DNA of 64,000 nucleotides from assembly GCA_036383255.1 (NCBI GenBank), contig DASVOS010000010.1, positions 62,001-126,000 of the forward strand. The letters run 5' to 3'. Shown in pieces: positions 1 through 64,000 of the stretch (position 1 is its first letter; each line of letters starts with the position of its first letter). The stretch comes from Gammaproteobacteria bacterium (GTDB lineage: Bacteria; Pseudomonadota; Gammaproteobacteria; Natronospirales; REEB76). The notes beneath the pieces are model-generated. The model was given only the letters and a program-made list of their open reading frames with translations, did not search any database and had not been told where the DNA came from. The position numbers were made by a program, and so were the translations under genes.

Positions 1-138
1 GCGAGTGCGCGTACGAAGGGATCGCCCGCGAGCCCAATGGCGGCGCGGGGTCAGGGAATTTCCTAGGCGGATTTCAGGCGCAGGCTCGGCATGCTTCGGA
101 CAGGAAACGTCCAGCGCCGCAGCGTGTCGGGAAGGGAT

Positions 139-651
139 CTAGACGGGATTCAGGGAGAGGGTCGGCTTGGGCGTGCGCGCGGGATCCCGGAGCACTGCCA
201 GGAGCTCATCCACGTCGTGCAGATGCTCCGCATCGTGATGGGTCCACATCTGCAGGAGCCGTGCGAGGCTTACCACGCCCACGTTCTCGAAGCGGCCCTC
301 CCGCGTGAGGTCCGCCTCGTTGACCTGCTCCAGGCGCGTCAGGTTGCGCCGGCGGGCGGCGAGGAAGGCTTCCAGGGCCGGCGCGAGCGCCTGCTCCTGA
401 TAGCGCCGCTCCCGCGCGAGCCGGGCCCCGTCCAGGTCCGGCAGCAGCGGGTCGGCCTCCGTCAGCAAGAGCTCCAGGCGCCGCATGTAGCCCTCCACCT
501 CGATGTCCCGCAGGTGGCAGACGTTCTCCAGCAACGAGAAGCTCTCCGCCGCCGGTTTGAAGCGGAACTGCGCTTCGCTCAGGCCCGCGAGGCGGCGCCG
601 CAGCTCGGCGGGGAAGCCGCCCAGGGCGGCGCGGGCGTGGTCGAGGCGCAT
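139..651 (-). CDS. DinB-family putative metal-dependent protein
   Basis: A 170-residue protein with the four-helix DinB/YfiT-like layout. Histidines near residues 46, 139 and 143 fit the three-His metal site of the family; the last two lie in the motif HHDAEHLHDV. Members are thiol-dependent S-transferases or proteins of unknown role, so no substrate can be named. The gene follows the DoxX gene by 3 bases on the same strand and is probably the last gene of a VOC-DoxX-DinB unit. DoxX, VOC and DinB proteins are often grouped in bacteria, loosely linked to detoxification or thiol stress. The family call is firm; the function is not. Confidence 0.8.
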   Translation of the reverse strand: MRLDHARAALGGFPAELRRRLAGLSEAQFRFKPAAESFSLLENVCHLRDIEVEGYMRRLELLLTEADPLLPDLDGARLARERRYQEQALAPALEAFLAARRRNLTRLEQVNEADLTREGRFENVGVVSLARLLQMWTHHDAEHLHDVDELLAVLRDPARTPKPTLSLNPV

Positions 652-654
652 CGC

Positions 655-1053
655 TCAGCCTCTCTTGCGCAGCATCGCATCCAGCGAGATCGGGCCGCCG
701 CCGGCGGCCGCGAGGTACAGGAACACGAAGCAGTAGAACACCGCCGCCTCGCCGTGGTTCACGAACGGCAGGAAACCCTGGGGTGCGTGGGCCATGAAGT
801 AGGCCACCGCCATCTCGCCGGAGAGGATGAAGGCCGCAGGCTTGGTGAAGAGGCCGACGCAGACCAGCGCGCCGCCCACGAGCTCGAGGATGCCGGCGAG
901 GCCGATCAGCGACATGAGGTGGACGCCGTCCATGCCCGGCGGATAGCCCAGGAGCTTTGCGGAGCCGTGGCAGAGGAACAGGAAGCCCACCACGATGCGC
1001 AGCAGGCTCAGGATCTGGGGTGACCACCTATCCAGCAGCGTGAACTTGGCCAT
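655..1053 (-). CDS. DoxX-family inner membrane protein
   Basis: A 132-residue protein with four predicted membrane helices, typical of DoxX. The pattern of a hydrophobic first helix followed by CHGSAKLLGYP and a second helix carrying GGALVCVGLFTKPAA is characteristic. A longer open frame exists upstream, but the ATG at 1053 gives the conserved N-terminus and lies 35 bases after the VOC gene. DoxX proteins are small quinone- or thiosulfate-associated membrane subunits in some organisms and part of redox-stress complexes in others. The exact role here is unknown. It is probably co-transcribed with its neighbours. Confidence 0.85.
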   Translation of the reverse strand: MAKFTLLDRWSPQILSLLRIVVGFLFLCHGSAKLLGYPPGMDGVHLMSLIGLAGILELVGGALVCVGLFTKPAAFILSGEMAVAYFMAHAPQGFLPFVNHGEAAVFYCFVFLYLAAAGGGPISLDAMLRKRG

Positions 1054-1088
1054 GACGACTCCTCGCGGTTGGAGATCAGTAGGGCAGG

Positions 1089-1592
1089 CTACATGGCCTG
1101 CATGCGCCGTTCCAGTTCCTTGGGCGTTACGTCCTCGATGTGGGTGGCGATCCACCACTGGTTGCCGCAGGGGTCCTGCACGCCGGCGTTGCGGTCGCCG
1201 TAGAACTGGTCCGCGGGCTCCATCAGGCTGATGCCGCCGGCCGCCATGGCGGCGGCATAGGCGGCGTCGGTGTCGGCCACGTAGAGATAGATCCCGCAGG
1301 GCATGGGTTTCCAGGGATCGCGCGGCTCCGAGAGCATGACCATAGAGTCGCCGATCTTGAGTAGCGCGTAGTTCACGGCGCCGTTCGGCCCTTCGTGGCA
1401 GGAGAGGAGCCTGGCGCCGAAGGCGGCCTTGAGGAACTCGATGAGGCGCTTGGCGCCGGGGACGAAGAGGTAGGAGGTGACGGTGCGGTAGCCGTCCGGC
1501 ACCGGCTTGACCTTGCGGCCCCTGGCGGCGCCCTTCCGGACGGGCTTGCGCGCGGGGGCCTTGGACTTCCTGCTGGGCTTCTTGGCGGCCAT
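1089..1592 (-). CDS. VOC-family (glyoxalase/PhnB-like) protein
   Basis: A 167-residue protein. The first 30 residues are a Lys/Arg/Pro/Ala-rich tail; the rest is one vicinal-oxygen-chelate domain of the PhnB/YycE type, with repeats around YLFVPGAKRLIEFLKAAFGA and the ending QDPCGNQWWIATHIED. Such proteins are metal enzymes or binding proteins for small electrophiles; the substrate cannot be read from sequence. It is the first gene of the leftward VOC-DoxX-DinB set. The basic N-terminal extension is unusual for the family and could be a disordered tail. Confidence 0.8.
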   Translation of the reverse strand: MAAKKPSRKSKAPARKPVRKGAARGRKVKPVPDGYRTVTSYLFVPGAKRLIEFLKAAFGARLLSCHEGPNGAVNYALLKIGDSMVMLSEPRDPWKPMPCGIYLYVADTDAAYAAAMAAGGISLMEPADQFYGDRNAGVQDPCGNQWWIATHIEDVTPKELERRMQAM

Positions 1593-1651
1593 GGCGTCCT
1601 CCGTACCGGCTGACGGGTAATTCTAGTCCAGCGGCGGGCCGGGGTGCGGGC

Positions 1652-1679
1652 AAAAAAAAGGGGAGGTTTGCACCTCCCC
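1652..1679 (-). terminator. Rho-independent terminator of the Ig-like lipoprotein gene
   Basis: A perfect 8-bp stem (GGGGAGGT at 1660-1667 with ACCTCCCC at 1672-1679) and a 4-base loop. On the minus strand it is followed by eight T residues (A-run at 1652-1659). It lies just downstream of the leftward gene ending at 1723. Confidence 0.9.
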
Positions 1680-1722
1680 CTCAAGCATCGGTACCCCGCC
1701 AGATATGGGGTACCGCGCTCCC

Positions 1723-3174
1723 TTACATGGGCATCGTGGTGGTGAAGGTCCAGCTGAGATCGGCGCCCATGGCCGTGCCAACTAGGCTCTGCACGCGGCC
1801 GCTCACGGTGACCGTGTAGGTGATGCCGCCCTGGAGCCGCGAAGCCGGCACGAAGAAGGCGGCGGAACCCTGGTAGCTCACCGTGCCCGCCACCGCGTTG
1901 CCGTCCTGATCCGTCACGCGGATGGTGTCGGTGGTCAGGGTGGTGGGGTCCATCTCCTCGCTGAACGCGATGCTGATCTTGGTGTTGGGGGCGACACCGG
2001 TGGCATAGGGCGCCGGGTCGGAGAACATCACCGTCGGCGCCAGGCTCGCGCCCAGGCTGAAGCTGCCGGTGGTGAAGCTGAAGAAGTAGTCGCTGCCCAT
2101 CTGCGCCCCGCCTGCGGAGCTCACGGCGGCGGCGACGCGCACCGTGTATACGGACTGCGGCAGCAGCGCGGTGGCCGGGGTGAACACCGCCGTGGTACCG
2201 GCGTAGGTCACGGTGCCGTCCAGCTGCTCGCCGGTCGGGGCGAACACGGCGATGTTGGCGCTGTTGATGCTGCGCGTGTCCATGGCCTGGTCGAAGTACA
2301 CCGCGATGGCGGTGCCCAGGCTCACGCCGGTGTCCTGATCCATGGGCGAGTTCAGCACCACCTGCGGGGCGGCGGCGCCCAGGGTGGTGCCGGTGGTGAA
2401 CACGCCGTGGTAGTGCTCGTCCATGGGCACGCCCGAGAGCGACTTGGCGCCGTCGCTGACGTAGACGCGGTAAGAGGTATTGGGCGCGAAGGGCACGCTC
2501 GGCACGAAGGTGGCGGTGACGCCGGTGTAGTGCACGTCGCCCGCGACCGGGGTGCCGTCCGGATCGGCTACGACGAACGTCGAGCGGTTGATGGTCGCCG
2601 GGTCCATCACGCGGTTGAAGGTCACGTTCACGCCGGTGTTGAGGGGCACGTCCATCTCCAGGTCCGAGGGCGAGGTGGAGGCCACCTTCACCAGCACTCC
2701 GGTGAGCTCGGCTGCGCTGGGAGTGCGGAACTTCCAGCTGCGGTCCTTGGCCATGGCCACGCCCGCGGCGCTGCGCGCACCGGTGGTGATCTCGGCCGTA
2801 TAGGAGGTATCCGCGGTGAAGGAGCCGGTGGGGGTGAACACCGCGGTGACGCCCAGGTAGTCGATCGCGCCGGCAACCGGTTTGGAGTCCGGGCCGCGCA
2901 CGATGAAGGTGCGGGTATTGAGGCTGGCCGGGTCCATGTCCTCGCTGAAGAACACCACCACCTTGGCGCTGTAGCCGGTCTCGGTGTTGTCGTGCACCAC
3001 CGCGAAGCCGGTGTAGGTGAGGGTGGGGACCTGATTGGAGGCCGGGCCCGACGAGCCGGGCAGGGACGAGGTCACACCCTGATCGGTGAGGAGGCCTGAA
3101 CCGCCGCCGCCGCAGGCCGCGAGGCTGGCGAGGAGGATCAGGGCCGCGAACTTACTGAGCATCTGGCTTTTCAT
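1723..3174 (-). CDS. Lipoprotein with four SbsA-type Ig-like domains
   Basis: A 483-residue protein. It has a lipoprotein signal peptide (lipobox LAAC, Cys near residue 21) followed by a Gly/Ser-rich linker. Four tandem domains of about 100 residues follow, each starting with a variant of 'V.F...MDP.(S/T)(I/L)N' (for example VVFFSEDMDPASLN and VTFNRVMDPATIN). This is the SbsA Ig-like (Big_5) repeat, found in surface-exposed or adhesive proteins. The lipid anchor suggests the outer membrane. A terminator follows it and it appears monocistronic. No binding partner can be inferred. Confidence 0.8.
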   Translation of the reverse strand: MKSQMLSKFAALILLASLAACGGGGSGLLTDQGVTSSLPGSSGPASNQVPTLTYTGFAVVHDNTETGYSAKVVVFFSEDMDPASLNTRTFIVRGPDSKPVAGAIDYLGVTAVFTPTGSFTADTSYTAEITTGARSAAGVAMAKDRSWKFRTPSAAELTGVLVKVASTSPSDLEMDVPLNTGVNVTFNRVMDPATINRSTFVVADPDGTPVAGDVHYTGVTATFVPSVPFAPNTSYRVYVSDGAKSLSGVPMDEHYHGVFTTGTTLGAAAPQVVLNSPMDQDTGVSLGTAIAVYFDQAMDTRSINSANIAVFAPTGEQLDGTVTYAGTTAVFTPATALLPQSVYTVRVAAAVSSAGGAQMGSDYFFSFTTGSFSLGASLAPTVMFSDPAPYATGVAPNTKISIAFSEEMDPTTLTTDTIRVTDQDGNAVAGTVSYQGSAAFFVPASRLQGGITYTVTVSGRVQSLVGTAMGADLSWTFTTTMPM

Positions 3175-3751
3175 TTTCTATCTCCCTGCGCTGAGCGCGT
3201 TTTATGTGGGACACATTTCAGCAGCCGACGCATTTCAGTCGTATCGGATTTCCGCTGAATCGGAGCCAGGGTTGGGAGCAAGCGGGTCTAGGGCAGTCTC
3301 TGAGTGCGATGCGACATGATTTGCGCTTATGTAAAGCCTGGATGACGGAATGCGGGGGCCCGGCTGGATCGGTTCAGGGAAACCCTGAGGAGGCCCTCAG
3401 GGAGAGGCTGTAAAACCGCCCCAACACCGTTAGATCCGCGTGCAGGATGGCGTCCCCGGCAGGCGCATTCGAGGTGCAGCAGCAGGCCGCCGAGGGGGCG
3501 CGCTCAGAGGCGTGGCGGGTTCGGATGCCCGCAACCGGGATGCCTCATATATATGCACGGCCCCTTCGCGGCTGCCCGCCATCTCCACGCAGATGGTTCC
3601 TACGCAAAAAATCAGGGAAAGGACTAGGTCTTATTCAGCCTTCCGCCGATGGGGCCATAAATCCCACGGGTGTGGAATGTCCCTCACATGATCGATGTGT
3701 CCGACTGCCTTCCGGCATGGCGCCGGCAAGCAGGACGACCAGGAGAAGCGC
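3175..3751. other. 577-bp intergenic region between divergent genes
   Basis: It separates the leftward lipoprotein gene from the rightward GGDEF gene and must hold both promoters. A small hairpin, TCAGGG-AAA-CCCTGA, lies at 3374-3388. A good Shine-Dalgarno (AGGAG) stands 8-12 bases before the ATG at 3752. No convincing gene, riboswitch fold or repeat was recognised in the rest. Confidence 0.5.
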
Positions 3752-4957
3752 ATGAGACACCTGAACGTGAAGAACTACCTCTCGGGCATCGGCGCCTACG
3801 TGGTGTGCCTGGTGCCGGCGATGCTTCCCATCTTCGAGCCGGTGCTTGGCCTGGACGGGGCGGTGCGCCTCGCCATGGCCGCGGTCCTCGCCTCGGTGCT
3901 GGTGGCGCTGATGCTGGTCACCGGCTTCGATGAGCGGGTCGGCGATCCCGGCGCGGCTTTCACCCAGTCGCTGCTGGGCGTGGCGATCTGTGCCGGGCTG
4001 TATACCTTGCTCGCTCCCTTGAGCCAGCCGCAGATCGTGCTGATGTCGCTGCTGTGGCTCGCCATCGGCCTGACGCGGCTCTCGCCGCGGCGGGTGGCGG
4101 TGCTGGCCGGGGTGTACCTCGCCCTCTACCTCAACGACTTCGCCTATAGCCTGTTCGACCCGCGCGACGCCCGCCACGGCGATGCCCTGTACACGCTGCT
4201 GGTGTCGCTGACGCTGTGCGCGTTCATGTACTTGCGCGCCCATGACTACGCCAGGGCGCACGACGAGCATGCCGAACTGCACGACGCGAACGCGCGGCAG
4301 GCGGAGGAGCTGGACGAGGCTAAGCGCCGCATCCACGCCATGACCATGCAGGACATGGACACCATCGCGCTCAAGTTCCCGTTCTTCCGCGAGGAGCTGC
4401 GCCGCTGCAAGGAGCGCACCGACAACAGCGGCGGCACCTTCTGCATCGGCCTCCTGGAGATCGACCATTTCGCGGGGCTGGAACAGCGCTACGGCGAGAT
4501 GGTGATCAAGCAGGTGCTGCGCGAGGTGGTGGAGCGCGTGACCAAGGTTATGGCGAAACTGGGCCTGGAGGAGGCCGATGACGGCAGCTACCACCCGCTC
4601 GGCCGGGTCGGCGACGGCCTCTACGGCCTGATCCTGCCGCGCTCGAACCTCAAGGGCGGCCGCGCCTGCGCGGAACTGCTGCACCGGATGGTGGAGACCC
4701 AGGCCATCAAGACCATGGCGGGCCTCGTCAACGTGAACCTCACCATCGGCATCGTGGAGTACTACCCGGGCGAGAGCCTAGACGAGCTCCTGGACATGGT
4801 GGGCGGCGCGCTGGAGAAGGCGCGCATCCAGCATGCCCAGGAGTGGCAGGCGGCGCAGAAGCCGCAGCCGCAGGCAGCGCCGGTGAAGGCCGCCCGCGAC
4901 CACACGGACCTGCGCCTGCTCCATTACAAGGAATACGACGCACCTGTACATCACTGA
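3752..4957 (+). CDS. Membrane protein with a degenerate GGDEF domain
   Basis: A 401-residue protein starting at the ATG preceded by AGGAG. Six hydrophobic segments fill roughly residues 10-180. A short coiled coil (around DEHAELHDANARQAEELDE) leads into a C-terminal GGDEF-like domain. The fold is recognisable from FCIGLLEIDHFAGLEQRYG and from LTIGIVEY near the end. The active-site signature, however, reads RVGDGLYG where an active diguanylate cyclase has GGDEF, so catalysis is doubtful. It may be a c-di-GMP pathway protein that works as a sensor or scaffold. An adjacent terminator suggests a single-gene unit. Confidence 0.75.
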   Translation: MRHLNVKNYLSGIGAYVVCLVPAMLPIFEPVLGLDGAVRLAMAAVLASVLVALMLVTGFDERVGDPGAAFTQSLLGVAICAGLYTLLAPLSQPQIVLMSLLWLAIGLTRLSPRRVAVLAGVYLALYLNDFAYSLFDPRDARHGDALYTLLVSLTLCAFMYLRAHDYARAHDEHAELHDANARQAEELDEAKRRIHAMTMQDMDTIALKFPFFREELRRCKERTDNSGGTFCIGLLEIDHFAGLEQRYGEMVIKQVLREVVERVTKVMAKLGLEEADDGSYHPLGRVGDGLYGLILPRSNLKGGRACAELLHRMVETQAIKTMAGLVNVNLTIGIVEYYPGESLDELLDMVGGALEKARIQHAQEWQAAQKPQPQAAPVKAARDHTDLRLLHYKEYDAPVHH

Positions 4958-4999
4958 GACCGGGACAGCACCCGGCTGGAGGGGCCAAGGAAGGCCGAT

Positions 5000-5031
5000 G
5001 TGACGCCGCAGCGATGCGGCGTCACGTTTTT
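5000..5031 (+). terminator. Rho-independent terminator after the GGDEF gene
   Basis: An 11-bp perfect stem (GTGACGCCGCA at 5000-5010 with its complement at 5015-5025), GCGA loop, then G and five T residues. It overlaps the stop codon of the convergent serine hydrolase gene by one base. Confidence 0.9.
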
Positions 5032-6803
5032 CAGTGGCCGCTTTGCGCAGCGGGGATCAGGTAGCGCGGCATGTAGTCCTCGAAGAACTTGCGCCAAGTG
5101 GGGAAGTTGCCGTAGTTGCCGGCGGTGATGAGCACCGCCAGGTCCAGCGCCGGCACCACCATCACGAGCTGCCCGCCGTTGCCCTGTGCCATGTATTCCT
5201 TGTAGGTCTTGCCGCCGTACTGCACTTCGAACAGGTGCCAGGTGTAGCCGTAGCCGTGGCCCGGCGCATAGTCGGAGGCCGGGAAGTAGGAATGCTGGAC
5301 AGTGGCGGCTTCGGTCCAGGCCCGGCTCAGCACGCGCTTGCCATTCCAGGTGCCGCCGTCGAGGTAGAGCTGGCCGAGCTTGAGCATGTCCCGCGGTTTC
5401 AGGTAGATGCCGCCGCCCATGTAGGCCTCGCCCGTGGGCATGAGGTCCATGTGGTAGTCGCGGATGTCCAGCGGCCCGGCGTAGTACCGCTGGAAGAAGT
5501 CCGCAAGCGGCATGCCGGTGCCCTGCTGCACCACGCCGCCCAGGAGGTTGATGGCGGCGGTGCAGTACACCGCTTTCTTGTCGCCGGGCTCGTCCTGCAT
5601 GGGCACGTCCAGGATGAACCTGTACCAGTCCCGCTGCGCCTTCTGCTCCTGCATGGCGTCCTCGTTGCCGGGGGACGCATCGTCGTTGTCGTCGCAGGCC
5701 AGGCCTGAATCCATGGTGAGCAGATCCTGCACCGTGATCTTCCGCTTGCGCGGGTCCGGGTTCGCGAGATCCCGGTACTGGGGATAGAGAGGGACCACCG
5801 GTGAATCCAGGCGGAACTTGGCGCCGTGATCCAGCGCGATGCCGGTGAGCGTGCCCGCCAGGGTCTTGCCGGAGGAGCGGCTGTCGTGGGCGCGCTCCCC
5901 ATCGAAGCCGTAGAAGTACTCTTCCAGCGCGAGCTTGCGGTGATGCGCCACCAGGAGGCCCTGGATGTAGGGCGTGCTGAAGCCCTCGGTGCGGGTATCG
6001 AGGATGGACTGCACCAGCGCCTCCAGGGGCTTGGGGTCCAGGCCCGCCTCCCGCAGCGAAGCGGTGCGCCAGCCGTCATCTTCCGGCACCGGCTGGCGGT
6101 AGGCGTAGTGGTCCACCGCCGGCGTCACGGGATAGAAGCCCAGGGCATGGTCCCGGTCGCGGCGCGTGAAGTCGAAGCTGCCGATGCCCTGCAGCGTGAT
6201 GGAGAGCAAGTCCTGCTCGGAGTCGTAGTGGCCCCGCAGCACGTCTCCCTTGCGCAGGCTGTCGTCCAGCTTCACCTGGTCGCCGTCGAGGGTGATGGTG
6301 TAGAGGCGGCGCATGCCGAAGTTGAACTCGGGGTTGCGCAGGAAGGCCTTGAGGATGCCGTGCTCATCGCGGCTCACGGCAAGGTAGAAGGAGGCCCGGT
6401 CCGGCAGGGGTTTGACCTCGCCGCGCCAGATGCCCTTGGCCGAGCGTGTCAGCCTGAGAGGCGTGGCATAGCCCATGTTGAAGGTGATGCCGGTGGGTTG
6501 GGTCCAGAAGCCTTCTATATATGTGCCGTCGCGGCTCACTCGTCCGCGGAAACTGCCCTGGTCGCCGGGCAGGCTGAAGCTGACCTCGTCGCGCGCGTGC
6601 TGCACCGCTGCCTGGAAGCCGGCTACCTCCGCCTGCCAGTCGGAGCCTCGCCCATCCAGCGTGAGCGGACCCTTGGCAGCGGGGCCGTAGACCTGCTCGC
6701 TGCCCCAGAGGCCCACCAGCTTGTCCGGCGAGGGGCCATCCTCGGCGTGCAGGGTGCAGGGCAAGGCCAGGTAGAGCAGTAGGCAACAGAGGCGCAGGCA
6801 CAT
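5031..6803 (-). CDS. Secreted beta-lactamase-family serine hydrolase
   Basis: A 590-residue protein with a signal peptide (about residues 1-20). An N-terminal beta-rich region (about 25-230) precedes a class C beta-lactamase/penicillin-binding fold domain (about 245-585). The catalytic SxxK is S310-S-G-K313. A variant second motif is Y-C-T. A Gly-rich stretch QGNGGQLVMVVP supports the fold. Proteins of this type include esterases, D-aminopeptidases and EstB-like enzymes rather than true beta-lactamases. The extra N-terminal domain is less common. Its location is probably periplasmic. It is convergent with the GGDEF gene. Confidence 0.8.
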   Translation of the reverse strand: MCLRLCCLLLYLALPCTLHAEDGPSPDKLVGLWGSEQVYGPAAKGPLTLDGRGSDWQAEVAGFQAAVQHARDEVSFSLPGDQGSFRGRVSRDGTYIEGFWTQPTGITFNMGYATPLRLTRSAKGIWRGEVKPLPDRASFYLAVSRDEHGILKAFLRNPEFNFGMRRLYTITLDGDQVKLDDSLRKGDVLRGHYDSEQDLLSITLQGIGSFDFTRRDRDHALGFYPVTPAVDHYAYRQPVPEDDGWRTASLREAGLDPKPLEALVQSILDTRTEGFSTPYIQGLLVAHHRKLALEEYFYGFDGERAHDSRSSGKTLAGTLTGIALDHGAKFRLDSPVVPLYPQYRDLANPDPRKRKITVQDLLTMDSGLACDDNDDASPGNEDAMQEQKAQRDWYRFILDVPMQDEPGDKKAVYCTAAINLLGGVVQQGTGMPLADFFQRYYAGPLDIRDYHMDLMPTGEAYMGGGIYLKPRDMLKLGQLYLDGGTWNGKRVLSRAWTEAATVQHSYFPASDYAPGHGYGYTWHLFEVQYGGKTYKEYMAQGNGGQLVMVVPALDLAVLITAGNYGNFPTWRKFFEDYMPRYLIPAAQSGH

Positions 6804-6927
6804 GGCGGTTCCCCGGAGTCGTGCTTATTCCCTTTAGGATGCCCCAATTGGCGGCAGGGTTGCCGCATGCGGGAAATAATCGCGGCCGGCGTTAGAATCC
6901 GGCGACCCCCATGTCCAGGAGCGGACC

Positions 6928-7866
6928 ATGCTGCGCAGGATCGTGACCGCCGGTCTCTTGTTGTTCGCCGCCCAGGGCGCCGTCGCGGCGGATGCGCCCA
7001 AGGCCTATTTCACCCTGCACGAGCTGGGCCCAGGCGTGTGGGCGGCCATCTCGGTACCCGGCAGCCACGCGGGTGGCAACGCCGGTTTCGTGGTGGGCTC
7101 GGACGGGGTGCTGGTGGTGGACACCTTCCAGGTGCCGGAGGCGTCCCAGGCGCTGCTGGACGCGATCCGCAAGACCACGCCGCTGCCGGTGCGCTACGTG
7201 GTGGACACCCATTACCACCTGGACCACGTGGCGGGGAACGGCGTGTTCGCCGCCGCCGGAGCCACGGTGATGGCGCAGCGGAACGTGCGGGCCTGGGAGC
7301 GCACCGAGAACCTCAAGTTCTTCGGCCCCGCGCCCAAGCCGGAGGACCGCAAGCAGGTGGAATCCCTCGCGCTGCCCGCGCTGGTCTACGACGACGGCGT
7401 GACGCTGTGGCTGGGAGAGCGCAAGGTGATCGTGCGGGTGATGACGGGTCATACCGGCGGCGACTCGGTGGTGGTGGTGCCGGACGCGAAGGTGGTGTTC
7501 ACCGGCGACCTCTTCTGGAACCATGACCTGCCGAACCTGATAGACGCCGACACGATGCAGCAGATCGGGACGAACGATGCGTTCCTGCATGATTACCCCG
7601 ACGCGACCTTCGTGCCGGGTCATGGAGAAGTCGCGCGAGGCTCCGGCGTGGCGGCATTCCGGGACTACCTGATGTCCCTCAGGGCCGCGGTGGCAGCTGC
7701 CCAGAGCGCCGGCAAGGCGGGGCAGGGGCTCACGGACACGGTGCTTGCGAACCTCAAGCCGCGTTACGGGGATTGGGGCTACTTCGACTACTTCGCCGTG
7801 CACAACATCGAGCAGACGGCGGCCGAGATGACAGGTAAGAAACGGCGGCCGGTGCCGGTGCACTAA
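6928..7866 (+). CDS. Secreted metallo-beta-lactamase-fold hydrolase
   Basis: A 312-residue protein with a signal peptide ending around AVAADAP (residues 18-24). The HxHxDH zinc motif is at H95-Y-H97-L-D99-H100, with further ligands in MTGHTGGDS (about 175) and FVPGHGEV (about 231). This is the MBL superfamily. Similar exported proteins act on various esters or belong to quinoprotein-linked relay systems, and a lactamase role cannot be claimed. Its stop codon lies inside a palindromic repeat element. Confidence 0.85.
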   Translation: MLRRIVTAGLLLFAAQGAVAADAPKAYFTLHELGPGVWAAISVPGSHAGGNAGFVVGSDGVLVVDTFQVPEASQALLDAIRKTTPLPVRYVVDTHYHLDHVAGNGVFAAAGATVMAQRNVRAWERTENLKFFGPAPKPEDRKQVESLALPALVYDDGVTLWLGERKVIVRVMTGHTGGDSVVVVPDAKVVFTGDLFWNHDLPNLIDADTMQQIGTNDAFLHDYPDATFVPGHGEVARGSGVAAFRDYLMSLRAAVAAAQSAGKAGQGLTDTVLANLKPRYGDWGYFDYFAVHNIEQTAAEMTGKKRRPVPVH

Positions 7867-7986
7867 AAGCTACTGCGCTCGGCATGACTTCGTTGCGCTT
7901 CGGACTCGCAGTCGGTCACGTACTATATGTACGCTCCTTCCTGCTCGCCTCGCGCGCCTTGTCCTGCCATTGCTCGTAACGCTTTT
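7865..7986. repeat. 122-bp imperfect palindrome, copy 1
   Basis: It starts AAAAGC and ends GCTTTT, and is centred on CGTAC-TATAT-GTACG (7919-7933). The outer arms pair imperfectly. It overlaps the stop codon of the upstream gene. Its core matches the element at 61091-61215: on the complementary strand both read GGAGCGTAC followed by a second GTACGTGA. Confidence 0.7.
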
Positions 7987-8020
7987 AGCCTGGTTCTTAA
8001 ATCCATAACCAGTGAGATAA

Positions 8021-8983
8021 GTGCACATGCTTTTATTGGACCGCAAGCAGGTGGAATCCCTGCTGGACATGGACGCGCTGATCGCGGCGCTGGCGCCCGC
8101 CATGGTGGAACTCTCCGCCGGCCGTGCCTCCATGCCGCCGCGCACCCTCGCCGAGGTGCCGGAGCGCGGTCTCCTGGGCGTGATGCCCGCTTATCTGCCT
8201 TCCGGCGGCACGCTCTCCTGCAAGCTGGTGAGCGTGTTCCCCGGCAACGGCCCCAAGGGCCTACCCACTCACCAGGCGGTGGTGATGCTGTTCGACGCGG
8301 ACACGGGCGCCGCGCTCGCCATGTTGGACGGCGCCTCCATCACGGCCCTGCGCACCGCCGCAGGCTCGGCGCTCGCTACCAAGGCGCTGGCGCGGGAGGA
8401 GGCTGCCGTGTTGTTGGTGGTGGGCAGCGGTGTGCAGGCGGCGAGCCATGCCCGCGCCATCCCGCGGGTGCGCAAGATAAAGGAGCTGCGCATCGCCGCG
8501 CGGGATGGTACCGCTGCGGCGGCGCTGGCACAGGAACTGGGTGCAGAGCTCGGCGTGAAGGCGCGGGCACTGCCCATCGGGCGCGAGGCCTTCGCCGGGG
8601 CGCAGGTGATCTGCGCCACCACCCACGCGGCAGAGCCGGTGGTGAAGGGCGCCTGGCTCGAACCCGGCATGCACGTGAACTCCGTGGGGCTCAACCCGCG
8701 GGGGCGCGAACTGGATGCGGAAGCGGTGCTGGGAGCCCGGGTGGCGGTGGAATCCCGCGCCGCGGCGCTTGCGCCGCCGCCCTCCGGCGCGAACGACCTC
8801 AAGGAGGCTCGCTCGCCCGTGGAGATCGGCGAGATCCTGGCGGGGACGCAGCCCGGCCGCCAGTCGCCGGAGGAGATCACCCTCTACAAGTCCGTGGGTG
8901 TGGCGGTGCAGGATGCCGTCGCGGCCCGCCTGGTCTACGACGCGGCGCTCAAGCGCGGCATCGGGACTAAGATAAAAATCTAA
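8021..8983 (+). CDS. Ornithine cyclodeaminase / mu-crystallin family dehydrogenase
   Basis: A 320-residue protein spanning the whole OCD/mu-crystallin fold. The N-terminal lobe contains SCKLVSVFPGN. An NAD(P) region follows with VVGSGVQA, and TTHAAEPVVKG and HVNSVGLN are also present. Family members include ornithine cyclodeaminase, alanine dehydrogenase and pyrroline-2-carboxylate reductase, and the sequence alone does not separate them. The frame opens at a GTG (8021) with an ATG two codons later (8027) that may be the true start. Neither has a strong ribosome binding site. The end overlaps the convergent cytochrome gene by 4 bases. Confidence 0.85.
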   Translation: MHMLLLDRKQVESLLDMDALIAALAPAMVELSAGRASMPPRTLAEVPERGLLGVMPAYLPSGGTLSCKLVSVFPGNGPKGLPTHQAVVMLFDADTGAALAMLDGASITALRTAAGSALATKALAREEAAVLLVVGSGVQAASHARAIPRVRKIKELRIAARDGTAAAALAQELGAELGVKARALPIGREAFAGAQVICATTHAAEPVVKGAWLEPGMHVNSVGLNPRGRELDAEAVLGARVAVESRAAALAPPPSGANDLKEARSPVEIGEILAGTQPGRQSPEEITLYKSVGVAVQDAVAARLVYDAALKRGIGTKIKI

Positions 8984-10719
8984 TCGCTGTAGTCCTCGTC
9001 TAAAGAACCCAAGAAGGCGGCCAGGTCGGCCACGTCTCCGTCGTTGAGCACCACGCCCTGCATGGCGGGATCGGCGTTGCGCAGTTGGCCGGCTCGGGCC
9101 AACCGGCCCGCGTGCTGGTAGAAGCGCACCACCTGCTCCAGGGTATCGAAGCCGCCGTCGTGCATGAACGGGGCCGAGTCACCCATGTCCCGCAGCACCC
9201 GGGTCTTGAACACGCCGAGCGAGCGGTCCAGCAGCGCCGCATCGCCGGCGCCGCAATCGGCGAACTCGTGGGTATCGATCGCGCACAGGAACTTGCGCAA
9301 GGACGCCTTGCGCCTGGCGAAGTCCGGGTTGGCGAAGATGTTCCAGGCCCCGAGGTCCGCCTTGTCGGGGTCGGCGGCGATGGAGGCGGCGCGGAACGGC
9401 TCCCGTGCGTGAGGATGCTGCGGCGTCACCGGCAGGTACTTGTCCGGGTCCGCGTCGCGCTGCGGCAGCGTCGGCACATTCAAGGCCATGAAGCCGCCGG
9501 CGCCGTGCACGCCGTCGTACTCGGCTTGCGCCACGCCGGTGTTGTGCATGCCGAAGTCGCTGAACTCCGGCGGCGCGTGGCAGGCGGCGCAGTTGCCGAT
9601 GCCGCCCTGTGCCAGTTCCGTGGGTGCCGGCGCGCCGCCGCCGACGGGCCGCGCCAGGAAGATATGCAGGCCGCGCAGCTCCGCGGCGCCGAACTTGAAC
9701 GGGCGTCCGCCGTGGAACGCAAAGGCCTTGCCGCCGCTGTACTGGGTGCAGCATTCAACGGGCTTGAGGTCCTTGCGCGCATCCAGCGCGCGCAGCAGCG
9801 CCGCGGAGTAGTCGTGGGGCGACTGGCCGGCGGCGGGCTCCCGTTGCAGGTGGTTGTCGATCAGGAACTGGTCGAAGGGCGAGCCGTTGAAGCGGCCGTC
9901 CTCGTCCTGGAAGAAGGACAGGCTGTCCACGTAAGCGGCGATGAGCTTCGCCACCGCGGCTTCCAGTTCGGCGTCGCTCGCCTGCGCCACGTCCAGGCAG
10001 TAGGACTTGGGCAGCCGGTAGATGGCAGGGATGTTCTGGTCAGTGCAGCTCAGCACCACGCGGTAAGGCAGAGCGCCGAAGCTGCGGGCGAGGGCGCCCT
10101 CGCCGCTGTCGAAGCGGATCACCTGGGCCACATGGTGCACCGCCTGCTCCTGCTCTCCGGGCATCCAGCCGAAGTTACGGCCGGTGAGGGTGGCGGTGAC
10201 CAGGTCCTGCATGGAACCGAACTCGCCGTCCCAGTGCAGCACCCGGTCCACGCCGCCGTGCCGCGCGTCGTTCACCATGCTGGCAGCGTTGCGGGCGGTG
10301 AAGCCGCCGTGCAGCGTGTCCTCGGCGCGCGCCGGCATGGGCGAGCGGGCCGCGAAGTCGGCGTAGGCGCGCATGCCGCCGCCGGCAGTGCCGGCGAGCT
10401 GTTCCACAAGATGGCACTGCAGGCAGTTCACCGCCTCGCCGGCCATGGGACCGGGCAGCGGCTGACCTAAGGTCTTCACGTCCTCCACCACGGACTCGCC
10501 CACGCCCAGGGACGCGTTCACGTCGCCGCCGGACTGTGCCGCGAAGTAGTGGCCGAAGCGGGTGTCCTTGAAGAGTCGTTCGCCGATGACCACCTCCGGC
10601 GGGTCCGCCGCCTCGTTCTCCGTGGGCGGCGGGCCGTTGGTGAACTTACAGGCGTCGAGCGCGAGCAGCATCGCCGTGAGGGCTGCGATGCGGATGAGGT
10701 TCAGACGTTGGCAGGACAT
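8980..10719 (-). CDS. Di-heme cytochrome c peroxidase-like lipoprotein
   Basis: A 579-residue protein with a lipoprotein signal (LDAC, then KFTNG). Two c-type haem motifs are visible, CLQCH (about residue 90) and CAACH (about 385). The C-terminal MauG/cytochrome c peroxidase signature SAPFMHDGGFDTLEQVVRFY is present, so it should be an exported di-haem electron-transfer or peroxidase protein. It starts 8 bases after the outer membrane protein gene and should be transcribed from the same Fur-box promoter. That context suggests a role in iron-limited conditions, which is inference. A longer frame upstream is a shadow of the neighbouring gene. Confidence 0.8.
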   Translation of the reverse strand: MSCQRLNLIRIAALTAMLLALDACKFTNGPPPTENEAADPPEVVIGERLFKDTRFGHYFAAQSGGDVNASLGVGESVVEDVKTLGQPLPGPMAGEAVNCLQCHLVEQLAGTAGGGMRAYADFAARSPMPARAEDTLHGGFTARNAASMVNDARHGGVDRVLHWDGEFGSMQDLVTATLTGRNFGWMPGEQEQAVHHVAQVIRFDSGEGALARSFGALPYRVVLSCTDQNIPAIYRLPKSYCLDVAQASDAELEAAVAKLIAAYVDSLSFFQDEDGRFNGSPFDQFLIDNHLQREPAAGQSPHDYSAALLRALDARKDLKPVECCTQYSGGKAFAFHGGRPFKFGAAELRGLHIFLARPVGGGAPAPTELAQGGIGNCAACHAPPEFSDFGMHNTGVAQAEYDGVHGAGGFMALNVPTLPQRDADPDKYLPVTPQHPHAREPFRAASIAADPDKADLGAWNIFANPDFARRKASLRKFLCAIDTHEFADCGAGDAALLDRSLGVFKTRVLRDMGDSAPFMHDGGFDTLEQVVRFYQHAGRLARAGQLRNADPAMQGVVLNDGDVADLAAFLGSLDEDYSD

Positions 10720-10727
10720 GGGCTTCC

Positions 10728-11462
10728 TCAGAAGAACTCGTACTCGAGGCGCAGCAGCAGGGTGGCGTCGGGAGCACTGGCGCTCAGGCCGAACACCAGG
10801 CCGGCGTCGTACTCGAACTCGCTGCGGCCGAAGTGGATCTCGCCCGAGAACGCGGGGCCTGCCTGCCAGAACACATCCCGCGCGAACACTTCGATGCCGG
10901 GGGAGAACTTCGGGCTCCACAGGTAGTTCGCGGCGTAGGAGGCGCGCAGCTCGTAGCCGGTCTCCTCCTTGAGGGAACCGAGCTGCTTCTCCCAGATCAG
11001 GTTGAGGCGCTGGCGGATGCGGTCCGAATCGCGCTCGAACAGCGGGCCGAACTCCAGCGCGTTGGGCTCGCCCTCGTGGGTGGCGTATTCGTAGGCGAAC
11101 AGGAAGCCGGCATCGGCCCAGTACTCGCCGCGGGTGGTGAGCTGGAAGGTGTTCTCGAACTCGTAGCCCACGAGGTCGGCGGGCTGGCGCGGCTCGCGCA
11201 GCCACTTGCCCACGTAGACCTCGGGGCGCCACCAGTCGGTGAAGGCGTGGGCGAAGGAGAGGACGTAGCCGCGGCCTTGGTCCAGCACCAGGCTGCTGTC
11301 CCGGTACTGGGTGGCGCGCATCTCCACCTCGGTCTCGCCTCCGACCACGTAGGGGGAGTTGACCTCGTATTCGTTGAGGAACTCGCCCGGTCCCTCCTCG
11401 GCACGGGCCGCACCGGCGGCGGCCAGCAGTGCCACGGGCAGCAGGCATCGGCGCAATCGCAT
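10728..11462 (-). CDS. Predicted outer membrane beta-barrel protein
   Basis: A 244-residue protein with a signal peptide ending around AARAEE (residues 18-23). Alternating hydrophobic strands are consistent with a beta barrel, and it ends in YEFF, an aromatic C-terminus typical of barrel insertion signals. The product is not recognised beyond this. It is the first gene of a two-gene unit with the di-haem cytochrome. The promoter directly upstream has a near-consensus -35/-10 and a Fur box, so iron repression is likely. The Tn7-like transposon starts 78 bases from the start codon. Confidence 0.7.
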   Translation of the reverse strand: MRLRRCLLPVALLAAAGAARAEEGPGEFLNEYEVNSPYVVGGETEVEMRATQYRDSSLVLDQGRGYVLSFAHAFTDWWRPEVYVGKWLREPRQPADLVGYEFENTFQLTTRGEYWADAGFLFAYEYATHEGEPNALEFGPLFERDSDRIRQRLNLIWEKQLGSLKEETGYELRASYAANYLWSPKFSPGIEVFARDVFWQAGPAFSGEIHFGRSEFEYDAGLVFGLSASAPDATLLLRLEYEFF

Positions 11463-11477
11463 GTGATCCCCTAAAAC

Positions 11478-11502
11478 TAAATGAGAATGATTCGTATTTG
11501 CA
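11478..11502 (-). promoter_or_regulatory. Fur box
   Basis: The core AATGAGAATGATTCGTATT (11480-11498) closely resembles the 19-bp Fur consensus. It lies between the -10 box and the start codon of the outer membrane gene, where bound Fur would block transcription. Confidence 0.75.
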
Positions 11503-11529
11503 ATATAGCAGACAGGATTGTCCTGTCAA
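11502..11529 (-). promoter_or_regulatory. Sigma-70 promoter of the outer membrane protein/cytochrome unit
   Basis: On the minus strand, TTGACA (11524-11529) and TATATT (11502-11507) are separated by 16 bp. The spacer contains the inverted repeat GACAGGA-TTG-TCCTGTC (11511-11527), which could be an extra operator. Confidence 0.7.
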
Positions 11530-11822
11530 TGGAGGGCGGCTGTCGGGGTGCCTCAATTGGTGCAAAGAGTGCTTTCCGCTGCTTGCCGGTGACCGCCATA
11601 ACGTGCAACTAACGGGCTAGCCAGCAGTTTTTTCGTGATCCGGCGCCCTCAAAAGCTGCAAATGTCCTAATAAAGCAGCTCAAAAATCCAAGAAGCACCA
11701 CTATCCCGCCCGGCACTGGCGAGCATAAATCGCCAACAAAGGCTCACTCCCTCTTTCCGCGACTCCGATGTACCACCGGACCGTAATAGGTATGAGCAGT
11801 ACAGCGGTCGCAGGGAAGCGAA

Positions 11823-12548
11823 ATGGACCACTTCAATTCCATCGGTGAATCAATTACCTCATTCGACGTGACCTGGATGCCCGTCGGGAAACTGGCGCGG
11901 CGGGTCATATCAAGAGCGAATAGCCGCAAGACCGCCAAGTACCCGTCCTTCCGGATGGGGCACATGCTCCATTGCGAATCCGAGCTCGAGCTTGATGGCG
12001 ACATCATGTTTGACGTCAATCCCGCCGTGACTCATATCCAGGCGCAACCAGCTGTCGTCCGAGTGCGTTTCTCCACCTGCGGAGTGGAAGAACGCCTGAC
12101 ACATTATCCGGATCGGCTCGTTCATCTTGGTGGCCGGCGGCTTGTTATTGAATACAAATACGAGGCAGAAGCGAACCACCCGGATGTGAAGGCCCGTACC
12201 GCCATGATGAAACATGGCTTTAGTGACCTCGGAATCAAATATGAGGTCTACACTGAAAGATTCGTCCGCAATCTTCCAGAGCGCGTAGCGACAGCAAAGA
12301 AAGTGCTCTTCCTAGGCCGCGATCCGGTTTCAGAGATTGAGCGTGAGCGAATCCGTCACATCTTCCTCGCCAATCCAGCAATAATCATGCGTGATGTACG
12401 TCAGGGCCTTCTCGGCGAACACGGCTTACCGAAGATCTGCAATCTCTACCTAACCGGACATGTGCAAATAGCTCTAAGCTGCGGCCTTGGGGACCTCACA
12501 GAAGTACGGTGGGCGGCTGCCGCAGCGCGACCACCGCCCACCGACTAA
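11823..12548 (+). CDS. tnsA: TnsA-like transposon endonuclease
   Basis: A 241-residue protein with a restriction-endonuclease-like fold. ESELELD (about residues 54-60), HYPDRLV (about 97-103) and IEYKYE (about 111-116) supply the Glu, Asp and Glu-x-Lys of the catalytic core. In Tn7, TnsA cuts the 5' ends of the element while TnsB cuts the 3' ends, giving cut-and-paste transposition. It is followed by tnsB after 94 bases. The start has an AGGGA ribosome binding site 5-6 bases upstream. It is the first transposition gene, 282 bp from the left end. Confidence 0.85.
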   Translation: MDHFNSIGESITSFDVTWMPVGKLARRVISRANSRKTAKYPSFRMGHMLHCESELELDGDIMFDVNPAVTHIQAQPAVVRVRFSTCGVEERLTHYPDRLVHLGGRRLVIEYKYEAEANHPDVKARTAMMKHGFSDLGIKYEVYTERFVRNLPERVATAKKVLFLGRDPVSEIERERIRHIFLANPAIIMRDVRQGLLGEHGLPKICNLYLTGHVQIALSCGLGDLTEVRWAAAAARPPPTD

Positions 12549-12642
12549 CCGTTAAGACCATTGGCTTGGCGGCCGGTGTACCACCACCGTTCGCCATCCC
12601 AGCAGACCCCAGCCCCAGTTCCCGCAGCCATATGGAGGACAT

Positions 12643-14691
12643 ATGGACGACAAGAAGTTTGGGACCAGTTCAACGGTCACGATCAATGATGTGCCTTTCC
12701 GTATAGACCGCAAGCTAGGCCCGGATCTCTGGGAAGTAACGAACCTAGAGAATGATAGTGTCACCACGCTTCGCGATGAAGATGTCCGAAGCCAACTGGT
12801 TCTGGAAGGGCGTCTGCATGAGCCGCAAGTCGCGAATAACGAATACTTCAACGCGGCCGAAATACGTCTGTTCGAGGAGCTAGACGAAAAGGCTCAGGAG
12901 AGGGCAAGGCTCAAGCTCTACTTTGTCCAGCAGGTCTTGCAAGTCTTTCCGTCTGGAACATCACCGAAGAAGATCGAACCTCTGTTGCCGGGTCTGTGGC
13001 GCGCCTTTCGAGGGCGCCGGGGGCACGTAGAGGTATCGAAAGCCACCATTAGCGCTAAGGGGCCCAATCCCCACTCCGTCTACCGCTGGTGTCGTACCTT
13101 TCTGGCGGGCGATCGGTCGATCATGGCTTTGGTCGATAAGCATCACGCCAAAGGCAACCGAAAGCCCCGAATGCCCGAAATCAGGCACATCGTGGCCGAG
13201 TCCATCGCCAGGGTCTACATGCAACTTACACGGGGAACGCTCAAGGCGACTCTCGAGGACGCCATGGCGACCATCGTCAGGGAAAACCACCAGCGGCCCG
13301 CGACCCTGCAGCTGCCGTTGCCAGGCGAACGGCTGGTGAGATCGATGGTCGCCAAGATTCCAGCCGTCGACAAACTTGTGGCCCGCCACGGCCCGAAAGC
13401 GGCGCTTCAGTTCGCCCGTGGGGGGATGCGTCACTACGTCGCAACAGCACCGCTAGAAATCGTGGGCATGGATGATACTCGTGCAAATGTCTTCGTAGTC
13501 GATGACATTACGGGCCTTCCGCTCGGCTGCCCAATTGTCACCGCATCCACCGACACGTTCAGTCGGTCGTACCACGGCTTTCATATGAGGTATGGCGGCA
13601 CCCAATTCGGGGCGGTCGCCGCTTGCCTAAAATTTGGCATTCGCAAGAAGGATCATCTGCAGGCGGTACTAGGCCCAAAGAGCCGGCCCTGGGGTTGCTA
13701 CGGAATTCCTAATCGAATCGTTGTGGACAACGCTCTAGTCCACCACGGCAAAGCACTTGAATCGGCATGTAACGAACTGGGGATCACGCTCGCCTACTGC
13801 GGGAGGATCCGGCCGTGGGGCAAGCCACAGATCGAACGGGCCCTCGGTACCATCAATCGCAATGTCTCCATGATCACGCCCGGCACAACCTTCAGCAACA
13901 TATTCGAGAAAGGTGAGTACGACCCGCTCAAGCATGCGGTCATGACTAAGAGCGAGCTAGAAAAGGCAATGCTCCACTGGATCACCAATATCTACCATCA
14001 AGAGATACACAGTGTTATGCATGACGCACCAGCTCGACTTTGGGATAGGCACACCAGCGGGATGTACATAAGAACTGAAGAGAACCTAGCGAAGCTGGAT
14101 CTCTTGTTCTCCTTCCCTACGACTCGGTCCTTGTTCACGTATGGCATAGAGCTAAATGGACTGATCTATAACTCCGAAGAGCTCAAGGAAATGTATCTGA
14201 TCCTTGGGCCAGTTAAGCAATTGAGGGTCCGGTACAACCCCGAGAATCTTGGCTATATCTATGTCCAGCGACTGGGCGGAATCGGCTATATCCGAGTGAA
14301 AGCCATCCAGGCAGCGTACGCAACTGGGCTTACGGCATGGCAGCACAAGGTAATCAAGAGATACGCGCGGCGGAAAGGCATTCTGGCGGGAGATCCCGAG
14401 GGGCTGTTACTGGCCAAGCAGGCACTCCGAGAATTTGTCAGCCATTGCCTAGCTAACCAAGGCCTGCGCCTTCGAACTCAAGCTGCCCGATTTATGGATG
14501 ACGACCGACGGGGAGAACGAGCTGCAGAAGCGCCGCTCATTACGCAAGGGCAAGCAGTGGTTGTGCAGCACCGGCCTCAGGTCCCCGTCAAAAGCAATTT
14601 AGAGGAAACGAGTTCCGGTCCCGCAGATGGCGAGGAATTCTCGCCGCGCCTTCGGATCTTGAGCAATCTGAGGAGGCCGCACAATGGGTAA
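12643..14691 (+). CDS. tnsB: TnsB-like DDE transposase
   Basis: A 682-residue protein with N-terminal DNA-binding helices and an RNase-H-fold integrase core. Catalytic residues are visible as GMDDTRAN (Asp about 276), IVVDNALV (Asp about 361) and KPQIERALG (Glu about 397). A Mu-transposase C-terminal beta-barrel region follows. The length is normal for TnsB (about 700). It binds the transposon ends and performs strand transfer with TnsA and TnsC. The last 8 bases overlap tnsC, so translation is coupled. Confidence 0.9.
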   Translation: MDDKKFGTSSTVTINDVPFRIDRKLGPDLWEVTNLENDSVTTLRDEDVRSQLVLEGRLHEPQVANNEYFNAAEIRLFEELDEKAQERARLKLYFVQQVLQVFPSGTSPKKIEPLLPGLWRAFRGRRGHVEVSKATISAKGPNPHSVYRWCRTFLAGDRSIMALVDKHHAKGNRKPRMPEIRHIVAESIARVYMQLTRGTLKATLEDAMATIVRENHQRPATLQLPLPGERLVRSMVAKIPAVDKLVARHGPKAALQFARGGMRHYVATAPLEIVGMDDTRANVFVVDDITGLPLGCPIVTASTDTFSRSYHGFHMRYGGTQFGAVAACLKFGIRKKDHLQAVLGPKSRPWGCYGIPNRIVVDNALVHHGKALESACNELGITLAYCGRIRPWGKPQIERALGTINRNVSMITPGTTFSNIFEKGEYDPLKHAVMTKSELEKAMLHWITNIYHQEIHSVMHDAPARLWDRHTSGMYIRTEENLAKLDLLFSFPTTRSLFTYGIELNGLIYNSEELKEMYLILGPVKQLRVRYNPENLGYIYVQRLGGIGYIRVKAIQAAYATGLTAWQHKVIKRYARRKGILAGDPEGLLLAKQALREFVSHCLANQGLRLRTQAARFMDDDRRGERAAEAPLITQGQAVVVQHRPQVPVKSNLEETSSGPADGEEFSPRLRILSNLRRPHNG

Positions 14692-15712
14692 GGTAACCGC
14701 AATCTCGGCCAGGCAGAGAATCGACTGGGATGCTCTTAGTGATGCTGTGGAGCGCGTCGAGATAACAACGGCCGAATACAGCGCTGCGATGACGAAGCTG
14801 GAGACCTGCTACAAGCGTGCTCGCCGTAGGGCGAAGCGGAATTGCGCCGCCCTTCTAGGTGAGTCGCACACCGGAAAGACTTTCGTAATTGAGAACTTCG
14901 TCGCGAAGCATCCGCCTACCAGAGACGAAAACGGGCTCACGTGCCCGGTGTTGTGGGTCGAGATTCCTCCAAAACCAGAGAAGGCGGGGTTTCTAGCGCT
15001 ACTCCTCAAGGCGCTCGGCGATCAACATGCTCACAGGCGGGCCCGCATTGGCGAACTGGAGGAGAGGCTAATTCGTTTCATTCGTGGGTGCGGAGTCATA
15101 TTGATCATATTGGAGGAGTTTCAGCACGTGGCCGACCACCCGTACGAAGAGGTGGTTGATTACATCACGAACTACCTAAAAACACTGATCCAAAATGAAC
15201 GCATCAGTATCGTGATTTCAGGTCTACCTCATGCCAACGCAACCCTTCTTGGAAATGAACAACTGCGCGGGCGCTTCTCCCGGCCAATATACATGCGACG
15301 CCTTGACTGGCGATCCTCATCAGCAAGGCGGACCTATAGGGCCGTCCTGGGCCTGTGGCAAAAGGGGCTTGAACCGTTCGAACTGCCTGACTTGGAATCC
15401 GAGGAGATGTCTTTCCGCTTTTACTTAGCATCCGGCGGATTGATGGGGTATGTAGCCAAGATCTTGCGTCAGGCAGTACAGACAGCGGCAGAGAGCCGAC
15501 GAACCATTGTTACCTTGAAAGACCTGGCGCATGCCTATGACGAAGAGGTCCATGAACATGATGTCCTGTTTGGTAACCCCTTCACTATCGCCCTGGATGC
15601 GAAGGATATTCAAGTAGACCGCCTCAAGGAAATTGGCACAAAGCGGCCGACTACCAGGCGAGGTCACGCGAAGAATGGACGAGTGACGGGGAGAAGGGAG
15701 AACCCGTTTTGA
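14684..15712 (+). CDS. tnsC: TnsC/TniB-like AAA+ ATPase
   Basis: A 342-residue AAA+ protein. The Walker A motif is GESHTGKT (about residues 59-66). The Walker B region is ILIILEEFQHV, and a sensor-like ISGLPHANA follows. TnsC links target recognition by the TniQ-type protein to the TnsAB transposase and blocks repeated insertion. It is shorter than Tn7 TnsC (about 550) and closer to compact TnsC/TniB proteins. Its stop codon overlaps the TTG start of tniQ. Confidence 0.9.
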   Translation: MGKVTAISARQRIDWDALSDAVERVEITTAEYSAAMTKLETCYKRARRRAKRNCAALLGESHTGKTFVIENFVAKHPPTRDENGLTCPVLWVEIPPKPEKAGFLALLLKALGDQHAHRRARIGELEERLIRFIRGCGVILIILEEFQHVADHPYEEVVDYITNYLKTLIQNERISIVISGLPHANATLLGNEQLRGRFSRPIYMRRLDWRSSSARRTYRAVLGLWQKGLEPFELPDLESEEMSFRFYLASGGLMGYVAKILRQAVQTAAESRRTIVTLKDLAHAYDEEVHEHDVLFGNPFTIALDAKDIQVDRLKEIGTKRPTTRRGHAKNGRVTGRRENPF

Positions 15713-16845
15713 CGGCCGTGACTAGAAAGGTGCCGCCGTTGCTCCGGACGCCAGTAATTAACACCGAGGAAAGTCTTCTCTCATATTTTGTCAGATTGTC
15801 TGAGGCCAATGGGTATCGAAGCCCTATGTCGCTTGTTCAGTTGTGGGGATACGAAGGACATACAACTAACGGCTCCCTCATCAGGTTGTTTGCCGATCTG
15901 GCCAATAAGCCCGAGGAAACCCTCCTTGCGAATGCCTGGGTTGGAAAGCGAATAGGAAAGCAATCATTCGCAGTACGCGGAACTCTGGCGTTTCATAGAG
16001 GCTTGGTCTTCAAAAAGACAACCCGGATCTGTCCCGAGTGTGTCAGGGAAAACGGCTTTGCATCCTATCTTTGGGAAATCGTCACCCTGTATGCGTGCCC
16101 CAGACATCGCAGGCTATTGTTGGATGCCTGCCCCAGTTGCAGGCGTTCAATTACGTGGGACCGGCCAGGCGTGCTTAAGTGTCGGTGTGGCGCGGCGCTC
16201 GATGTGGCTAGGCCGTGGCGTCCCAGCGCCACCGAGTATCAACTCGTTCAGCTACTCCATGCCAAGCTATCGGGGCGTCCTGCGCCAGAGATCTGTGATC
16301 AAGCGCTATTGCAGTTGCAACACAGATCTGCGGAAGTGACTACGGAGATAATCGACGTTCTCGCAAGATATTGCGGCGTCAATCTGCTGAACAGCCGGAA
16401 GACGGTCGAGCATAGTCAGCATGTCCACCAGCGAGTTGCCATGATGCTGGAGGGGTGGCCGGACTCCTTAGTTCGTGCTGCTGCGGGTGTCGATCAAGGT
16501 TACCTTGGAGTCCCCAGCACTCACGGAAGAGATCGCTTCCTAAGATTTCTGCGTTGGGCGAACGGGTCAAGATACCCATCGGAGATGGGCTTTATCCGAG
16601 ATATTCTTTCGCGGCCGCGTCGCTACGTGGTAGCTCACGAATATGCAAAGCGAGTAGGTGCCCACCCGGCTAGGCTAAAGAGAGCGATTGAAAGGGGGTA
16701 CATCGTCGGTATACGTGTCCGGACACTCAAGCAGACAAGGTTCTTCGTGGATACGGAGAAGTCCAAAGCATTGCCGACTAAACCATTTCCTCGAACGAAG
16801 AAGCCAAAGAAACGATCGCGTCCGGAAAAGGGAATGAAAACCTAG
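15709..16845 (+). CDS. tniQ: TniQ/TnsD-like target-selection protein
   Basis: A 378-residue protein with the TniQ N-terminal domain and zinc-binding pairs CPEC, CPRH, CPSC and CRCG (about residues 105-165). A helical C-terminal half ends in a Lys/Arg-rich tail. It starts at TTG (15709) overlapping the tnsC stop; a GTG at 15718 is an alternative. TniQ proteins choose the target site. It is the only one present, so it presumably directs the chromosomal insertion. It ends 4 bases inside the convergent lipoprotein gene. Confidence 0.85.
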   Translation: MTAVTRKVPPLLRTPVINTEESLLSYFVRLSEANGYRSPMSLVQLWGYEGHTTNGSLIRLFADLANKPEETLLANAWVGKRIGKQSFAVRGTLAFHRGLVFKKTTRICPECVRENGFASYLWEIVTLYACPRHRRLLLDACPSCRRSITWDRPGVLKCRCGAALDVARPWRPSATEYQLVQLLHAKLSGRPAPEICDQALLQLQHRSAEVTTEIIDVLARYCGVNLLNSRKTVEHSQHVHQRVAMMLEGWPDSLVRAAAGVDQGYLGVPSTHGRDRFLRFLRWANGSRYPSEMGFIRDILSRPRRYVVAHEYAKRVGAHPARLKRAIERGYIVGIRVRTLKQTRFFVDTEKSKALPTKPFPRTKKPKKRSRPEKGMKT

Positions 16846-17507
16846 TTGTATTGGTCGATTTGATAGAACCAGACCCTGGGATCTACCGTCGCACCGAACC
16901 CGCCGCTTGTATAGTTCACGAACGCATTGATCAAGCGGGCTGCGGCATCCGTCTGCCCCCAATGGGGAATCCACGACGGTGGTACAAAGAACTGGGCTGC
17001 GCGTGGCCCCGAGGTCCATCTCGGCCCCATCGGCTGGTATTCCTTGCTGTGGACTCCGCCAGTCTGTACGACCATCGTCCATTGGGATTCGAGCTGGTGC
17101 ATATAAGTGCTGCGCTCAGCTGCAGCGTTCTGGTATGGAGGAACGTAGACGCCGTAGATGTTCGCTTCGTCAATGTGTTCGATGCATACATCAAAATCGG
17201 TGGTGTCACTGGATGTTGCGGACACCCACTTTGTGACATGGAAGTGGCCGCAGTCCCGATATTCTCCAATCATCCCCATCGTGCGATCTTTGTAGGTGCC
17301 AGTCAGGGAGACTGCCAACCTGGGGTATCCGACGTCCGCCGACGGGCTTCCTGGTACACGCGTGGGAATCACATCTCGCAATGTCTCCGGAAAGGCATGC
17401 GGATCTGCGTGGGAGAAGGGGTTTAGCTTGGCCACCTGGTCGCAGCCCGTAATTAGTAGGGCGATGGCTACCGCGGCGGTGCTGATGATTCCTTTCAGGT
17501 GCTGCAT
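16842..17507 (-). CDS. Lipoprotein of unknown function
   Basis: A 221-residue protein with a lipoprotein signal (LITGC, Cys about 22). The mature part has a Pro-rich beginning, a possible disulfide pair in YRDCGHFHV and DVCIEHI, and many aromatic residues near the end. No family is recognised. It is convergent with tniQ and tail-overlapping, so it is cargo rather than part of the transposition operon. The lipid anchor suggests an envelope role. A surface-exclusion or phage-adsorption function would be speculation. Confidence 0.6.
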   Translation of the reverse strand: MQHLKGIISTAAVAIALLITGCDQVAKLNPFSHADPHAFPETLRDVIPTRVPGSPSADVGYPRLAVSLTGTYKDRTMGMIGEYRDCGHFHVTKWVSATSSDTTDFDVCIEHIDEANIYGVYVPPYQNAAAERSTYMHQLESQWTMVVQTGGVHSKEYQPMGPRWTSGPRAAQFFVPPSWIPHWGQTDAAARLINAFVNYTSGGFGATVDPRVWFYQIDQYN

Positions 17508-17643
17508 ACCAAGGATCCCTTTGGTTTAGGGGCGTGCGCATCCTTCCGCTGAATGGCTTCAGCAGCGCGTGCCTCTGTTCAAATACCCCTTGTCCTAACC
17601 GACCGCCCGGTGAAAATCCCTAGGCTGCTTGAGTACTTATGTA

Positions 17644-17729
17644 GTCGGTATCCGACATCGGAAAATGTAGCCTATATCCCGTCGCCTGAAAGTGTCAAGA
17701 CACCGATGCTCCCCACTGGAATGGGGAGG
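17644..17729 (+). promoter_or_regulatory. Leader of the XRE gene with inverted repeats and a masked ribosome binding site
   Basis: Three inverted repeats precede the GTG start at 17737: GTCGG-TAT-CCGAC (17644-17656), GTGTC-AA-GACAC (17692-17703) and CTCCCCA-CTGGAA-TGGGGAG (17709-17728). The last one pairs most of the GGGGAGG ribosome binding site (17723-17729) into its stem. The upstream repeats could be autoregulatory operators. Confidence 0.45.
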
Positions 17730-17736
17730 TGAGCCG

Positions 17737-17970
17737 GTGTCGAAGAAGCTCAAGAAGGCGTTCGGTTCAGCGATGAAGGCCACGCGTAAGCGTGCGGGCC
17801 TTAGTCAGTTGAGGCTGTCAGCGTTGAGCGGATTGGACCGTACCTATATCAGTGATCTGGAGCGAGGCGAGTTCTATGCCAGCCTGGACACTATCTTCCG
17901 ATTGGCAGATGCCATGAAGGTATCCGCGGCCGAAATCATAAAGCGTACTGCCGACGAGCTGGATAAATAG
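17737..17970 (+). CDS. XRE-family (Cro/CI-type) regulator
   Basis: A 77-residue protein made almost entirely of a five-helix HTH_3 domain. The recognition region is LSQLRLSALSGLDRTYISDL, followed by an ERGEF turn. The GTG at 17737 is preferred because it follows GGGGAGG with good spacing; an in-frame GTG at 17692 adds 15 residues. The stop codon directly abuts that of the convergent DAC-like gene. It is a plausible repressor for the adjacent leftward CBASS operon or for itself. Confidence 0.85.
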   Translation: MSKKLKKAFGSAMKATRKRAGLSQLRLSALSGLDRTYISDLERGEFYASLDTIFRLADAMKVSAAEIIKRTADELDK

Positions 17971-19734
17971 CTATTCCGGTTCCTTGTAGTCGTCATAGTA
18001 CGACTCGTTCATCTCCGGGTCGGCCTGGAACCGATTAGTGATCAATACAATCTCGCCAACGTCCTTGGGAAGATTCTCTATTCGATCTAGCGCCGCATTG
18101 ATGCGCGCACACTGGTCTCTGGTGGCGTAGAAGCGGTGGTCATCAAGCCAAAGACGTGGGCCGTTATAGCTATTTAGGTCAGCCCTCTCGAGCGCGCCGA
18201 CCTGCTCTTCGAATTGCTCCCGATTTACCTGCGCGCGCAACAGAGGAATGAACTCGAACGTTCGGTCCTCAGAGAGAACGATCGCAAGCCTTTTCTTCTC
18301 CTCTGCATATACATATCTAATCGCAGAGTTATAACGCGACCCACGCGCGGGTGTGCATCGTGGATGGGAAGGGCCGTCAAGGATTACGCCAACCGCATGA
18401 CAGTTGAGATCTGGATCCAGCAAGATCGAGCCATCAATCCCGCTTACCTGTAACAGCAACGCCTCGGTGAGGGGTGTCGGCTGAATCATAGTCCCTTGCT
18501 TTTCCAGTCGGCGCGCTTCTTCGGCCGCGTCCTTCGCGACGACAATCATGCAGGCACGCTCGTTTCGCCTAGCGGAGGAAACCATTTTCCAAAGTTTGTC
18601 GGCGACTTCCTGGTCTTGGGTAGGGAATATGCGCTTGTAGTTTTCCAGGAATCTCTGATGGTCTAACAAGTCCAGGGGTAGTTGTGGCATTCCCTGCTTG
18701 CAGGACATGCGCATCCGACCGCCACACCAGACCTCCCAGGAGAATCGATCTACAAAGTCGATCTCAAGATAGTTCTCTACATCCAAGCCATACTCGGGCC
18801 CAATCCGTCCGAAACCGAGGATCGCACTGCCATTGCATACCAGGAGGCTCTCGCTTGAAGTTACCTGAAGGGTCTTCCGAACCCAGCGAGCATCGGACAG
18901 CGGGACTGGCTCCTGGAACTTAAAGTCCCAGTGAATGCGCGGGTCGTCCTTCTTTACGAAGAGCATTCTTCCGTGTCCCGTTGCTCCTTCATATAGAAGC
19001 GCGGACACTTCACTTAAGTGTTTAAAGGCATCGCCATGGAACGGGTCTTCACAAACTACGGATACAAGCCTGCGGAAATAGTTGTCGGCAGCGTCGCGTG
19101 CCAATTCCTGGGCGGATCGATGGTACATATAGTGAGTGTCACCGGGCACCGGCAACTGCATTTCAACACTCAGCTCACCGAACATGGTCTTGACGACACT
19201 GTGTACTAACGTGGGAATCAGAGTTTCGTGGTGCTGTGACTCAGCCGGCTGCAACTTTGGGTATATATCAAATACTTCATTGATGATTCGAACGACCGGC
19301 GTCACGTAGTAGTCTTCGATCGGATAGGGGATGCCGACGAAGGCCTCGTATTGGTCCGCATCACTCATTGCCTCGACGGATTCACGTATCGTCGTGCGAA
19401 CCGAGTCTCGGTGCATTCGCTCTGGAATCAAGTCGTTTAATTTCTTCGCGCTATGGAATGTATTCTGCATCGGATGAGTGGATTTGATGGCGTTCACCCG
19501 CGCATGCATGTTGGAAAACATCGCCTGGGTCCAGGGCCCCTTTTCAGGTTCGATGCACACCGCGTGGACACTGTAAGGATTCAGTGGATTGTCTTTGCGT
19601 ACGCCTATTAGATAGACGTCCGGTTTTAGGTTGATGCCCAATGCCTCAAATACGGCTTTGAGTCGTGACTGAATGTGGATGCGCAGGTGCTCCTGGTATC
19701 CCCACATAAATTGGTCAATTGTTTTTACAGGCAT
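17971..19734 (-). CDS. DisA-like (DAC) domain protein with a DACNV-like sensor region
   Basis: A 587-residue protein. Residues about 410-520 resemble the diadenylate cyclase (DAC) fold: GIDGSILLDPDL stands where DisA/CdaA have DGA, and ARGSRYNSAIRYV stands where they have the GTRHR-type motif. The long N-terminal part (1-390) would fit the DACNV-type sensor region described with nucleotide-based conflict systems. The motif changes (DGS, and RYN for RHR) leave catalysis uncertain, so it could bind rather than make a nucleotide. It lies 35 bases downstream of the CD-NTase gene, apparently in one operon with capV and the cyclase. No assignment stronger than this is possible without a profile search. 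Confidence 0.5.
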   Translation of the reverse strand: MPVKTIDQFMWGYQEHLRIHIQSRLKAVFEALGINLKPDVYLIGVRKDNPLNPYSVHAVCIEPEKGPWTQAMFSNMHARVNAIKSTHPMQNTFHSAKKLNDLIPERMHRDSVRTTIRESVEAMSDADQYEAFVGIPYPIEDYYVTPVVRIINEVFDIYPKLQPAESQHHETLIPTLVHSVVKTMFGELSVEMQLPVPGDTHYMYHRSAQELARDAADNYFRRLVSVVCEDPFHGDAFKHLSEVSALLYEGATGHGRMLFVKKDDPRIHWDFKFQEPVPLSDARWVRKTLQVTSSESLLVCNGSAILGFGRIGPEYGLDVENYLEIDFVDRFSWEVWCGGRMRMSCKQGMPQLPLDLLDHQRFLENYKRIFPTQDQEVADKLWKMVSSARRNERACMIVVAKDAAEEARRLEKQGTMIQPTPLTEALLLQVSGIDGSILLDPDLNCHAVGVILDGPSHPRCTPARGSRYNSAIRYVYAEEKKRLAIVLSEDRTFEFIPLLRAQVNREQFEEQVGALERADLNSYNGPRLWLDDHRFYATRDQCARINAALDRIENLPKDVGEIVLITNRFQADPEMNESYYDDYKEPE

Positions 19735-19769
19735 CCCTTCCCCCTAAGCCTAGGCTGATATAGCGATCC

Positions 19770-20669
19770 CTAAATCGCGAGCAGCCACCAAATATTGGCG
19801 GTATTGATGAAGGCGGTGCATTGGGTAGCCTGCCAGCACAGGTCGGGATCACCGGTGTGGAGAGGGTGTAGCCCATTGGCGCACATGAAGTTGGCACGAT
19901 TGGCCTGCTGCAGGTAGGTCAGAATGCCTGACACCGTGGCCTGCCGCGAGGCAACAAAGAGGTTGTTTGGAACGTTAGAGAGTAGTCCTTCCAGGAAGTA
20001 GGAGGGAACAGTCCCAGCGCCAATGAGGCCGTTGTCGATGAGACGGTTGCGTATGTTCTTGAATATGCGGACCGTCGGTTTGAACCTGTTGCCTGTCGCC
20101 TGGTGCTTAGCCGTACAATTCACGCTGTGCTGCGCCGGATAGTTGACGAGCATCTTGCCGCCGGCGGTCTGGAACGTGATCCCGGATGTGTGCGACTCCA
20201 ACGCGTCGCTGACGTACATGGAGTACTGGAAGTAATTGGTAGCCACGATCACGTCGGCCTTGCGCCGGGCTCCGTTAGCCGCGATATGCAGCGCCTTGCT
20301 TCCACCGTGGACAGCGTAGGGGAACGCTGCATCCAAAGCTGCTCGGACGTCGTTCTTGAAATTGGAGAGCTGGTACGCGGGGGGACCTGGATGATCCGCG
20401 TGATAGCTCATCTTGGCTAGGACGGAGAGCGCTGACAGATCACCGTGGTAGGTGCTTTCCAGGCAGATGACCACGTCCACGTCACTGTCGACACCGTGGA
20501 TGTTGGTGTCGTTGCCGTATGAACCTTGCAGGAAGACCCGGTAGACCAGACCGCTATATGCCAGGCCGGGTCGCTGAATCGCTGCTTTGATGGTTGCGTA
20601 AGTGGTGCTACTCGTCGTCACCGCTCCCTGGTGCGACCACGTGTCGAGTTGGGCTTCTGAGATCGGCAT
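19770..20669 (-). CDS. CD-NTase (CBASS nucleotide cyclase)
   Basis: A 299-residue nucleotidyltransferase. The active site is G49-S50 with D63 and D65 in DSDVDVV and a third acidic residue D139 in RRKADV. This is the pattern of SMODS-type cGAS/DncV-like enzymes. It would make a cyclic oligonucleotide after phage infection. It lies 24 bases after the patatin effector gene, forming a type I-like pair. The subgroup cannot be fixed by eye. The product is likely to activate CapV. Confidence 0.85.
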   Translation of the reverse strand: MPISEAQLDTWSHQGAVTTSSTTYATIKAAIQRPGLAYSGLVYRVFLQGSYGNDTNIHGVDSDVDVVICLESTYHGDLSALSVLAKMSYHADHPGPPAYQLSNFKNDVRAALDAAFPYAVHGGSKALHIAANGARRKADVIVATNYFQYSMYVSDALESHTSGITFQTAGGKMLVNYPAQHSVNCTAKHQATGNRFKPTVRIFKNIRNRLIDNGLIGAGTVPSYFLEGLLSNVPNNLFVASRQATVSGILTYLQQANRANFMCANGLHPLHTGDPDLCWQATQCTAFINTANIWWLLAI

Positions 20670-20693
20670 CGGTTCCCCTGCTTCCCGGATTCG

Positions 20694-21626
20694 CTACTTC
20701 AGGAGCGATCGCAGGTTCTGCTCCACTTTGGCATAGGAGTCGCCACCCCGCTGGAATATCTTTGCCAGCTTCTTCACGTCACCCTCCATGAAATCCATGG
20801 CCAGTTCCGGGTGTGAGAAGGTGTCATCGATGCGTATGGCCTGCAGGCCGCGGAACAGCAGGCCGCGGAGGTGCTCCATGGAGTTGGTGTTGCCCTCCAT
20901 GAACTTTATCAAGGCCTGCGTGTACTTGAAGTCGTAGTAGGCGCGCTTCAGGATCCCCATCGGGGGCATAGGGTAGATGCCAACGCCGATGCTCAGCAGC
21001 CGTACATCCTGGTGGTCGATGCCCATGGCCACTGTGGCATCGCCAATGGCGTAGAGGGCAGGGTTGTTGGCGCAGAAGCCGCCGTCGCCTAGCTCTATGG
21101 ACGTGCCATCGTGCAGCTTCACCGTATGCCGGTTGAAGTAGGGGTAGGCGGCGCACGAGGCCTGGACCGCATCTGCTATCGTGCAGTCGAAGCCTGGCTT
21201 GAAGGTTTCCCGACGACCGAACGCCTGGTTGATATTGGTCTTGAAGATCATCGGCAGGGACAGATCCCACTTCGTGGCGACAATGCCGACGTCGGTCTTG
21301 AACGCATCGAACTTCTTGTCCTCGAACAGCTTCACGGCGAGTTTGCGCACGGCCTTGGAGCGCCCGCGGCGCGTCCAGCGGCGCATGACCTTGGGCACGT
21401 TGTCCTTGTACAGGGTGTGCACCTCGTCGACGCTGTAGCCGAGCGCGAGCAGCGAGGTGATGATTGATCCCGTGCTGGTACCGTACATCAGGCCGAACTT
21501 CTGGTGGATCGGCATACCGATCATGGCCTCGACGTGGCGCAGGACGCCAAGGGTGTAGAAGCCCTTGGCGCCGCCGCCATCCAGGGCGAGCACATATAGG
21601 GGTTTTTGGGATTTGGGAGCCATCAT
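20694..21626 (-). CDS. capV: CapV-like patatin phospholipase, CBASS effector
   Basis: A 310-residue patatin domain. The oxyanion hole is DGGGAKG (16-22), the nucleophile motif is G-T-S51-T-G, and the catalytic Asp lies in ELGDGGF (about 180). CapV proteins are switched on by a cyclic dinucleotide and degrade membrane phospholipids, which kills the infected cell. It is the first gene of the leftward operon capV, CD-NTase, DAC-like. It is divergent from the S-4TM gene across 135 bp. Confidence 0.9.
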   Translation of the reverse strand: MMAPKSQKPLYVLALDGGGAKGFYTLGVLRHVEAMIGMPIHQKFGLMYGTSTGSIITSLLALGYSVDEVHTLYKDNVPKVMRRWTRRGRSKAVRKLAVKLFEDKKFDAFKTDVGIVATKWDLSLPMIFKTNINQAFGRRETFKPGFDCTIADAVQASCAAYPYFNRHTVKLHDGTSIELGDGGFCANNPALYAIGDATVAMGIDHQDVRLLSIGVGIYPMPPMGILKRAYYDFKYTQALIKFMEGNTNSMEHLRGLLFRGLQAIRIDDTFSHPELAMDFMEGDVKKLAKIFQRGGDSYAKVEQNLRSLLK

Positions 21627-21761
21627 GTTTATGCGTGGTTCGTGTTGTTCCCATGAGTATATGCGCCGCGGGCAGGGTGGCGCTTGTCTGCATTACCGGA
21701 AATCCGCAACATAGGTAGGAGTGCCTGGAGCCTTTGGCCTAGGGATTTTAGGGGCCCATGA

Positions 21762-22658
21762 ATGAACAGTATTCCCACGGCGCAGAACGCGCCTGAACAG
21801 CTCCAGCTGCTTGCAGCTCAGAGAGCCATCTATTCGAGAGCCAAGACGATCCTGGCCACGCAGCTGATATTGGCGCTGCCGGTGGCGATATTGCTCTCTT
21901 TTGCGGCCCTGTATTTCCCAGCTTCACGACCGTATACCGGCCTTGCCGGCGTTGTGATAGCGACGTTCGATGCGGTGATTCTGACCAAGTGGCAGGCGTC
22001 ATTGCGAAAGGCTGCGGCGGAAGTGCAGGAGGCTTTTGACTGCGCTGTTCTTGGGCTTCCGTGGAACCAGGTCAAGGTAAAGAAGCCGAGCCCTGAAACC
22101 ATCGCCGAATGGTCTCAGCGTTACTCCGATCCGGACAACTCTGCACCGCTAAGAGACTGGTATCGACCTGAATTCGGCGAGTTGCCAGTGGGTATAGCCC
22201 GCCTCTACTGCCAGCGTTCAAACATCGTGTGGGATGCGCGCCAACGCAGAATCTACTCGCGGATATTGCCCTTCATGGCTGCGGGCATATGTGTACTCGT
22301 GGTCACCATGGGTCTTCATTGGCAATTGACCATGGCGACCATCGTCCTGGCTGCAGTCTTGCCTCTGGCGCCATTGTTCCGCCTTTCTTACCGCGATTAC
22401 CAAGATCACAACGGTGCAGCGAACCGGCAAGAGGAAATCATTCGCCAAATTGATGGTGCCCTCGAGCGTGAAGCCACTGACGCTTCATTTGCTCGCGCAG
22501 TGCAGGACGAAATCTACGACTATCGAGTTCGCAGTGGCTTGGTGTTTGATTGGGTATTTAAGGTTCTCCGCAAGTCCTCCGAAGATAGGGCGAAGGGCGG
22601 GGCGCAGCGAGTCCTAGCTGAGCAGCGCAGACCGGATAAAAAGCGGAACGTCACCTAG
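21762..22658 (+). CDS. S-4TM family putative pore-forming effector (locus 1)
   Basis: A 298-residue protein with two pairs of membrane helices (about residues 28-75 and 165-215). It carries the family-typical segment EVQEAFDCAVLGLPWN, then RLYCQRSNIVWDARQR. S-4TM proteins are found next to SMODS cyclases and are thought to open membrane pores when the nucleotide signal appears. The CD-NTase gene follows after 13 bases. It is a clear paralogue of the gene at 35176-36096, sharing EAFDC.VL.L.WN at the same position. Confidence 0.8.
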   Translation: MNSIPTAQNAPEQLQLLAAQRAIYSRAKTILATQLILALPVAILLSFAALYFPASRPYTGLAGVVIATFDAVILTKWQASLRKAAAEVQEAFDCAVLGLPWNQVKVKKPSPETIAEWSQRYSDPDNSAPLRDWYRPEFGELPVGIARLYCQRSNIVWDARQRRIYSRILPFMAAGICVLVVTMGLHWQLTMATIVLAAVLPLAPLFRLSYRDYQDHNGAANRQEEIIRQIDGALEREATDASFARAVQDEIYDYRVRSGLVFDWVFKVLRKSSEDRAKGGAQRVLAEQRRPDKKRNVT

Positions 22659-22671
22659 GAAGGGGCATGCC

Positions 22672-23553
22672 ATGAGACAGGGAGTTCATCCGTCATATAA
22701 CTTCGAAGCGCTCCTGACGCGCACTAAACCACAGCCGGGAGAGCTGGGGCGAGCCAAAATCAATGCAGTCGCAGTCCGCAATCGACTGGCTCTCGAATTC
22801 CGAATTAGACGTGCCATGGCGATCGGCAGCCAGGTTCGCGGCACCGCTGTCCGCTATTACAGTGATGCTGACTACATGTATATATTCTCGCGTGACGACA
22901 CGAGGTGGGGTAGGGCGACAATCAACTCAACGACCCTGTTGGATAACGTTCGCTCTCTGCTGATCGGCAGATACCCCAACACAGAGATAGGTCGGGATGG
23001 CCAGGCGATCGTAATCGGTTTCGCCCAGGGGCAGAGGTCGATGGATATCGTGCCTGGCTGGTTCGACGGTTTCGAGAGTAGGCGACCCATCTACAAGATT
23101 CCGGACGGTGCAGGTGAGTGGATTAGAACAAGCCCCGAACTGCACGACAGCCTTTTTAAGACGGCGGATCTGCAGGCCCGAGGCAAGCTCTCTCGAACAA
23201 TAAGGCTGCTCAAATGGTGGAAGTACAGTAGGGCAACTCCGCTGCCGATCTCATCGTTCTATGCCGAACTGGTTCTAAGCTCCCTTGGCACCTGCGTTGG
23301 GGTGAAGAGCTATTCAACGTGCATGTATGACTCGCTCCTGGCACTGCACCAGCGCAATGGCCGGGCATTACAGGATCCGGCAGGAATCTCCGGTCTCATC
23401 CCAATGGCCAGCACGCAAGCCAAGCTCCAGCAGGCCAGAGAAGCGATTGCCAGCGCCTTGGATCGAGCGGCACGAGCATGCGACGCCGAGCGCGTACGGA
23501 ACCACCTTGAAGCTAACTACCAATGGAACCTGCTATTTAACGGCGAGTTTTGA
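22672..23553 (+). CDS. CD-NTase of the S-4TM CBASS (locus 1)
   Basis: A 293-residue cyclase with G52-S53, D65 and D67 (SDADYMY) and D125 (SMDIVPG), so the catalytic set is intact. It is very close to the enzyme at 36083-36964: same length, same residue spacing, and shared strings such as GRDGQAIVIGF/GRDKQAIVIGF and RTI.LLKWWK.SR. It forms a two-gene core with the upstream S-4TM effector. Its C-terminus (FNGEF) has no terminal Gly of the kind conjugated by type II Cap2. Confidence 0.85.
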   Translation: MRQGVHPSYNFEALLTRTKPQPGELGRAKINAVAVRNRLALEFRIRRAMAIGSQVRGTAVRYYSDADYMYIFSRDDTRWGRATINSTTLLDNVRSLLIGRYPNTEIGRDGQAIVIGFAQGQRSMDIVPGWFDGFESRRPIYKIPDGAGEWIRTSPELHDSLFKTADLQARGKLSRTIRLLKWWKYSRATPLPISSFYAELVLSSLGTCVGVKSYSTCMYDSLLALHQRNGRALQDPAGISGLIPMASTQAKLQQAREAIASALDRAARACDAERVRNHLEANYQWNLLFNGEF

Positions 23554-23573
23554 AGACAATCGAGGGAGTAGGC

Positions 23574-24191
23574 ATGGGTCATAAGGACGTCGACATCGCT
23601 CTGGTCTACCAGGAAGACATGCCAGCGGAACCTATCGAGCTATTCAGATCCGAAATCGCACGTGACGGTGTCGAGGTTCGGATTGAGAAGCTGCCTTTAC
23701 CTGGACCGATGGCGGGTACGGCCCTCTACATGCTGTCCGCAGTAGCCACGTTTGTGACAGCCAAATACTTCGGTGCACTGGCTGAGGAAGCCGCCAAAGA
23801 TCATTACCCCAAGCTCGTTAAGGCCATGAAGCAGCTGGCCGGACGCTTTGCCGGCAAGAAAGGCCCCAGTGTGACCATCCTGCATACCGTCGGGAAGGTC
23901 ACCGGGGATGACTTCATATATTCGCTGTCCTATGCCGCCTACGCAGAATATGAGCCCGGCGTGCGACTGAAGCTCCTGTTCAGAAACGACGCTGACCAGA
24001 ACGAAATCGACCTGGGGACGGATTTGTTCATGGCTACCCTAAGAGCAATCCACTCCCGGACCTATACAGGTGGCGGCATTGAGGGGTTACGTGAAGCGAC
24101 CCCAAGAGGCGGGCTCATCTTGGTCATCTTCGATCAGCGGACAGGAACCCTAAAAGTATTGGACCCGATCCAACAGCATTTCACGCACTGA
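23574..24191 (+). CDS. CBASS-associated protein of unknown function
   Basis: A 205-residue protein starting at the ATG that follows GAGGGAG; an in-frame TTG at 23550 overlaps the cyclase stop. The N-terminal 40 residues look like an alpha/beta segment. One hydrophobic stretch lies near residues 52-72 (TALYMLSAVATFVTAKYFGA). The rest is mixed and ends DPIQQHFTH. No family is recognised. Its tight placement after the CD-NTase suggests an accessory of this CBASS. The single hydrophobic helix may tether it to the membrane. Confidence 0.55.
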   Translation: MGHKDVDIALVYQEDMPAEPIELFRSEIARDGVEVRIEKLPLPGPMAGTALYMLSAVATFVTAKYFGALAEEAAKDHYPKLVKAMKQLAGRFAGKKGPSVTILHTVGKVTGDDFIYSLSYAAYAEYEPGVRLKLLFRNDADQNEIDLGTDLFMATLRAIHSRTYTGGGIEGLREATPRGGLILVIFDQRTGTLKVLDPIQQHFTH

Positions 24192-24262
24192 GCAGACCGA
24201 CACGGAATCGAAATCCGGATGGCACGCGATTTGGTTAGAGACATTAAAAAGGGATATGAAAC

Positions 24263-24592
24263 ATGGATCAGTTGCGGTATTGCGCGGTCGTCGCATCAGA
24301 GCTCCAAAAAATCGATGACGTTGATGATCTGGTGCTGTTTTGGCGGCACAACCGAGAGTATCTCAATGGCATGCGAGTGGCTTTCTCAGCGGAAAACTCT
24401 GGCACCGCTCCTCCGTTCGGATCGGTAGTCGGGTCCATCGAGACGGACGACTATTACATCAGAGGCGCTTACAGCCGGCCAAAGGTGTACTTCCTAGATG
24501 AAAACATACTGGCCGACTATGACAGGCACGGGACAAGTGCCTTGCAGGTTAGAACGGAAATCGTGCTCGATTCGCAGTTCGCCAACTATGTG
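24263..24592 (+). pseudogene. 5' half of a split CBASS accessory gene (PIN-like?)
   Basis: The first 110 codons of a gene cut by the IS21-type element at 24593. The frame runs 17 codons into the element before a stop. Joining codon GTG (24590-24592) to CAC at 44415 restores one uninterrupted frame of 418 residues with the piece at 44415-45341. The N-terminal half holds VYFLDENILADYD and EIVLDSQFANYV, reminiscent of acidic PIN-nuclease motifs. The complete gene was the fourth of the S-4TM CBASS operon. A PIN-type RNase role is only a guess. Confidence 0.75.
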
Positions 24593-26006
24593 TGCAAAAA
24601 CCGGTCAATCTGGACACCTGAACCGGTGAGTCCTGGGCAGTGAAACCAGCGAGGGCTGGACACCCCTCCTGATGGAACCGGTGCTGGTCAGTTGAAGCAG
24701 GCAGATATATTGTGCGAGATCGCTTTTCTCGCACTACCGAACTACTGGTTCCGCTAGGTTTGGCTGGGATGTGAAGAATAGGCCGCCTAGGCTTTGTATC
24801 TGCATATACGTCGCGCTGAGACACGGAACTGAGAAACCATCCGCGGGGACGCTTGGTCGGCTTTGGATTCTGTTTAGGTGGATCCTCAATCTTGGTGCGG
24901 TGAATTTTCCTTCTAAACGCGCGGTGACTCGTATCGTCTTTCGTTTGCGGACGCCGCAGATACTCGAAATATTCCTCACTCGGCTCGGCGAGTATGTCGA
25001 AAGCATTAGCCAGTTCGAATTCATCTTTCGGAACCTTCCTCAATTCAACCGGTTTCGCTTTGCGCGTCTTCGAATGCCGGAGATGCTTCAGTAGCTGCTC
25101 TAGTGGACTGCTCGGCAACAAGAAGCGCGGAACTGAGGCAGCAAGCACATTTTCGGACTCCTCGAGAACCGCATCGAGGCCTACCTCTTGAGCCCAGTAT
25201 GTAATTGCCATTTGTTTTGGGAAACTATGCTTTACTAGACGGAGACGCCCCAGATTCATGACGACGGCACGCAGCTTCTCCACCTGCAGTTCTCTATCTG
25301 GGCTTGCTGCAATGCCCAATGGCGCGAGGCAACGATGCTCAATAAACCCGAGCATTTGGTGCCTGACATCATAGAAAGGGGGAAATGCGCACAACCTGGT
25401 TGAGACATCACGAATAGCCTCGACAAGTAATCTTAGCCACGCCTTATTGTCTGGACCGGCATTTCTAGGTAAGGCATTGAGTAGATATGCAAGCGATTGG
25501 ATGTCACCAATGCGTACTAGGCGGCGAATCGTTCGTTTCGAAGGATTCGATAGCTCATCACGACTTATGTAGATAGTACGAGAGAGTGGTCCAGAGAAAT
25601 AATCAGACTTCGGCTTTAAGGTGCCACGGAAGGCGTTTATTACTGAGATCTGCCGCGCGCGTTCGGAAGGAGAGCCAAATTGGCTCAAGACGCTGGTTAG
25701 TAGTGAACGTGGAACGCGCGTTAGATAGTCATCGTGCGAAAGTTCCTTGAGTCGCCTCGTGCTGGGCAGGCTTTTACCGCGGGCAAACCGCGAGATGGCG
25801 CAGGGATACTTGATCTGTCCGTGGTCACGCTTGCTAAAGAGATCCCCGTCAAAGAGTCTTTCGATGCCGCCGGCAGTGCTGAGCCCCGTTAGATGCTTCC
25901 AATCGGCAACAAGAAGCGGCCCGAGCAGGCAGGTGTACGTAAATCCAGTACCCGCACCAAAAGTGGCCCCGTTTAGGCTTTTTTGGTTCTTTTCCAAAAA
26001 GGGCAC
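24549..26006 (-). CDS. Unrecognised 485-residue protein running out of the inner element
   Basis: A 485-residue frame of moderate GC with plausible codon use. The start is just inside the left part of the inner transposon. The protein is rich in Arg, Leu and Ser and helical in the middle, and it contains basic stretches such as RKAKPVELRKVPKDEF and RRKIHRTKIEDPPKQ. No domain is recognised. The final 14 residues are encoded by the host gene beyond the element's end, since the terminal repeat has no stop in this frame. The native C-terminus has therefore probably been altered by the insertion. The long basic tail suggests nucleic acid binding, which is inference. Confidence 0.5.
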   Translation of the reverse strand: MPFLEKNQKSLNGATFGAGTGFTYTCLLGPLLVADWKHLTGLSTAGGIERLFDGDLFSKRDHGQIKYPCAISRFARGKSLPSTRRLKELSHDDYLTRVPRSLLTSVLSQFGSPSERARQISVINAFRGTLKPKSDYFSGPLSRTIYISRDELSNPSKRTIRRLVRIGDIQSLAYLLNALPRNAGPDNKAWLRLLVEAIRDVSTRLCAFPPFYDVRHQMLGFIEHRCLAPLGIAASPDRELQVEKLRAVVMNLGRLRLVKHSFPKQMAITYWAQEVGLDAVLEESENVLAASVPRFLLPSSPLEQLLKHLRHSKTRKAKPVELRKVPKDEFELANAFDILAEPSEEYFEYLRRPQTKDDTSHRAFRRKIHRTKIEDPPKQNPKPTKRPRGWFLSSVSQRDVYADTKPRRPILHIPAKPSGTSSSVVREKRSRTIYLPASTDQHRFHQEGCPALAGFTAQDSPVQVSRLTGFCTHSWRTANRARFPF

Positions 26007-26043
26007 TCACGTTGCCGGCCGAAGTAACGCAAGTCCTTATTCT

Positions 26044-26061
26044 GTCACGCTTAGTCACGCT
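26044..26061 (-). repeat. Double GCGTGAC motif, left copy (inverted)
   Basis: On the minus strand it reads AGCGTGACTAAGCGTGAC, two GCGTGAC units 9 bases apart. It matches the copy at 26484-26501 at 16 of 18 positions but in opposite orientation. The pair brackets the small gene at 26146-26460. Confidence 0.65.
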
Positions 26062-26145
26062 GTTCGGCCGGTCCTCGCTCCTGCTGGCAGGTTCCAGGGG
26101 CTCCACTAAAATTCCCAAGCCCAATAGGCCTGGGAGGCCCCGACA

Positions 26146-26460
26146 ATGCTGGAATTAGAGGGACATATGCCCCCGAGCGCAGGTGGCCAGGAACCCATGG
26201 ACAGCCTGGAAAAGCACTATTTGAACCTCCTGGTGGAAAAGCACGGGTGGGTGCTGGTTGGCCGGAGCCTGATGAAGGCCTTGGGATACCCCAGTCTGGA
26301 GTCCCTGAGGCAAGCAATTCACCGGGGCTCGGTCCCGGTGCCCCTTTTCCCAATTGAGAACCGTAAAGGCATGGGAGCGCTTTCCACCGATGTCGCCAAG
26401 TGGATGGCCGGACGCAAAGCCATTGCCAGCATCCCAGAGCAGCAAGACAACGAGACCTAA
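26146..26460 (+). CDS. Small AlpA/excisionase-like DNA-binding protein
   Basis: A 104-residue protein. The centre, VLVGRSLMKALGYPSLESLR followed by QAIHRG, looks like a winged-helix motif of the AlpA/excisionase/PrtN kind, where the HTH reads a short operator. The last part (GALSTDVAKWMAGRKA) matches the way such proteins end. The gene begins the rightward block containing the transposition and recombination genes and is bracketed by inverted GCGTGAC repeats, which may be its binding sites. The ATG at 26167, with GAGGG upstream, is an alternative start. The function is inferred from shape and context. Confidence 0.5.
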   Translation: MLELEGHMPPSAGGQEPMDSLEKHYLNLLVEKHGWVLVGRSLMKALGYPSLESLRQAIHRGSVPVPLFPIENRKGMGALSTDVAKWMAGRKAIASIPEQQDNET

Positions 26461-26483
26461 ATGAAGGGGGTGATCTATGAACT

Positions 26484-26501
26484 AGCGTGACTGTGCGTGA
26501 C
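26484..26501 (+). repeat. Double GCGTGAC motif, right copy
   Basis: It reads AGCGTGACTGTGCGTGAC. It is the inverted partner of 26044-26061, placed 24 bases after the stop codon of the small DNA-binding gene. Confidence 0.65.
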
Positions 26502-26534
26502 GAGGGCAGACTGACCGTGACCAGAAATGCAAAA

Positions 26535-26562
26535 GCCCAGAAGCGCGTCAACGCTCCTGGGC
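26535..26562. terminator. Hairpin after the small DNA-binding gene
   Basis: An imperfect stem, GCCCAG-A-AGCG with CGCT-C-CTGGGC. Read on the minus strand it is followed by TTTT; read on the plus strand its T-run is poor. It could be a weak terminator in either direction. Confidence 0.4.
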
Positions 26563-26632
26563 CTTCGACTTTGTCGTGAATCACTCCCCGACAAGAGTCA
26601 TTGTAGTTCTGATTCCCACAGAGTCAAGTTAA

Positions 26633-26658
26633 AGGGACCCCTATTTATAGGGGTCCCT
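26633..26658. repeat. 26-bp near-perfect palindrome
   Basis: AGGGACCCCTAT at 26633-26644 pairs fully with ATAGGGGTCCCT at 26647-26658 around a TT centre. No T-run follows, so a terminator is unlikely. It lies between the HTH gene and the gene at 26743, where an operator or recombination site would fit. Confidence 0.6.
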
Positions 26659-26742
26659 ACCGCCCCGTCTTTGCTACCTCAGTTTCCCCCGATGCCGCGC
26701 ACTGATGCGGAGAGGGGCCCAATCAAAAAACTGGAGCAAAAG

Positions 26743-26928
26743 ATGGAACAGATCCGCATCCGGACGACCTTCCCCATCAGGAGAGTGCGGCTAGCACCCG
26801 ACTGGGGTTTCGAACGCGACTACTGCAACGGCATCTGCCGAGGCAGTTGCGTGTTCTCCACCTGTCCCCACCAGGGCATCCATAACCCCAGTGAGCAGTT
26901 GGAATTCGACTTCAACTCGCTGCACTGA
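26743..26928 (+). CDS. Small Cys-rich protein upstream of istA
   Basis: A 61-residue protein starting at the ATG with GGAG nine bases upstream. Four cysteines cluster in YCNGICRGSCVFSTCPHQG (about residues 27-45), a possible zinc or metal site. The tail is acidic and aromatic. It precedes istA by 84 bases on the same strand. No family is recognised. It could be an element-specific regulator. The alternative is that the open frame is fortuitous, but the cysteine spacing and ribosome binding site argue for a gene. Confidence 0.45.
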   Translation: MEQIRIRTTFPIRRVRLAPDWGFERDYCNGICRGSCVFSTCPHQGIHNPSEQLEFDFNSLH

Positions 26929-27012
26929 CCTTCGAGCAGACCCAAATGGAGCCCTCCGAGCTGGTGCATGCCAGCTCGGCAGGGTTTCCTTCACCCTCGG
27001 TGGGAGCCTGAG

Positions 27013-28536
27013 ATGAACAAGATACTGGAAGTCCTGCGGATGAAATCTGGGACGGAGCTGAGCGAGCGGCGGATCGGCGAGCTTCTCTCGCTGTCGCCGA
27101 CCACGGTCGCGAGGTATTGGAGAATCTTCAAGGACAAGGGCTATGACCTGGCTGAACTCGAGAAGCTCACCTACGAGGAGCTTGATCGCAAGTTCAATAG
27201 CGCCTTCCGTCGCCTGGTCCGCAAGCGCATGCCCGACTGGGACTACATCCACAGGGCGATGAAGCAGAAGTATGAAACCTTACAGCGACTCTGGGAGGAG
27301 TATTGCTTGGCGGGCCCTGGCGATGCCTACAGCCGCAGCCAATTCGGCGAACTCTACCGTAACGAGGTCATGAAGCTGGACGTGGTGATGCGTCAGACCC
27401 ACCTGGCCGGTCAGTGCATTTTCGTCGACTTCTGCGGCCAGACCGTGTCATGGACTGATCCAGAGACCGGCGTAGTCCATCAGATGCAGATCTTCATCGC
27501 AGTGATGGGATGCAGCAACTACACATTCATCCTGGCGGTCCCCGACCAATCCCTAAAGTCGTGGATCCACGCACACAACAAGATGTACGAGTTTTTCGGT
27601 GGAGTCGCCGAAGCGGTCACCTCGGACAACTTGAAGGCCGCGGTCATAAAAGCAGGCCGCGACATGAAGCTGAACAAGACCTACTTCGAGCTGGGGAAGC
27701 ATTACCGGACGATCATCCTGCCGGCCCGCCCCGGCAAACCCCGTGACAAGGCTAAGGTCGAGAGCGGCGTTCGCTTTGTGTACAGGGTCGTCCTGGCTGC
27801 ACTCAAGAACCGGAGCTTCTTCAGTCCGGAGGAGATCAACCAGAGCTTTGAGGAGCTTCTGGTCCGCTTGAACGAGAGGCCGTTCAAGCGGCTCCCTGGG
27901 TCCCGGAAGTCGTGGTTCGAGGATCTGGATAAGCCAGCCCTGCGCCCGTTGCCGGCAGAACCCTTCGAGTATGCGGAATGGCGTGCTCCCCAGAAGGTGC
28001 CGAACGACTATCACGTAATGGTCGACAAGCACTACTACTCGGTGCCTTGCGCCTTGATCCACAGCATCGTGGAGGCGCGGGTGACCCAGACAACTGTCGA
28101 GTTCTACCAGGGTGGTCGTCGGGTCGCCACACACGCGGTGAGCAATGTCATTGGGGGTCAGACCACGGCTCCGGAGCATCAGCCGCCGTCCCACCGCGCT
28201 TATGCGGAGCAGACGCCGGCCTTGTTCCAGGAGTGGGCCATGGGCATCGGTCCGGCCGCGCTCGCCGTGGTCCAGGAGCAGTTTGCGTCCAAGCCCCACA
28301 CCCAGATTGGTATCCGTGCCTGCGCACAGCTAAAGGGACTCGGACGCACCTATGGACCCGACCGTCTCGAGGCGGCGTGCCGGCGAGCCCAGGCCATCGA
28401 GTCCCTGACCGTCAAAAGCGTCCAGTCGATCCTGAAGAGCGGCAGGGACCAGATTCCGCCCGACGATGATCCCCTGCCGCCCCATTTGCCGCCGCATCAG
28501 AACATCCGTGGGTCCGACTACTACGCCGGGAGGTAA
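27013..28536 (+). CDS. istA: IS21-family transposase IstA
   Basis: A 507-residue protein. An N-terminal HTH (LSERRIGELLSLSPTTVARY, residues 16-35) is followed by the DDE core: D139 in IFVDFCGQ, D205 in TSDNLKAA and E250 in AKVESGVRF. A Mu-transposase-like C-terminal domain follows. The catalytic set is complete. The ATG at 27013 is preferred over an upstream frame extension because it begins directly at the HTH region. istB follows with a 3-base gap. It is the likely transposase of the inner element. Confidence 0.95.
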   Translation: MNKILEVLRMKSGTELSERRIGELLSLSPTTVARYWRIFKDKGYDLAELEKLTYEELDRKFNSAFRRLVRKRMPDWDYIHRAMKQKYETLQRLWEEYCLAGPGDAYSRSQFGELYRNEVMKLDVVMRQTHLAGQCIFVDFCGQTVSWTDPETGVVHQMQIFIAVMGCSNYTFILAVPDQSLKSWIHAHNKMYEFFGGVAEAVTSDNLKAAVIKAGRDMKLNKTYFELGKHYRTIILPARPGKPRDKAKVESGVRFVYRVVLAALKNRSFFSPEEINQSFEELLVRLNERPFKRLPGSRKSWFEDLDKPALRPLPAEPFEYAEWRAPQKVPNDYHVMVDKHYYSVPCALIHSIVEARVTQTTVEFYQGGRRVATHAVSNVIGGQTTAPEHQPPSHRAYAEQTPALFQEWAMGIGPAALAVVQEQFASKPHTQIGIRACAQLKGLGRTYGPDRLEAACRRAQAIESLTVKSVQSILKSGRDQIPPDDDPLPPHLPPHQNIRGSDYYAGR

Positions 28537-28539
28537 TCC

Positions 28540-29277
28540 ATGTCATTCGCTCAAGCTTGCGAGGTATTGAGGCGCCTGGGCCTACACGGGATGGCGCAGT
28601 CATTGGATGATTTGCAGGTCAACCCGGCCGCGCTCCGCGACTTGGCGCTGTCCGACCTAGTCATAAAACTCGGTGAGGGCGAGCAGAACCTGAGGAGCAC
28701 CCGGCGGCTGAAGCGCTTGCTGAAGGCCGCAGGGCTCCGCGGGGATGCCTACCCGGAGGACATCGACTATCGGGTGAAACGCGGACTCGATCGCCAGCTC
28801 ATGGCTGACCTGCTGTCGTGCGACTGGATCCGGAGGAAGCAGAACCTCTTCATCATCGGCCCGACAGGCGTTGGCAAGACATGGATTGCTGAAGCCATGG
28901 TGTCCCAGGCATGTCGCAATGGCATGCCGGCAGCCGTTTGGAGGGTCTCCAAACTCCTGTCGGCAATCAACGTCGGGCGCGGAGACGGCAGTGCGCCGAA
29001 GCTTCACCAGCGCCTGGCGAAGCTCGGCCTGCTGGTGCTGGACGACTGGGGACGTGTGCCACTGACGGTTCAGGCTCGTCATGACCTCTTGGAGCTTGTG
29101 GACGACCGGTGTGAGCGAGGGTCTATCGCCATCACCAGCCAGCACCCGGTCGATAAGTGGTACGACTGGCTCAACGACGCAACCGTCGCCGATGCTCTGT
29201 TGGATCGCATCGTTCACAAGGCCCACAAGATCAATCTTAAGGGGGACTCCATGCGGGCTCTCAAGGGCATGGGCTGA
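28540..29277 (+). CDS. istB: IS21-family helper ATPase IstB
   Basis: A 245-residue AAA+ ATPase with Walker A GPTGVGKT (about residues 107-114) and Walker B LLVLDDWG (about 167-174). It ends with the IstB pattern DALLDRIVHKAHKINLKGDS. It assists IstA in target capture and strand transfer. The length matches the family. It is coupled to istA and followed after 9 bases by the TOPRIM gene, suggesting one transcript. Confidence 0.95.
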   Translation: MSFAQACEVLRRLGLHGMAQSLDDLQVNPAALRDLALSDLVIKLGEGEQNLRSTRRLKRLLKAAGLRGDAYPEDIDYRVKRGLDRQLMADLLSCDWIRRKQNLFIIGPTGVGKTWIAEAMVSQACRNGMPAAVWRVSKLLSAINVGRGDGSAPKLHQRLAKLGLLVLDDWGRVPLTVQARHDLLELVDDRCERGSIAITSQHPVDKWYDWLNDATVADALLDRIVHKAHKINLKGDSMRALKGMG

Positions 29278-29286
29278 GGGAGACAC

Positions 29287-30231
29287 ATGCAACAAACAAC
29301 ACCTGTAACACCCGATCAGCGCCGCCGGGCAGCCATGGTGCCTCCGTACCGCGAACGAGGTGCGCCAACCCTGGATACCCCATTGGCCGATGAAGGGGAC
29401 TATTGCAGCAACCCCTTGGCGCCTGAGGACCAGCTCGCCCTGAATCAAGTGACTACCTACTTCACCAAGGCTATCCGCCGGAGCCTGCCAGGACAGCAGT
29501 TCCTCAGGCGTCTGGGGCTCAATGACCCGGAGGTGATCACCGCGTTCAAGCTGGGCTATTCGGACAGGACTCTCTGCCATCGCTTGGGGGATCCGAGAAC
29601 CGTGGCAGGAGGAACTCTGCGCGGCCGGATGCAGCGGCTCGGGATCCTGCGGCCCAGCGGGCATGAGCTATTCCGAGGGTCACTCGTGGTCCCAATCCTC
29701 AATGAGCGAGGGGACACTGAGGACATGTATGGGCACAAGTCCTCATATAAGCAGCGCTACATGACTCCGCTCCATGTCTCGTTGTTCGATCCGCCCCGCG
29801 GCGTGTTCAACATCCGAGGCATCAAGGGCCATGAAGAGATTGTGCTTTGCGGAGTCCCCATCGATGCCCTCACGTTGTGGTGCCACGGGGTAAAGAATGT
29901 GACCACCACTCTGGGTGTTAAGGGGCTAACGGTCGAGCACTTGGATACCTTTGCCAGGTTCGGGGTAAAGCGCGTCGTTATCGCGTTCGAACGTACCAAG
30001 ATGGGTGATGACGAAGCCCGATACGTAGCCCAGGCCCTGGATGCCATGCGGATCGATGTGCGGAGGATGGATCTGCCAAGTGGCTTGGATGTGAACACCT
30101 ATAGCCGGCTGAGGTATCCGACCAAGGGCAGTCTCCAGGACATGGTCCGCGATTCCCACGAGTTCCGCCAGACCTATATCAACCTACGGGAGAACATGGA
30201 ATGCCGAAGGGCACAAAAGCGCTCTCATTGA
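29287..30231 (+). CDS. TOPRIM-domain (primase-like) protein
   Basis: A 314-residue protein. The N-terminal part (about 50-145) resembles the DnaG-type catalytic-core entry, with QQFLRRLGLNDPEVITAFKL and LVVPILNERGDTEDMYG. The C-terminal part is a TOPRIM fold: EEIVLCGVPIDALTLWCHG stands where DnaG has the acidic 'EG..D' region, and RVVIAFERTKMGDDEA fits the DxD segment. The first acidic motif is altered (CGVPIDA), so activity is uncertain. It lacks an obvious zinc finger. It overlaps the recombinase gene by 31 bases and follows istB closely, so it belongs to the mobility block of the element. Confidence 0.7.
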   Translation: MQQTTPVTPDQRRRAAMVPPYRERGAPTLDTPLADEGDYCSNPLAPEDQLALNQVTTYFTKAIRRSLPGQQFLRRLGLNDPEVITAFKLGYSDRTLCHRLGDPRTVAGGTLRGRMQRLGILRPSGHELFRGSLVVPILNERGDTEDMYGHKSSYKQRYMTPLHVSLFDPPRGVFNIRGIKGHEEIVLCGVPIDALTLWCHGVKNVTTTLGVKGLTVEHLDTFARFGVKRVVIAFERTKMGDDEARYVAQALDAMRIDVRRMDLPSGLDVNTYSRLRYPTKGSLQDMVRDSHEFRQTYINLRENMECRRAQKRSH

Positions 30232-31160
30232 TCAGAGGTCTTGAGCTGCATATCGAGGACTGCATGGCCCGCGGCCAGAGCACACGCACGGCCGAGGGCA
30301 AGCGCTATGTCTTGAGCGGATTTATAGCTTGGTGTCTTACACAAGAGATCACCCTGGTCCAACAAGTGACTATCCAGGTCCTGGAGGCTTATCGGAAGTA
30401 TTTATTCCAGTACCGGCAGCCCAATAACAAAAAGCCTCTAGACATCGCTACTCAGCGTAACCGGCTGACGGATGTGGTGATGTATTTCAGGCGGCTTAGG
30501 AAGACAGGCTATATCAGGAAGGACCCGGGACACGAGTTCGAGATGCCCTACGTGCCGCGGCGCCCGCCTCAAGCTTATCTCTCTGTCGAGGAAATCGAAG
30601 CCATCTGCCGGCTGCCACTGCTCTATGGAATCAAAGGCTGCCGGGACAGGACAATTATCGAAGTCCACTTCGCCACTGGAATCCGTCGGGCCGAGGTGGC
30701 CAATCTCGATATCTCCGATATCGACTTCAAAGAAGAGATCGTCATCGTCCGACAGGGCAAGGGACGACGGGACAGACGGGTTCCCATAGCTAAGCGGGCG
30801 TTGGCCTGGGTGAAGTTCTACGTGAAGCATATCCGGCCGAGATTCGCCCGAGTCGACTCGGGGAATGCGCTGTTCCTCACAGATCGTGGCAAGCGCTTCG
30901 AACCCCGGAAGCTCGGAGAGCGCACATCCCGCTACGTGAAGCTCGCTGGCATCAACAAGCGGGGCGGGTCAACCCTGTTCCGGCACAGCACTGCCACGCT
31001 GATGCTGGACAATGGCGCTGATATACGGCACGTCCAGGAGATGATGGGCCACGCGGATATTAAGAACACCCAAATCTACACACACGTCGCTATCGGCAAG
31101 CTGAAGGAGGTCTATAAGCGAACTCACCCCGCGGCACAAACTGGGGTGCTACATGGATAG
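30201..31160 (+). CDS. Tyrosine recombinase (XerC/D-like)
   Basis: A 319-residue integrase with a SAM-like N-terminal core-binding domain (about 10-105) and a catalytic domain (about 125-305). Catalytic residues are Arg in TGIRRAEV, Lys in QGKGRRDR, the box TLFRHSTAT, His in MMGHADI and Tyr in TQIYTHV. The first His of the usual HxLRH box appears as Thr. The start lies inside the TOPRIM gene. With an IS21 transposase already present, this enzyme may resolve cointegrates or act in a second mobility route. That role is inferred. Confidence 0.9.
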   Translation: MPKGTKALSLIRGLELHIEDCMARGQSTRTAEGKRYVLSGFIAWCLTQEITLVQQVTIQVLEAYRKYLFQYRQPNNKKPLDIATQRNRLTDVVMYFRRLRKTGYIRKDPGHEFEMPYVPRRPPQAYLSVEEIEAICRLPLLYGIKGCRDRTIIEVHFATGIRRAEVANLDISDIDFKEEIVIVRQGKGRRDRRVPIAKRALAWVKFYVKHIRPRFARVDSGNALFLTDRGKRFEPRKLGERTSRYVKLAGINKRGGSTLFRHSTATLMLDNGADIRHVQEMMGHADIKNTQIYTHVAIGKLKEVYKRTHPAAQTGVLHG

Positions 31161-31200
31161 TTAACTCATGAAGGCAGTGCAGGATGGGCGAGCCGCAGTT

Positions 31201-32109
31201 CTAGAGGGCTCGTACATTCAGGGCGGAAGTTATTTTCTTAGACTCTTCCCTTGCGAGGCGCTGGCAATTCTCCACTTCGGCAAGATTTGTTAGATGCAGC
31301 TGCTTACGTTCAGGAGGAATGGCATCATCGCTTAAGTCGAGATTGAGGTTGCGGATATAATAATAGGCAAGCGCTGCTCTAGTTGTGATAGTTCGTACCC
31401 CATTTACCATTCCAAAATCTCGTTCAATCGTAGCTCGTTGTGCATCATTGAGTTTTGGGTGCGCGACAAGTTTCAAATCAACAAGCTTTATCCATTCGAT
31501 GTCGTTAGAGGGATTAGTGTCGACGGGACGGCTGTCATTAACAGAAATGATTCGTGAAATCACAAAATCACGATACTCCTGTCGGGAGACACACCATGCA
31601 CGGGCATGCCAGCGGTGACCATCGAAACCCAGTCCATGCGGTACTATCGTCCGCGTCTGCGTACCTTTGTTGATCGATTGATAAACAACATCTAACGCTA
31701 AGCGGCCATCGATAGCTCTCAGAACGGTTCTTAGAATTTCTGGCTCAACATTGCGTAAAACCATTTGCATCACTGCAGCAGGTGGGGGGCTTCCAAACCA
31801 GGTGTCCACTGCAGAGATAGCGCTGTTTAGGATGGCATCCAGCTGACGTAAGTAACGATCGGCGGAAAGCTTCAGGTACTTCGGCTGAAACCCAGGTTTG
31901 GGTAAGTAGGCCTTCTCATTTTTGTCGTATTCGATATTTTCTGGGGCTGCTTCGACGTATGCCCTCAGGTCCAAAGAAGCCTGTGGGGTGGAAACCCCAA
32001 ATCTCTCTTCCAGGTCGCTTCGGTTAACCCGCCCGACCCAATATGCCCGCCATTCGATGAACTCGAACTTCTGGGCCACCCCCCACCGGACGTCCTCTCT
32101 TTCAGCCAT
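31201..32109 (-). CDS. capW: CapW-like WYL-domain transcriptional regulator
   Basis: A 302-residue protein. An N-terminal winged HTH (SDLEERFGVSTPQASLDLRA) is followed by a WYL domain (about 125-220, with IVPHGLGFDGHRWHARAWC and FVISRI) and a C-terminal extension. CapW proteins repress CBASS operons and release them after a damage or infection signal. It is divergent from the ubiquitin-like/CBASS operon. An inverted repeat with the right position to be its operator overlaps the -35 box of that operon. The call is strengthened by context. Confidence 0.85.
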   Translation of the reverse strand: MAEREDVRWGVAQKFEFIEWRAYWVGRVNRSDLEERFGVSTPQASLDLRAYVEAAPENIEYDKNEKAYLPKPGFQPKYLKLSADRYLRQLDAILNSAISAVDTWFGSPPPAAVMQMVLRNVEPEILRTVLRAIDGRLALDVVYQSINKGTQTRTIVPHGLGFDGHRWHARAWCVSRQEYRDFVISRIISVNDSRPVDTNPSNDIEWIKLVDLKLVAHPKLNDAQRATIERDFGMVNGVRTITTRAALAYYYIRNLNLDLSDDAIPPERKQLHLTNLAEVENCQRLAREESKKITSALNVRAL

Positions 32110-32116
32110 AAAAGTT

Positions 32117-32158
32117 ATACCTATCGGTATTGACTAGCATAAAAATTACCTGTATATT
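32117..32158 (+). promoter_or_regulatory. Promoter and probable CapW operator of the Ubl-CBASS operon
   Basis: TTGACT (32130-32135) and TATATT (32153-32158) are spaced by 17 bp, a strong sigma-70 promoter reading right. The inverted repeat ATACC-TATC-GGTAT (32117-32130) touches the -35 box. A weaker related stretch, ATTACCTGTAT (32145-32155), lies before the -10. Repressor binding here would block transcription. Confidence 0.7.
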
Positions 32159-32269
32159 ACAACATAAGCCCCCGATATAGGCGGGGAATCTTCCCGGAAA
32201 AGAGCCATCCGGGGCTCCATTTGGCTCAGCTGGCCCGGCAAGGGGCAAAGGCGAAGTGAGGCCATAGCC

Positions 32270-32548
32270 ATGATAAGCGCAAACCCTGATCAGAATGCAG
32301 GAAAGCAGGGGGGCAACCCGCCCGCAACCGAGCATAAGTTAACGATTTTCGTCGATGGCAATCCCCATCAGGTTCGGCCTGGGCAGTGGAAGGTCAGCGA
32401 CCTGAAAGCCCAAGTAGGCGTCGATCCGGCCAAGGTGCTTGCGGAGATTACTCCGCACGGCCTGAAGGATCTCGACGACGGCGAGGAGATCACCGTGCAT
32501 CAGGACGAAAAGTTCATGACGCACGCGCGTACTGGAGGGTCATCGTAA
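32270..32548 (+). CDS. Ubiquitin-like protein (multiubiquitin/Bil-type)
   Basis: A 92-residue protein with a flexible N-terminus and one beta-grasp domain (about 22-84): HKLTIFVDGNPHQV, then KVSDLKAQVGVDPAKVL, then DLDDGEEITVHQ. The C-terminus is TGG followed by two Ser, so removal of two residues would expose a Gly-Gly end for conjugation. It is the first gene of a Ubl-E2-JAMM-E1 set, the gene content and order of the Bil/Bub antiviral conjugation operons. It has one domain rather than two. Its stop overlaps the start of the E2-like gene (TAATG). Confidence 0.75.
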   Translation: MISANPDQNAGKQGGNPPATEHKLTIFVDGNPHQVRPGQWKVSDLKAQVGVDPAKVLAEITPHGLKDLDDGEEITVHQDEKFMTHARTGGSS

Positions 32549-32922
32549 TGGCCGCCGCTCCTGAGGCCATCGCCATGAGTGCAGGAGCGGATCTTCCCGC
32601 AGAACTGGTGCTGATCGCGCAGCTCTGCGGGGGGCAGGTCCAGTACATCAATGAGGGCGAACGCCGTTATATTCATATGACGGAGTTGCACTTTTACGTC
32701 CGTGGCGAACAAAAAGTAATGGATGCACTCCTGTGCCTGAACTATCCGAACCCGACCTACCCCACGAAGCTATACCTGCCGACTAATCTCGGTCTAGGTT
32801 TGAATTGGAACGAGAATGCTTACATTCTCGCGAAGCAGTGGTTTACATGGTCGTGGAAGGATGTCTCTCCTAACCAGCCGCCAATTGCCATCTTGGCTGA
32901 GCACCTGCGGGCCTTTCGATGA
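32548..32922 (+). CDS. E2-like (UBC-fold) protein
   Basis: A 124-residue protein recognised mainly by context and by the E2-like run LCLNYPNPTYPTKLYLP, which parallels the P-x-Y-P strand of UBC folds. After this strand, where active E2 enzymes carry the catalytic Cys, the sequence NLGLGLNWNENAYILAKQW has none. The only cysteines are C27 and C63. Either C63 is used or the enzyme works by a different route. It starts with GGAGGG upstream and overlaps the JAMM gene by 4 bases (ATGA). Confidence 0.6.
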   Translation: MAAAPEAIAMSAGADLPAELVLIAQLCGGQVQYINEGERRYIHMTELHFYVRGEQKVMDALLCLNYPNPTYPTKLYLPTNLGLGLNWNENAYILAKQWFTWSWKDVSPNQPPIAILAEHLRAFR

Positions 32923-33422
32923 GAACGATTTTTAGAATAACCGACCAGATGATAGGTGAGATTCGCCGTGACCTGCAACGTCCTCACGACTTCGCTGCTG
33001 AGCGCGTTGGCTTTATTTCCGTTCGGGCAGATCAGACGGCTTCAAATCTCCTGCTAATAGGTGAGGGCTATCATCCGGTCGCGGACGAAGAGTACGTCGA
33101 CGACGCGAGCGTTGGTGCGATGATGGGACAGGAGGCAATCCGCAAGGCATTAGACATTGCGTTGTTAAAGCCGGTCGGAATGTTTCATGTGCACCTGCAC
33201 TCGCACCGAGGACGTCCGCGTTTCAGTCCTACAGATGTTCGGGAACAGCGTAAGTTCGTTCCCGATTTCTTTAAAGTTCGTCCGCATCCACATGGAGCCA
33301 TAGTCTTAAGTTTCAATCAGCAGTATGGAACCGTCTGGATGGGACCCACGCGGACCACGCCAATCTCGGAATTCAATATTATTGGGCCTCGGTTTTCGGC
33401 AGACATATTGGAAAAATTCTGA
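32919..33422 (+). CDS. JAB/MPN (JAMM) metallopeptidase
   Basis: A 167-residue MPN-domain protein. The zinc site is readable as E28, the H92-L-H94-S-H96 cluster, S103 and D106 (FSPTD), matching the JAMM pattern within one residue of spacing. In ubiquitin-like operons this enzyme trims the C-terminal tail of the Ubl or removes it from targets. The two extra Ser after Gly-Gly in the neighbouring Ubl are a natural substrate. It overlaps both neighbours by a few bases, so translation is coupled. Confidence 0.85.
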   Translation: MRTIFRITDQMIGEIRRDLQRPHDFAAERVGFISVRADQTASNLLLIGEGYHPVADEEYVDDASVGAMMGQEAIRKALDIALLKPVGMFHVHLHSHRGRPRFSPTDVREQRKFVPDFFKVRPHPHGAIVLSFNQQYGTVWMGPTRTTPISEFNIIGPRFSADILEKF

Positions 33423-34240
33423 TGAGCTATCAGAGTGACTTCAGTCGACAGCAATTTTTGGGCGATGACTCAGAGCGCATTCTGCGAGAAACGCGGGTCA
33501 CCATAGTAGGGTTGGGTGGAGGCGGTTCTCATATTGCGCAGCAGCTTGCGCACCTGGGGGTAGGCCATATTCGTCTCATCGATCCACAGCGGATTGATGC
33601 AAGCAATTTGAATCGGCTGATTGGAGCTACCGCACAGGACGTTGAACAAGAAACGCCCAAGGTCGAGATTGCCCAGCGCCTAATCAAGGGTATTCGGCCT
33701 TGGGTGAAGGTTGAAATGGCACAAAGCGAATGGCAAGCCGCCGCTTCGCTGATAAAGGATACCCACGTCCTATTTGGTTGCGTAGACGGATATATGCAAC
33801 GTAGCTATCTAGAAGCCGCTGCGCGCCGATATTGCCTTCCGTACATCGATATAGGCATGGATGTTACCAAGCTGGAAGAACGGCATTATGCCGTTGCAGG
33901 ACAAATGATCGTGTCCTTGCCTGGACGCCCATGCATGCGGTGTCTTGGGTTTCTTACGCAGCAACGACTGGACCAGGAAGAAGATGACTACGGAGATGCC
34001 GGCATAAATCCACAAGTGGTGTGGACCAATGGCACCCTTGCGTCTCTGGCCGTAGGGGCATTCGTTCGACTGGTTTGCCCGTGGGCGCCGTTCAAATATG
34101 ACTATGAGTGGTTGGAGTTGGATGGCAATAGCCAGCAGGTGACTTCTAGCAGGCAGCCTGACTACATGCCGAAACACCCATGTACACACTACAACCAATG
34201 TGATGTAGGTGACCCGTTTTTTAGGTGGAAGACAATCTAA
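33422..34240 (+). CDS. E1-like ThiF-family adenylyltransferase
   Basis: A 272-residue Rossmann-fold E1-like enzyme. The ATP site begins VTIVGLGGGGSHIAQQLAHL (about residues 23-42), followed by DPQRIDASNLNR. Zinc-binding pairs are CMRC (about 178-181) and CTHYNQC near the end. It should adenylate the Ubl C-terminus. It is a stand-alone single-domain protein, unlike the E1-E2 fusion Cap2 of type II CBASS. It is the last gene of the conjugation set, 62 bases before the first CD-NTase, with no terminator between. Confidence 0.9.
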   Translation: MSYQSDFSRQQFLGDDSERILRETRVTIVGLGGGGSHIAQQLAHLGVGHIRLIDPQRIDASNLNRLIGATAQDVEQETPKVEIAQRLIKGIRPWVKVEMAQSEWQAAASLIKDTHVLFGCVDGYMQRSYLEAAARRYCLPYIDIGMDVTKLEERHYAVAGQMIVSLPGRPCMRCLGFLTQQRLDQEEDDYGDAGINPQVVWTNGTLASLAVGAFVRLVCPWAPFKYDYEWLELDGNSQQVTSSRQPDYMPKHPCTHYNQCDVGDPFFRWKTI

Positions 34241-34302
34241 AGTGGGTTCGCAATCGCAAGCTTAGAGTAACTCTTTTCATTTTTGAGGGATTGGGATCTT
34301 AA

Positions 34303-35175
34303 ATGCCACGCACAATCGAGGAAGGCTTCCGCGACTTCCTGCCAAAACTTACACCTAGCTCTTGGGAATCCGAAGCCGCCAAGAGCCATCGCGCCTCGAT
34401 CGAGGCCTGTTTGTCCAATAACTTTGGACTGAACCGTTTTACGCGTATTGGCTCGTTCGGTAATGGCACCAGTATTTCGGGATACAGCGATGTCGACTAC
34501 ATGGCATGTCTTCCAAGCCAATCTCTGAGTATTAACTCCGCCACTGCTCTAACTAAGGTACGCAATGCCTTGGATGTTCGATTTCCAAACACGGGCGTAC
34601 ACGTGTCATGCCCAGCGGTTGTTGTACCGTTCGGTTCAACCTCATCGGAACAAACGGAAGTAGTTCCAGGAGACTACCGCCACGAGAGCAACGGATATTC
34701 GGTCTACGAGATCGCAGACGGCGCTGGCGGCTGGATGAAGGCGGCGCCTGATGCTCACAATGAATACGTCAGGTCGATAGACAAGAAATTGAGCGGGAAG
34801 GTTAAGCCTCTAATCAGATTTATTAAGGCCTGGAAATACTACCGAGACGTGCCAATCTCGTCATTCTATTTGGAGCTGCGAGTCGCCAAGTACGCTAATG
34901 GGGAAAAATCGATTGTCTACGACATTGATGTGGCCAGGGTTCTCCGTGAATTGGATTCCAATGGGCTTGCGGACATGCAAGACCCTATGGGGATATCTGG
35001 CTATATCCCTGCTTGTAGCTCGTTGGCTCAAAAGCAAGATGCGCTATCAAAGTTGGCAACCGCTACGTCTCGTGCCGACAAAGCAAGGACGGCGGCAAGC
35101 CAGGAAAAGATCTCGGATGCTTTTGATTGGTGGCGTCTGCTCTACGATTACAACTTCCCCACGTACTATCTCTAA
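34303..35175 (+). CDS. CD-NTase A of the Ubl-associated CBASS
   Basis: A 290-residue cyclase with G50-S51 and D63/D65 (YSDVDYM). The third acidic position appears as E119 (TEVVPG) rather than Asp, a tolerated but noteworthy change. It ends PTYYL, without the Gly end used for conjugation in type II CBASS. The S-4TM gene begins on the very next base after its stop. It is less similar to the two other S-4TM-linked cyclases than those are to each other, so the operon holds two distinct cyclases. Confidence 0.85.
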   Translation: MPRTIEEGFRDFLPKLTPSSWESEAAKSHRASIEACLSNNFGLNRFTRIGSFGNGTSISGYSDVDYMACLPSQSLSINSATALTKVRNALDVRFPNTGVHVSCPAVVVPFGSTSSEQTEVVPGDYRHESNGYSVYEIADGAGGWMKAAPDAHNEYVRSIDKKLSGKVKPLIRFIKAWKYYRDVPISSFYLELRVAKYANGEKSIVYDIDVARVLRELDSNGLADMQDPMGISGYIPACSSLAQKQDALSKLATATSRADKARTAASQEKISDAFDWWRLLYDYNFPTYYL

Positions 35176-36096
35176 ATGAACAACATACCTGCAAAACAAA
35201 ATGAACAAGAAGAGCTTAGAAAGCTCGCAGCTATGCGATTTACCTATTCGTCAGCCAAGATGGTTCTCTTCTGGCAGTTTTTTCTGAGCGTTCCCGTCTC
35301 TGTAACAGCCGCGATCTTGTCGCTGGCGTACCCAAGTCTCAAGGGTTATGCGACGTTCATAGGCTTGGTAGTGACCGCCTTGAACCTGGCGTGGCTGACC
35401 CCATGGCAGACACGTCTCCGAAAGCAGGCAGCTAACATCCAGGAAGCGTTCGATTGCTATGTGCTGGATTTGGAGTGGAACCCAATCAAGGCAGGCCAAC
35501 GCCCATTACCGGAGCTCATCAAAGAGAGAGCTGACCAGTATTTTCCAAATCGGACCGACTTCCCGGGTCTTAGGGATTGGTACCCCATCGTGGTTGGGAC
35601 TGTCCGGCTTGAGATAGGTCGAATTATCTGTCAAAGAGAGAACTGTGTTTGGGATGCCAAGCAGAGGCACTCCTATGCCACGGCAATGGTCTCTTTCATT
35701 GCGGCTTGTATTGTCGCGGTATTCGTAGCTGGCATGGTAGAAGGTCTTACGGTCGAGAAATGGATCCTCTCAGTCGTCGGACCACTAATACCGGCATTCA
35801 CATTTGCGTGGCAACAGGGGCGAGAGCACCGTGCTGCTGCGACGAGACTTGAGGATCTGAGAAACCATGCCGACGGCTTAGTGGATGCGGTACTCGGTGG
35901 GCTTGCGGATGGCCAAGCAACAGCGCTATCACGAAGCTTGCAGGACGAGATACTAGACTCTAGGCAGCGGAATGCTCCTGTCTTTGACTGGGTTTTCAAT
36001 TTTCTACGACCAGAGTACGAAGCACAGATGCGATATGGTGCCAAGGAGCTGGTTGCCAAGGTGGCGCGCAACGGAGGTGGAAGTGGATCGCAATAG
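35176..36096 (+). CDS. S-4TM family putative pore-forming effector (locus 2)
   Basis: A 306-residue protein with four membrane helices (about 28-75 and 165-215). It carries the conserved block IQEAFDCYVLDLEWN and RIICQRENCVWDAKQRH. It is paralogous to 21762-22658 along its whole length. It sits between two CD-NTase genes, starting next to the first and overlapping the second by 14 bases. It is presumably the killing component that senses one or both cyclic nucleotide products. Confidence 0.8.
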   Translation: MNNIPAKQNEQEELRKLAAMRFTYSSAKMVLFWQFFLSVPVSVTAAILSLAYPSLKGYATFIGLVVTALNLAWLTPWQTRLRKQAANIQEAFDCYVLDLEWNPIKAGQRPLPELIKERADQYFPNRTDFPGLRDWYPIVVGTVRLEIGRIICQRENCVWDAKQRHSYATAMVSFIAACIVAVFVAGMVEGLTVEKWILSVVGPLIPAFTFAWQQGREHRAAATRLEDLRNHADGLVDAVLGGLADGQATALSRSLQDEILDSRQRNAPVFDWVFNFLRPEYEAQMRYGAKELVAKVARNGGGSGSQ

Positions 36097-36964
36097 GGCA
36101 CCAAATGCGAACCTTTTAGGTCTGCTCAAGTACATCCAGCCACAGCCTTCAGAGTTGTCGCGCGCTACGGGGCATGCTCAGACAGTACGGAATAGACTGA
36201 CCGGGAACTTCGATATTCGTAAGTTTACAAGGATTGGTAGCCACCAACGCGGCACGGCAATTCGACATTACAGTGACCTAGATTTCATTGCAGTGCTAGC
36301 CCGCAAGGAAGCTCGGTGGGGTCGTTCCACCGTAGCATCTACGACTGTCTTGAACCGAGTTCGGGACGATTTAATTGACCGATATACGACAACCGATATC
36401 GGACGAGACAAGCAGGCCATAGTGATTGGTTTCTCCGGTGGGCAAAGCTCGATGGATGTGGTTCCTGCACTGTTTGATTCGTTTAGTGCCGGCCGACCAA
36501 TCTACGTGATTCCAGATGGTGTCGGTGGTTGGCGTGAGACAAGTCCCGAGAGTCATGACAGATATTTCGCTTCCGCTGATGAACGGAGTGTAAGCAAGCT
36601 GCGACGCACCATTCAGCTTCTCAAGTGGTGGAAGCATAGCCGTACCCCAACTGTGCCAATTTCGTCGTTTTATATGGAAGTGGTTCTCGCAAGCCAAGGC
36701 ACATGCGCTGGAGTCATGTCATACAGCCAGTGCTTATATCAAGCTTTCAGGACGTTATCGGTAAGGGCGGGGCAGGGAATTAGAGATCCTCTGGGAATCT
36801 CGGGAGTTATCGCGGCTGCGGATACAAACGCTAAACTTGATTCGTTGCGAAGAGCACTTTCATATGCCGAAGAACATGCGGCGAAGGCGTTTGATCAAGA
36901 GAGGCTCGGCAGCGGTAACCGCGCCAACGATCAGTGGAATATGGTTTTCAATGGTAGCTTCTAG
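36083..36964 (+). CDS. CD-NTase B of the Ubl-associated CBASS
   Basis: A 293-residue cyclase starting at GTG 36083, with GGAGG five bases upstream inside the S-4TM gene. The active site is G52-S53, D65/D67 (SDLDFIA) and D125 (SMDVVPA), complete. Length, motif positions and many segments match the enzyme at 22672-23553. The two S-4TM/CD-NTase pairs therefore descend from one ancestral module. It ends FNGSF, again without a conjugatable Gly. Confidence 0.85.
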   Translation: MDRNRAPNANLLGLLKYIQPQPSELSRATGHAQTVRNRLTGNFDIRKFTRIGSHQRGTAIRHYSDLDFIAVLARKEARWGRSTVASTTVLNRVRDDLIDRYTTTDIGRDKQAIVIGFSGGQSSMDVVPALFDSFSAGRPIYVIPDGVGGWRETSPESHDRYFASADERSVSKLRRTIQLLKWWKHSRTPTVPISSFYMEVVLASQGTCAGVMSYSQCLYQAFRTLSVRAGQGIRDPLGISGVIAAADTNAKLDSLRRALSYAEEHAAKAFDQERLGSGNRANDQWNMVFNGSF

Positions 36965-36988
36965 AATGCGACATCGGGGCCGTATTTA

Positions 36989-37558
36989 ATGAACTTTGAT
37001 TTCCGCAACGAATATGAGTGGGAGTTAGAGTACAAGGAGGCTTTGCGTGCCGCCGTGGCAACACCTGTCGGAATCCTAACCGGAATCGGCACGTTAATTG
37101 GATTCATGATTCTTCGGTTCCAGTATTCCCAAGATCTTTACTACACGATATTTTTTGTTGTGCTTTGCGGGGCGGCGGCGTGCAGCCTGGCTGTTGCGGT
37201 TTATGCGCTTGCACGAACGTCGCACGGGAATGTCTACAAGAGAGTGGAGTATGCCTCTGGGCTCCAGGCGTTCCATACGCAATTGACTCAATGGCACAGA
37301 CTTAGTCTCGCCTCCAGGGATGAGGATATTGAAAGAGACTTCAAGGAATATCTAGATAGCTCGTATGCGAAAGCATCAGAACATAACGCCAAGGTTAACG
37401 AAGCCAGAGCAGATTATCTGTTTATAGCCAACAGGTGCTTGCTGGCTTCGGCCGTTTTCACTGCGTTGGCGTTTGCCCCCTATTTTTACAACTTCGAAAC
37501 CCAACCTCAAAAGCCGCAGTTGGTGATTCTCGAAGCGAATTCTGTACACCCTAAGTGA
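36989..37558 (+). CDS. Three-TM membrane protein of the CBASS operon (SLATT-like?)
   Basis: A 189-residue protein. Two N-terminal membrane helices (about 25-47 and 52-75) precede a long soluble helical region (80-145) and a third helix (about 148-168). The layout resembles SLATT-type effectors found with cyclic-nucleotide systems, but no signature was matched. It starts 24 bases after CD-NTase B. It could be a second effector or a partner that tunes the S-4TM pore. Confidence 0.5.
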   Translation: MNFDFRNEYEWELEYKEALRAAVATPVGILTGIGTLIGFMILRFQYSQDLYYTIFFVVLCGAAACSLAVAVYALARTSHGNVYKRVEYASGLQAFHTQLTQWHRLSLASRDEDIERDFKEYLDSSYAKASEHNAKVNEARADYLFIANRCLLASAVFTALAFAPYFYNFETQPQKPQLVILEANSVHPK

Positions 37559-37567
37559 GGACAAGCC

Positions 37568-37690
37568 ATGTCAAACCAAGACAAGCCTGCAGCACCACCT
37601 CCACCCCCTCCGCCGCCCGTGACTCCGTCAAAGCCATCGGGCCCGCCTCTACGAGATGTTAGAGAAGGGCATATTCCGCGGAAGAAATAA
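37568..37690 (+). CDS. 40-residue proline-rich peptide
   Basis: A small open frame 9 bases after the previous stop, with GAGG seven bases before its ATG. The product starts MSNQDKPAA, continues with eight consecutive Pro, and has a basic end (HIPRKK). It is too short for routine annotation. It is the last open frame before the strong hairpin at 37705. The spacing, ribosome binding site and codon use suggest it is translated. The function is unknown; a poly-Pro ligand or a small toxin-control peptide are possibilities. Confidence 0.5.
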   Translation: MSNQDKPAAPPPPPPPPVTPSKPSGPPLRDVREGHIPRKK

Positions 37691-37695
37691 GGCAG

Positions 37696-38796
37696 ATGCA
37701 AGCTGGCTGCTTACACCTAGATCTGGGTGTAAGCAGCCACGCTGCGTCCAGTTTCAGCACGCTGCATAATCCGCTCTATTACAGCGGGTTAATCCACATG
37801 AACGGCCGCATTTATGACCCGACGATCGGCCGAATGTTGTCTGTTGACCCTGTTTATCAGGCTCCTACAAACAGCCAGTCAATCAATCCTTATAGCTATG
37901 TGATGAATAATCCTCTGTCTCTGGTTGATCCTAGCGGATATTGCGGAACTGCCACTCAGGGCAGCAATAGCCAATGCCAGACTGACGGTAGTACGGGCCC
38001 TTCCAACGACAACGACAAGCTCAAACCTGGGCAAGAGCAATCGGTAACATTCAAAGATCCTAAGACGGGTCAGATTGTAACCATCACTGCGAAAGTCAAC
38101 GCGGACGGCAGCGTGTCCGTTTACGACAATAAGGGTACTGTCGGGATGAATATGGCCGTCGTTTCGGCGATACAAAGCTTAGGTAGTCAAAGCACAACTA
38201 CACCCAGTGCTACCAATGCGTCAGGGTCCGGGAATCAGGGGTCGCCGGCCCAGAGAGGAACCGTAACTATTAATACTCAAGGTGCACCCGAGGGGTTTGC
38301 GGCAGATGTAATTAAGGCGATGGCCCACACGGACGCATCTGGTATTGATCCCTACAATGACATCATAAATAAGGGAACTAATCTCACGATTAGTTACTCA
38401 GATACGAAACATACCGGCGGAGAGGCTGGCGACGATGGGTTTGGTGTGACGGAAGATAATGGGGTTGTCACGAGCGCCAAACTCTTCTGGAATCCAAGTC
38501 AGGGTATGCGTGTTAGTGGAGCGCACGGTCCGATTCAGAGTCCTGCGATGGGGCTGTTCCACGAAGCAGAGCATATTGTGCGGGTACAAAGTGGCGCTGC
38601 AGATCTTGAGTTTGACCCAAAATTGCAGATGATGCGCGCCACGGAAAAAGAGGAAGATTGGATTATCAATCATCCAGAACGCGACGCCGCAAAGGCTCTG
38701 GGTGAGCCGATCCGGCAGTATCATTGGCAAGGCGGTCAAGCAGGCCAGCAGCCGACCGTGCCAGACCCCACCTATCATGATCCGCCTAACTATTAA
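37696..38796 (+). CDS. Orphan Rhs C-terminal tip with zincin (M91-like) toxin domain
   Basis: A 366-residue frame. After about 25 non-typical residues, the end of an Rhs core appears (GRIYDPTIGRMLSVDPVYQA, then NPYSYVMNNPLSLVDPSGY). A variable toxin region of about 280 residues follows. It includes HEAEH, a HExxH zinc site, and a later Glu/Arg-rich segment EKEEDWIINHPERDAAK reminiscent of M91/NleD-type peptidases. The large N-terminal Rhs shell is absent. This is an orphan cassette that could recombine with a full rhs gene elsewhere. ATG 37798 is an in-frame alternative start. A putative immunity gene follows after 12 bases. Confidence 0.7.
   Translation: MQAGCLHLDLGVSSHAASSFSTLHNPLYYSGLIHMNGRIYDPTIGRMLSVDPVYQAPTNSQSINPYSYVMNNPLSLVDPSGYCGTATQGSNSQCQTDGSTGPSNDNDKLKPGQEQSVTFKDPKTGQIVTITAKVNADGSVSVYDNKGTVGMNMAVVSAIQSLGSQSTTTPSATNASGSGNQGSPAQRGTVTINTQGAPEGFAADVIKAMAHTDASGIDPYNDIINKGTNLTISYSDTKHTGGEAGDDGFGVTEDNGVVTSAKLFWNPSQGMRVSGAHGPIQSPAMGLFHEAEHIVRVQSGAADLEFDPKLQMMRATEKEEDWIINHPERDAAKALGEPIRQYHWQGGQAGQQPTVPDPTYHDPPNY
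37705..37738 (+). terminator. Strong hairpin ending the CBASS operon
   Basis: A perfect 13-bp stem (GGCTGCTTACACC with GGTGTAAGCAGCC) and an 8-base loop. No T-run follows, so it is either a Rho-dependent or processed end, or a cassette boundary. It lies 15 bases after the proline-rich frame and within the nominal 5' end of the Rhs fragment. Confidence 0.55.
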
Positions 38797-38808
38797 GAGG
38801 GCTTCTCC

Positions 38809-39279
38809 GTGAAGAAAAGCGTTTTTATCGTGCTAATGGTTTTAGTGACCATTTTTGGCTCGGCTTGCGCAGCTGCCGGCGGAACACAGTCGACTGCCTA
38901 TGTAAAAGGCCAAGTATATTTATTTCATTGGGAGGAGATCACCAATAGAATAAGGCCATTGTCTGAAGTTAGAACCGAACGTACGGAGTACGTTGAAATC
39001 TCTAACGTCGAGTATCTGAAGGCTTTTGTTGGCTGGTTAAGGCTCGATGCTCTAACAGAAGTGGAAGAGCCAGTAGAGCATAACGCTCTTTTTGTTATTG
39101 ACTTAACCAAGGCTGACGGTGGCGTGGATACCTACTACTCTGATGGTTGTAACCTTTATAGTGCTGACTCCAAGTATTCACGTCCCATAGATGCTTCCTT
39201 TAGGAAGCAGTTTGATTTCTACGGCGATGATATGGTGTTCAAGACGTCTGGGAAAAGTTATAAGCTGTGCGGTAACTAG
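38809..39279 (+). CDS. Putative immunity lipoprotein for the Rhs toxin
   Basis: A 156-residue protein with a signal peptide and a likely lipobox (GSAC, Cys about 20). The mature part has a repeated Cys pair (SDGCNLY and YKLCG). It lies 12 bases after the Rhs toxin tip and before a terminator, the usual place of an immunity gene. An exported immunity protein would fit a toxin that acts in, or passes through, the periplasm. No family was recognised, so the role rests on position. Confidence 0.5.
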   Translation: MKKSVFIVLMVLVTIFGSACAAAGGTQSTAYVKGQVYLFHWEEITNRIRPLSEVRTERTEYVEISNVEYLKAFVGWLRLDALTEVEEPVEHNALFVIDLTKADGGVDTYYSDGCNLYSADSKYSRPIDASFRKQFDFYGDDMVFKTSGKSYKLCGN

Positions 39280-39305
39280 AGCTTCATCCTGATATGTATA
39301 TGTAT

Positions 39306-39328
39306 ACGGGCGCTTCGGCGCCCGTTTT
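39306..39328 (+). terminator. Rho-independent terminator after the immunity gene
   Basis: An ACGGGCGC-TTCG-GCGCCCGT stem with the extra-stable UUCG loop, followed by TTTT. It ends the Rhs toxin/immunity unit. Confidence 0.9.
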
Positions 39329-39345
39329 ATTTGGTTTACTGTCCC

Positions 39346-39427
39346 GCACCAGTACGGTGTCCAGCCTTCACCGGTTTGGGTGCCCAGTCGTGGGTAGCAG
39401 AGTGTCCATTTTGACCCAGCGTATGCA
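39346..39427. repeat. Remnant of a second IS21-type transposon end
   Basis: Read on the minus strand from 39427 it begins TGCATACGCTGGGTCAAAAT, then GGACAC, closely paralleling the left terminus of the large element (TGCAAAAACCGGTCAATCTG, then GGACACC). A further GGTGTCCAGCC block aligns as well. No partner end or target duplication was found. The surrounding 300 bp (39329-39626) hold no other clear gene except the promoter of the next gene and possibly a broken minus-strand frame. Confidence 0.5.
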
Positions 39428-39626
39428 TTAAGCAAACAAATTCCCATTAAACGTCGATTTGGCTCGTTTCCCCGCACCGAATTCAGCGTTGGCCAAAGTA
39501 AATTGGGTAAGTACGTCCAAGATGGCCTTTGAAGGCACCTTAAGACCACCTAGCGCCCTTAACAGAGAGGCACGTTTGGGTTGTACTTAGTGTTGGGAAT
39601 TAAACCTCAGAACAAGGAGACGCGCT

Positions 39627-40175
39627 ATGAAGCTCATGATCTGCGGGTTGGGAGTGTTGGCGGCGGCTTTGACGTTCGTCCCTGGCGCCAATGTCGAAGC
39701 CAAGGGTGTGGGTGAGGGGCTCGAATTCTTCCATACTCTCTACGAGGCAAAAGAACTCCTCGGGATTATCAATACTTCGGCTGGGCTGGATGATTTCACG
39801 ATCATCACAGTTCAGCTCGGTTCGGAAGATGCAATGATACAGAGTGCGATGACCACGGATCTAGCTATCAAAATGGGAGTGTTCCCATCGAATCTGGTCC
39901 AGGATGGCAAGGTCTACAATCGATGGGGAGGCTCGATCATCCTCGGTCATACTCCGGAAGGACGTATGTACCTCTACACGTCCAAGCTTCCCCAGGAAGT
40001 GTGCAAGGGTGTCATCGCCCGCGATATGGCGGCGTTCCCCTACATAGGGGTGAATTGGACTGCGATGACGGACGTCAAGAGCGCGATGAATACCTGCGCC
40101 GATGGCGAGAACGCGGTGATCTTTTCATTTGACCGGAACTACCCCTCAGAGCTGCTGACGGGTCCGATGCCGTAA
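39627..40175 (+). CDS. Secreted protein resembling the PilS-type pilin domain
   Basis: A 182-residue protein with a cleavable signal peptide (about 1-25). The mature part parallels the globular domain of type IVb PilS pilins: TTDLAIKMGVFPSNLVQDG, then YNRWGGSIILG, and paired cysteines (QEVCKG and MNTCADG). The pilin prepeptide and hydrophobic N-terminal helix are absent, so it is not a standard pilin. It is preceded by AAGGAG. No conjugation or pilus genes are near. The relationship is judged by eye and may be only a fold resemblance. Confidence 0.45.
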   Translation: MKLMICGLGVLAAALTFVPGANVEAKGVGEGLEFFHTLYEAKELLGIINTSAGLDDFTIITVQLGSEDAMIQSAMTTDLAIKMGVFPSNLVQDGKVYNRWGGSIILGHTPEGRMYLYTSKLPQEVCKGVIARDMAAFPYIGVNWTAMTDVKSAMNTCADGENAVIFSFDRNYPSELLTGPMP

Positions 40176-40351
40176 CCATCGGCCGGAAGGGGTCGAGTCT
40201 GGTTCCCGGTGGCGGAACCAGACTCGATCTGGGGCTTAAGTATCCGGCGTCGCTGCCTCTGGCGCCATGCCTTTTATGCAACTAGACTCACGGCCACAGG
40301 TTGGTCAGGGGAAGCAGCGCAGTCCAGCATCGGTATTCAGGGGAATCATCA

Positions 40352-43300
40352 ATGTGGTCCTATCTGTGGTATCCGCTGGGTTGGCTATTGCGGTCCAGCG
40401 AGTACCTGACAACGACTGAGCTGTTCTGCTGGTGGCGGAGCAATCCGCTTTACTGCGGGGAGCGCTATGGCATCGGCCAGTGGCTGATGGTCGGCATTGG
40501 CCGTCTGCCGCGCCAAACCGCCTTCGAGCTGGGGGCCTTACAGATACTGCTCTTCATCAACCTGCTTGAGTACGAGCCAAGCTGGCCGTTCCCGGAGTTC
40601 AAGGCATTCGAGGACCACGCGACGCTGGTGGCGTACTTCAGCTCGCCGTGGATGTTGCAGGGCACCATCGTGGCCCTCACGTTCCCCATCGTGGTGGTCC
40701 TCATCGCGTTCCTGTTCCAGAAGCGTGACGAGTCCGATGTGCGGCTACGAATCTACCTGGGCGATTCCTGCGCCCTGGTCGTGACCGTGTCGTCGCTATC
40801 ACTGGCCCTGTGCATGACCATCCAGTACGTGTTGCTCTGGTTCGACGACCGCTACCTGGTGCAGTGGGTCATGGTGATGGACATCGCATGGTTTGTCGCC
40901 AACATCGCCGGTACCCTGTACTTCCTGTACAGCTCGTTCGCGTTCCTGGTTCCGGAGTCCCGGTCCCGGACCATCCGCCGCTACGTCTTCACGGTCATCT
41001 GGCCGGAGCAGGTGCGCAGCCTGTTCAAGCAGTGGCTGGTGGTGCAGGCAGCAGACGATCCCACGCTGCTACCCGAGGGTCGGCATAGCATCTATATCGG
41101 ATCCAACTGGAGGGCGTACGGTGATCCAGTCAGCGAGCGGTACTTCTTCTGGCAGGTCTATCTCTCCGCCATCAACTTCCGCATCCTAGAGTGGGCCCTG
41201 AGATTGTGGCGGCGGAAGCTGAACCGCACTCCCCAGACCAAGACATCCCGGCAGAAGCTATTGGGACAAGAACCCAAGCTGCTGCTCCCTGTGGATTTCG
41301 ACACCCCGTCGAAGGGGAAGATGAGCGTGGTCCGCGTGCTGGCCGGCGAGCAACCAGGCTGGGTGACCCGGCTGCTCCTGTGGTTTGCCCTCTGCTGGAC
41401 GCAGCGGGCACCCGCGCCGCGGCCCCAGGTTGAGGATTTGCTCGAGGAGTTCAAGGGCGATGTCCTGGAGGCGCTTCACAGCAGTCGCCAGGAGCTGTTC
41501 AAGAAGTCCTACAAGGAGCTGCTCAGCTTCATCGTGCTCCTTATCCGCTCCAGCGCCTACTCGAAGGGCAGGGAGAAGGGGAACTTCGCGTTGTTGATGG
41601 ACCGGAGCGGCCTGAACGTGATGCACCAGAAATGGCTACGCATCAACGTGCCGATCTTCGATGCGGCGACCAAGACCCTGAAGGACGACGACTTCTATTT
41701 CCGGCAGGTCACCGGCGTGCCGTATCGCCTCGCCATCGAGCTGAACGGGCTGGAGCACTTGGATTTCAAGCGATCCGCTGTGTTCCTGTCCAATACGATC
41801 TGGTGGGTACTGGGCAACTGGTGGAACCGCGCCGTCGAGGACCAGGGCGTGCTCGAGCACTCCAAGTGTGTCCCCGTGGAGCTGAAGCCGCCGCTGCGGT
41901 CAGCCTACAACGCGGCGCTGAACGACTTCGTCGGCTCCTACGAGACCCTGCGTTCCATCGGTTTCGACCCTTTCGACAAGGTGTCATTCGAGGCGTGGCC
42001 GCGGGCCCAGGACACGACCCGGCTGCACATGCTGCATATCTCGCAGATCCTGAATATGGTATTCACCGCCGTGCATCGCGGAGACACCATGGGGGCGGAG
42101 GCCGCGCTCGACATGTTGCAGCGCTGGGCGGACACCTTGGACCTCCGCCTGGGCGGCATAACCGGCCTGCCGATGCGTGGGTGGCGGCTGACTGTCAACG
42201 ACGTGATCGGCAAGGACGTGGAGGAGGTGGAGAAGCTGATCAATGATGCCGACGATCTGTCGGACATGAGCGGCAACGAGGCGGCGGCGCTGGTGGGCCG
42301 CGCCATCAAGAACTTGTGGCAGGACATGACTGTGCTTGCCGCCCTGGGATTGCTGCTGTCCGGCGCCGAATGCAAGGGGGACCAACCTTTGTCGTCCCGG
42401 CTCGGGCGGAGCCTCATCGATGGGATCACGACCCGCGCCGGGGGCACACGCGCGGGCGGATGGCGGCCGGCTCGTGGCCGGTCAGACGTCTTGCAGATCA
42501 TCTTCCGCCAGTATTCATCGCGTGGTGCGGCGGGCGACTACGGCATGTATCTCGACCAAGTCTGGACGGCCATGCACGAGATCGGCAACGAGCCGGCGAT
42601 CTCGGGCCGCATCTACAGCATGAACAGTAACGTGCCCGACCAAGACAAGGTGATGGGGGTACAGCTCCTGTACCTGATGGTCTCGGAGGTGGGTCCGTGG
42701 CATCCGGAACGGCAGTTCAGCCAGTACGTGTCCGGGTTGGTGAGCACGGACAACGAGGCCACCCAGCGTTTGCGCGACTACGTGAAGCTGCTCTTGGCCA
42801 GAGTGGAGGGACAGGAGTTCGAGGGCCTGGTGGAGACCTACCAGCGGCTGCGCAAGGACTCGACCCGTGATGATTTCGAGGCCCAGCGCGCCATCGTGCG
42901 CGACGGGCTACGCGCTTTGGCTGAGATGTTCGACGCGGCGCTGAACCAAGATCTTGCTAACGCCGAGTTCGATGTTGAGCGCTTGCGGGAAGTGGAGGAG
43001 TGGGCGTCCGCGACGGGCTTCATCCCCGCGCGCAGCATCGCGCCCGTTTCCATGTTCCGCCGCGCCGAATATGCCCCTGACATAGGCATCGAGCACGCGC
43101 TGACCATCAACAAGATGGGCAAGGGCGAGTTCGTGACGCCCAGGCGCGGCACTGTGGCCCTGAATGAGCAGGACTGGTTCGACGCCACCGTCCGCGACCG
43201 TGTGGCCCTCACAGTAACCTCGGACCTCATCACAGGTCTAGACCTGCAAACGGTCTCGACCGCCTCCCCCGAGGCTTATTGGGAAGCGTTCGAGCGCACC

Positions 43301-43756
43301 GCAAAATACTTGCGCGGCAGGAACCTGACCCCGGTGCTGCTGATCGACTACGCCGGTCCTCCGGGATGGCTGCGCTATTGGATCTCGACGGTCCAGCCGC
43401 AGGGCACGTTCGTGCCGAAGGACCTCCAGGTCACCTTCGACCGCCCGCGGGGCGGCATTTCGGGGTACCTTGCCACGCTCAATGGCGTCCAGGTCTACCG
43501 TGCCTACATACCTCGCCAGCAGTCTCTGATGCTACCGTCCGAGACCTTCGACACCATTCGGTTCAGGACATACATCGGAGGCCACACCGTGCTGGCGTCC
43601 ATCGCGGAGGAGCCCACGGATCCACGGTTGGTCAACCTGACGTTGAAGTGGGCGCATGAGATCAAGTACGACGAGAGCCTGCGGTCCCTGGCGACGCGCT
43701 TCATGTATGGGGCGAAGACAGAGCCAGAAGAGTTGGCGCCAAAGGCAGGCGGATGA
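40352..43756 (+). CDS. Very large membrane protein of unknown function
   Basis: A 1134-residue protein starting at the ATG preceded by GGGGA. At least four membrane helices lie in the first 210 residues (for example VALTFPIVVVLIAFLF and VTVSSLSLALCMTIQYVLLW). A soluble region of about 900 residues follows, mostly helical, and becomes beta-rich near the end (PVLLIDYAGPPGWLRYW, VQVYRAYIPRQQ). No known domain was recognised. A secreted small protein is encoded directly after it with a 4-base overlap, so the two work together. The size, membrane anchor and place in defence cargo make a sensor or effector plausible, but this is inference. Confidence 0.65.
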   Translation: MWSYLWYPLGWLLRSSEYLTTTELFCWWRSNPLYCGERYGIGQWLMVGIGRLPRQTAFELGALQILLFINLLEYEPSWPFPEFKAFEDHATLVAYFSSPWMLQGTIVALTFPIVVVLIAFLFQKRDESDVRLRIYLGDSCALVVTVSSLSLALCMTIQYVLLWFDDRYLVQWVMVMDIAWFVANIAGTLYFLYSSFAFLVPESRSRTIRRYVFTVIWPEQVRSLFKQWLVVQAADDPTLLPEGRHSIYIGSNWRAYGDPVSERYFFWQVYLSAINFRILEWALRLWRRKLNRTPQTKTSRQKLLGQEPKLLLPVDFDTPSKGKMSVVRVLAGEQPGWVTRLLLWFALCWTQRAPAPRPQVEDLLEEFKGDVLEALHSSRQELFKKSYKELLSFIVLLIRSSAYSKGREKGNFALLMDRSGLNVMHQKWLRINVPIFDAATKTLKDDDFYFRQVTGVPYRLAIELNGLEHLDFKRSAVFLSNTIWWVLGNWWNRAVEDQGVLEHSKCVPVELKPPLRSAYNAALNDFVGSYETLRSIGFDPFDKVSFEAWPRAQDTTRLHMLHISQILNMVFTAVHRGDTMGAEAALDMLQRWADTLDLRLGGITGLPMRGWRLTVNDVIGKDVEEVEKLINDADDLSDMSGNEAAALVGRAIKNLWQDMTVLAALGLLLSGAECKGDQPLSSRLGRSLIDGITTRAGGTRAGGWRPARGRSDVLQIIFRQYSSRGAAGDYGMYLDQVWTAMHEIGNEPAISGRIYSMNSNVPDQDKVMGVQLLYLMVSEVGPWHPERQFSQYVSGLVSTDNEATQRLRDYVKLLLARVEGQEFEGLVETYQRLRKDSTRDDFEAQRAIVRDGLRALAEMFDAALNQDLANAEFDVERLREVEEWASATGFIPARSIAPVSMFRRAEYAPDIGIEHALTINKMGKGEFVTPRRGTVALNEQDWFDATVRDRVALTVTSDLITGLDLQTVSTASPEAYWEAFERTAKYLRGRNLTPVLLIDYAGPPGWLRYWISTVQPQGTFVPKDLQVTFDRPRGGISGYLATLNGVQVYRAYIPRQQSLMLPSETFDTIRFRTYIGGHTVLASIAEEPTDPRLVNLTLKWAHEIKYDESLRSLATRFMYGAKTEPEELAPKAGG

Positions 43757-44187
43757 GGAGCTGGAGACAGATGACCGCAATCAGATGGTCTTGGCTGCTG
43801 GGTATTGCCCTGGGGTTTGCTGCGGCCGCGCCTGCATGGGCGGCATCGCCCGGCAAGGATGTGAAGGCCTCGTTGGGGAAGATCAAGTCGGTCGCCGGCG
43901 GCAGCGTCCTGTCCAGGATTCAAGCGTGCGGGATTAAGTTTGCGGACGGCTCATACCAAGAGGCGGCGGTGAGCGACATTCCCGACATCGGCGCCCACAA
44001 GGGCGATGTCATCTTGGAGATATACATCGACGTGCCGCCGATGCCAGGTGGGACCGCGAGCGCATACAGAGGCATCGTTGCCCGTTGGGTGATTTCAAAG
44101 GGCGTCGCCCGACCCAATACAAGGTGGGCACAATGGCTGCAAGAGAAGGAAATACCAATCGGTTCGGCCGACTGGATGAACTGCTAG
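43753..44187 (+). CDS. Small secreted partner of the large membrane protein
   Basis: A 144-residue protein with a signal peptide (about 1-30, ending PAWAASP). The mature part is about 110 residues with two cysteines (IQACGIK and the terminal WMNC) that may form a disulfide. It overlaps the stop of the 1134-residue gene (ATGA), indicating translational coupling. No family was identified. It could cap or signal to the periplasmic side of its partner. Confidence 0.55.
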   Translation: MRSWRQMTAIRWSWLLGIALGFAAAAPAWAASPGKDVKASLGKIKSVAGGSVLSRIQACGIKFADGSYQEAAVSDIPDIGAHKGDVILEIYIDVPPMPGGTASAYRGIVARWVISKGVARPNTRWAQWLQEKEIPIGSADWMNC

Positions 44188-44409
44188 GGCCCCCGCGTCT
44201 TAGAACAGGTCGCCCAGCTTCCGCCTTAGGCGCTCTGAGATCGTCAGCAGTGACTTGAGCGTTGGGTGCGCTTGGTCTTGTGCAACGGCTGACCAGCACC
44301 GGCGTTCCTACGGCGGCTGCTCAGAGTTAACCGGCGAGGCGTCCGGCTTGGACGGGTTCTGTTGACCAGTTTCAGCCGTTTTGTCGCCCACTTTTGACCG
44401 GTTTATGCA
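44188..44409. other. Right-end region of the IS21-type element
   Basis: This 222-bp stretch carries the terminal inverted repeat (to 44409), the internal shared block at 44289-44302, and related GGTCAA-type repeats. A short minus-strand frame (44200-44307, ending KLGDLF) looks protein-like but is preceded by an in-frame stop; it may be the tail of a lost gene. Confidence 0.55.
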
Positions 44410-44414
44410 ATGTG

Positions 44415-45341
44415 CACAAACTTATAAATGAACCGGATTACAAGTTGTCGCGAGAAGGGAAGATCGTTGATAGCGCGATACGCAAGATATTTGAAACCCA
44501 GCTATCAACGCAGTTGGCATTCTACGTAACCGAGAACTATCCAAATTATCTGCTAGGGAAGGTAGAGGAAATCAAAGAACGGCTCCGATCGCTTTGGCGA
44601 TTCATGGATGCGGACAAAGACCACTATTTGGCAACAGGCGAATTTGTACTCGAATACGACAAAGACGAGATAGAGAGTAAGGTCGCGGGGTTGGTGGAAC
44701 TCTATGACAAAGCCGATTCAAAGAAATCATTTGAAGACGAGTTGAGACGCCACGATGAACTATCTTGTCTGTTGTTGAAGGCCGCTATTATCAAGCATGG
44801 ATCGAGGTCTTCGCCATCCAAGAAGGCGGATGCGCTAATTCAGTTCGCTGATGAAGTGCTGTCCGGTATTCCGGCACGAGAACTAGTGGTAGGTCTGAAA
44901 CATCTCACGCAAAAGAGCAATTTTTTTGATCCCGCTAATGCGGGGCTGGGGGCACCAAAGGTTCCACAGAAAATAAATGCGATGGCGTGGGACTTGATGT
45001 TGATTCGGATGATCGAAAAAATTAATTCCATGGACCAAGACGGGTACTACCACCATACGTTTTTTGCCACCTTTGATTGGAGGCTGGTGGAATTACACGA
45101 CGACTACAAAATAAAGGCGAGGCTCTTTCCACCGAGAGAATGGAAAGAACCATCATTCCCCATTCCTCAAGAAAACTATCTTGAGTACATGGGAAATCTT
45201 GTAGGAATCGAGAGAAGTAAGGCGGTGTTCAACGACTTTGCAACTAAACGGCGCATGAGTCAGCGCCCGAGCCATGAACAGATCAAAGTTCTAAAGTCGG
45301 AGTTGGAAAAGGAAGCGATAGCCGCTCTATCGCCAAAATAA
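44415..45341 (+). pseudogene. 3' half of the split CBASS accessory gene
   Basis: This piece supplies the C-terminal 308 residues of the 418-residue protein whose start is at 24263. Its frame begins without a proper start codon; only TTG or GTG codons of element origin precede it. The C-terminal part includes WDLMLIRMIEKI and HTFFATFDWRLVELHDDY, where the Asp and hydrophobic setting resemble the last motif of PIN-like nucleases. No domain is certain. It was originally the last gene of the locus 1 CBASS operon, before the IS21-type insertion. Confidence 0.7.
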
Positions 45342-45361
45342 GGCGCAACGAGAGCCAGCGT

Positions 45362-46624
45362 TTAGTCCTTACTTCGAGTGACCAATGCTGTCATGAACTC
45401 TAGAACCTTGTTTGGCTCGGCCTTGTCCATCAAGGTGCTCACCAAATCGTGTGCTGGACTAACAGGTTCGGACTCGCTGAGGACGCGGATCGGATTAGCA
45501 CCGAACGTATCGATGGCTGTTTGCTGCAGCTTTTTCAGCATTTCGGGATCAGCGCCCATTTCTTTGGCATAGCCGGCAAAGGACATGGCCACAGCCTCTT
45601 TGAACGCATAGTCCTCTGACAGTCGCGCAGTTCTACCGAATTGACGAACCGCAAACCAAGCCACCCAAATAAAGGGAAAGCCTATGAGGAGATGAATCAC
45701 AAGTTTGACGTACTCCGAGGGCTGGCTGTTCGGGTTCAAACTCATAATCTCGTTTGCTAGAACACCCGTCCCAAAGACTAGGCAGAGTAAGGCAAAGGCG
45801 AACAGGCCAAACCATGCTTTTCTTGCGGTATCTAAGGACTGCCGGCGATCTGCAAAGGATTTGGCAAGTCCAACTCGGCTTGCACCACGAAGCGCAGCGT
45901 CGGCCTGATCTCGAAGGGCAGTAATCTGTTGGTCCAGCTTCTTGTAGCTTTCTAGCCCGGCACTTAGTTCGCCGATTAGTCCGTTGATGGTGCCCTCTGC
46001 AGACGAAGCATTTTTAGCATTCCCCTGAGCATTGGTCATCGCAGTGCTAATTTCACGCTCATGGGCGCGAATTTGCTGTAACAGCTTATTGGCCTCTTCC
46101 TGCAGCGTTGTAATTGTCTTGTTTAGCGCCAGTAAATCAGCAGCGCCCTGGTCCGCCGCGTCTTCTGCTTTGTCGTGCAACTCCTGCACTTCCAAAACCA
46201 ATGAATCCAGCGACGTTACCTTCGCTTGGAAACCCGCGTCCGCAAATTTCTTTTTGGCGGTTCCGGCTAAAGAGGACGGAAGCAGCCATGGCAAACTGGA
46301 AACCGTCCGTGCGAGGCACTCTGATAACTGCTTTACAGCATCAGGTCCAGTATTCAAATTGCCAATGATGGGCACCAGCATCCCAACGTTCGATTGAATA
46401 CCTGCTTCGTAGGTCTGGAGAAATACGCCATTGATATCGTTACGCTGACTGATTTGCGTGATGAGGGCTACGCACTCAGCGAGGGTCCGCGTAATCGACT
46501 CGTGGGACAAGGATCCAGGAGGCCCAGGCAGTGGAAGGGGGTCCTGAAGTTTTGATTGGACCTGTCCCCAGACCTTGGAAGCTTCGTTAATGCCCTTAAC
46601 AATACCGTCCCATTGCGGCTTCAT
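45362..46624 (-). CDS. Coiled-coil membrane protein of unknown function
   Basis: A 420-residue protein. The N-terminal part has helical segments. A long coiled coil spans about 140-260 (for example LNKTITTLQEEANKLLQQIR). Two membrane helices follow (about 280-300 and 318-338), then an Ala/Glu-rich cytoplasmic tail. The layout resembles membrane-tethered sensors in defence loci, but no family was matched. It is the last cargo gene of the Tn7-like element and convergent with the split gene. Its upstream region holds several inverted repeats (46670-46687 and 46741-46768). Confidence 0.6.
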   Translation of the reverse strand: MKPQWDGIVKGINEASKVWGQVQSKLQDPLPLPGPPGSLSHESITRTLAECVALITQISQRNDINGVFLQTYEAGIQSNVGMLVPIIGNLNTGPDAVKQLSECLARTVSSLPWLLPSSLAGTAKKKFADAGFQAKVTSLDSLVLEVQELHDKAEDAADQGAADLLALNKTITTLQEEANKLLQQIRAHEREISTAMTNAQGNAKNASSAEGTINGLIGELSAGLESYKKLDQQITALRDQADAALRGASRVGLAKSFADRRQSLDTARKAWFGLFAFALLCLVFGTGVLANEIMSLNPNSQPSEYVKLVIHLLIGFPFIWVAWFAVRQFGRTARLSEDYAFKEAVAMSFAGYAKEMGADPEMLKKLQQTAIDTFGANPIRVLSESEPVSPAHDLVSTLMDKAEPNKVLEFMTALVTRSKD

Positions 46625-46888
46625 CGAATTCTCCCTTTATGTCCTTGTGCCTCGATTGAATCGGCACGCTCCCGTACCCCTACGGGAATGATCGACAGCT
46701 AGCTTAGTCCCGAATATCGTTTTGGATCGAAGGATAGCGGGTCAAATTGGATTTTTTCACAATTTGACGGCTCACCATCCCAACTTTGGGTCCTTATTGC
46801 GGCTGTTCCTTGCGCCAATTGCTGGCGCGTCATACGTAAGTCATTGACTTACCTAGGCCCTCATAAGTTGCTTATGAGTAGCCCTACA
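46625..46888. other. Right-end region of the Tn7-like transposon with hairpin array
   Basis: It holds the promoter region of the coiled-coil gene and the transposon end. Inverted repeats are TCCCGTA-CCCC-TACGGGA (46670-46687) and GTCAAATTG with CAATTTGAC (46741-46768). Three palindromes follow, starting at 46812, 46836 and 46860, exactly 24 bases apart. They have 6- to 8-bp arms and precede the terminal ACA at 46886-46888. The regular spacing suggests transposase binding sites. Confidence 0.65.
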
Positions 46889-46906
46889 GCGGCTCAGCGG
46901 GGAAGT

Positions 46907-47956
46907 TCAGCCGATGAGGAAGAGGCCGAGGATGCCGAGGGCGTAGAGCAGCAGCACAGCCAGGGAATCCAGGCCCATGCGCAGGACCTGGCGGCGGGGG
47001 CGGAAGATGAGCCCCACCATATAGACCAGCGTCAGCAGGATGCCGAGGCAGGTGAGGTAGATGTCCGTCTCGTGGGCGGAGGGCAGCACCGCCTCGCCGG
47101 ACAGGAGCGTCGCCATCAGGAACAGCACCGGCATGAACGCGTTGCCGCCGAAGATGTCGCTCATGGCGAGCTGGTAGTCGCCGAGCTTCATGGCCGCGAG
47201 TCCGGTGGACACCTCCGGCAGCGCGGTGGCGGCGGCGAGCAGCGTGGCGCCGAACACCACGCCGTCCATGTGGAGCTGCTTGGCCAGCGTCTCGCTGGTG
47301 ACCTCCAGCAGCACGCCCGCTCCCAGCGTCACCAGCGCCGCGGCGGCGAAGGTCGCCACCACCCGCAGGAAACTGCGGCGCTGCATCGCCTCCTTCGCGC
47401 GCGCCTTGGTGGCGCCGCCGCGCTTCATGCGCTGGCCGCCCGGGGCGGCGCCGGCATCCTGCCAGGGCAGGTCGCTGCGGGACTGCTTCACCAGCCACAG
47501 GCCGCCGAGCCAGAGCGCGGCGATGAACAGCGTCGGCGGCGTGACCCGCAGGAAGATGAGGTGCTGCGGCATCTGGGTGCCGATGAGCACCACCACCAGC
47601 ACCGCCACCACCATGAGGCCCTCCACCACCAGCGTGAGGGAGGCGGCGCGGTGGCTGAGCGCGGCGGTGGCGCCGAGGCCGAACACGTCCAGCACCACCA
47701 GCACCACGGTCTGGATGGAGATGCCGCCCAGGATGTTGCCGATGGCGAGGCTCATGTCGCCGTGCAGCGCGGCGCTGGCGGTGATGGCGATCTCGGGAAG
47801 GGTGGTGACGATGCCGAGCAGCACCAGCCCGCCCAGGGCCTCGCCCCAGCCGAGCCTGTCCGAGAGCACGTCGGTGCTCAGGGACAGCTTGATGCCCGCG
47901 TACCAGACCGCGGCGGCGGACAGCAGGAACAGCGCCAGGGCCGTGAGCGCGCCCAC
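46907..47956 (-). CDS. CaCA-family (calcium/cation) antiporter
   Basis: A 349-residue protein with about ten membrane helices in two halves. Each half carries an alpha repeat: VTTLPEIAITASAALHGD with AIGNILGG, and AATALPEVSTGLAAMKLGD with AMSDIFGGN. These form the ion-binding core of Ca2+/H+ or Ca2+/Na+ exchangers in the inner membrane. A positively charged loop separates the halves. It starts at a GTG that abuts the stop of the methyltransferase gene. The Tn7-like element inserted 13 bases past its stop codon. Confidence 0.85.
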   Translation of the reverse strand: MGALTALALFLLSAAAVWYAGIKLSLSTDVLSDRLGWGEALGGLVLLGIVTTLPEIAITASAALHGDMSLAIGNILGGISIQTVVLVVLDVFGLGATAALSHRAASLTLVVEGLMVVAVLVVVLIGTQMPQHLIFLRVTPPTLFIAALWLGGLWLVKQSRSDLPWQDAGAAPGGQRMKRGGATKARAKEAMQRRSFLRVVATFAAAALVTLGAGVLLEVTSETLAKQLHMDGVVFGATLLAAATALPEVSTGLAAMKLGDYQLAMSDIFGGNAFMPVLFLMATLLSGEAVLPSAHETDIYLTCLGILLTLVYMVGLIFRPRRQVLRMGLDSLAVLLLYALGILGLFLIG

Positions 47957-49219
47957 TCAGGCGGCTCCCGCGGCGGGCTTGCCGCGCATGAACCATTCTT
48001 CCTCCACCTCGAACTGCAGGAGCTTGCACTCCAGCGCCCCGTTGTAGAAGGAGTTGATCTTGCGGGCCCGCAGGCCGGTCTGCTTGGCGAGGTCGGTGGC
48101 GTCGGTGATGACGCCGGCCTTCCAGTGCCGGCAGTTGCGTTTCAGCCAGTCGCCCAGCGCCGCGTAGAGGGGCCCGAGCGTCTCGACGGTGCCGAGCCGC
48201 TCGCCATAGGGCGGGTTGGTGACCACGAGGCCCGCCGCGAGGTTGGGCGGCAGCACGTTGACCTCCAGGGCCTTGTGCTCGAAGCGGATCGCGGGCGCGA
48301 CGCCGGCGGTGCGGGCGTTCTTCTGGGAGGCGAGGATGGCCTTGGCGTCCATGTCCATGCCGAGGATCGTCGGGCCCTTGCCGCGGCCGGCGTTCTGGCG
48401 CTCGCGCGCCTGCATGAGCGTCGTCTCCCACAGCTTCTGGTCGTGCTTGAGCCAGCCCTGGAAGCCCCAGTAGTCACGCAAGAGGCCCGGCGCCACGTCG
48501 CCGGCCATGAGCGCAGCCTCGATCACCAGCGTTCCCGAACCGCACAGGGGATCCACGAAGCTGCCGCCGCTCTTCGCGATCTCCGGCCAGCCGCACTTGA
48601 GGAGCAGCGCCGCCGCCAGGTTCTCCTTGAGCGGCGCCGCGACACCGGCCTCGCGGTAGCCGCGCATGTGCAGGCTGTCGCCGGAGAGGTCGATGCTCAC
48701 GGTGGCGAGCCCGCGGTGGAGGTGGCAGTTCACCTGCAGGTTCGGCCGCACCCGGTCCACGGAGGGGCGCCGGCCGGTGAGGTCGCGGAACCGGTCCACG
48801 ATGGCGTCCTTCACCTTCTGCGCGCCGAACTGCGTGTTGCTGATGCTCTCGCTGGTCCCGCCGAAGTCCACCGCCAGGGTGCCGTCCGGCGACACGTCCT
48901 GCTCCCAGGGCATGTTGCGGATGGCGGTATATAAGGCTGCCGCGTCCGGCGCCGGGAAGCGCGCCACCGGGTAGAGCACCCGGTTCGCGGTGCGCAGCCA
49001 CAGGCAGGCGCGGTAGGCGTCCGCCGGCGTGCCCTCGAAGCTCGCGCCGCCGCGCGCTTCCTTCACTTCCTTCGCGCCCAATGCTTTCAGCTCGTCCGCG
49101 ACCAGGGGTTCGAGGCCCTTGGCGGCGGTGGCGAAGAAGCGCAGGAGCCGGGAGGTCTCGCGTCGCTCAGGACGCGGACGGGAACGGGGGCGGGGACTGC
49201 TCATTGTGCTAGGGTACAT
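47957..49219 (-). CDS. THUMP-domain class I RNA methyltransferase (RlmL-like)
   Basis: A 420-residue protein. A THUMP region (about 25-130) is followed by a UPF0020-type methyltransferase. SAM-binding and catalytic motifs include DPLCGSGTLVIEAAL and TNPPYGERLG, the NPPY signature of N2-guanine or N6-adenine methylation. It corresponds to the N-terminal RlmL half of E. coli RlmKL, without the RlmK part. A second ATG at 49204 could be the start. It is divergent from glnE by 30 bases and coupled to the antiporter gene. Confidence 0.85.
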   Translation of the reverse strand: MYPSTMSSPRPRSRPRPERRETSRLLRFFATAAKGLEPLVADELKALGAKEVKEARGGASFEGTPADAYRACLWLRTANRVLYPVARFPAPDAAALYTAIRNMPWEQDVSPDGTLAVDFGGTSESISNTQFGAQKVKDAIVDRFRDLTGRRPSVDRVRPNLQVNCHLHRGLATVSIDLSGDSLHMRGYREAGVAAPLKENLAAALLLKCGWPEIAKSGGSFVDPLCGSGTLVIEAALMAGDVAPGLLRDYWGFQGWLKHDQKLWETTLMQARERQNAGRGKGPTILGMDMDAKAILASQKNARTAGVAPAIRFEHKALEVNVLPPNLAAGLVVTNPPYGERLGTVETLGPLYAALGDWLKRNCRHWKAGVITDATDLAKQTGLRARKINSFYNGALECKLLQFEVEEEWFMRGKPAAGAA

Positions 49220-49249
49220 GCCCCGACAGCCCTGCGCCTAACCAGACGC

Positions 49250-52102
49250 ATGACCCGAGCCTCCGCCATCCCCGCCGTATTGCTTCCCGCGCTGGAAGCG
49301 GCCGAGTCCCGTTACCGTGAGAACGGCGGCGCTCCCGAGCGTCCGCCGGCGGCGGCCGCCGAGACCTTGTCGCGGGTATGGGCGGTGAGCGGTTTCGTGG
49401 CGCAGAACTGCGCCCGCGACCCCAAGTTCCTGGAGGAGCTGGCCGCCTCCGGCGACCTCAACTCCGACGCCTCGCCCGCCGCGCGGGTGCAGGCCCAGCT
49501 GAAGGACGTGCCGGACGAGCGGGTGCTGATGACGCGCCTGCGCCAGATCCGCCGCCGCGAGATGACGCGCATCGCCTGGCGCGACCTCGCCGGCGGCGCG
49601 GACCTGGACGAGACCCTGCGCGACCTCTCCGACCTCGCCGACGCGCTCACCCAGGGCGCGCTCACGCACCTCGCCCGCTGGCACGCGGAGCGACACGGCA
49701 CGGCGCGCAACGACAAGGGCGTGGCCCAGTCGCTGGTGGTGCTGGGCTTGGGCAAGCTCGGCGCCCGCGAGCTCAACTTCTCCTCGGACGTGGACCTCAT
49801 CTTCGCCTACCCCGAGGGCGGCGCTAGCGACGGCGAGCGGCCCCTGGACAACGAGGAGTACTTCCTGCGCCTCGCGCAGAAGCTCGCCAAGGCGCTGGAC
49901 GAGTCCACCGCCGACGGTTTCGTGTTCAGGGTGGACCTGCGCCTCAGGCCTTTCGGCGAGGCGGGGCCGGTGGCCCTCAGCTTCGACGCCATGGAGACCT
50001 ACTACCAGAACCACGGCCGCGAGTGGGAGCGCTACGCGTTCATCAAGGCGCGGCCCATCGCCGGCGACATCAAGGCCGGCGAGAAGCTGCTGCAGGCGCT
50101 CAGGCCCTTCGTGTACCGCCGCTACCTCGACTACGGTGCCTTCGAGTCCCTGCGCGACATGAAGGCGATGCTGGCGCAGGAGGTGGAGCGGCGCGGCCTC
50201 TCGGACAACGTGAAGCTCGGCCCCGGCGGCATCCGCGAGATCGAGTTCATCGGCCAGGTGTTCCAGCTCATCCGCGGCGGGCGCGAGCCGCAGCTGCGTG
50301 AGCGCGGCATCGTGCCGGTATTGAAGTACCTGGGCTCCAAGGACTACCTGGACCCCAAGGACGCAGCGGCGCTGCTCAACGCCTACGTGTTCCTGCGCCG
50401 GGTCGAGAACCGCCTGCAACAGGCCGGCGACCAGCAGGTGCATGAGCTGCCGGAGGACGAGCTCGGCCGCGTGCGCCTGGCCTTCAGCATGGGCTACCCG
50501 GACTGGGCCGCGCTCAAGCAGGAACTGGACGTGCAGCGCGAGGCGGTGCATCGCATCTTCCAGAACGTGGTGGTGGCCCCCAAGGCGGTGCAGGAAGAGG
50601 CCAAGAACGCCGTGGCCTGGGCCGACGACGCGGAGGCCGAGGCGCGCCTGGCGGCGCTGGGCTACGCCGATCCCAAGGAGGGCGCGCGGGTGCTGCACTC
50701 GCTGCGGGAGGGCGCCACGCGGGAGCAGGGCGAGCGCTCGCGCCGCCTGCTGCAGGCGCTCCTGCCCCGGCTCGTGACCGCGGCGGTGGAGGCGAGGAAG
50801 GAAGGCGTCACGCCCGACGAGACCTTGAAGCGCCTGGCGCGGGTGGTGGAGGCCATCGCCAAGCGCTCGGCTTACCTCTCGCTGCTGACCGAGAACCCTA
50901 CGGCCCTGGGCCAGCTCGCCCGGCTCGCCGCCGAGAGCGTGTGGCTGGTGGACATGGTGGTGCGCTCGCCGATCCTCTTGGACGAGCTCATCGATCCGCG
51001 CATCTTCAAGGAGTTTCCCTCCCAGGACTCGCTGTACGCCGAGATGGAAAGTATGCTCGCCGGCATCGCACCTGATGACCTCGAGATGCAGATGGACGCG
51101 CTGCGCCAGTTCCAGCAGGCGGCAGTGGTGCACGCCGCCGCGGCGGACCTGGCCGGCAACGCGCCGCTCATGAAGGTGAGCGACTTCCTGACCTGGACCG
51201 CCGAGCAGGTGATCCGCAAGGCGCTGGAGATCGCCTGGCGCCAGCTCATCAAGCGCCACGGCCGGCCCCAGTGCATCGAGCACGGCCGCCTGCGCGACGC
51301 GCGCTTCGCGGTGGTGGCCTACGGCAAGCTCGGCGGGCTCGAGCTCGGCTACGGCTCGGACCTGGACGTCGTGTTCCTGCACGACAGCCGCAGCGCCGAG
51401 CAGCAGACCAACGGCCCCAAGGTGCTGGACAACCTGGAGTTCTTCACGCGCCTCGCGCAGCGGGTCATCAACATCCTCTCCATCCCGACCACCTCGGGCG
51501 TGCTCTACCAGGTGGATACGCGCCTCAGGCCCAGCGGCGGAGCCGGACTGATCGTGAGTTCCATGGACGGCTTCGCCCAATACCAGGAGCAGCAGGCCTG
51601 GACCTGGGAGCATCAGGCGCTCCTGCGCGCCCGGCCGGTGGCCGGCGACAAGGAGGTGGCGGAGCTCTTCAACGGCGTGCGCCGCTCGGTGCTGGGACGT
51701 CCGCGGGACAAGGACAAGCTGCGGGAGGACATCGCCGCCATGCGCGCGCGCATGCGCGAGGAGCACAAACGCGTGGGGCAGGACTTCGACCTCAAGCTCG
51801 ATCCCGGCGGCCTCACGGACATCGAGTTCATGGTGCAATACTGGGTGCTGGCCCATGCCCACGAGCACCCCAAGCTGCTGGACTGGACCGACAACATCCG
51901 CAACCTGGAAGGGCTCATCGCCGCGGGCGTGGTGCCCGAGGCCACCTGCAACTTCCTGGCGGACACCTACCGGGACTTCCGCCGCCGCGTGCACCGCCTG
52001 ACCCTGGAGGGCCGTCCGGCCCGGGTGCCCCCTTACGAGGTGGAACCGGCCCGGCAGCAGGTGCGGGAGCTGTGGCAGAAGACCTTAGGGCCGGCTGCAT
52101 AG
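49250..52102 (+). CDS. glnE: Glutamine synthetase adenylyltransferase/adenylyl-removing enzyme
   Basis: A 950-residue protein, normal length for GlnE (E. coli 946). It holds two nucleotidyltransferase domains: GLGKLGARELNFSSDVDLIF in the N-terminal (deadenylylating) half and AYGKLGGLELGYGSDLDVVF in the C-terminal (adenylylating) half, joined by helical linkers. It controls glutamine synthetase according to the nitrogen signal carried by PII. Both active sites look intact. The very long open frame on the opposite strand is a high-GC shadow. Confidence 0.97.
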   Translation: MTRASAIPAVLLPALEAAESRYRENGGAPERPPAAAAETLSRVWAVSGFVAQNCARDPKFLEELAASGDLNSDASPAARVQAQLKDVPDERVLMTRLRQIRRREMTRIAWRDLAGGADLDETLRDLSDLADALTQGALTHLARWHAERHGTARNDKGVAQSLVVLGLGKLGARELNFSSDVDLIFAYPEGGASDGERPLDNEEYFLRLAQKLAKALDESTADGFVFRVDLRLRPFGEAGPVALSFDAMETYYQNHGREWERYAFIKARPIAGDIKAGEKLLQALRPFVYRRYLDYGAFESLRDMKAMLAQEVERRGLSDNVKLGPGGIREIEFIGQVFQLIRGGREPQLRERGIVPVLKYLGSKDYLDPKDAAALLNAYVFLRRVENRLQQAGDQQVHELPEDELGRVRLAFSMGYPDWAALKQELDVQREAVHRIFQNVVVAPKAVQEEAKNAVAWADDAEAEARLAALGYADPKEGARVLHSLREGATREQGERSRRLLQALLPRLVTAAVEARKEGVTPDETLKRLARVVEAIAKRSAYLSLLTENPTALGQLARLAAESVWLVDMVVRSPILLDELIDPRIFKEFPSQDSLYAEMESMLAGIAPDDLEMQMDALRQFQQAAVVHAAAADLAGNAPLMKVSDFLTWTAEQVIRKALEIAWRQLIKRHGRPQCIEHGRLRDARFAVVAYGKLGGLELGYGSDLDVVFLHDSRSAEQQTNGPKVLDNLEFFTRLAQRVINILSIPTTSGVLYQVDTRLRPSGGAGLIVSSMDGFAQYQEQQAWTWEHQALLRARPVAGDKEVAELFNGVRRSVLGRPRDKDKLREDIAAMRARMREEHKRVGQDFDLKLDPGGLTDIEFMVQYWVLAHAHEHPKLLDWTDNIRNLEGLIAAGVVPEATCNFLADTYRDFRRRVHRLTLEGRPARVPPYEVEPARQQVRELWQKTLGPAA

Positions 52103-52132
52103 GACTCAGAGTCCTAGGCGGATTGGTATAAT
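52101..52132 (+). promoter_or_regulatory. Promoter element before the zinc-finger gene
   Basis: A perfect TATAAT at 52127-52132 lies 34 bases before the GTG start. The inverted repeat AGGACTC-A-GAGTCCT (52101-52115) sits where the -35 region would be. No good -35 hexamer is seen, so a regulator may assist. Confidence 0.45.
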
Positions 52133-52166
52133 CGCGCCTCTTCTATAGAGAGTCCCCGAGGCCCCC

Positions 52167-52370
52167 GTGTCCGCAGCCGAACGTGAAAGCCTGGCCACCC
52201 CGCCCAATGCCCAGAAGAGCTACCAGGTGACCCGCAAGGACCTGCCGTTGCACTGCCCGACGCCGGAGATGAGCAAGTGGAACTCCCACCCCCGGGTGTT
52301 CCTGCCCATTGAAGCCACGGGCGAGGCCAAGTGCCCCTATTGCGGCGCGGACTATAAGTTAGTCGGTTAA
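52167..52370 (+). CDS. CHCC-type zinc-finger protein
   Basis: A 67-residue protein with the zf-CHCC pattern: LHCPTPEM, then SHPRVFLPIE, then KCPYCGADY. This family is related to the NDUFS6 subunit of complex I; bacterial members are uncharacterised. It starts at GTG. Its position between glnE and LPS-core genes occurs in several proteobacteria as far as I recall, and this helped identify the flank as native. Confidence 0.85.
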   Translation: MSAAERESLATPPNAQKSYQVTRKDLPLHCPTPEMSKWNSHPRVFLPIEATGEAKCPYCGADYKLVG

Positions 52371-52396
52371 GTCCCTTTTCCGCGGGAGGCCCTCTC

Positions 52397-53152
52397 ATCA
52401 ACGCGCTTTCCCGCATCTCTGCCGTGCTGATGGTCCGCGACGCGGAGGCCTCCCTGGCCGCCACGTTGGACGGCCTCAAGCGCTTCGGCGAAGTGGTGGT
52501 CTTCGACAACGGTTCGAAGGACAACACCCTCGACGTGGCCCGGCGCTATCCCAACGTGCGCATCCACCAGGGCGAGTTCGCGGGCTTCGGGCGCACCCGG
52601 AACAACGCTGCGAGGCTCGCGCAGAACGACTGGGTGTTCTCCATCGACGCGGACGAGGTGCCGGACGAGGCGCTGCTTGCGGCCCTGGACGGCCTGACGC
52701 TCTCGGATGCCGCCGTGGTGTATGCGGTCGAACGGCAGAACTACCTGTTGGGCAAGCGGGTGCGGCATTCGGGCTGGGGCAGCCAGTGGCTGGTGCGGCT
52801 ATACGACCGCAAGACCCATGCCTTCACCGACGCGGCGGTGCACGAGAAGGTGGAACTCAAGGCAGGCGAGGCGCCGGCGCGGCTCTCCGGGACCCTGAAG
52901 CACGCCCCCATGGGCGACGCAGGGGACTTCCTGGTGAAGATGCACCGCTACACCATGCTGAAGGCGGCGGAATCCACCCGGACCTACCATCCCGCCGTGA
53001 TCCTGCTGAAGACCCTGTGGGCCTTCATCCGCAGCTACCTTTTGCGGCTCGGCATCCTGGACGGCTGGCGCGGAGTGCTCATCTCCGTGTCGGAGGCGAA
53101 CGGGGTATTCTATAAATACATGGTCATCTATTCCAAAAGAGACGGCGCATGA
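52397..53152 (+). CDS. Family 2 glycosyltransferase (LPS core, WaaE/KdtX-like)
   Basis: A GT-A fold glycosyltransferase of about 251 residues. The first strand [12 protein letters not shown], the nucleotide-sugar motif FDNGSKDNT and the DxD-like IDADEV are all visible, and a membrane-proximal C-terminal region follows. The start is unusual. GGGAGG at 52384-52389 is followed at ideal distance by ATC (52397), and translation from there keeps the whole first strand. The next conventional starts (GTG 52424, ATG 52430) would remove it. It overlaps hldD by 4 bases, which supports an LPS-core role. Confidence 0.75.
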
Positions 53153-54093
53153 TCATCGTCACCGGCGGCGCGGGCTTCGTGGGTTCCAACCTGGTTCTGG
53201 CGCTGAACGCGCGCGGCCACTCCGACATCATGGTGGTGGACGACCTCAAGGACGGCACCAAGTTCAAGAACCTGGCCGAGGCCGAGATCGCGGACTACCG
53301 GGACAAGGACGCGTTCCTGCAGCAGCTCCTCTCCAACCACAGCTTCGGGCCGGTGGAGGCGGTGTTCCACAACGGCGCCTGCTCCGACACCACCGAGTGG
53401 GACGGACGCTACATGATGTCCGTCAACTACGATTACTCCAAGGCGCTGCTGGACTACTGCCAGGCCCGCAACATTCCCTTCATCTACGCCTCCTCGGCGG
53501 CGGTGTACGGCGGCGGCAAGGTGTTCAAGGAGGAACGGGGACACGAGGCGCCGCTCAACGTGTACGGCTACTCCAAGTTCCTGTTCGACCAGTACGTGCG
53601 CCGCCGCATGAAGAGCGGCCTCAAGGGCCAGGTGGTGGGCTTCCGCTACTTCAACGTGTATGGCCCGCGCGAGCAGCACAAGGGCAAGATGGCGAGCACC
53701 GCCTTCCACTTCAACAACCAGATACTCGAGACCGGCAAGTGCCGGCTGTTCGAGGGCAGCGACGGCTACGGCGACGGCGAGCAGCGCCGCGACTTCATCC
53801 ACGTGGACGACGTCTGCGCCGTGAACCTGTGGTTCTGGGACCACCCCAAGTGCTCGGGCATCTTCAACCTCGGCACCGGCCGCGCCCAGCCCTTCAACGA
53901 CGTGGCCAAGGCCGTCATCAAGCATCACGGCAAGGGCAAGGTCGAGTACATCCCCTTCCCGGACGTGCTCAAGGGCCGCTACCAGAGCTACACCGAGGCG
54001 GACCTCACGCAGCTCCGCGCCACCGGCTGCGACCACCCGTTCATGACGGTGGAGCAGGGCGTCGAGAAGTACATGCAGTGGTTGAACAAGTAA
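53149..54093 (+). CDS. hldD: ADP-L-glycero-D-manno-heptose 6-epimerase
   Basis: A 314-residue short-chain-type epimerase with an N-terminal NADP motif [11 protein letters not shown] and the catalytic YGYSKFLFD. The family-typical segment [18 protein letters not shown] is also present. It inverts C6 of ADP-D,D-heptose to give ADP-L,D-heptose for the LPS inner core. It is coupled by ATGA to the glycosyltransferase and lies 7 bases before waaF. Confidence 0.95.
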
Positions 54094-54100
54094 GCCGCTG

Positions 54101-55111
54101 ATGGCTGGCAATCGGATATTGGTCGTCGGGCCCGCCTGGGTCGGCGACATGGTCATGGCCCAGAGCCTGTTCATCACGCTCAAGGCTCGCTTCCCCGACG
54201 CTGCGATAGACGTGCTGGCTCCCACCTGGTCGCGGCCGCTGCTGGCGCGCATGCCGGAGGTGGCCTCCGCCGTGAACCTGCCGCTGGAACACGGCGAACT
54301 CGGCTGGGGCGTGCGCCGGCGCTTAGGAGTAACGCTCTACGGCCGTTACCAGCGGGCCGTCGTGCTGCCGCGCTCCTGGAAGTCAGCCCTGGTGCCGGCC
54401 TTCGCCAACATCCCCATCCGCACAGGTTATCGGGGCGAGCTGCGCTACGGCCTCATCAACGACATGCGCAAGCTGGACAAGAAGGTACTCACCCAGACGG
54501 TGCAGCGTTACGTGGCGCTGGGCCTGCCGCAGGGCGCGCCGCTGCCGCCCGCGATCCCGCAGCCGAAGCTCAGGGTCGACAAGGACAACCAGCGCCTGCT
54601 GGTGGACCTGAACCGCCTTAACCTGGACAGGCCCGTCGTGGCGCTGCTGCCGGGCGCCGAGTATGGCGAGTCCAAGCGCTGGCCGCCTGCGCGCTACGGC
54701 GAGCTCGCCCGGCGCCTCAAGGCCGCAGGACGGCAGGTGTGGATCTTCGGTTCCGCCAAGGAGCACGAGCTCGGTGCTGCGATCCAGGCGGTGGCGGGCG
54801 AGGAGGGCGTGGTGAACCTCTGCGGCGCCACCAAGCTCGCGGACGCGCTGGACCTCATGGCGCTCGCCGAGTGCGCCGTGACCAACGACTCGGGGCTCAT
54901 GCACATGGCCGCGGCGGTGGGCGTGCGGCTGGTGGCGATCTACGGTTCATCGAGCCCGGACTACACGCCGCCCCTCACCGGCAAGGCCAGCGTGGTGTAC
55001 CTGCGCCTCTCCTGCAGTCCCTGCTTCGAGCGTACCTGCCCGCTGGGGCATCTCAACTGCCTCATGCAGGTCGAAGTGGAAGATATCTTCAGGCGCGCCA
55101 CCGCGGCCTGA
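54101..55111 (+). CDS. waaF: ADP-heptose:LPS heptosyltransferase II
   Basis: A 336-residue GT9 family protein. VVGPAWVGDMVMAQSLF near the start, LLPGAEYGESKRWP in the middle and TNDSGLMHMAAAVG toward the end are hallmarks of WaaF/WaaC. It adds a heptose to the LPS inner core at the cytoplasmic face. The direct link to hldD and the upstream glycosyltransferase supports WaaF over WaaC. Confidence 0.9.
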   Translation: MAGNRILVVGPAWVGDMVMAQSLFITLKARFPDAAIDVLAPTWSRPLLARMPEVASAVNLPLEHGELGWGVRRRLGVTLYGRYQRAVVLPRSWKSALVPAFANIPIRTGYRGELRYGLINDMRKLDKKVLTQTVQRYVALGLPQGAPLPPAIPQPKLRVDKDNQRLLVDLNRLNLDRPVVALLPGAEYGESKRWPPARYGELARRLKAAGRQVWIFGSAKEHELGAAIQAVAGEEGVVNLCGATKLADALDLMALAECAVTNDSGLMHMAAAVGVRLVAIYGSSSPDYTPPLTGKASVVYLRLSCSPCFERTCPLGHLNCLMQVEVEDIFRRATAA

Positions 55112-55144
55112 GCACGGCACCGATGGGAAAATGGGGAGTGATGC

Positions 55145-55969
55145 ATGGACCGTTCCAGCAGGGTGATCCGTCTTGCGTGCCTCGTGGGCGCGTTATCGCT
55201 GGCCGCTTGCGCTTCGCAGGGGCACAAGCAAGAAGCCGCCGCCGCTCCGGGCGGCGAACAGAAGAGTGAGAAGCCGCTCATAACCCGCAGCGCGGTGTTC
55301 TTCCCGGGCGAGACGGCCGACCTCGAGCTCTATCAGAAATACGTCTATCCGGACGCGCCGAACGGCGTGCAGATGACTTACCGTTCCAAGGCGTTGCCCG
55401 AGGCGCGGATCGACTTCTTCGTATTCGTGCTGGGACGTGGATCCCAGGCACAGGGCCTCAAGGCCGGCGACGAGCGGATGCGCTACGAGATCCAGGCCGC
55501 CACCAAGGCCGGCAAGTACGAGGACCTTAAGTTCACGGACGAGAGCGACTTCCCGGTGACCGAGGCCGACGGCAGTACGCTGCCGGGGCGCCGCTTGCTG
55601 CTGACCATGAACGGCGATGGCCGTCCGTTGGCGTCGGCGGGCTACATGTTCTACAAGCAGCTCTACCTCATCGAGATCCGGATCACCGATGCGGCCAAGG
55701 CCGAAGATATGCTCAGGCAGGTAGGGGACCAGGCTGCCCGGCAAGTGGTGCCCTTGATCCACATCCTGAACGAGGGTGACTGCCAGAACGTCACCGCCTA
55801 CGTGGGTGATAACGTCACGCCCCAAAGCCTGCTCGCCGCGATGCAGGATGGCATCAAGCGCAGCGAGGCGGACGGGTGCCCGACCCACGACCTCAAGCCT
55901 GCGGACTTCCAGCCTAAGGAAGGCGAAGACGTGCTGATGCTGAACTACAAGTCAGAGGACTGGCGCTGA
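55145..55969 (+). CDS. Lipoprotein of unknown function
   Basis: A 274-residue protein with a lipobox (LAAC, Cys about 23), then a Gln/Ala/Gly-rich linker and one mixed alpha/beta domain (about 45-240). Two cysteines (GDCQNV and DGCPTH) could pair. No family was recognised. It follows waaF by 33 bases and may share its transcript. A broken outer membrane protein tail lies immediately after it. Confidence 0.6.
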   Translation: MDRSSRVIRLACLVGALSLAACASQGHKQEAAAAPGGEQKSEKPLITRSAVFFPGETADLELYQKYVYPDAPNGVQMTYRSKALPEARIDFFVFVLGRGSQAQGLKAGDERMRYEIQAATKAGKYEDLKFTDESDFPVTEADGSTLPGRRLLLTMNGDGRPLASAGYMFYKQLYLIEIRITDAAKAEDMLRQVGDQAARQVVPLIHILNEGDCQNVTAYVGDNVTPQSLLAAMQDGIKRSEADGCPTHDLKPADFQPKEGEDVLMLNYKSEDWR

Positions 55970-56070
55970 CGGGCAGCGACCTCGCGGCGGAGCAGGCCAA
56001 GGTGCAGGACGACGTGAACAGCTTCAAGACCTATCCCGTGATCGCGTTGGGTCTCACCTATCGCTTCTGA
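55966..56070 (+). pseudogene. Remnant C-terminus of an outer membrane protein
   Basis: A 34-codon frame overlapping the previous stop ends in PVIALGLTYRF and TGA. The alternating pattern and terminal Phe are a typical last beta strand of an outer membrane barrel. No start or rest of the gene is present. It looks like the surviving tail of a deleted gene that left its terminator behind. Confidence 0.6.
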
Positions 56071-56094
56071 CGGGACTTGCCGATGGACGAATGG

Positions 56095-56121
56095 AGGCGG
56101 GCGCAAGCCCGCCTTTCTTTT
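56095..56121 (+). terminator. Rho-independent terminator
   Basis: AGGCGGGC-GCAA-GCCCGCCT stem followed by TTTCTTTT. It ends the rightward LPS/lipoprotein block and abuts the convergent gene at 56126. Confidence 0.9.
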
Positions 56122-56125
56122 GGAG

Positions 56126-56599
56126 CTAACCTTTATAAGCCTTCTCGATGGCGGCGATGTCGATCTTCACCATCTGCATCATGGCGTCCATGGCGCGCTT
56201 GGCCTTCGCCTTGTCTTTGTCGTTGATGTACTTGAGCAGTACGTCTGGCGTCACCTGCCAGCGGAAGCCGAACTTGTCCTTCAGCCAGCCGCAGGCGATG
56301 GGCTCGCCGCCGCCGGCCAGCAGCTTGTCCCAGTAGTAATCCACTTCCTTCTGGTCCTTGCAGTGGACCATGAGCGAGACCGCGTCGGAGAAGGGCCTGT
56401 CCTCCAGGCCATTCAGGGCCGTGTACTCCTGGCCCTCCAGCTGGAACTTCACCACCAGCACCTTGCCCGGCGCCGGGCTGCCTTCGCCGTAGTAGGTGGT
56501 CTCCAGGATCTTCGCGTCCTTGAAGAGGGAGACCCAGAACTTCGCGGCGTCCTCCGCCTTGTCGTTGAACCAGAGCATGGGGGTGATCTTCTGCTGCAT
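56126..56599 (-). CDS. VOC-family PhnB-like protein
   Basis: A 157-residue single VOC domain of the '3-demethylubiquinone-9 3-methyltransferase' type: ITPMLWFNDKAEDAAKFWVS at the start, EYTALNG in the middle, and WGWQVTP-like GFRWQVTPDVL near the end. The historical name is not evidence of methyltransferase activity. It is single-gene and convergent with a terminator. Confidence 0.85.
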   Translation of the reverse strand: MQQKITPMLWFNDKAEDAAKFWVSLFKDAKILETTYYGEGSPAPGKVLVVKFQLEGQEYTALNGLEDRPFSDAVSLMVHCKDQKEVDYYWDKLLAGGGEPIACGWLKDKFGFRWQVTPDVLLKYINDKDKAKAKRAMDAMMQMVKIDIAAIEKAYKG

Positions 56600-56687
56600 G
56601 GCGGCTTCCTTTCGGGCGGGGGACTGAAGTCGGCAAATCTAGCACGCTGCCGGGGGCGCACCGACCAGAATTACCATAAGGGATATG

Positions 56688-56948
56688 TCACTCCAGCAGC
56701 TTGTGTCCCTTCGGCAGTTGATGCGCGTACCAGAGCGCGAGCCGGTGGCGCATGGACTGCTGGGAGACCTGTTCCTCCGGCATCGGCGCGATCTTCCTGT
56801 CATGTACGAGTAGCCGGTAAATGTAGAGGATCTTGTCCTCCTGGGAATCGGTGGCCTCGAACACCACCGCACCGCGACCCTCCGCGTATTTCACCCCGGC
56901 CAGGATGGCTTCTTTGGTGAGTTCAGCTTCGTGTTTGAGTTTTTTCAT
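56688..56948 (-). CDS. DUF5062-like small protein
   Basis: An 86-residue protein. MKKLKHEAELTKEAILAG, then YIYRLLVHDRKIAPMPEEQ and LALWYAHQLPKGHKLL match the general pattern of DUF5062 proteins of gammaproteobacteria. Their function is unknown. The ATG at 56948 begins the conserved region; a longer frame upstream is not supported. Its gene is the last native one before the AT-rich STAND insertion. Confidence 0.7.
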   Translation of the reverse strand: MKKLKHEAELTKEAILAGVKYAEGRGAVVFEATDSQEDKILYIYRLLVHDRKIAPMPEEQVSQQSMRHRLALWYAHQLPKGHKLLE

Positions 56949-57199
56949 AGCCTCAATGTAGCAGAGCCTTGGAGGTGTTCTGTGGGATTTCTGACCCTCA
57001 CTATGTGGTTTGTTCTCCCTCGTCAGAAATTCCAATAGAAACCGGTGCCTACGGTTTTCCATGCCTATTCTTATCGAAGGGAAGAGGGACCTATGGGCCC
57101 CAGTCTTGCGGCGTTGATTCACGGGAGTAAACTCAAGGCAGGGGAAAGGATTTTGAAGGTCATACGCGCAAGGTGTAAGGCCACAGGGAAGTCGACATC
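56949..57199. other. Left junction region of the AT-rich insertion
   Basis: Base composition falls from here toward the STAND gene. It contains the promoter of the leftward DUF5062 gene and probably that of the rightward insertion. No repeat, integrase or tRNA was found that would explain how the insertion entered. Confidence 0.4.
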
Positions 57200-57292
57200 G
57201 TGAAGGAAGTTATCGGATTTTTGTGCCGCAGCTGTGGTTCTACAGCTCGAGCGGCGTTTTCTCCTCAGGATTTACTTGGAGTAAAAAGGTGA
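57200..57292 (+). CDS. 30-residue CxxC peptide coupled to the STAND gene
   Basis: A GTG-started frame whose TGA overlaps the GTG start of the STAND gene. The product includes FLCRSCGSTARAAF, a possible zinc knuckle. AGGGAA lies about 9 bases upstream of the start. It may be a leader peptide that couples translation, or coincidental. Confidence 0.3.
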   Translation: MKEVIGFLCRSCGSTARAAFSPQDLLGVKR

Positions 57293-60200
57293 AAATACTC
57301 TTAGTCCATTTAAGCGATATTCACATTAAGAGTAAATCCGACGGTATTCTCAGCCGCGCACAGTTGATAGCAGCGTCAATATTTTCTCATTTACATCAAG
57401 CCGATGTCGTATTTTTTGTGGTGTCAGGCGATATAGCTTGGAGTGGTCTACGAGATCAGTATAGCGAAGCAAAAAAGTTCTTTTCTGAAATTGAAAGACA
57501 TCTGCTAGCAGAACGAAATGTTCCAATTCATTGGATTTTGGCTCCCGGTAATCATGATTGTGACTTTACTGCTGGTATGCCGTCAGTACGTGAGACGGTC
57601 GTTAACGAAATCGCGAGGTCTGAAGGTGAGCAAATAACCGATGACAAGATCAAAATTTGTACAGATGTACAGTCAGAGTTTTTTGATTTTAGAAGTGAGA
57701 TGTCCTCTGGTTTGGAGATGAGTTACGGAGATAGATTGCTGGTTCGCTATAAATTCAACCTGAATGGCAAAGAACTGACCTTTGACTGCCTAAACGTTGC
57801 ATGGTTATCCGTAAGAAGTGAGGAGCAAGGGAAATTATATTTTCCCTATGAGCGTTACGCCGCTTTAGCGTCCCTCGATTCTTCTCTTCGGATAGCTGTA
57901 ATGCATCACCCGTTAAATTGGTATGGACAAGCAACTTATCATCCGTTTCGTAGATTTCTAAGAGGAACATACAATTTACTTCTATCTGGCCATGAACATC
58001 AGCAGGGCGCTGGCGTCAACGATGATCTATTTGCTGGGCAAAGTGCGTATTTAGAGGGGGGCGTACTTCAGTCGCATGATAAAGATCAGCTTGCAGGATC
58101 ATCATTTAATGTGGTGCTGATCGATACGGAAGACAAGTTATTTAAAAGCGACATGTTTAAGTGGCATTCTTCTCGATACATTTCTGAAGATGGCGGATCT
58201 TCATGGGCAGACTATAGAAGGCTTCCAGAAAAAAGTACGAATCAGTTTGTAGTTGAAGCCTCCTTTATGGAAATTTTGAATGATCCTGGGGCTACCTTTC
58301 GACATCCAACAAAGCAGTCTCTTAGACTGCACGACGTGTTCATATACCCCGACATTCGCAAGAGAGATGATGATAGTCGAGGACAGAAAGGTATTCTAAG
58401 TAGTTCTACACTTCGGACAGTTGAGAGCATTAAGAATGGCTTATTGCTACGGGGAGATGAAAAATACGGAAAAACTAGTCTCTTGTTTCAACTTTTTCTT
58501 CACTATCACGATCTTGGAATGGTTCCGCTGTATCTGAATGGGGCTTCAATTGATGGCGCTAGTGAAACAGATATTTTAAAAAAGGTAGACCGTGCTGTTA
58601 AAGAACAGTATGGAGCAGCAAATGTGGCTTTGTTTAAGCAGACGTCGCGAGATAGAAAAATACTTTTGCTAGATGACATCGATCAGATTCGGATTCCGCA
58701 GAAATTTCAAGGCGCCGCTTTATCAGTTTTATTAAGAGGCTATATTGGTTTTATAGCGACATCTGATCAAGTCTTTGAGATTAGTGAAATTGCCTCGTCA
58801 GATTTCGCTGCACTGGCAAAGCTTTGGGATCAATATGAAGTATTGGCATTTGGACACAAATTGCGCTATCAATTAGTAAAGAAATGGAATGCACTTGGAG
58901 ATGTGCGTCTAACCAAGCTAACGGAATCTGAAAAGAAAAATGCGAAGGCTGAAGAGCTGCTTAATAAAGTTATCGGAAAAAATTATGTGCCTTCTGCGCC
59001 AATTTATTTGCTCACGCTTTTACAAAGCGTTGAGTCGATAAAAGGGAACGATTTAGCGAATAGCGCATTTGGACACTATTATCATTATTTGATAGTTCAG
59101 TCATTGAATGAAGCGGCAATAAAACCGGATCGTCTCGATGAGTTATTCCATTATTGCTCTCAACTGGCTTGGTTCGTAAAACAAGGCTCACTTCGTGAGC
59201 TAAGTCATGAAGATTTACAGAAGTTCAATTTAGATTTTTCTGAGAAATACCTTGCGGTAGATTTGGGCGTTCGCATTGAAGAGTTAATTGCTTCAAAAAT
59301 TCTCAGCAGACGCGGGAGCTACTACCATTTTACTTATCCATATCATTTTTATTTTTTCTTGGGACGATATTTGTCTGAAAATATTACGCGAGAAGACATC
59401 CGTGCATATATAAAGCACTATTGTTCACATTTATACGTTCGTGAACATGCCAACACTATTTTATTTTTGACTCACCATTCGAAGGATCGATTCATCTATG
59501 AGTCAATTATGACAGTCCTAAAAGATCTTTTTAAGGACGTCAACGCTCTAGACCTGGAAACTGATACAGAACTGCTTAATGCGCTTGTGAATGAGGCTCC
59601 CAAGCTTGTCTATCACGACGGCGATGTAGAGAAACGACAAGAGGAGATGAGAGCGGCTCAAGATGACTACGATGCGAAGCATCCGATAGAGAAGGAATCG
59701 AATGCTACTGAGCAAGTGGGAAAACTAGAGTTGTGGGCGCAGCTCAATTTGGCAGTTAAGACAGCCGAAATTCTCGGTCAAATCTTAAAGAACCATTATG
59801 CGTCAATTGAGAATCCACAAAAGGAACTAATGACGGACGAAATCTTCTCTGGGTCATTGAAAGCAACTCGGAAGATACTAGATGAATTACTGGCGCGACG
59901 AGAGCTTCTAATTAGCACTATGGAAGGAGCCATAAAAAAATCAGAGGATTCGCTCAAAGATGAAAAATTAAATGATCGTGCCAAGCGAGCGATGTTTAAT
60001 ATGCTTGGCTTAATGACACTCGCCTTTATTTGTAAGACAGCTAGTTGTGTTAATTCAGAATATATTAGGGGTGTCGTGCGGAAGGTTGCCAAAAACAACG
60101 GTTCAAATGCTTATGAATTGATAGATATAGCCGTAAGCCTTGATTTTCCAGGGTCAATTCCATTTGATGATATTAGAGCCTTAAAAGAAGAAAATGAAAG

Positions 60201-60369
60201 CAACATATTTGTGAAACGTCTTTTGCAGTCACTTGTTATTGCCCACCTTTATATGTTCAAGACTCAGGATGCTGATAAACAGCGTCTATGTTCAATTTTG
60301 GATATAGATATTTCTTATCAGCGCATGATTGATGTACGAGGCAAAGATGTTAAGAAGGCCAAGTACTAA
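57289..60369 (+). CDS. Metallophosphoesterase-STAND NTPase, putative antiviral protein
   Basis: A 1026-residue protein from the GTG at 57289 (GGAG upstream). Residues 1-300 are a calcineurin-like phosphoesterase: LSDIHI (D10, H12), SGDIAWSG, GNHDCD, MHHPLNW and SGHEHQ give a full di-metal site. Residues about 380-650 are a STAND/NACHT-like ATPase with Walker A GDEKYGKTS (about 389-397) and Walker B ILLLDDID (about 455). A long helical C-terminal part (650-1026) may sense the trigger. The order, with enzyme at the front, switch in the middle and sensor at the end, is that of Avs-type defence proteins. The strong AT bias against the chromosome indicates recent transfer. Confidence 0.75.
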   Translation: MKILLVHLSDIHIKSKSDGILSRAQLIAASIFSHLHQADVVFFVVSGDIAWSGLRDQYSEAKKFFSEIERHLLAERNVPIHWILAPGNHDCDFTAGMPSVRETVVNEIARSEGEQITDDKIKICTDVQSEFFDFRSEMSSGLEMSYGDRLLVRYKFNLNGKELTFDCLNVAWLSVRSEEQGKLYFPYERYAALASLDSSLRIAVMHHPLNWYGQATYHPFRRFLRGTYNLLLSGHEHQQGAGVNDDLFAGQSAYLEGGVLQSHDKDQLAGSSFNVVLIDTEDKLFKSDMFKWHSSRYISEDGGSSWADYRRLPEKSTNQFVVEASFMEILNDPGATFRHPTKQSLRLHDVFIYPDIRKRDDDSRGQKGILSSSTLRTVESIKNGLLLRGDEKYGKTSLLFQLFLHYHDLGMVPLYLNGASIDGASETDILKKVDRAVKEQYGAANVALFKQTSRDRKILLLDDIDQIRIPQKFQGAALSVLLRGYIGFIATSDQVFEISEIASSDFAALAKLWDQYEVLAFGHKLRYQLVKKWNALGDVRLTKLTESEKKNAKAEELLNKVIGKNYVPSAPIYLLTLLQSVESIKGNDLANSAFGHYYHYLIVQSLNEAAIKPDRLDELFHYCSQLAWFVKQGSLRELSHEDLQKFNLDFSEKYLAVDLGVRIEELIASKILSRRGSYYHFTYPYHFYFFLGRYLSENITREDIRAYIKHYCSHLYVREHANTILFLTHHSKDRFIYESIMTVLKDLFKDVNALDLETDTELLNALVNEAPKLVYHDGDVEKRQEEMRAAQDDYDAKHPIEKESNATEQVGKLELWAQLNLAVKTAEILGQILKNHYASIENPQKELMTDEIFSGSLKATRKILDELLARRELLISTMEGAIKKSEDSLKDEKLNDRAKRAMFNMLGLMTLAFICKTASCVNSEYIRGVVRKVAKNNGSNAYELIDIAVSLDFPGSIPFDDIRALKEENESNIFVKRLLQSLVIAHLYMFKTQDADKQRLCSILDIDISYQRMIDVRGKDVKKAKY

Positions 60370-60378
60370 GCATGTGTG

Positions 60379-60412
60379 TCTAGTATGCATGGGGTGCTAG
60401 AGTTCTTTTTTT
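60379..60412 (+). terminator. Possible terminator after the STAND gene
   Basis: A TCTAG/CTAGA stem (60379-60383 and 60397-60401) followed by a run of seven T residues. The stem is short, so strength is uncertain. Confidence 0.4.
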
Positions 60413-61061
60413 ATCTATTGATAAAGTCTCCTGCCGTGGCTTTGTTGATATCTAGCGGTTTTATCGCTTCGTACTTTTCCAGTTTTTCTTTGGCCTCGTC
60501 CTCCGGGATAGCCTCGCCGTCCAGGAAGTAGGACGTGTGCTTCACGTTGGTGGTGTCCAGATAGTCGACGGTCACCAGGTTCTCGAGCTTGCTCTCCACG
60601 AAACTCTTGTTGACGGGCAAGGGCTCGTTGCGCAGGGAGTTCTCGAGCCCTATGTAGCGCGCGTTGTTGGCGCCGCCGCTGAACACGAACAGGGTACCCA
60701 CCGAGGAATCCGTGCGGTGGGAGACGGGGTAGTAGCCGATGAGCGGCACCAGGGAGGTCTCGCGCTTGCCGTCCACCGAGAGGGTGAGGGCGATGAAACT
60801 GTAGACCTGGCAGTGGATGTTGTAGGCGAATCCGCTCACGTTGTTCACGTAGAGCTGGGTCTCGTCGTACTTCTGGGTGCCGGGGTTGAAGATGTAGGAC
60901 GTCTGCACCGAGAAGTGCGGCTGCTGGGCCTGGGAGTTCAGGGCCAGCTGCTGGTTGCTGATGCGGTAGGAGGCGAGGGAGACGAACAGCGCGGCGAGGC
61001 CGAACAGCAGCGAGGTGAAGATCTCGAAATAGATTTTGTTGCGTTCGAGGAAGCTTTTCAT
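60411..61061 (-). CDS. Membrane-anchored protein of unknown function
   Basis: A 216-residue protein with one N-terminal membrane helix (about 13-32, FEIFTSLLFGLAALFVSLAS) and a beta-rich domain (45-185). The last 40 residues are helical and are encoded by noticeably more AT-rich DNA next to the STAND insertion. This suggests that the insertion junction lies within the 3' end of this gene. No family was recognised. The start lies about 150 bases from the second palindromic element. Confidence 0.6.
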   Translation of the reverse strand: MKSFLERNKIYFEIFTSLLFGLAALFVSLASYRISNQQLALNSQAQQPHFSVQTSYIFNPGTQKYDETQLYVNNVSGFAYNIHCQVYSFIALTLSVDGKRETSLVPLIGYYPVSHRTDSSVGTLFVFSGGANNARYIGLENSLRNEPLPVNKSFVESKLENLVTVDYLDTTNVKHTSYFLDGEAIPEDEAKEKLEKYEAIKPLDINKATAGDFINR

Positions 61062-61090
61062 GGACTCAGGCGGCGATGATCTCTTGCAGG

Positions 61091-61215
61091 GGTAAACGAG
61101 GGATTTTGGCGCCTGGCTAGGCGCAAACGGCCGAGAACCCGGAGCGTACTCTTAGTGTACGTGAGGACTTCGAGGGCGTTTGGAACAACGCCAGGTGACA
61201 AAAGACCCGTTTACC
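61091..61215. repeat. 125-bp imperfect palindrome, copy 2
   Basis: It starts GGTAAACG and ends CGTTTACC, with further paired arms (CCTGGC with GCCAGG, TTTTG with CAAAA). It is centred on CGTAC-TCTTAGT-GTACG (61145-61161), exactly the midpoint. It directly abuts the stop codon of the leftward YihY/BrkB gene. It is the same family as 7865-7986. Confidence 0.75.
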
Positions 61216-62592
61216 TTATTTTTTCTTGCTCTGGCGGGCGAGTAGGACGGTAGCCGTTTCAAGCTCCGCCGGCTCGCCCTGGCTGATGAACTCCTTGAGC
61301 GTGATCTTGCCCAGGGTCTCGTTGGCGGCCGTGTCCAGCTTGCGGATGACGTCCTCCGCCTGGGGGATGGTCTTGATGTGCTTGTCCGCGTCGCCCTGCT
61401 GCTCGGGGTTGCGGCGCACGGCCATCACCACCTCCCGCAGCGTCATCTCCGCGATGTCGTAGGCGGGCATGTAGCGTCGGATCTTGCCGGAGACCACCGC
61501 CAGGAGCCCGCGCTGGCACAGGCGTTCCAGCACGTTGAGGATGAGGTCGGTGGGCAGGTGCAGGCGGCGCGCCAGCTGCTCGCGGGACCACGGCGTGTGG
61601 CCCTCCTCGTAGGCGCGGCCGACCAGGTACATGATGTGCACCGCCACCCGCTCCATGGTGCGCCCACCCACCTCGTTGTGCTTCAGGCCGTAGCGCACCA
61701 GCTCCGGGTTCTGCACGTAGAACGCGATCTGGGTCCCGATGAGCACGATGATCCAGCTCGTGTAGAGCCACACCATGAACATCATCATGATGGCGAAGCC
61801 GGAGTAGATGGCGGTGAGCCGCGTGGACTGCGCCGAGAGCTCGGTGAAGATGTAGCCCGCCACCTCCCAGCCCACGCCGGCGATGACGGCGCCGATGAGC
61901 GCGGCGCGGAACTGCACGTGGGTGTTCGGCACGAACATGTAGAGGAACGTGAACGCGAAGATCACGAACACGTAGGGCAGGAGCTTGGCGGCGGCCACCA
62001 GTAGCACACCCACCGGTGCGAGGTCGATGATGTGCTGCACCACGGACTGGCTGCTGATGGTGGCGGTGAGGCCGAAGGCGGACACCAGCAGCAGCGGACC
62101 GATGAGGATGACGCTGATGTAGTGGCCGAAGCCCTCCATGAACCCCCGCGGCTCGCGCACGCGCCACACGTGGTTGAACGCCGTCTCCACCATGCGCACG
62201 GTGGTGACCACGGTGTAGAGCAGGAGCGCCAGGCCCACGGTGCCGAGGATGCCGGCCTTCACGTTGTTGACGAAGTCGATGACCTTGGCGGCGATCTCGA
62301 CGCCGCGGGCGCCGAGCGGCATGAACAGGTTGGCGAGCAGGGGTTGCAGCTTGTGCTGCACGCCGAAGCCCTTGAGCACCGAGAAGGCGAAGGCCAGGAA
62401 CGGCACCAGCGCCAGGATGGTGATGTACACCAGCGCCATGGCGCGGATGCGCAGGTCGCCGTAGAGGAGCTCGTCCATGAGCACGTTGCCCATCCGCACC
62501 CAGAAGGTGAGGACACGGCGCGTGCGGCTCATGGAGTACACGTCCTGCTGCCAGACGGCGCTGCTGAACTTATCTGAGAGGCGCTTGAGCAT
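61216..62592 (-). CDS. YihY/BrkB-family inner membrane protein
   Basis: A 458-residue protein with about six membrane helices in residues 30-300, typical of UPF0761/BrkB (for example AMALVYITILALVPFLAFAF and WEVAGYIFTELSAQSTRLTA). A C-terminal cytoplasmic region of about 150 residues with a winged-helix look follows. Once misnamed RNase BN, the family's role is unknown. Its C-terminal extension is longer than in E. coli YihY, which is common in GC-rich gammaproteobacteria. Confidence 0.85.
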   Translation of the reverse strand: MLKRLSDKFSSAVWQQDVYSMSRTRRVLTFWVRMGNVLMDELLYGDLRIRAMALVYITILALVPFLAFAFSVLKGFGVQHKLQPLLANLFMPLGARGVEIAAKVIDFVNNVKAGILGTVGLALLLYTVVTTVRMVETAFNHVWRVREPRGFMEGFGHYISVILIGPLLLVSAFGLTATISSQSVVQHIIDLAPVGVLLVAAAKLLPYVFVIFAFTFLYMFVPNTHVQFRAALIGAVIAGVGWEVAGYIFTELSAQSTRLTAIYSGFAIMMMFMVWLYTSWIIVLIGTQIAFYVQNPELVRYGLKHNEVGGRTMERVAVHIMYLVGRAYEEGHTPWSREQLARRLHLPTDLILNVLERLCQRGLLAVVSGKIRRYMPAYDIAEMTLREVVMAVRRNPEQQGDADKHIKTIPQAEDVIRKLDTAANETLGKITLKEFISQGEPAELETATVLLARQSKKK

Positions 62593-62661
62593 GCTTAATC
62601 CTAACGCAAATCGTTGTTTTTGACCGTTTTTAGGGCTTCGCGCCGCTGCTCCACGCGGCCT

Positions 62662-63132
62662 CTAGCCGATCCCCAAGCCTTCATCCTCGGCGCCGGGGAT
62701 GGTGAGGGCCTTGCGCAGGCGCAGGGCGTCGGTCTCATCTTCGTAGTACTCGAGCCAGGTGCCGTGCTGGCGGTAGCCCAGGGCGCGGTAGAGCGCGTAG
62801 GCGGCAGGGTTGTCCTCGCGGATCTCCAGGCGCATGTGCAGCGCGCCGCGCTCCAGCACCGCCTGCTCGGCGGTCTTCAGCAGCGTGCGGCCGAGCCCCA
62901 GGCGCCGCGCGTCCGGGTCCACCGCGAGAGACTCCAGGTGCGCCTGGCGGCCGCGCACGCGGATGAGCGCATAGCCCAAGACCGCGCCGCCCTGCTCGGC
63001 GACCAGCAGCACGGCGCTCTTGCCCTTGAGGGCGCGGGTGAAGTCCAGGCGGGTGAGGCGGTCGGTCTGGAAGGAACGATGCTCGATGGGGAGGAGAGCG
63101 TCGATGTCTCTGAGCGTGGCGAGGCGGATCAT
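62662..63132 (-). CDS. GNAT-family N-acetyltransferase
   Basis: A 156-residue GNAT domain. The acetyl-CoA motif is RRLGLGRTLLKTAEQA, preceded by LESLAVDPDA and followed by LEIREDNPAAYALYRALGY. It is RimI-like in layout, but the substrate is unknown. It lies between YihY/BrkB and the srkA-like gene on the same strand. Confidence 0.85.
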   Translation of the reverse strand: MIRLATLRDIDALLPIEHRSFQTDRLTRLDFTRALKGKSAVLLVAEQGGAVLGYALIRVRGRQAHLESLAVDPDARRLGLGRTLLKTAEQAVLERGALHMRLEIREDNPAAYALYRALGYRQHGTWLEYYEDETDALRLRKALTIPGAEDEGLGIG

Positions 63133-63220
63133 GGTTCTTGGCTCGTTGCGGTTGCCCCTATTTTATCTGTTCTTCGGTGCTGGCTCCAAAAGGGGCCAAA
63201 AGCTGCCGACGCTTTTGGCA

Positions 63221-64000
63221 CTAACGGTTACCGCCACCATCGACTTCCAAGGCCGGCTCATCCAGCAAGGGGACTTGCTCTCTCAATGCCTGCAGGTGCT
63301 CTTCCCAGTAGCGCGGTCCGTCGAACCAGGGGAAGGCGCGGGGGAAGGCCGGGTCGTCCCAGCGGCGGGCGATCCAGCAGGCGTAATGCATCATGCGCAG
63401 GGTGCGCAGCGGTTCCACCAGCCACAGTTCCAGGGCATCGAACTCCGCGAACTGCTCGTAGCCCTCCAGCACCGCCGCGAGCTGGAGCTGCATCTCATGG
63501 CGCTCGCCCGAGAGCAGCATCCACAGGTCCTGCACCGCGGGGCCGGTGCCGGAGTCGTCGAAGTCCACGAAGTGGGGGCCATCGTCGGTCCAGAGCACGT
63601 TGCCCGGGTGGCAGTCCCCGTGCAGGCGCAGCGTGGAGACATCCCCTGCCCGCCCGTAGCAGCGCTCGATGCCCGCCAGCAAGAGGTCCGTGACCTCCTT
63701 ATAGCGGGGCTTCAGGTTGTCCGGGATGAAGCGGCTCTCCAGCAGCCAGTCCCGCGGGATGCGGCCGTAGGTCTCGGCGTTGATCACGTGGCGGTGGTGG
63801 AAGGGCTTGGTCCTGCCGACGGCATGGATGCGGCCCAGGAAGCGGCCCATCCACTCCAGGTTCTCCTCGCGCTCCAGGTCCGGCGCGCGGCCACCCTGGC
63901 GCGGGAACACAGCGAAGCGGTAGCCGGCATGGTGCAGCAGGGTACGGCCGTCCTGGTGGGCGATGGGCGGCACGGCGGGGATCTCCCGCTCCTTGAGCTC
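63221..64000 (-). CDS. srkA: SrkA/YihE-like stress-response kinase (5' truncated by window)
   Basis: The frame continues past 64000, so about 70 N-terminal residues are outside. The visible 259 residues have the SrkA kinase-like fold: GYRFAVFPRQGGRAPDLE, then FLGRIHAVGR, the catalytic loop LRLHGDCHPGNVLWTDDG and the metal motif FVDFDDSGTGPAVQD. SrkA phosphorylates Ser/Thr and counters cell-death signalling under envelope stress in E. coli. No start codon is assigned. Confidence 0.85.
   Translation of the reverse strand, partial: ELKEREIPAVPPIAHQDGRTLLHHAGYRFAVFPRQGGRAPDLEREENLEWMGRFLGRIHAVGRTKPFHHRHVINAETYGRIPRDWLLESRFIPDNLKPRYKEVTDLLLAGIERCYGRAGDVSTLRLHGDCHPGNVLWTDDGPHFVDFDDSGTGPAVQDLWMLLSGERHEMQLQLAAVLEGYEQFAEFDALELWLVEPLRTLRMMHYACWIARRWDDPAFPRAFPWFDGPRYWEEHLQALREQVPLLDEPALEVDGGGNR

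What the first reader, a model, noticed from the sequence alone, without database searches (positions are those of the whole stretch)
57200..60410. AT-rich solitary metallophosphoesterase-STAND protein
A complete di-metal phosphoesterase site is fused to a STAND-type ATPase with a long sensor region. Enzyme-STAND fusions of the Avs kind are antiviral. The composition shows recent import as a single gene with no visible mobility genes.
Basis: partly seen in the sequence, partly recalled or inferred. Interest (0 to 1): 0.66.

Follow-up and report, generated by a model that had tools for sequence, protein, structure and literature searches.

The report
DS-8-type anti-phage phosphoesterase NLR-like protein
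This AT-rich gene encodes a predicted one-protein anti-phage alarm: a metal-dependent phosphoesterase joined to an NLR-like ATPase and a helical sensor. It belongs to the DS-8 family, whose defence role was published in 2026, and some relatives carry a different killing domain or lack the usual key lysine of the ATPase.

Summary
One intact ORF (GTG 57289 to 60369, 1026 aa, GC3 0.36 against 0.77-0.97 in neighbouring genes) encodes a di-metal phosphoesterase, a STAND/NACHT-like P-loop ATPase and a C-terminal helical array. It is not a new system: it matches NCBIfam NF053861 "DS8_antiphage" (1123.6 bits, cut-off 790). In the DefensePredictor paper (PMC13092281), mutants of either domain of DS-8 lost protection. 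Kinship to Avs is not shown.

Three things go beyond the label. (1) The ATPase-sensor core is also fused to TIR domains, so the effector is swappable: among relatives found by profile, 5 carry a phosphoesterase, 5 a TIR domain, and 2 remote ones something else. (2) In 16 of 69 relatives the Walker A lysine is Ala, Cys or Arg (four changes on the tree), while the phosphoesterase metal ligands are kept in 69 of 69. (3) The gene sits at a convergent waaF-BrkB junction that is short in 4 of 6 testable relatives and filled differently in 2.

Likely mechanism: phage sensing, ATPase-driven assembly, then phosphoesterase attack on a nucleotide or nucleic acid. Substrate and trigger are unknown.

The parts
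57278..57281 (+). GGAG, likely ribosome-binding site
   Evidence: read directly, 7 bases before GTG 57289
57289..60369 (+). DS-8 family protein, 1026 aa (GTG start, TAA stop)
   Evidence: NCBIfam NF053861 1123.7 bits, cut-off 790, profile 1-994/994 (1123.6 with the longer frame)
57289..58188 (+). calcineurin-like metallophosphoesterase domain (residues 1-300), ligands D10 H12 D48 N88 H89 H206 H235 H237
   Evidence: Pfam Metallophos 3.7e-11; VIA-align Z 28.3 to YydB chain, 20.6 to Rv0805, 19.2 to SMPDL3A
58189..58428 (+). linker and start of the shared core (residues 301-380)
   Evidence: low confidence 302-307 in the model; core shared with TIR proteins begins near residue 322
58429..58893 (+). 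STAND/NACHT-like P-loop NTPase (residues 381-535): Walker A 389-396, Walker B 457-463, conserved R526 and W533
   Evidence: motifs; Foldseek matches to NOD2 and NLRP3 NACHT, E 2.8e-8 to 1.1e-6
58894..59337 (+). helical and winged-helix-like part (residues 536-683); nSTAND_NTPase4 match at residues 637-691
   Evidence: Pfam PF24406 9.9e-13; model secondary structure; 'winged-helix-like' is inferred
59338..60366 (+). C-terminal helical array, presumed sensor (residues 684-1026)
   Evidence: predicted alone at mean pLDDT 93.2; no PDB match at E <= 0.001; sensor role inferred

Best explanation
It is a single-gene anti-phage system of the DS-8 family, built like an NLR: N-terminal effector (di-metal phosphoesterase), central STAND/NACHT-like NTPase, C-terminal helical sensor. 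Proposed working: a phage component binds the C-terminal array; nucleotide exchange in the NTPase opens the protein and lets it assemble; the clustered phosphoesterase domains then hydrolyse a phosphodiester or pyrophosphate substrate (most likely a nucleotide or nucleic acid), which stops phage growth, probably at the cost of the cell. Shown elsewhere for DS-8: defence, and need for both domains. Shown here: family membership, intact metal and nucleotide motifs, NLR-like fold, swapping of the effector with TIR on the same core. Inferred: sensor role, assembly, substrate, abortive outcome.
For: NF053861 equivalog at 1123.6 bits, cut-off 790. The paper reports that DS-8 defends, and that phosphoesterase and NACHT mutants lose defence. 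Metal-site residues invariant in 69 of 69 aligned homologues. Foldseek gives NLR NACHT domains and phosphoesterases from one model (model). PADLOC-DB holds both versions under one candidate, PDC-S60. ORFs within 4.5 kb of homologues hold phage integrases 12 of 150 against 2 of 150 farther out, and N6 methylases 5 against 1. Rare and patchy: over the cut-off in 1 of 56 close genomes, the own one, and in 2 of 369 of the class, the own one included.
Against: No assay of this protein. Its identity to the relatives aligned is 39% at most, and the E. coli DS-8 itself could not be compared (one search found no DNA match). Substrate and trigger are unknown; the sensor has no recognisable fold. The natural loss of the Walker A lysine in 16 of 69 relatives sits badly with a simple ATP-hydrolysis cycle.
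Confidence: 0.78

Rival explanations
1. The phosphoesterase is a signal eraser: on phage sensing it degrades a cyclic nucleotide made by host or phage, as SMPDL3A degrades cGAMP, rather than acting as the killing effector.
For: The DS-8 authors propose a cyclic-nucleotide substrate from the resemblance to SMPDL3A. SMPDL3A is matched here at Z 19.2. CBASS-type cyclases lie in the same window.
Against: SMPDL3A is not the best match: YydB is at Z 28.3, and purple acid phosphatases, Rv0805 and Lmo2642 at 20.5-20.7, so the fold does not single out cGAMP. The same core carries TIR in place of the phosphoesterase, which fits an effector slot better than an eraser. No cyclase is among the 25 most frequent PADLOC families near homologues (257 rarer families were not shown).
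Confidence: 0.15
2. The phosphoesterase is a nuclease effector, like Mre11/SbcD-type enzymes, that cuts phage or host DNA or RNA after assembly. This is a sub-case of the best explanation that names the substrate.
For: Mre11 structures match at Z 16.1-16.9. The phosphoesterase domain of homologue L025 matches a PADLOC CBASS effector model labelled Endonuclease at 1.9e-15.
Against: Small-molecule phosphoesterases score higher. The window protein itself did not hit that PADLOC model at E up to 1.
Confidence: 0.3
3. It is a true Avs (AVAST) protein that recognises phage terminase or portal.
For: Same general layout of enzyme, STAND ATPase and long C-terminal region.
Against: No Avs model reported by PADLOC at E up to 1; no Avs chain listed for the C-terminal model or by sequence profile. 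These are not exclusions.
Confidence: 0.06
4. A housekeeping or decaying import with no present defence role.
For: GC3 still far from the host's; promoter-like sites no more than in shuffles.
Against: Full-length frame with all metal ligands and NTPase motifs; patchy presence; the family is tested in defence.
Confidence: 0.08

Closest known systems
DS-8 (NCBIfam NF053861, DefensePredictor, PMC13092281)
   Same: Single protein with metallophosphatase and NACHT-type NTPase; full-length profile match above cut-off.
   Different: This copy is an AT-rich gene in a GC-rich contig of another organism; not assayed; the E. coli sequence was not compared directly.
PADLOC candidate PDC-S60
   Same: Models PDLC05050 (2.5e-95, core) and PDLC05051 (2.3e-35, phosphoesterase side) both match; TIR versions match PDLC05050 too.
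   Different: Only a candidate label; the library gives no mechanism.
DS-9A anti-phage phosphoesterase (NF053862)
   Same: Related phosphoesterase domain, 1.2e-9.
   Different: 37.6 bits, far below its cut-off 420; different architecture with a HAD partner gene.
TIR-STAND proteins sharing the core (plasmid loci L098, L100; genomes behind L112-L114, L116, L134, L137)
   Same: Homologous NTPase and sensor over residues about 322-1024.
   Different: TIR in place of the phosphoesterase.
Avs (AVAST) STAND proteins
   Same: General layout effector-STAND-sensor.
   Different: No sequence or fold link found here; not excluded.
Bacillus subtilis YydB (PDB 9a6c chain B; organism recalled)
   Same: Closest phosphoesterase fold: Z 28.3, rmsd 3.0, 294 residues.
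   Different: 481-residue chain matched only over its first 317 residues; the entry is an integrative model.

Membership tests
DS-8 (NF053861) | Score above NCBIfam's curated cut-off over the full profile | tested here: met
   1123.7 bits, cut-off 790, profile 1-994/994
DS-8 (NF053861) | Metallophosphatase domain with intact catalytic residues | tested here: met
   the exact residues mutated in the paper were not seen (figures and tables not held)
DS-8 (NF053861) | NACHT-type NTPase with intact nucleotide site | tested here: met
   GDEKYGKT and KILLLDD; NACHT matches. 16 of 69 homologues lack the lysine
DS-8 (NF053861) | Single-gene system | tested here: met
   no co-directional partner next to it: the flanking genes are DUF5062 and a 216-aa ORF, both on the minus strand
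DS-8 (NF053861) | Protects against phage, dependent on both domains | not testable with these tools
   published for E. coli DS-8 only
STAND/NACHT NLR-like proteins | P-loop NTPase with NACHT-like fold between effector and C-terminal array | tested here: met
   Foldseek NOD2 2.8e-8, NLRP3 8.1e-7; Pfam nSTAND_NTPase4 9.9e-13
Avs (AVAST) | Sequence match to Avs models | tested here: inconclusive
   none among PADLOC matches at E up to 1; that Avs models are in this library is recalled, not shown by a call
Avs (AVAST) | C-terminal sensor like the Avs sensor region | tested here: inconclusive
   no Avs chain in the lists; absence from a list excludes nothing
Avs (AVAST) | Triggered by terminase or portal (recalled) | not testable with these tools
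   needs experiment
SMPDL3A-like cGAMP phosphodiesterase | Fold match that sets SMPDL3A apart from other phosphoesterases | tested here: inconclusive
   Z 19.2, behind YydB 28.3 and about level with purple acid phosphatases, Rv0805 and Lmo2642 at 20.5-20.7; the fold neither singles it out nor excludes it

The most novel reading that the evidence does not exclude
DS-8 is one member of a chassis in which a single NTPase-sensor core is paired with interchangeable effectors (phosphoesterase, TIR, perhaps nucleases). Within it, a lineage close to this gene has dropped the Walker A lysine (Cys, Ala or Arg instead) while keeping the other nucleotide-site residues tested, so these NLR-like sensors fire by nucleotide binding or release without canonical hydrolysis, possibly with the lysine three residues upstream taking over.
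Probability: 0.3. Interest if true: 0.6.

Novelty: new member of a known kind. Interest (0 to 1): 0.36.

Why it matters
The gene adds a clean, intact DS-8 outside E. coli, in a tractable single-gene form. The wider gain is comparative. The effector swap argues that the phosphoesterase is the executioner rather than a signal eraser, a question the DS-8 paper leaves open. The natural lysine-less members make it directly testable whether ATP hydrolysis is needed in this class of bacterial NLR-like proteins.

Tried and rejected
Association of lysine 392 with loss of lysine 395: 13 of 16 Lys-less members have K392 against 7 of 53 others (Fisher p 7.7e-7), but on the tree there are only 4 independent pairs (same way in 2.5 on average, never the other way, median p 0.25). 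Not claimed as compensation.

Signature PGNHDCDF as an invariant family mark: rejected as ascertainment bias. It was one of the six scan patterns. Homologues found by profile or by the NCBIfam model have GNHDC followed by other residues.

One origin of the TIR fusions: not decided. The quick tree needs 3 changes, and holding the TIR rows together is not rejected (p 0.50); long branches are present.

Flanking repeats as integration marks: none convincing. Promoter and terminator scan: no excess over shuffles. Sequence search of solved structures: no member of the family, only generic P-loops and phosphoesterases. C-terminal fold: best VIA-align Z 8.2 to a designed protein, Foldseek nothing at E <= 0.001; no Avs chain in either list. 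Phage records: no match. E. coli genomes by DNA: no match. Viral contigs: 2 relatives at 24-25% identity, not read further. Paper searches for PDC-S60 (0 papers), nSTAND4 and calcineurin with TIR, SMPDL3A with anti-phage, bNACHT and lysine-less STAND in defence: nothing on the lysine loss in the listings seen; the library lacks most subscription papers.

Rows dropped: of 80 loci (94 confirmed there), 68 went into A1 with the window. L015 and L034 were near copies by eye; L027, L039, L056, L068, L071, L073, L076, L077, L080 and L081 were open, short or broken in frame. A2 used 35 of these 69. For the neighbour counts, 43 loci gave 310 near and 205 far ORFs, of which 150 and 150 were scanned; the ORFs were called crudely by length.
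Full report
What is there. The frame 57223-60369 on the + strand is open. GTG 57289 with GGAG at 57278-57281 is the likely start, giving 1026 aa. GC is 0.404 and GC3 0.363; the eleven neighbouring genes measured have GC3 0.767-0.968. The 100-base GC profile falls at about 56900 and rises again at about 60500. The AT-rich block is therefore one gene plus its upstream spacer.

Domains. Pfam gives Metallophos (3.7e-11) and nSTAND_NTPase4 (9.9e-13). NCBIfam gives DS8_antiphage, an equivalog model, at 1123.6 bits with cut-off 790. PADLOC gives PDC-S60 with two models. An AlphaFold2 model on 69 sequences has mean pLDDT 87.2 and pTM 0.72. Foldseek on that model finds NOD2, NLRP9, NLRP3 and NLRP7 chains together with Rv0805, GpdQ and purple acid phosphatases. 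VIA-align puts the phosphoesterase nearest to the YydB chain (Z 28.3), then a tie of purple acid phosphatases, Rv0805 and Lmo2642 (20.5-20.7), with SMPDL3A at 19.2 and Mre11 at 16.1-16.9. The last 343 residues, predicted alone, form a confident helical array (pLDDT 93.2) with no PDB match at E <= 0.001 and a best Z of 8.2, which for helical arrays means little.

What is known. The DefensePredictor paper (PMC13092281; I saw the abstract, search passages and section 7) reports DS-8 as a one-protein system with metallophosphatase and NACHT domains. It states that mutating either of two metallophosphatase residues or one NACHT residue abolished defence, and suggests a cyclic-nucleotide substrate by resemblance to SMPDL3A. 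Earlier domain surveys (PMC8195603 and PMC7159879; passages only) already list calcineurin-like phosphoesterases among variable effectors of STAND and other conflict systems. The kind is therefore known, and this gene is a member.

Conservation. In 69 aligned proteins (window plus 68 of 80 fetched loci) the metal-site residues D10, H12, D48, N88, H89, H206, H235 and H237 are invariant. The longer string PGNHDCDF was a scan pattern, so its invariance is partly selected, N88 and H89 included. Phosphoesterase homologues found by profile keep GNHDC but vary after it. The metal residues outside that pattern are not affected by this bias.

Natural lysine loss. Walker A position 395 is Lys in 53 of 69, Ala in 6, Arg in 6, Cys in 4. 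Thirteen of the sixteen Lys-less proteins form one group in the tree (support 92, not starred) within the 24-row starred group that also holds the window protein; three Arg cases lie elsewhere. Parsimony needs four changes between Lys and non-Lys. All sixteen keep G394, T396, S397, D462, R526, W533 and P571. All sixteen match NF053861 at 1e-100 or better. Of eight scored one by one, seven pass the DS-8 cut-off (796.4-1178.2 bits) and one is just under it (L046, 785.1). Within the 13-member group the NTPase part is 39.9% identical on average, against 44.9% for the phosphoesterase; in a Lys-bearing comparison set the figures are 31.2% and 35.1%, so the NTPase does not look like a decaying part. 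The window protein itself has the lysine. A link with lysine 392 is suggestive by counts but not independent of descent.

Effector swap. A protein search of 72,556 plasmid records gave 17 records. Two covered at least 80% of the query and are annotated metallophosphoesterase; five matched only from residue 287, 322 or 344 onward and are annotated TIR; the other ten matched the phosphoesterase side only. A profile of the core (35 sequences) over 398 Pseudomonadota, 398 Bacillota and 395 Bacteroidota genomes gave 6, 4 and 6 genomes with matches, known ones included (the phylum names follow from the loci used as centres). Leaving out G000, G450, G451 and G452, the N-terminal parts were phosphoesterase in 5 (G101, split over contig ends; G840; G1208; G993; G1116), TIR in 5 (G366, G077, G150, G238, G1157), and another domain in 2 remote matches that cover only the NTPase side (G845, G645). 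The TIR calls rest on reading the sequence, on plasmid annotation, and for L098 and L137 on a PADLOC ThsB TIR-like match. An NF053861 search of 369 class genomes gave 2 over the cut-off (own and G1391, 35% identical, lysine present) and 2 TIR proteins below it. The six TIR rows of the tree (two of them from plasmids) keep the lysine.

Surroundings. In the window the order is glnE, glycosyltransferase, hldD-like epimerase and waaF, then a 274-aa ORF, a 3-dmu-9 family gene, DUF5062, the DS-8 gene, a 216-aa ORF and BrkB (names such as glnE, hldD and waaF are recalled from the sequences, not from a family call). waaF and BrkB converge. Ten of eleven same-family genomes hold BrkB. In six of these ten waaF lies on the same stretch: the gap between matches is about 0.62-0.83 kb in four (G001, G005, G006, G007), about 6.6 kb in G002 and about 7.5 kb in G003, with other genes (one gene of G003 is a homologue of the window's 3-dmu-9 gene), against 6.1 kb here. 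The other four could not be judged. The DS-8 profile is over its cut-off in 1 of 56 close genomes, the own one. The gene thus sits at a junction that holds different cargo in different relatives.

Family surroundings. For 43 homologue loci with long flanks, 150 of 310 ORFs within 4.5 kb and 150 of 205 farther ORFs were scanned. Phage integrases: 12 against 2. N-6 methylases: 5 against 1. PADLOC families matched at 1e-10: 282 against 105. This fits mobile defence cargo, with the caution that ORFs were called crudely and related loci are not independent.

Reading. The best-supported account is an NLR-like, one-protein anti-phage system whose phosphoesterase is the effector. Steps shown here: family, intact motifs, fold, effector exchange. 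Steps published for DS-8: defence and need of both domains. Steps inferred: sensing by the helical array, assembly, substrate, abortive outcome. The SMPDL3A argument for cGAMP is weak, because several phosphoesterases of other specificity match about as well or better.

Verdict. Observation confirmed; interpretation right on antiviral role and import, unproven on Avs kinship; novelty limited to a new member of a known family, with the lysine-less relatives and the effector exchange as the parts worth following.

Noticed in passing
window 11823-16845: Tn7-like transposition genes: TnsA-like (25.4 bits, just under Pfam's cut-off 26.5), Mu-type transposase, TniB and TniQ, at the start of a lower-GC island that runs to about 47 kb.
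   Followed up: partly
window 19770-23553 and 33422-36096: Three CBASS-type cyclases, one next to a patatin-like phospholipase and two next to 4TM effectors, plus an E1-like protein, all in the same island.
   Followed up: partly
window 17971-19734: 587-aa protein with DACNG and DACNH probable sensor domains next to the cyclase-phospholipase pair.
   Followed up: no
window 40301-43756: 1151-aa open frame in the island without a Pfam match at 0.001.
   Followed up: no
window 51308-51392: A tRNA-Ser call inside the glnE frame, probably a false positive.
   Followed up: no
L021 3917-8395: A DS-8 homologue frame reads on into a second protein of about 450 aa (1492 aa in all), which from memory resembles DUF4238; fusion or sequencing error not tested.
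   Followed up: no
L025 7992-11048: The phosphoesterase of this homologue matches a PADLOC CBASS effector model labelled Endonuclease at 1.9e-15, hinting that related phosphoesterases also serve CBASS.
   Followed up: no
window 60411-61061: 216-aa minus-strand ORF with an N-terminal hydrophobic stretch (by eye) and no Pfam, PADLOC or NCBIfam match at E up to 1, convergent with the DS-8 gene.
   Followed up: no
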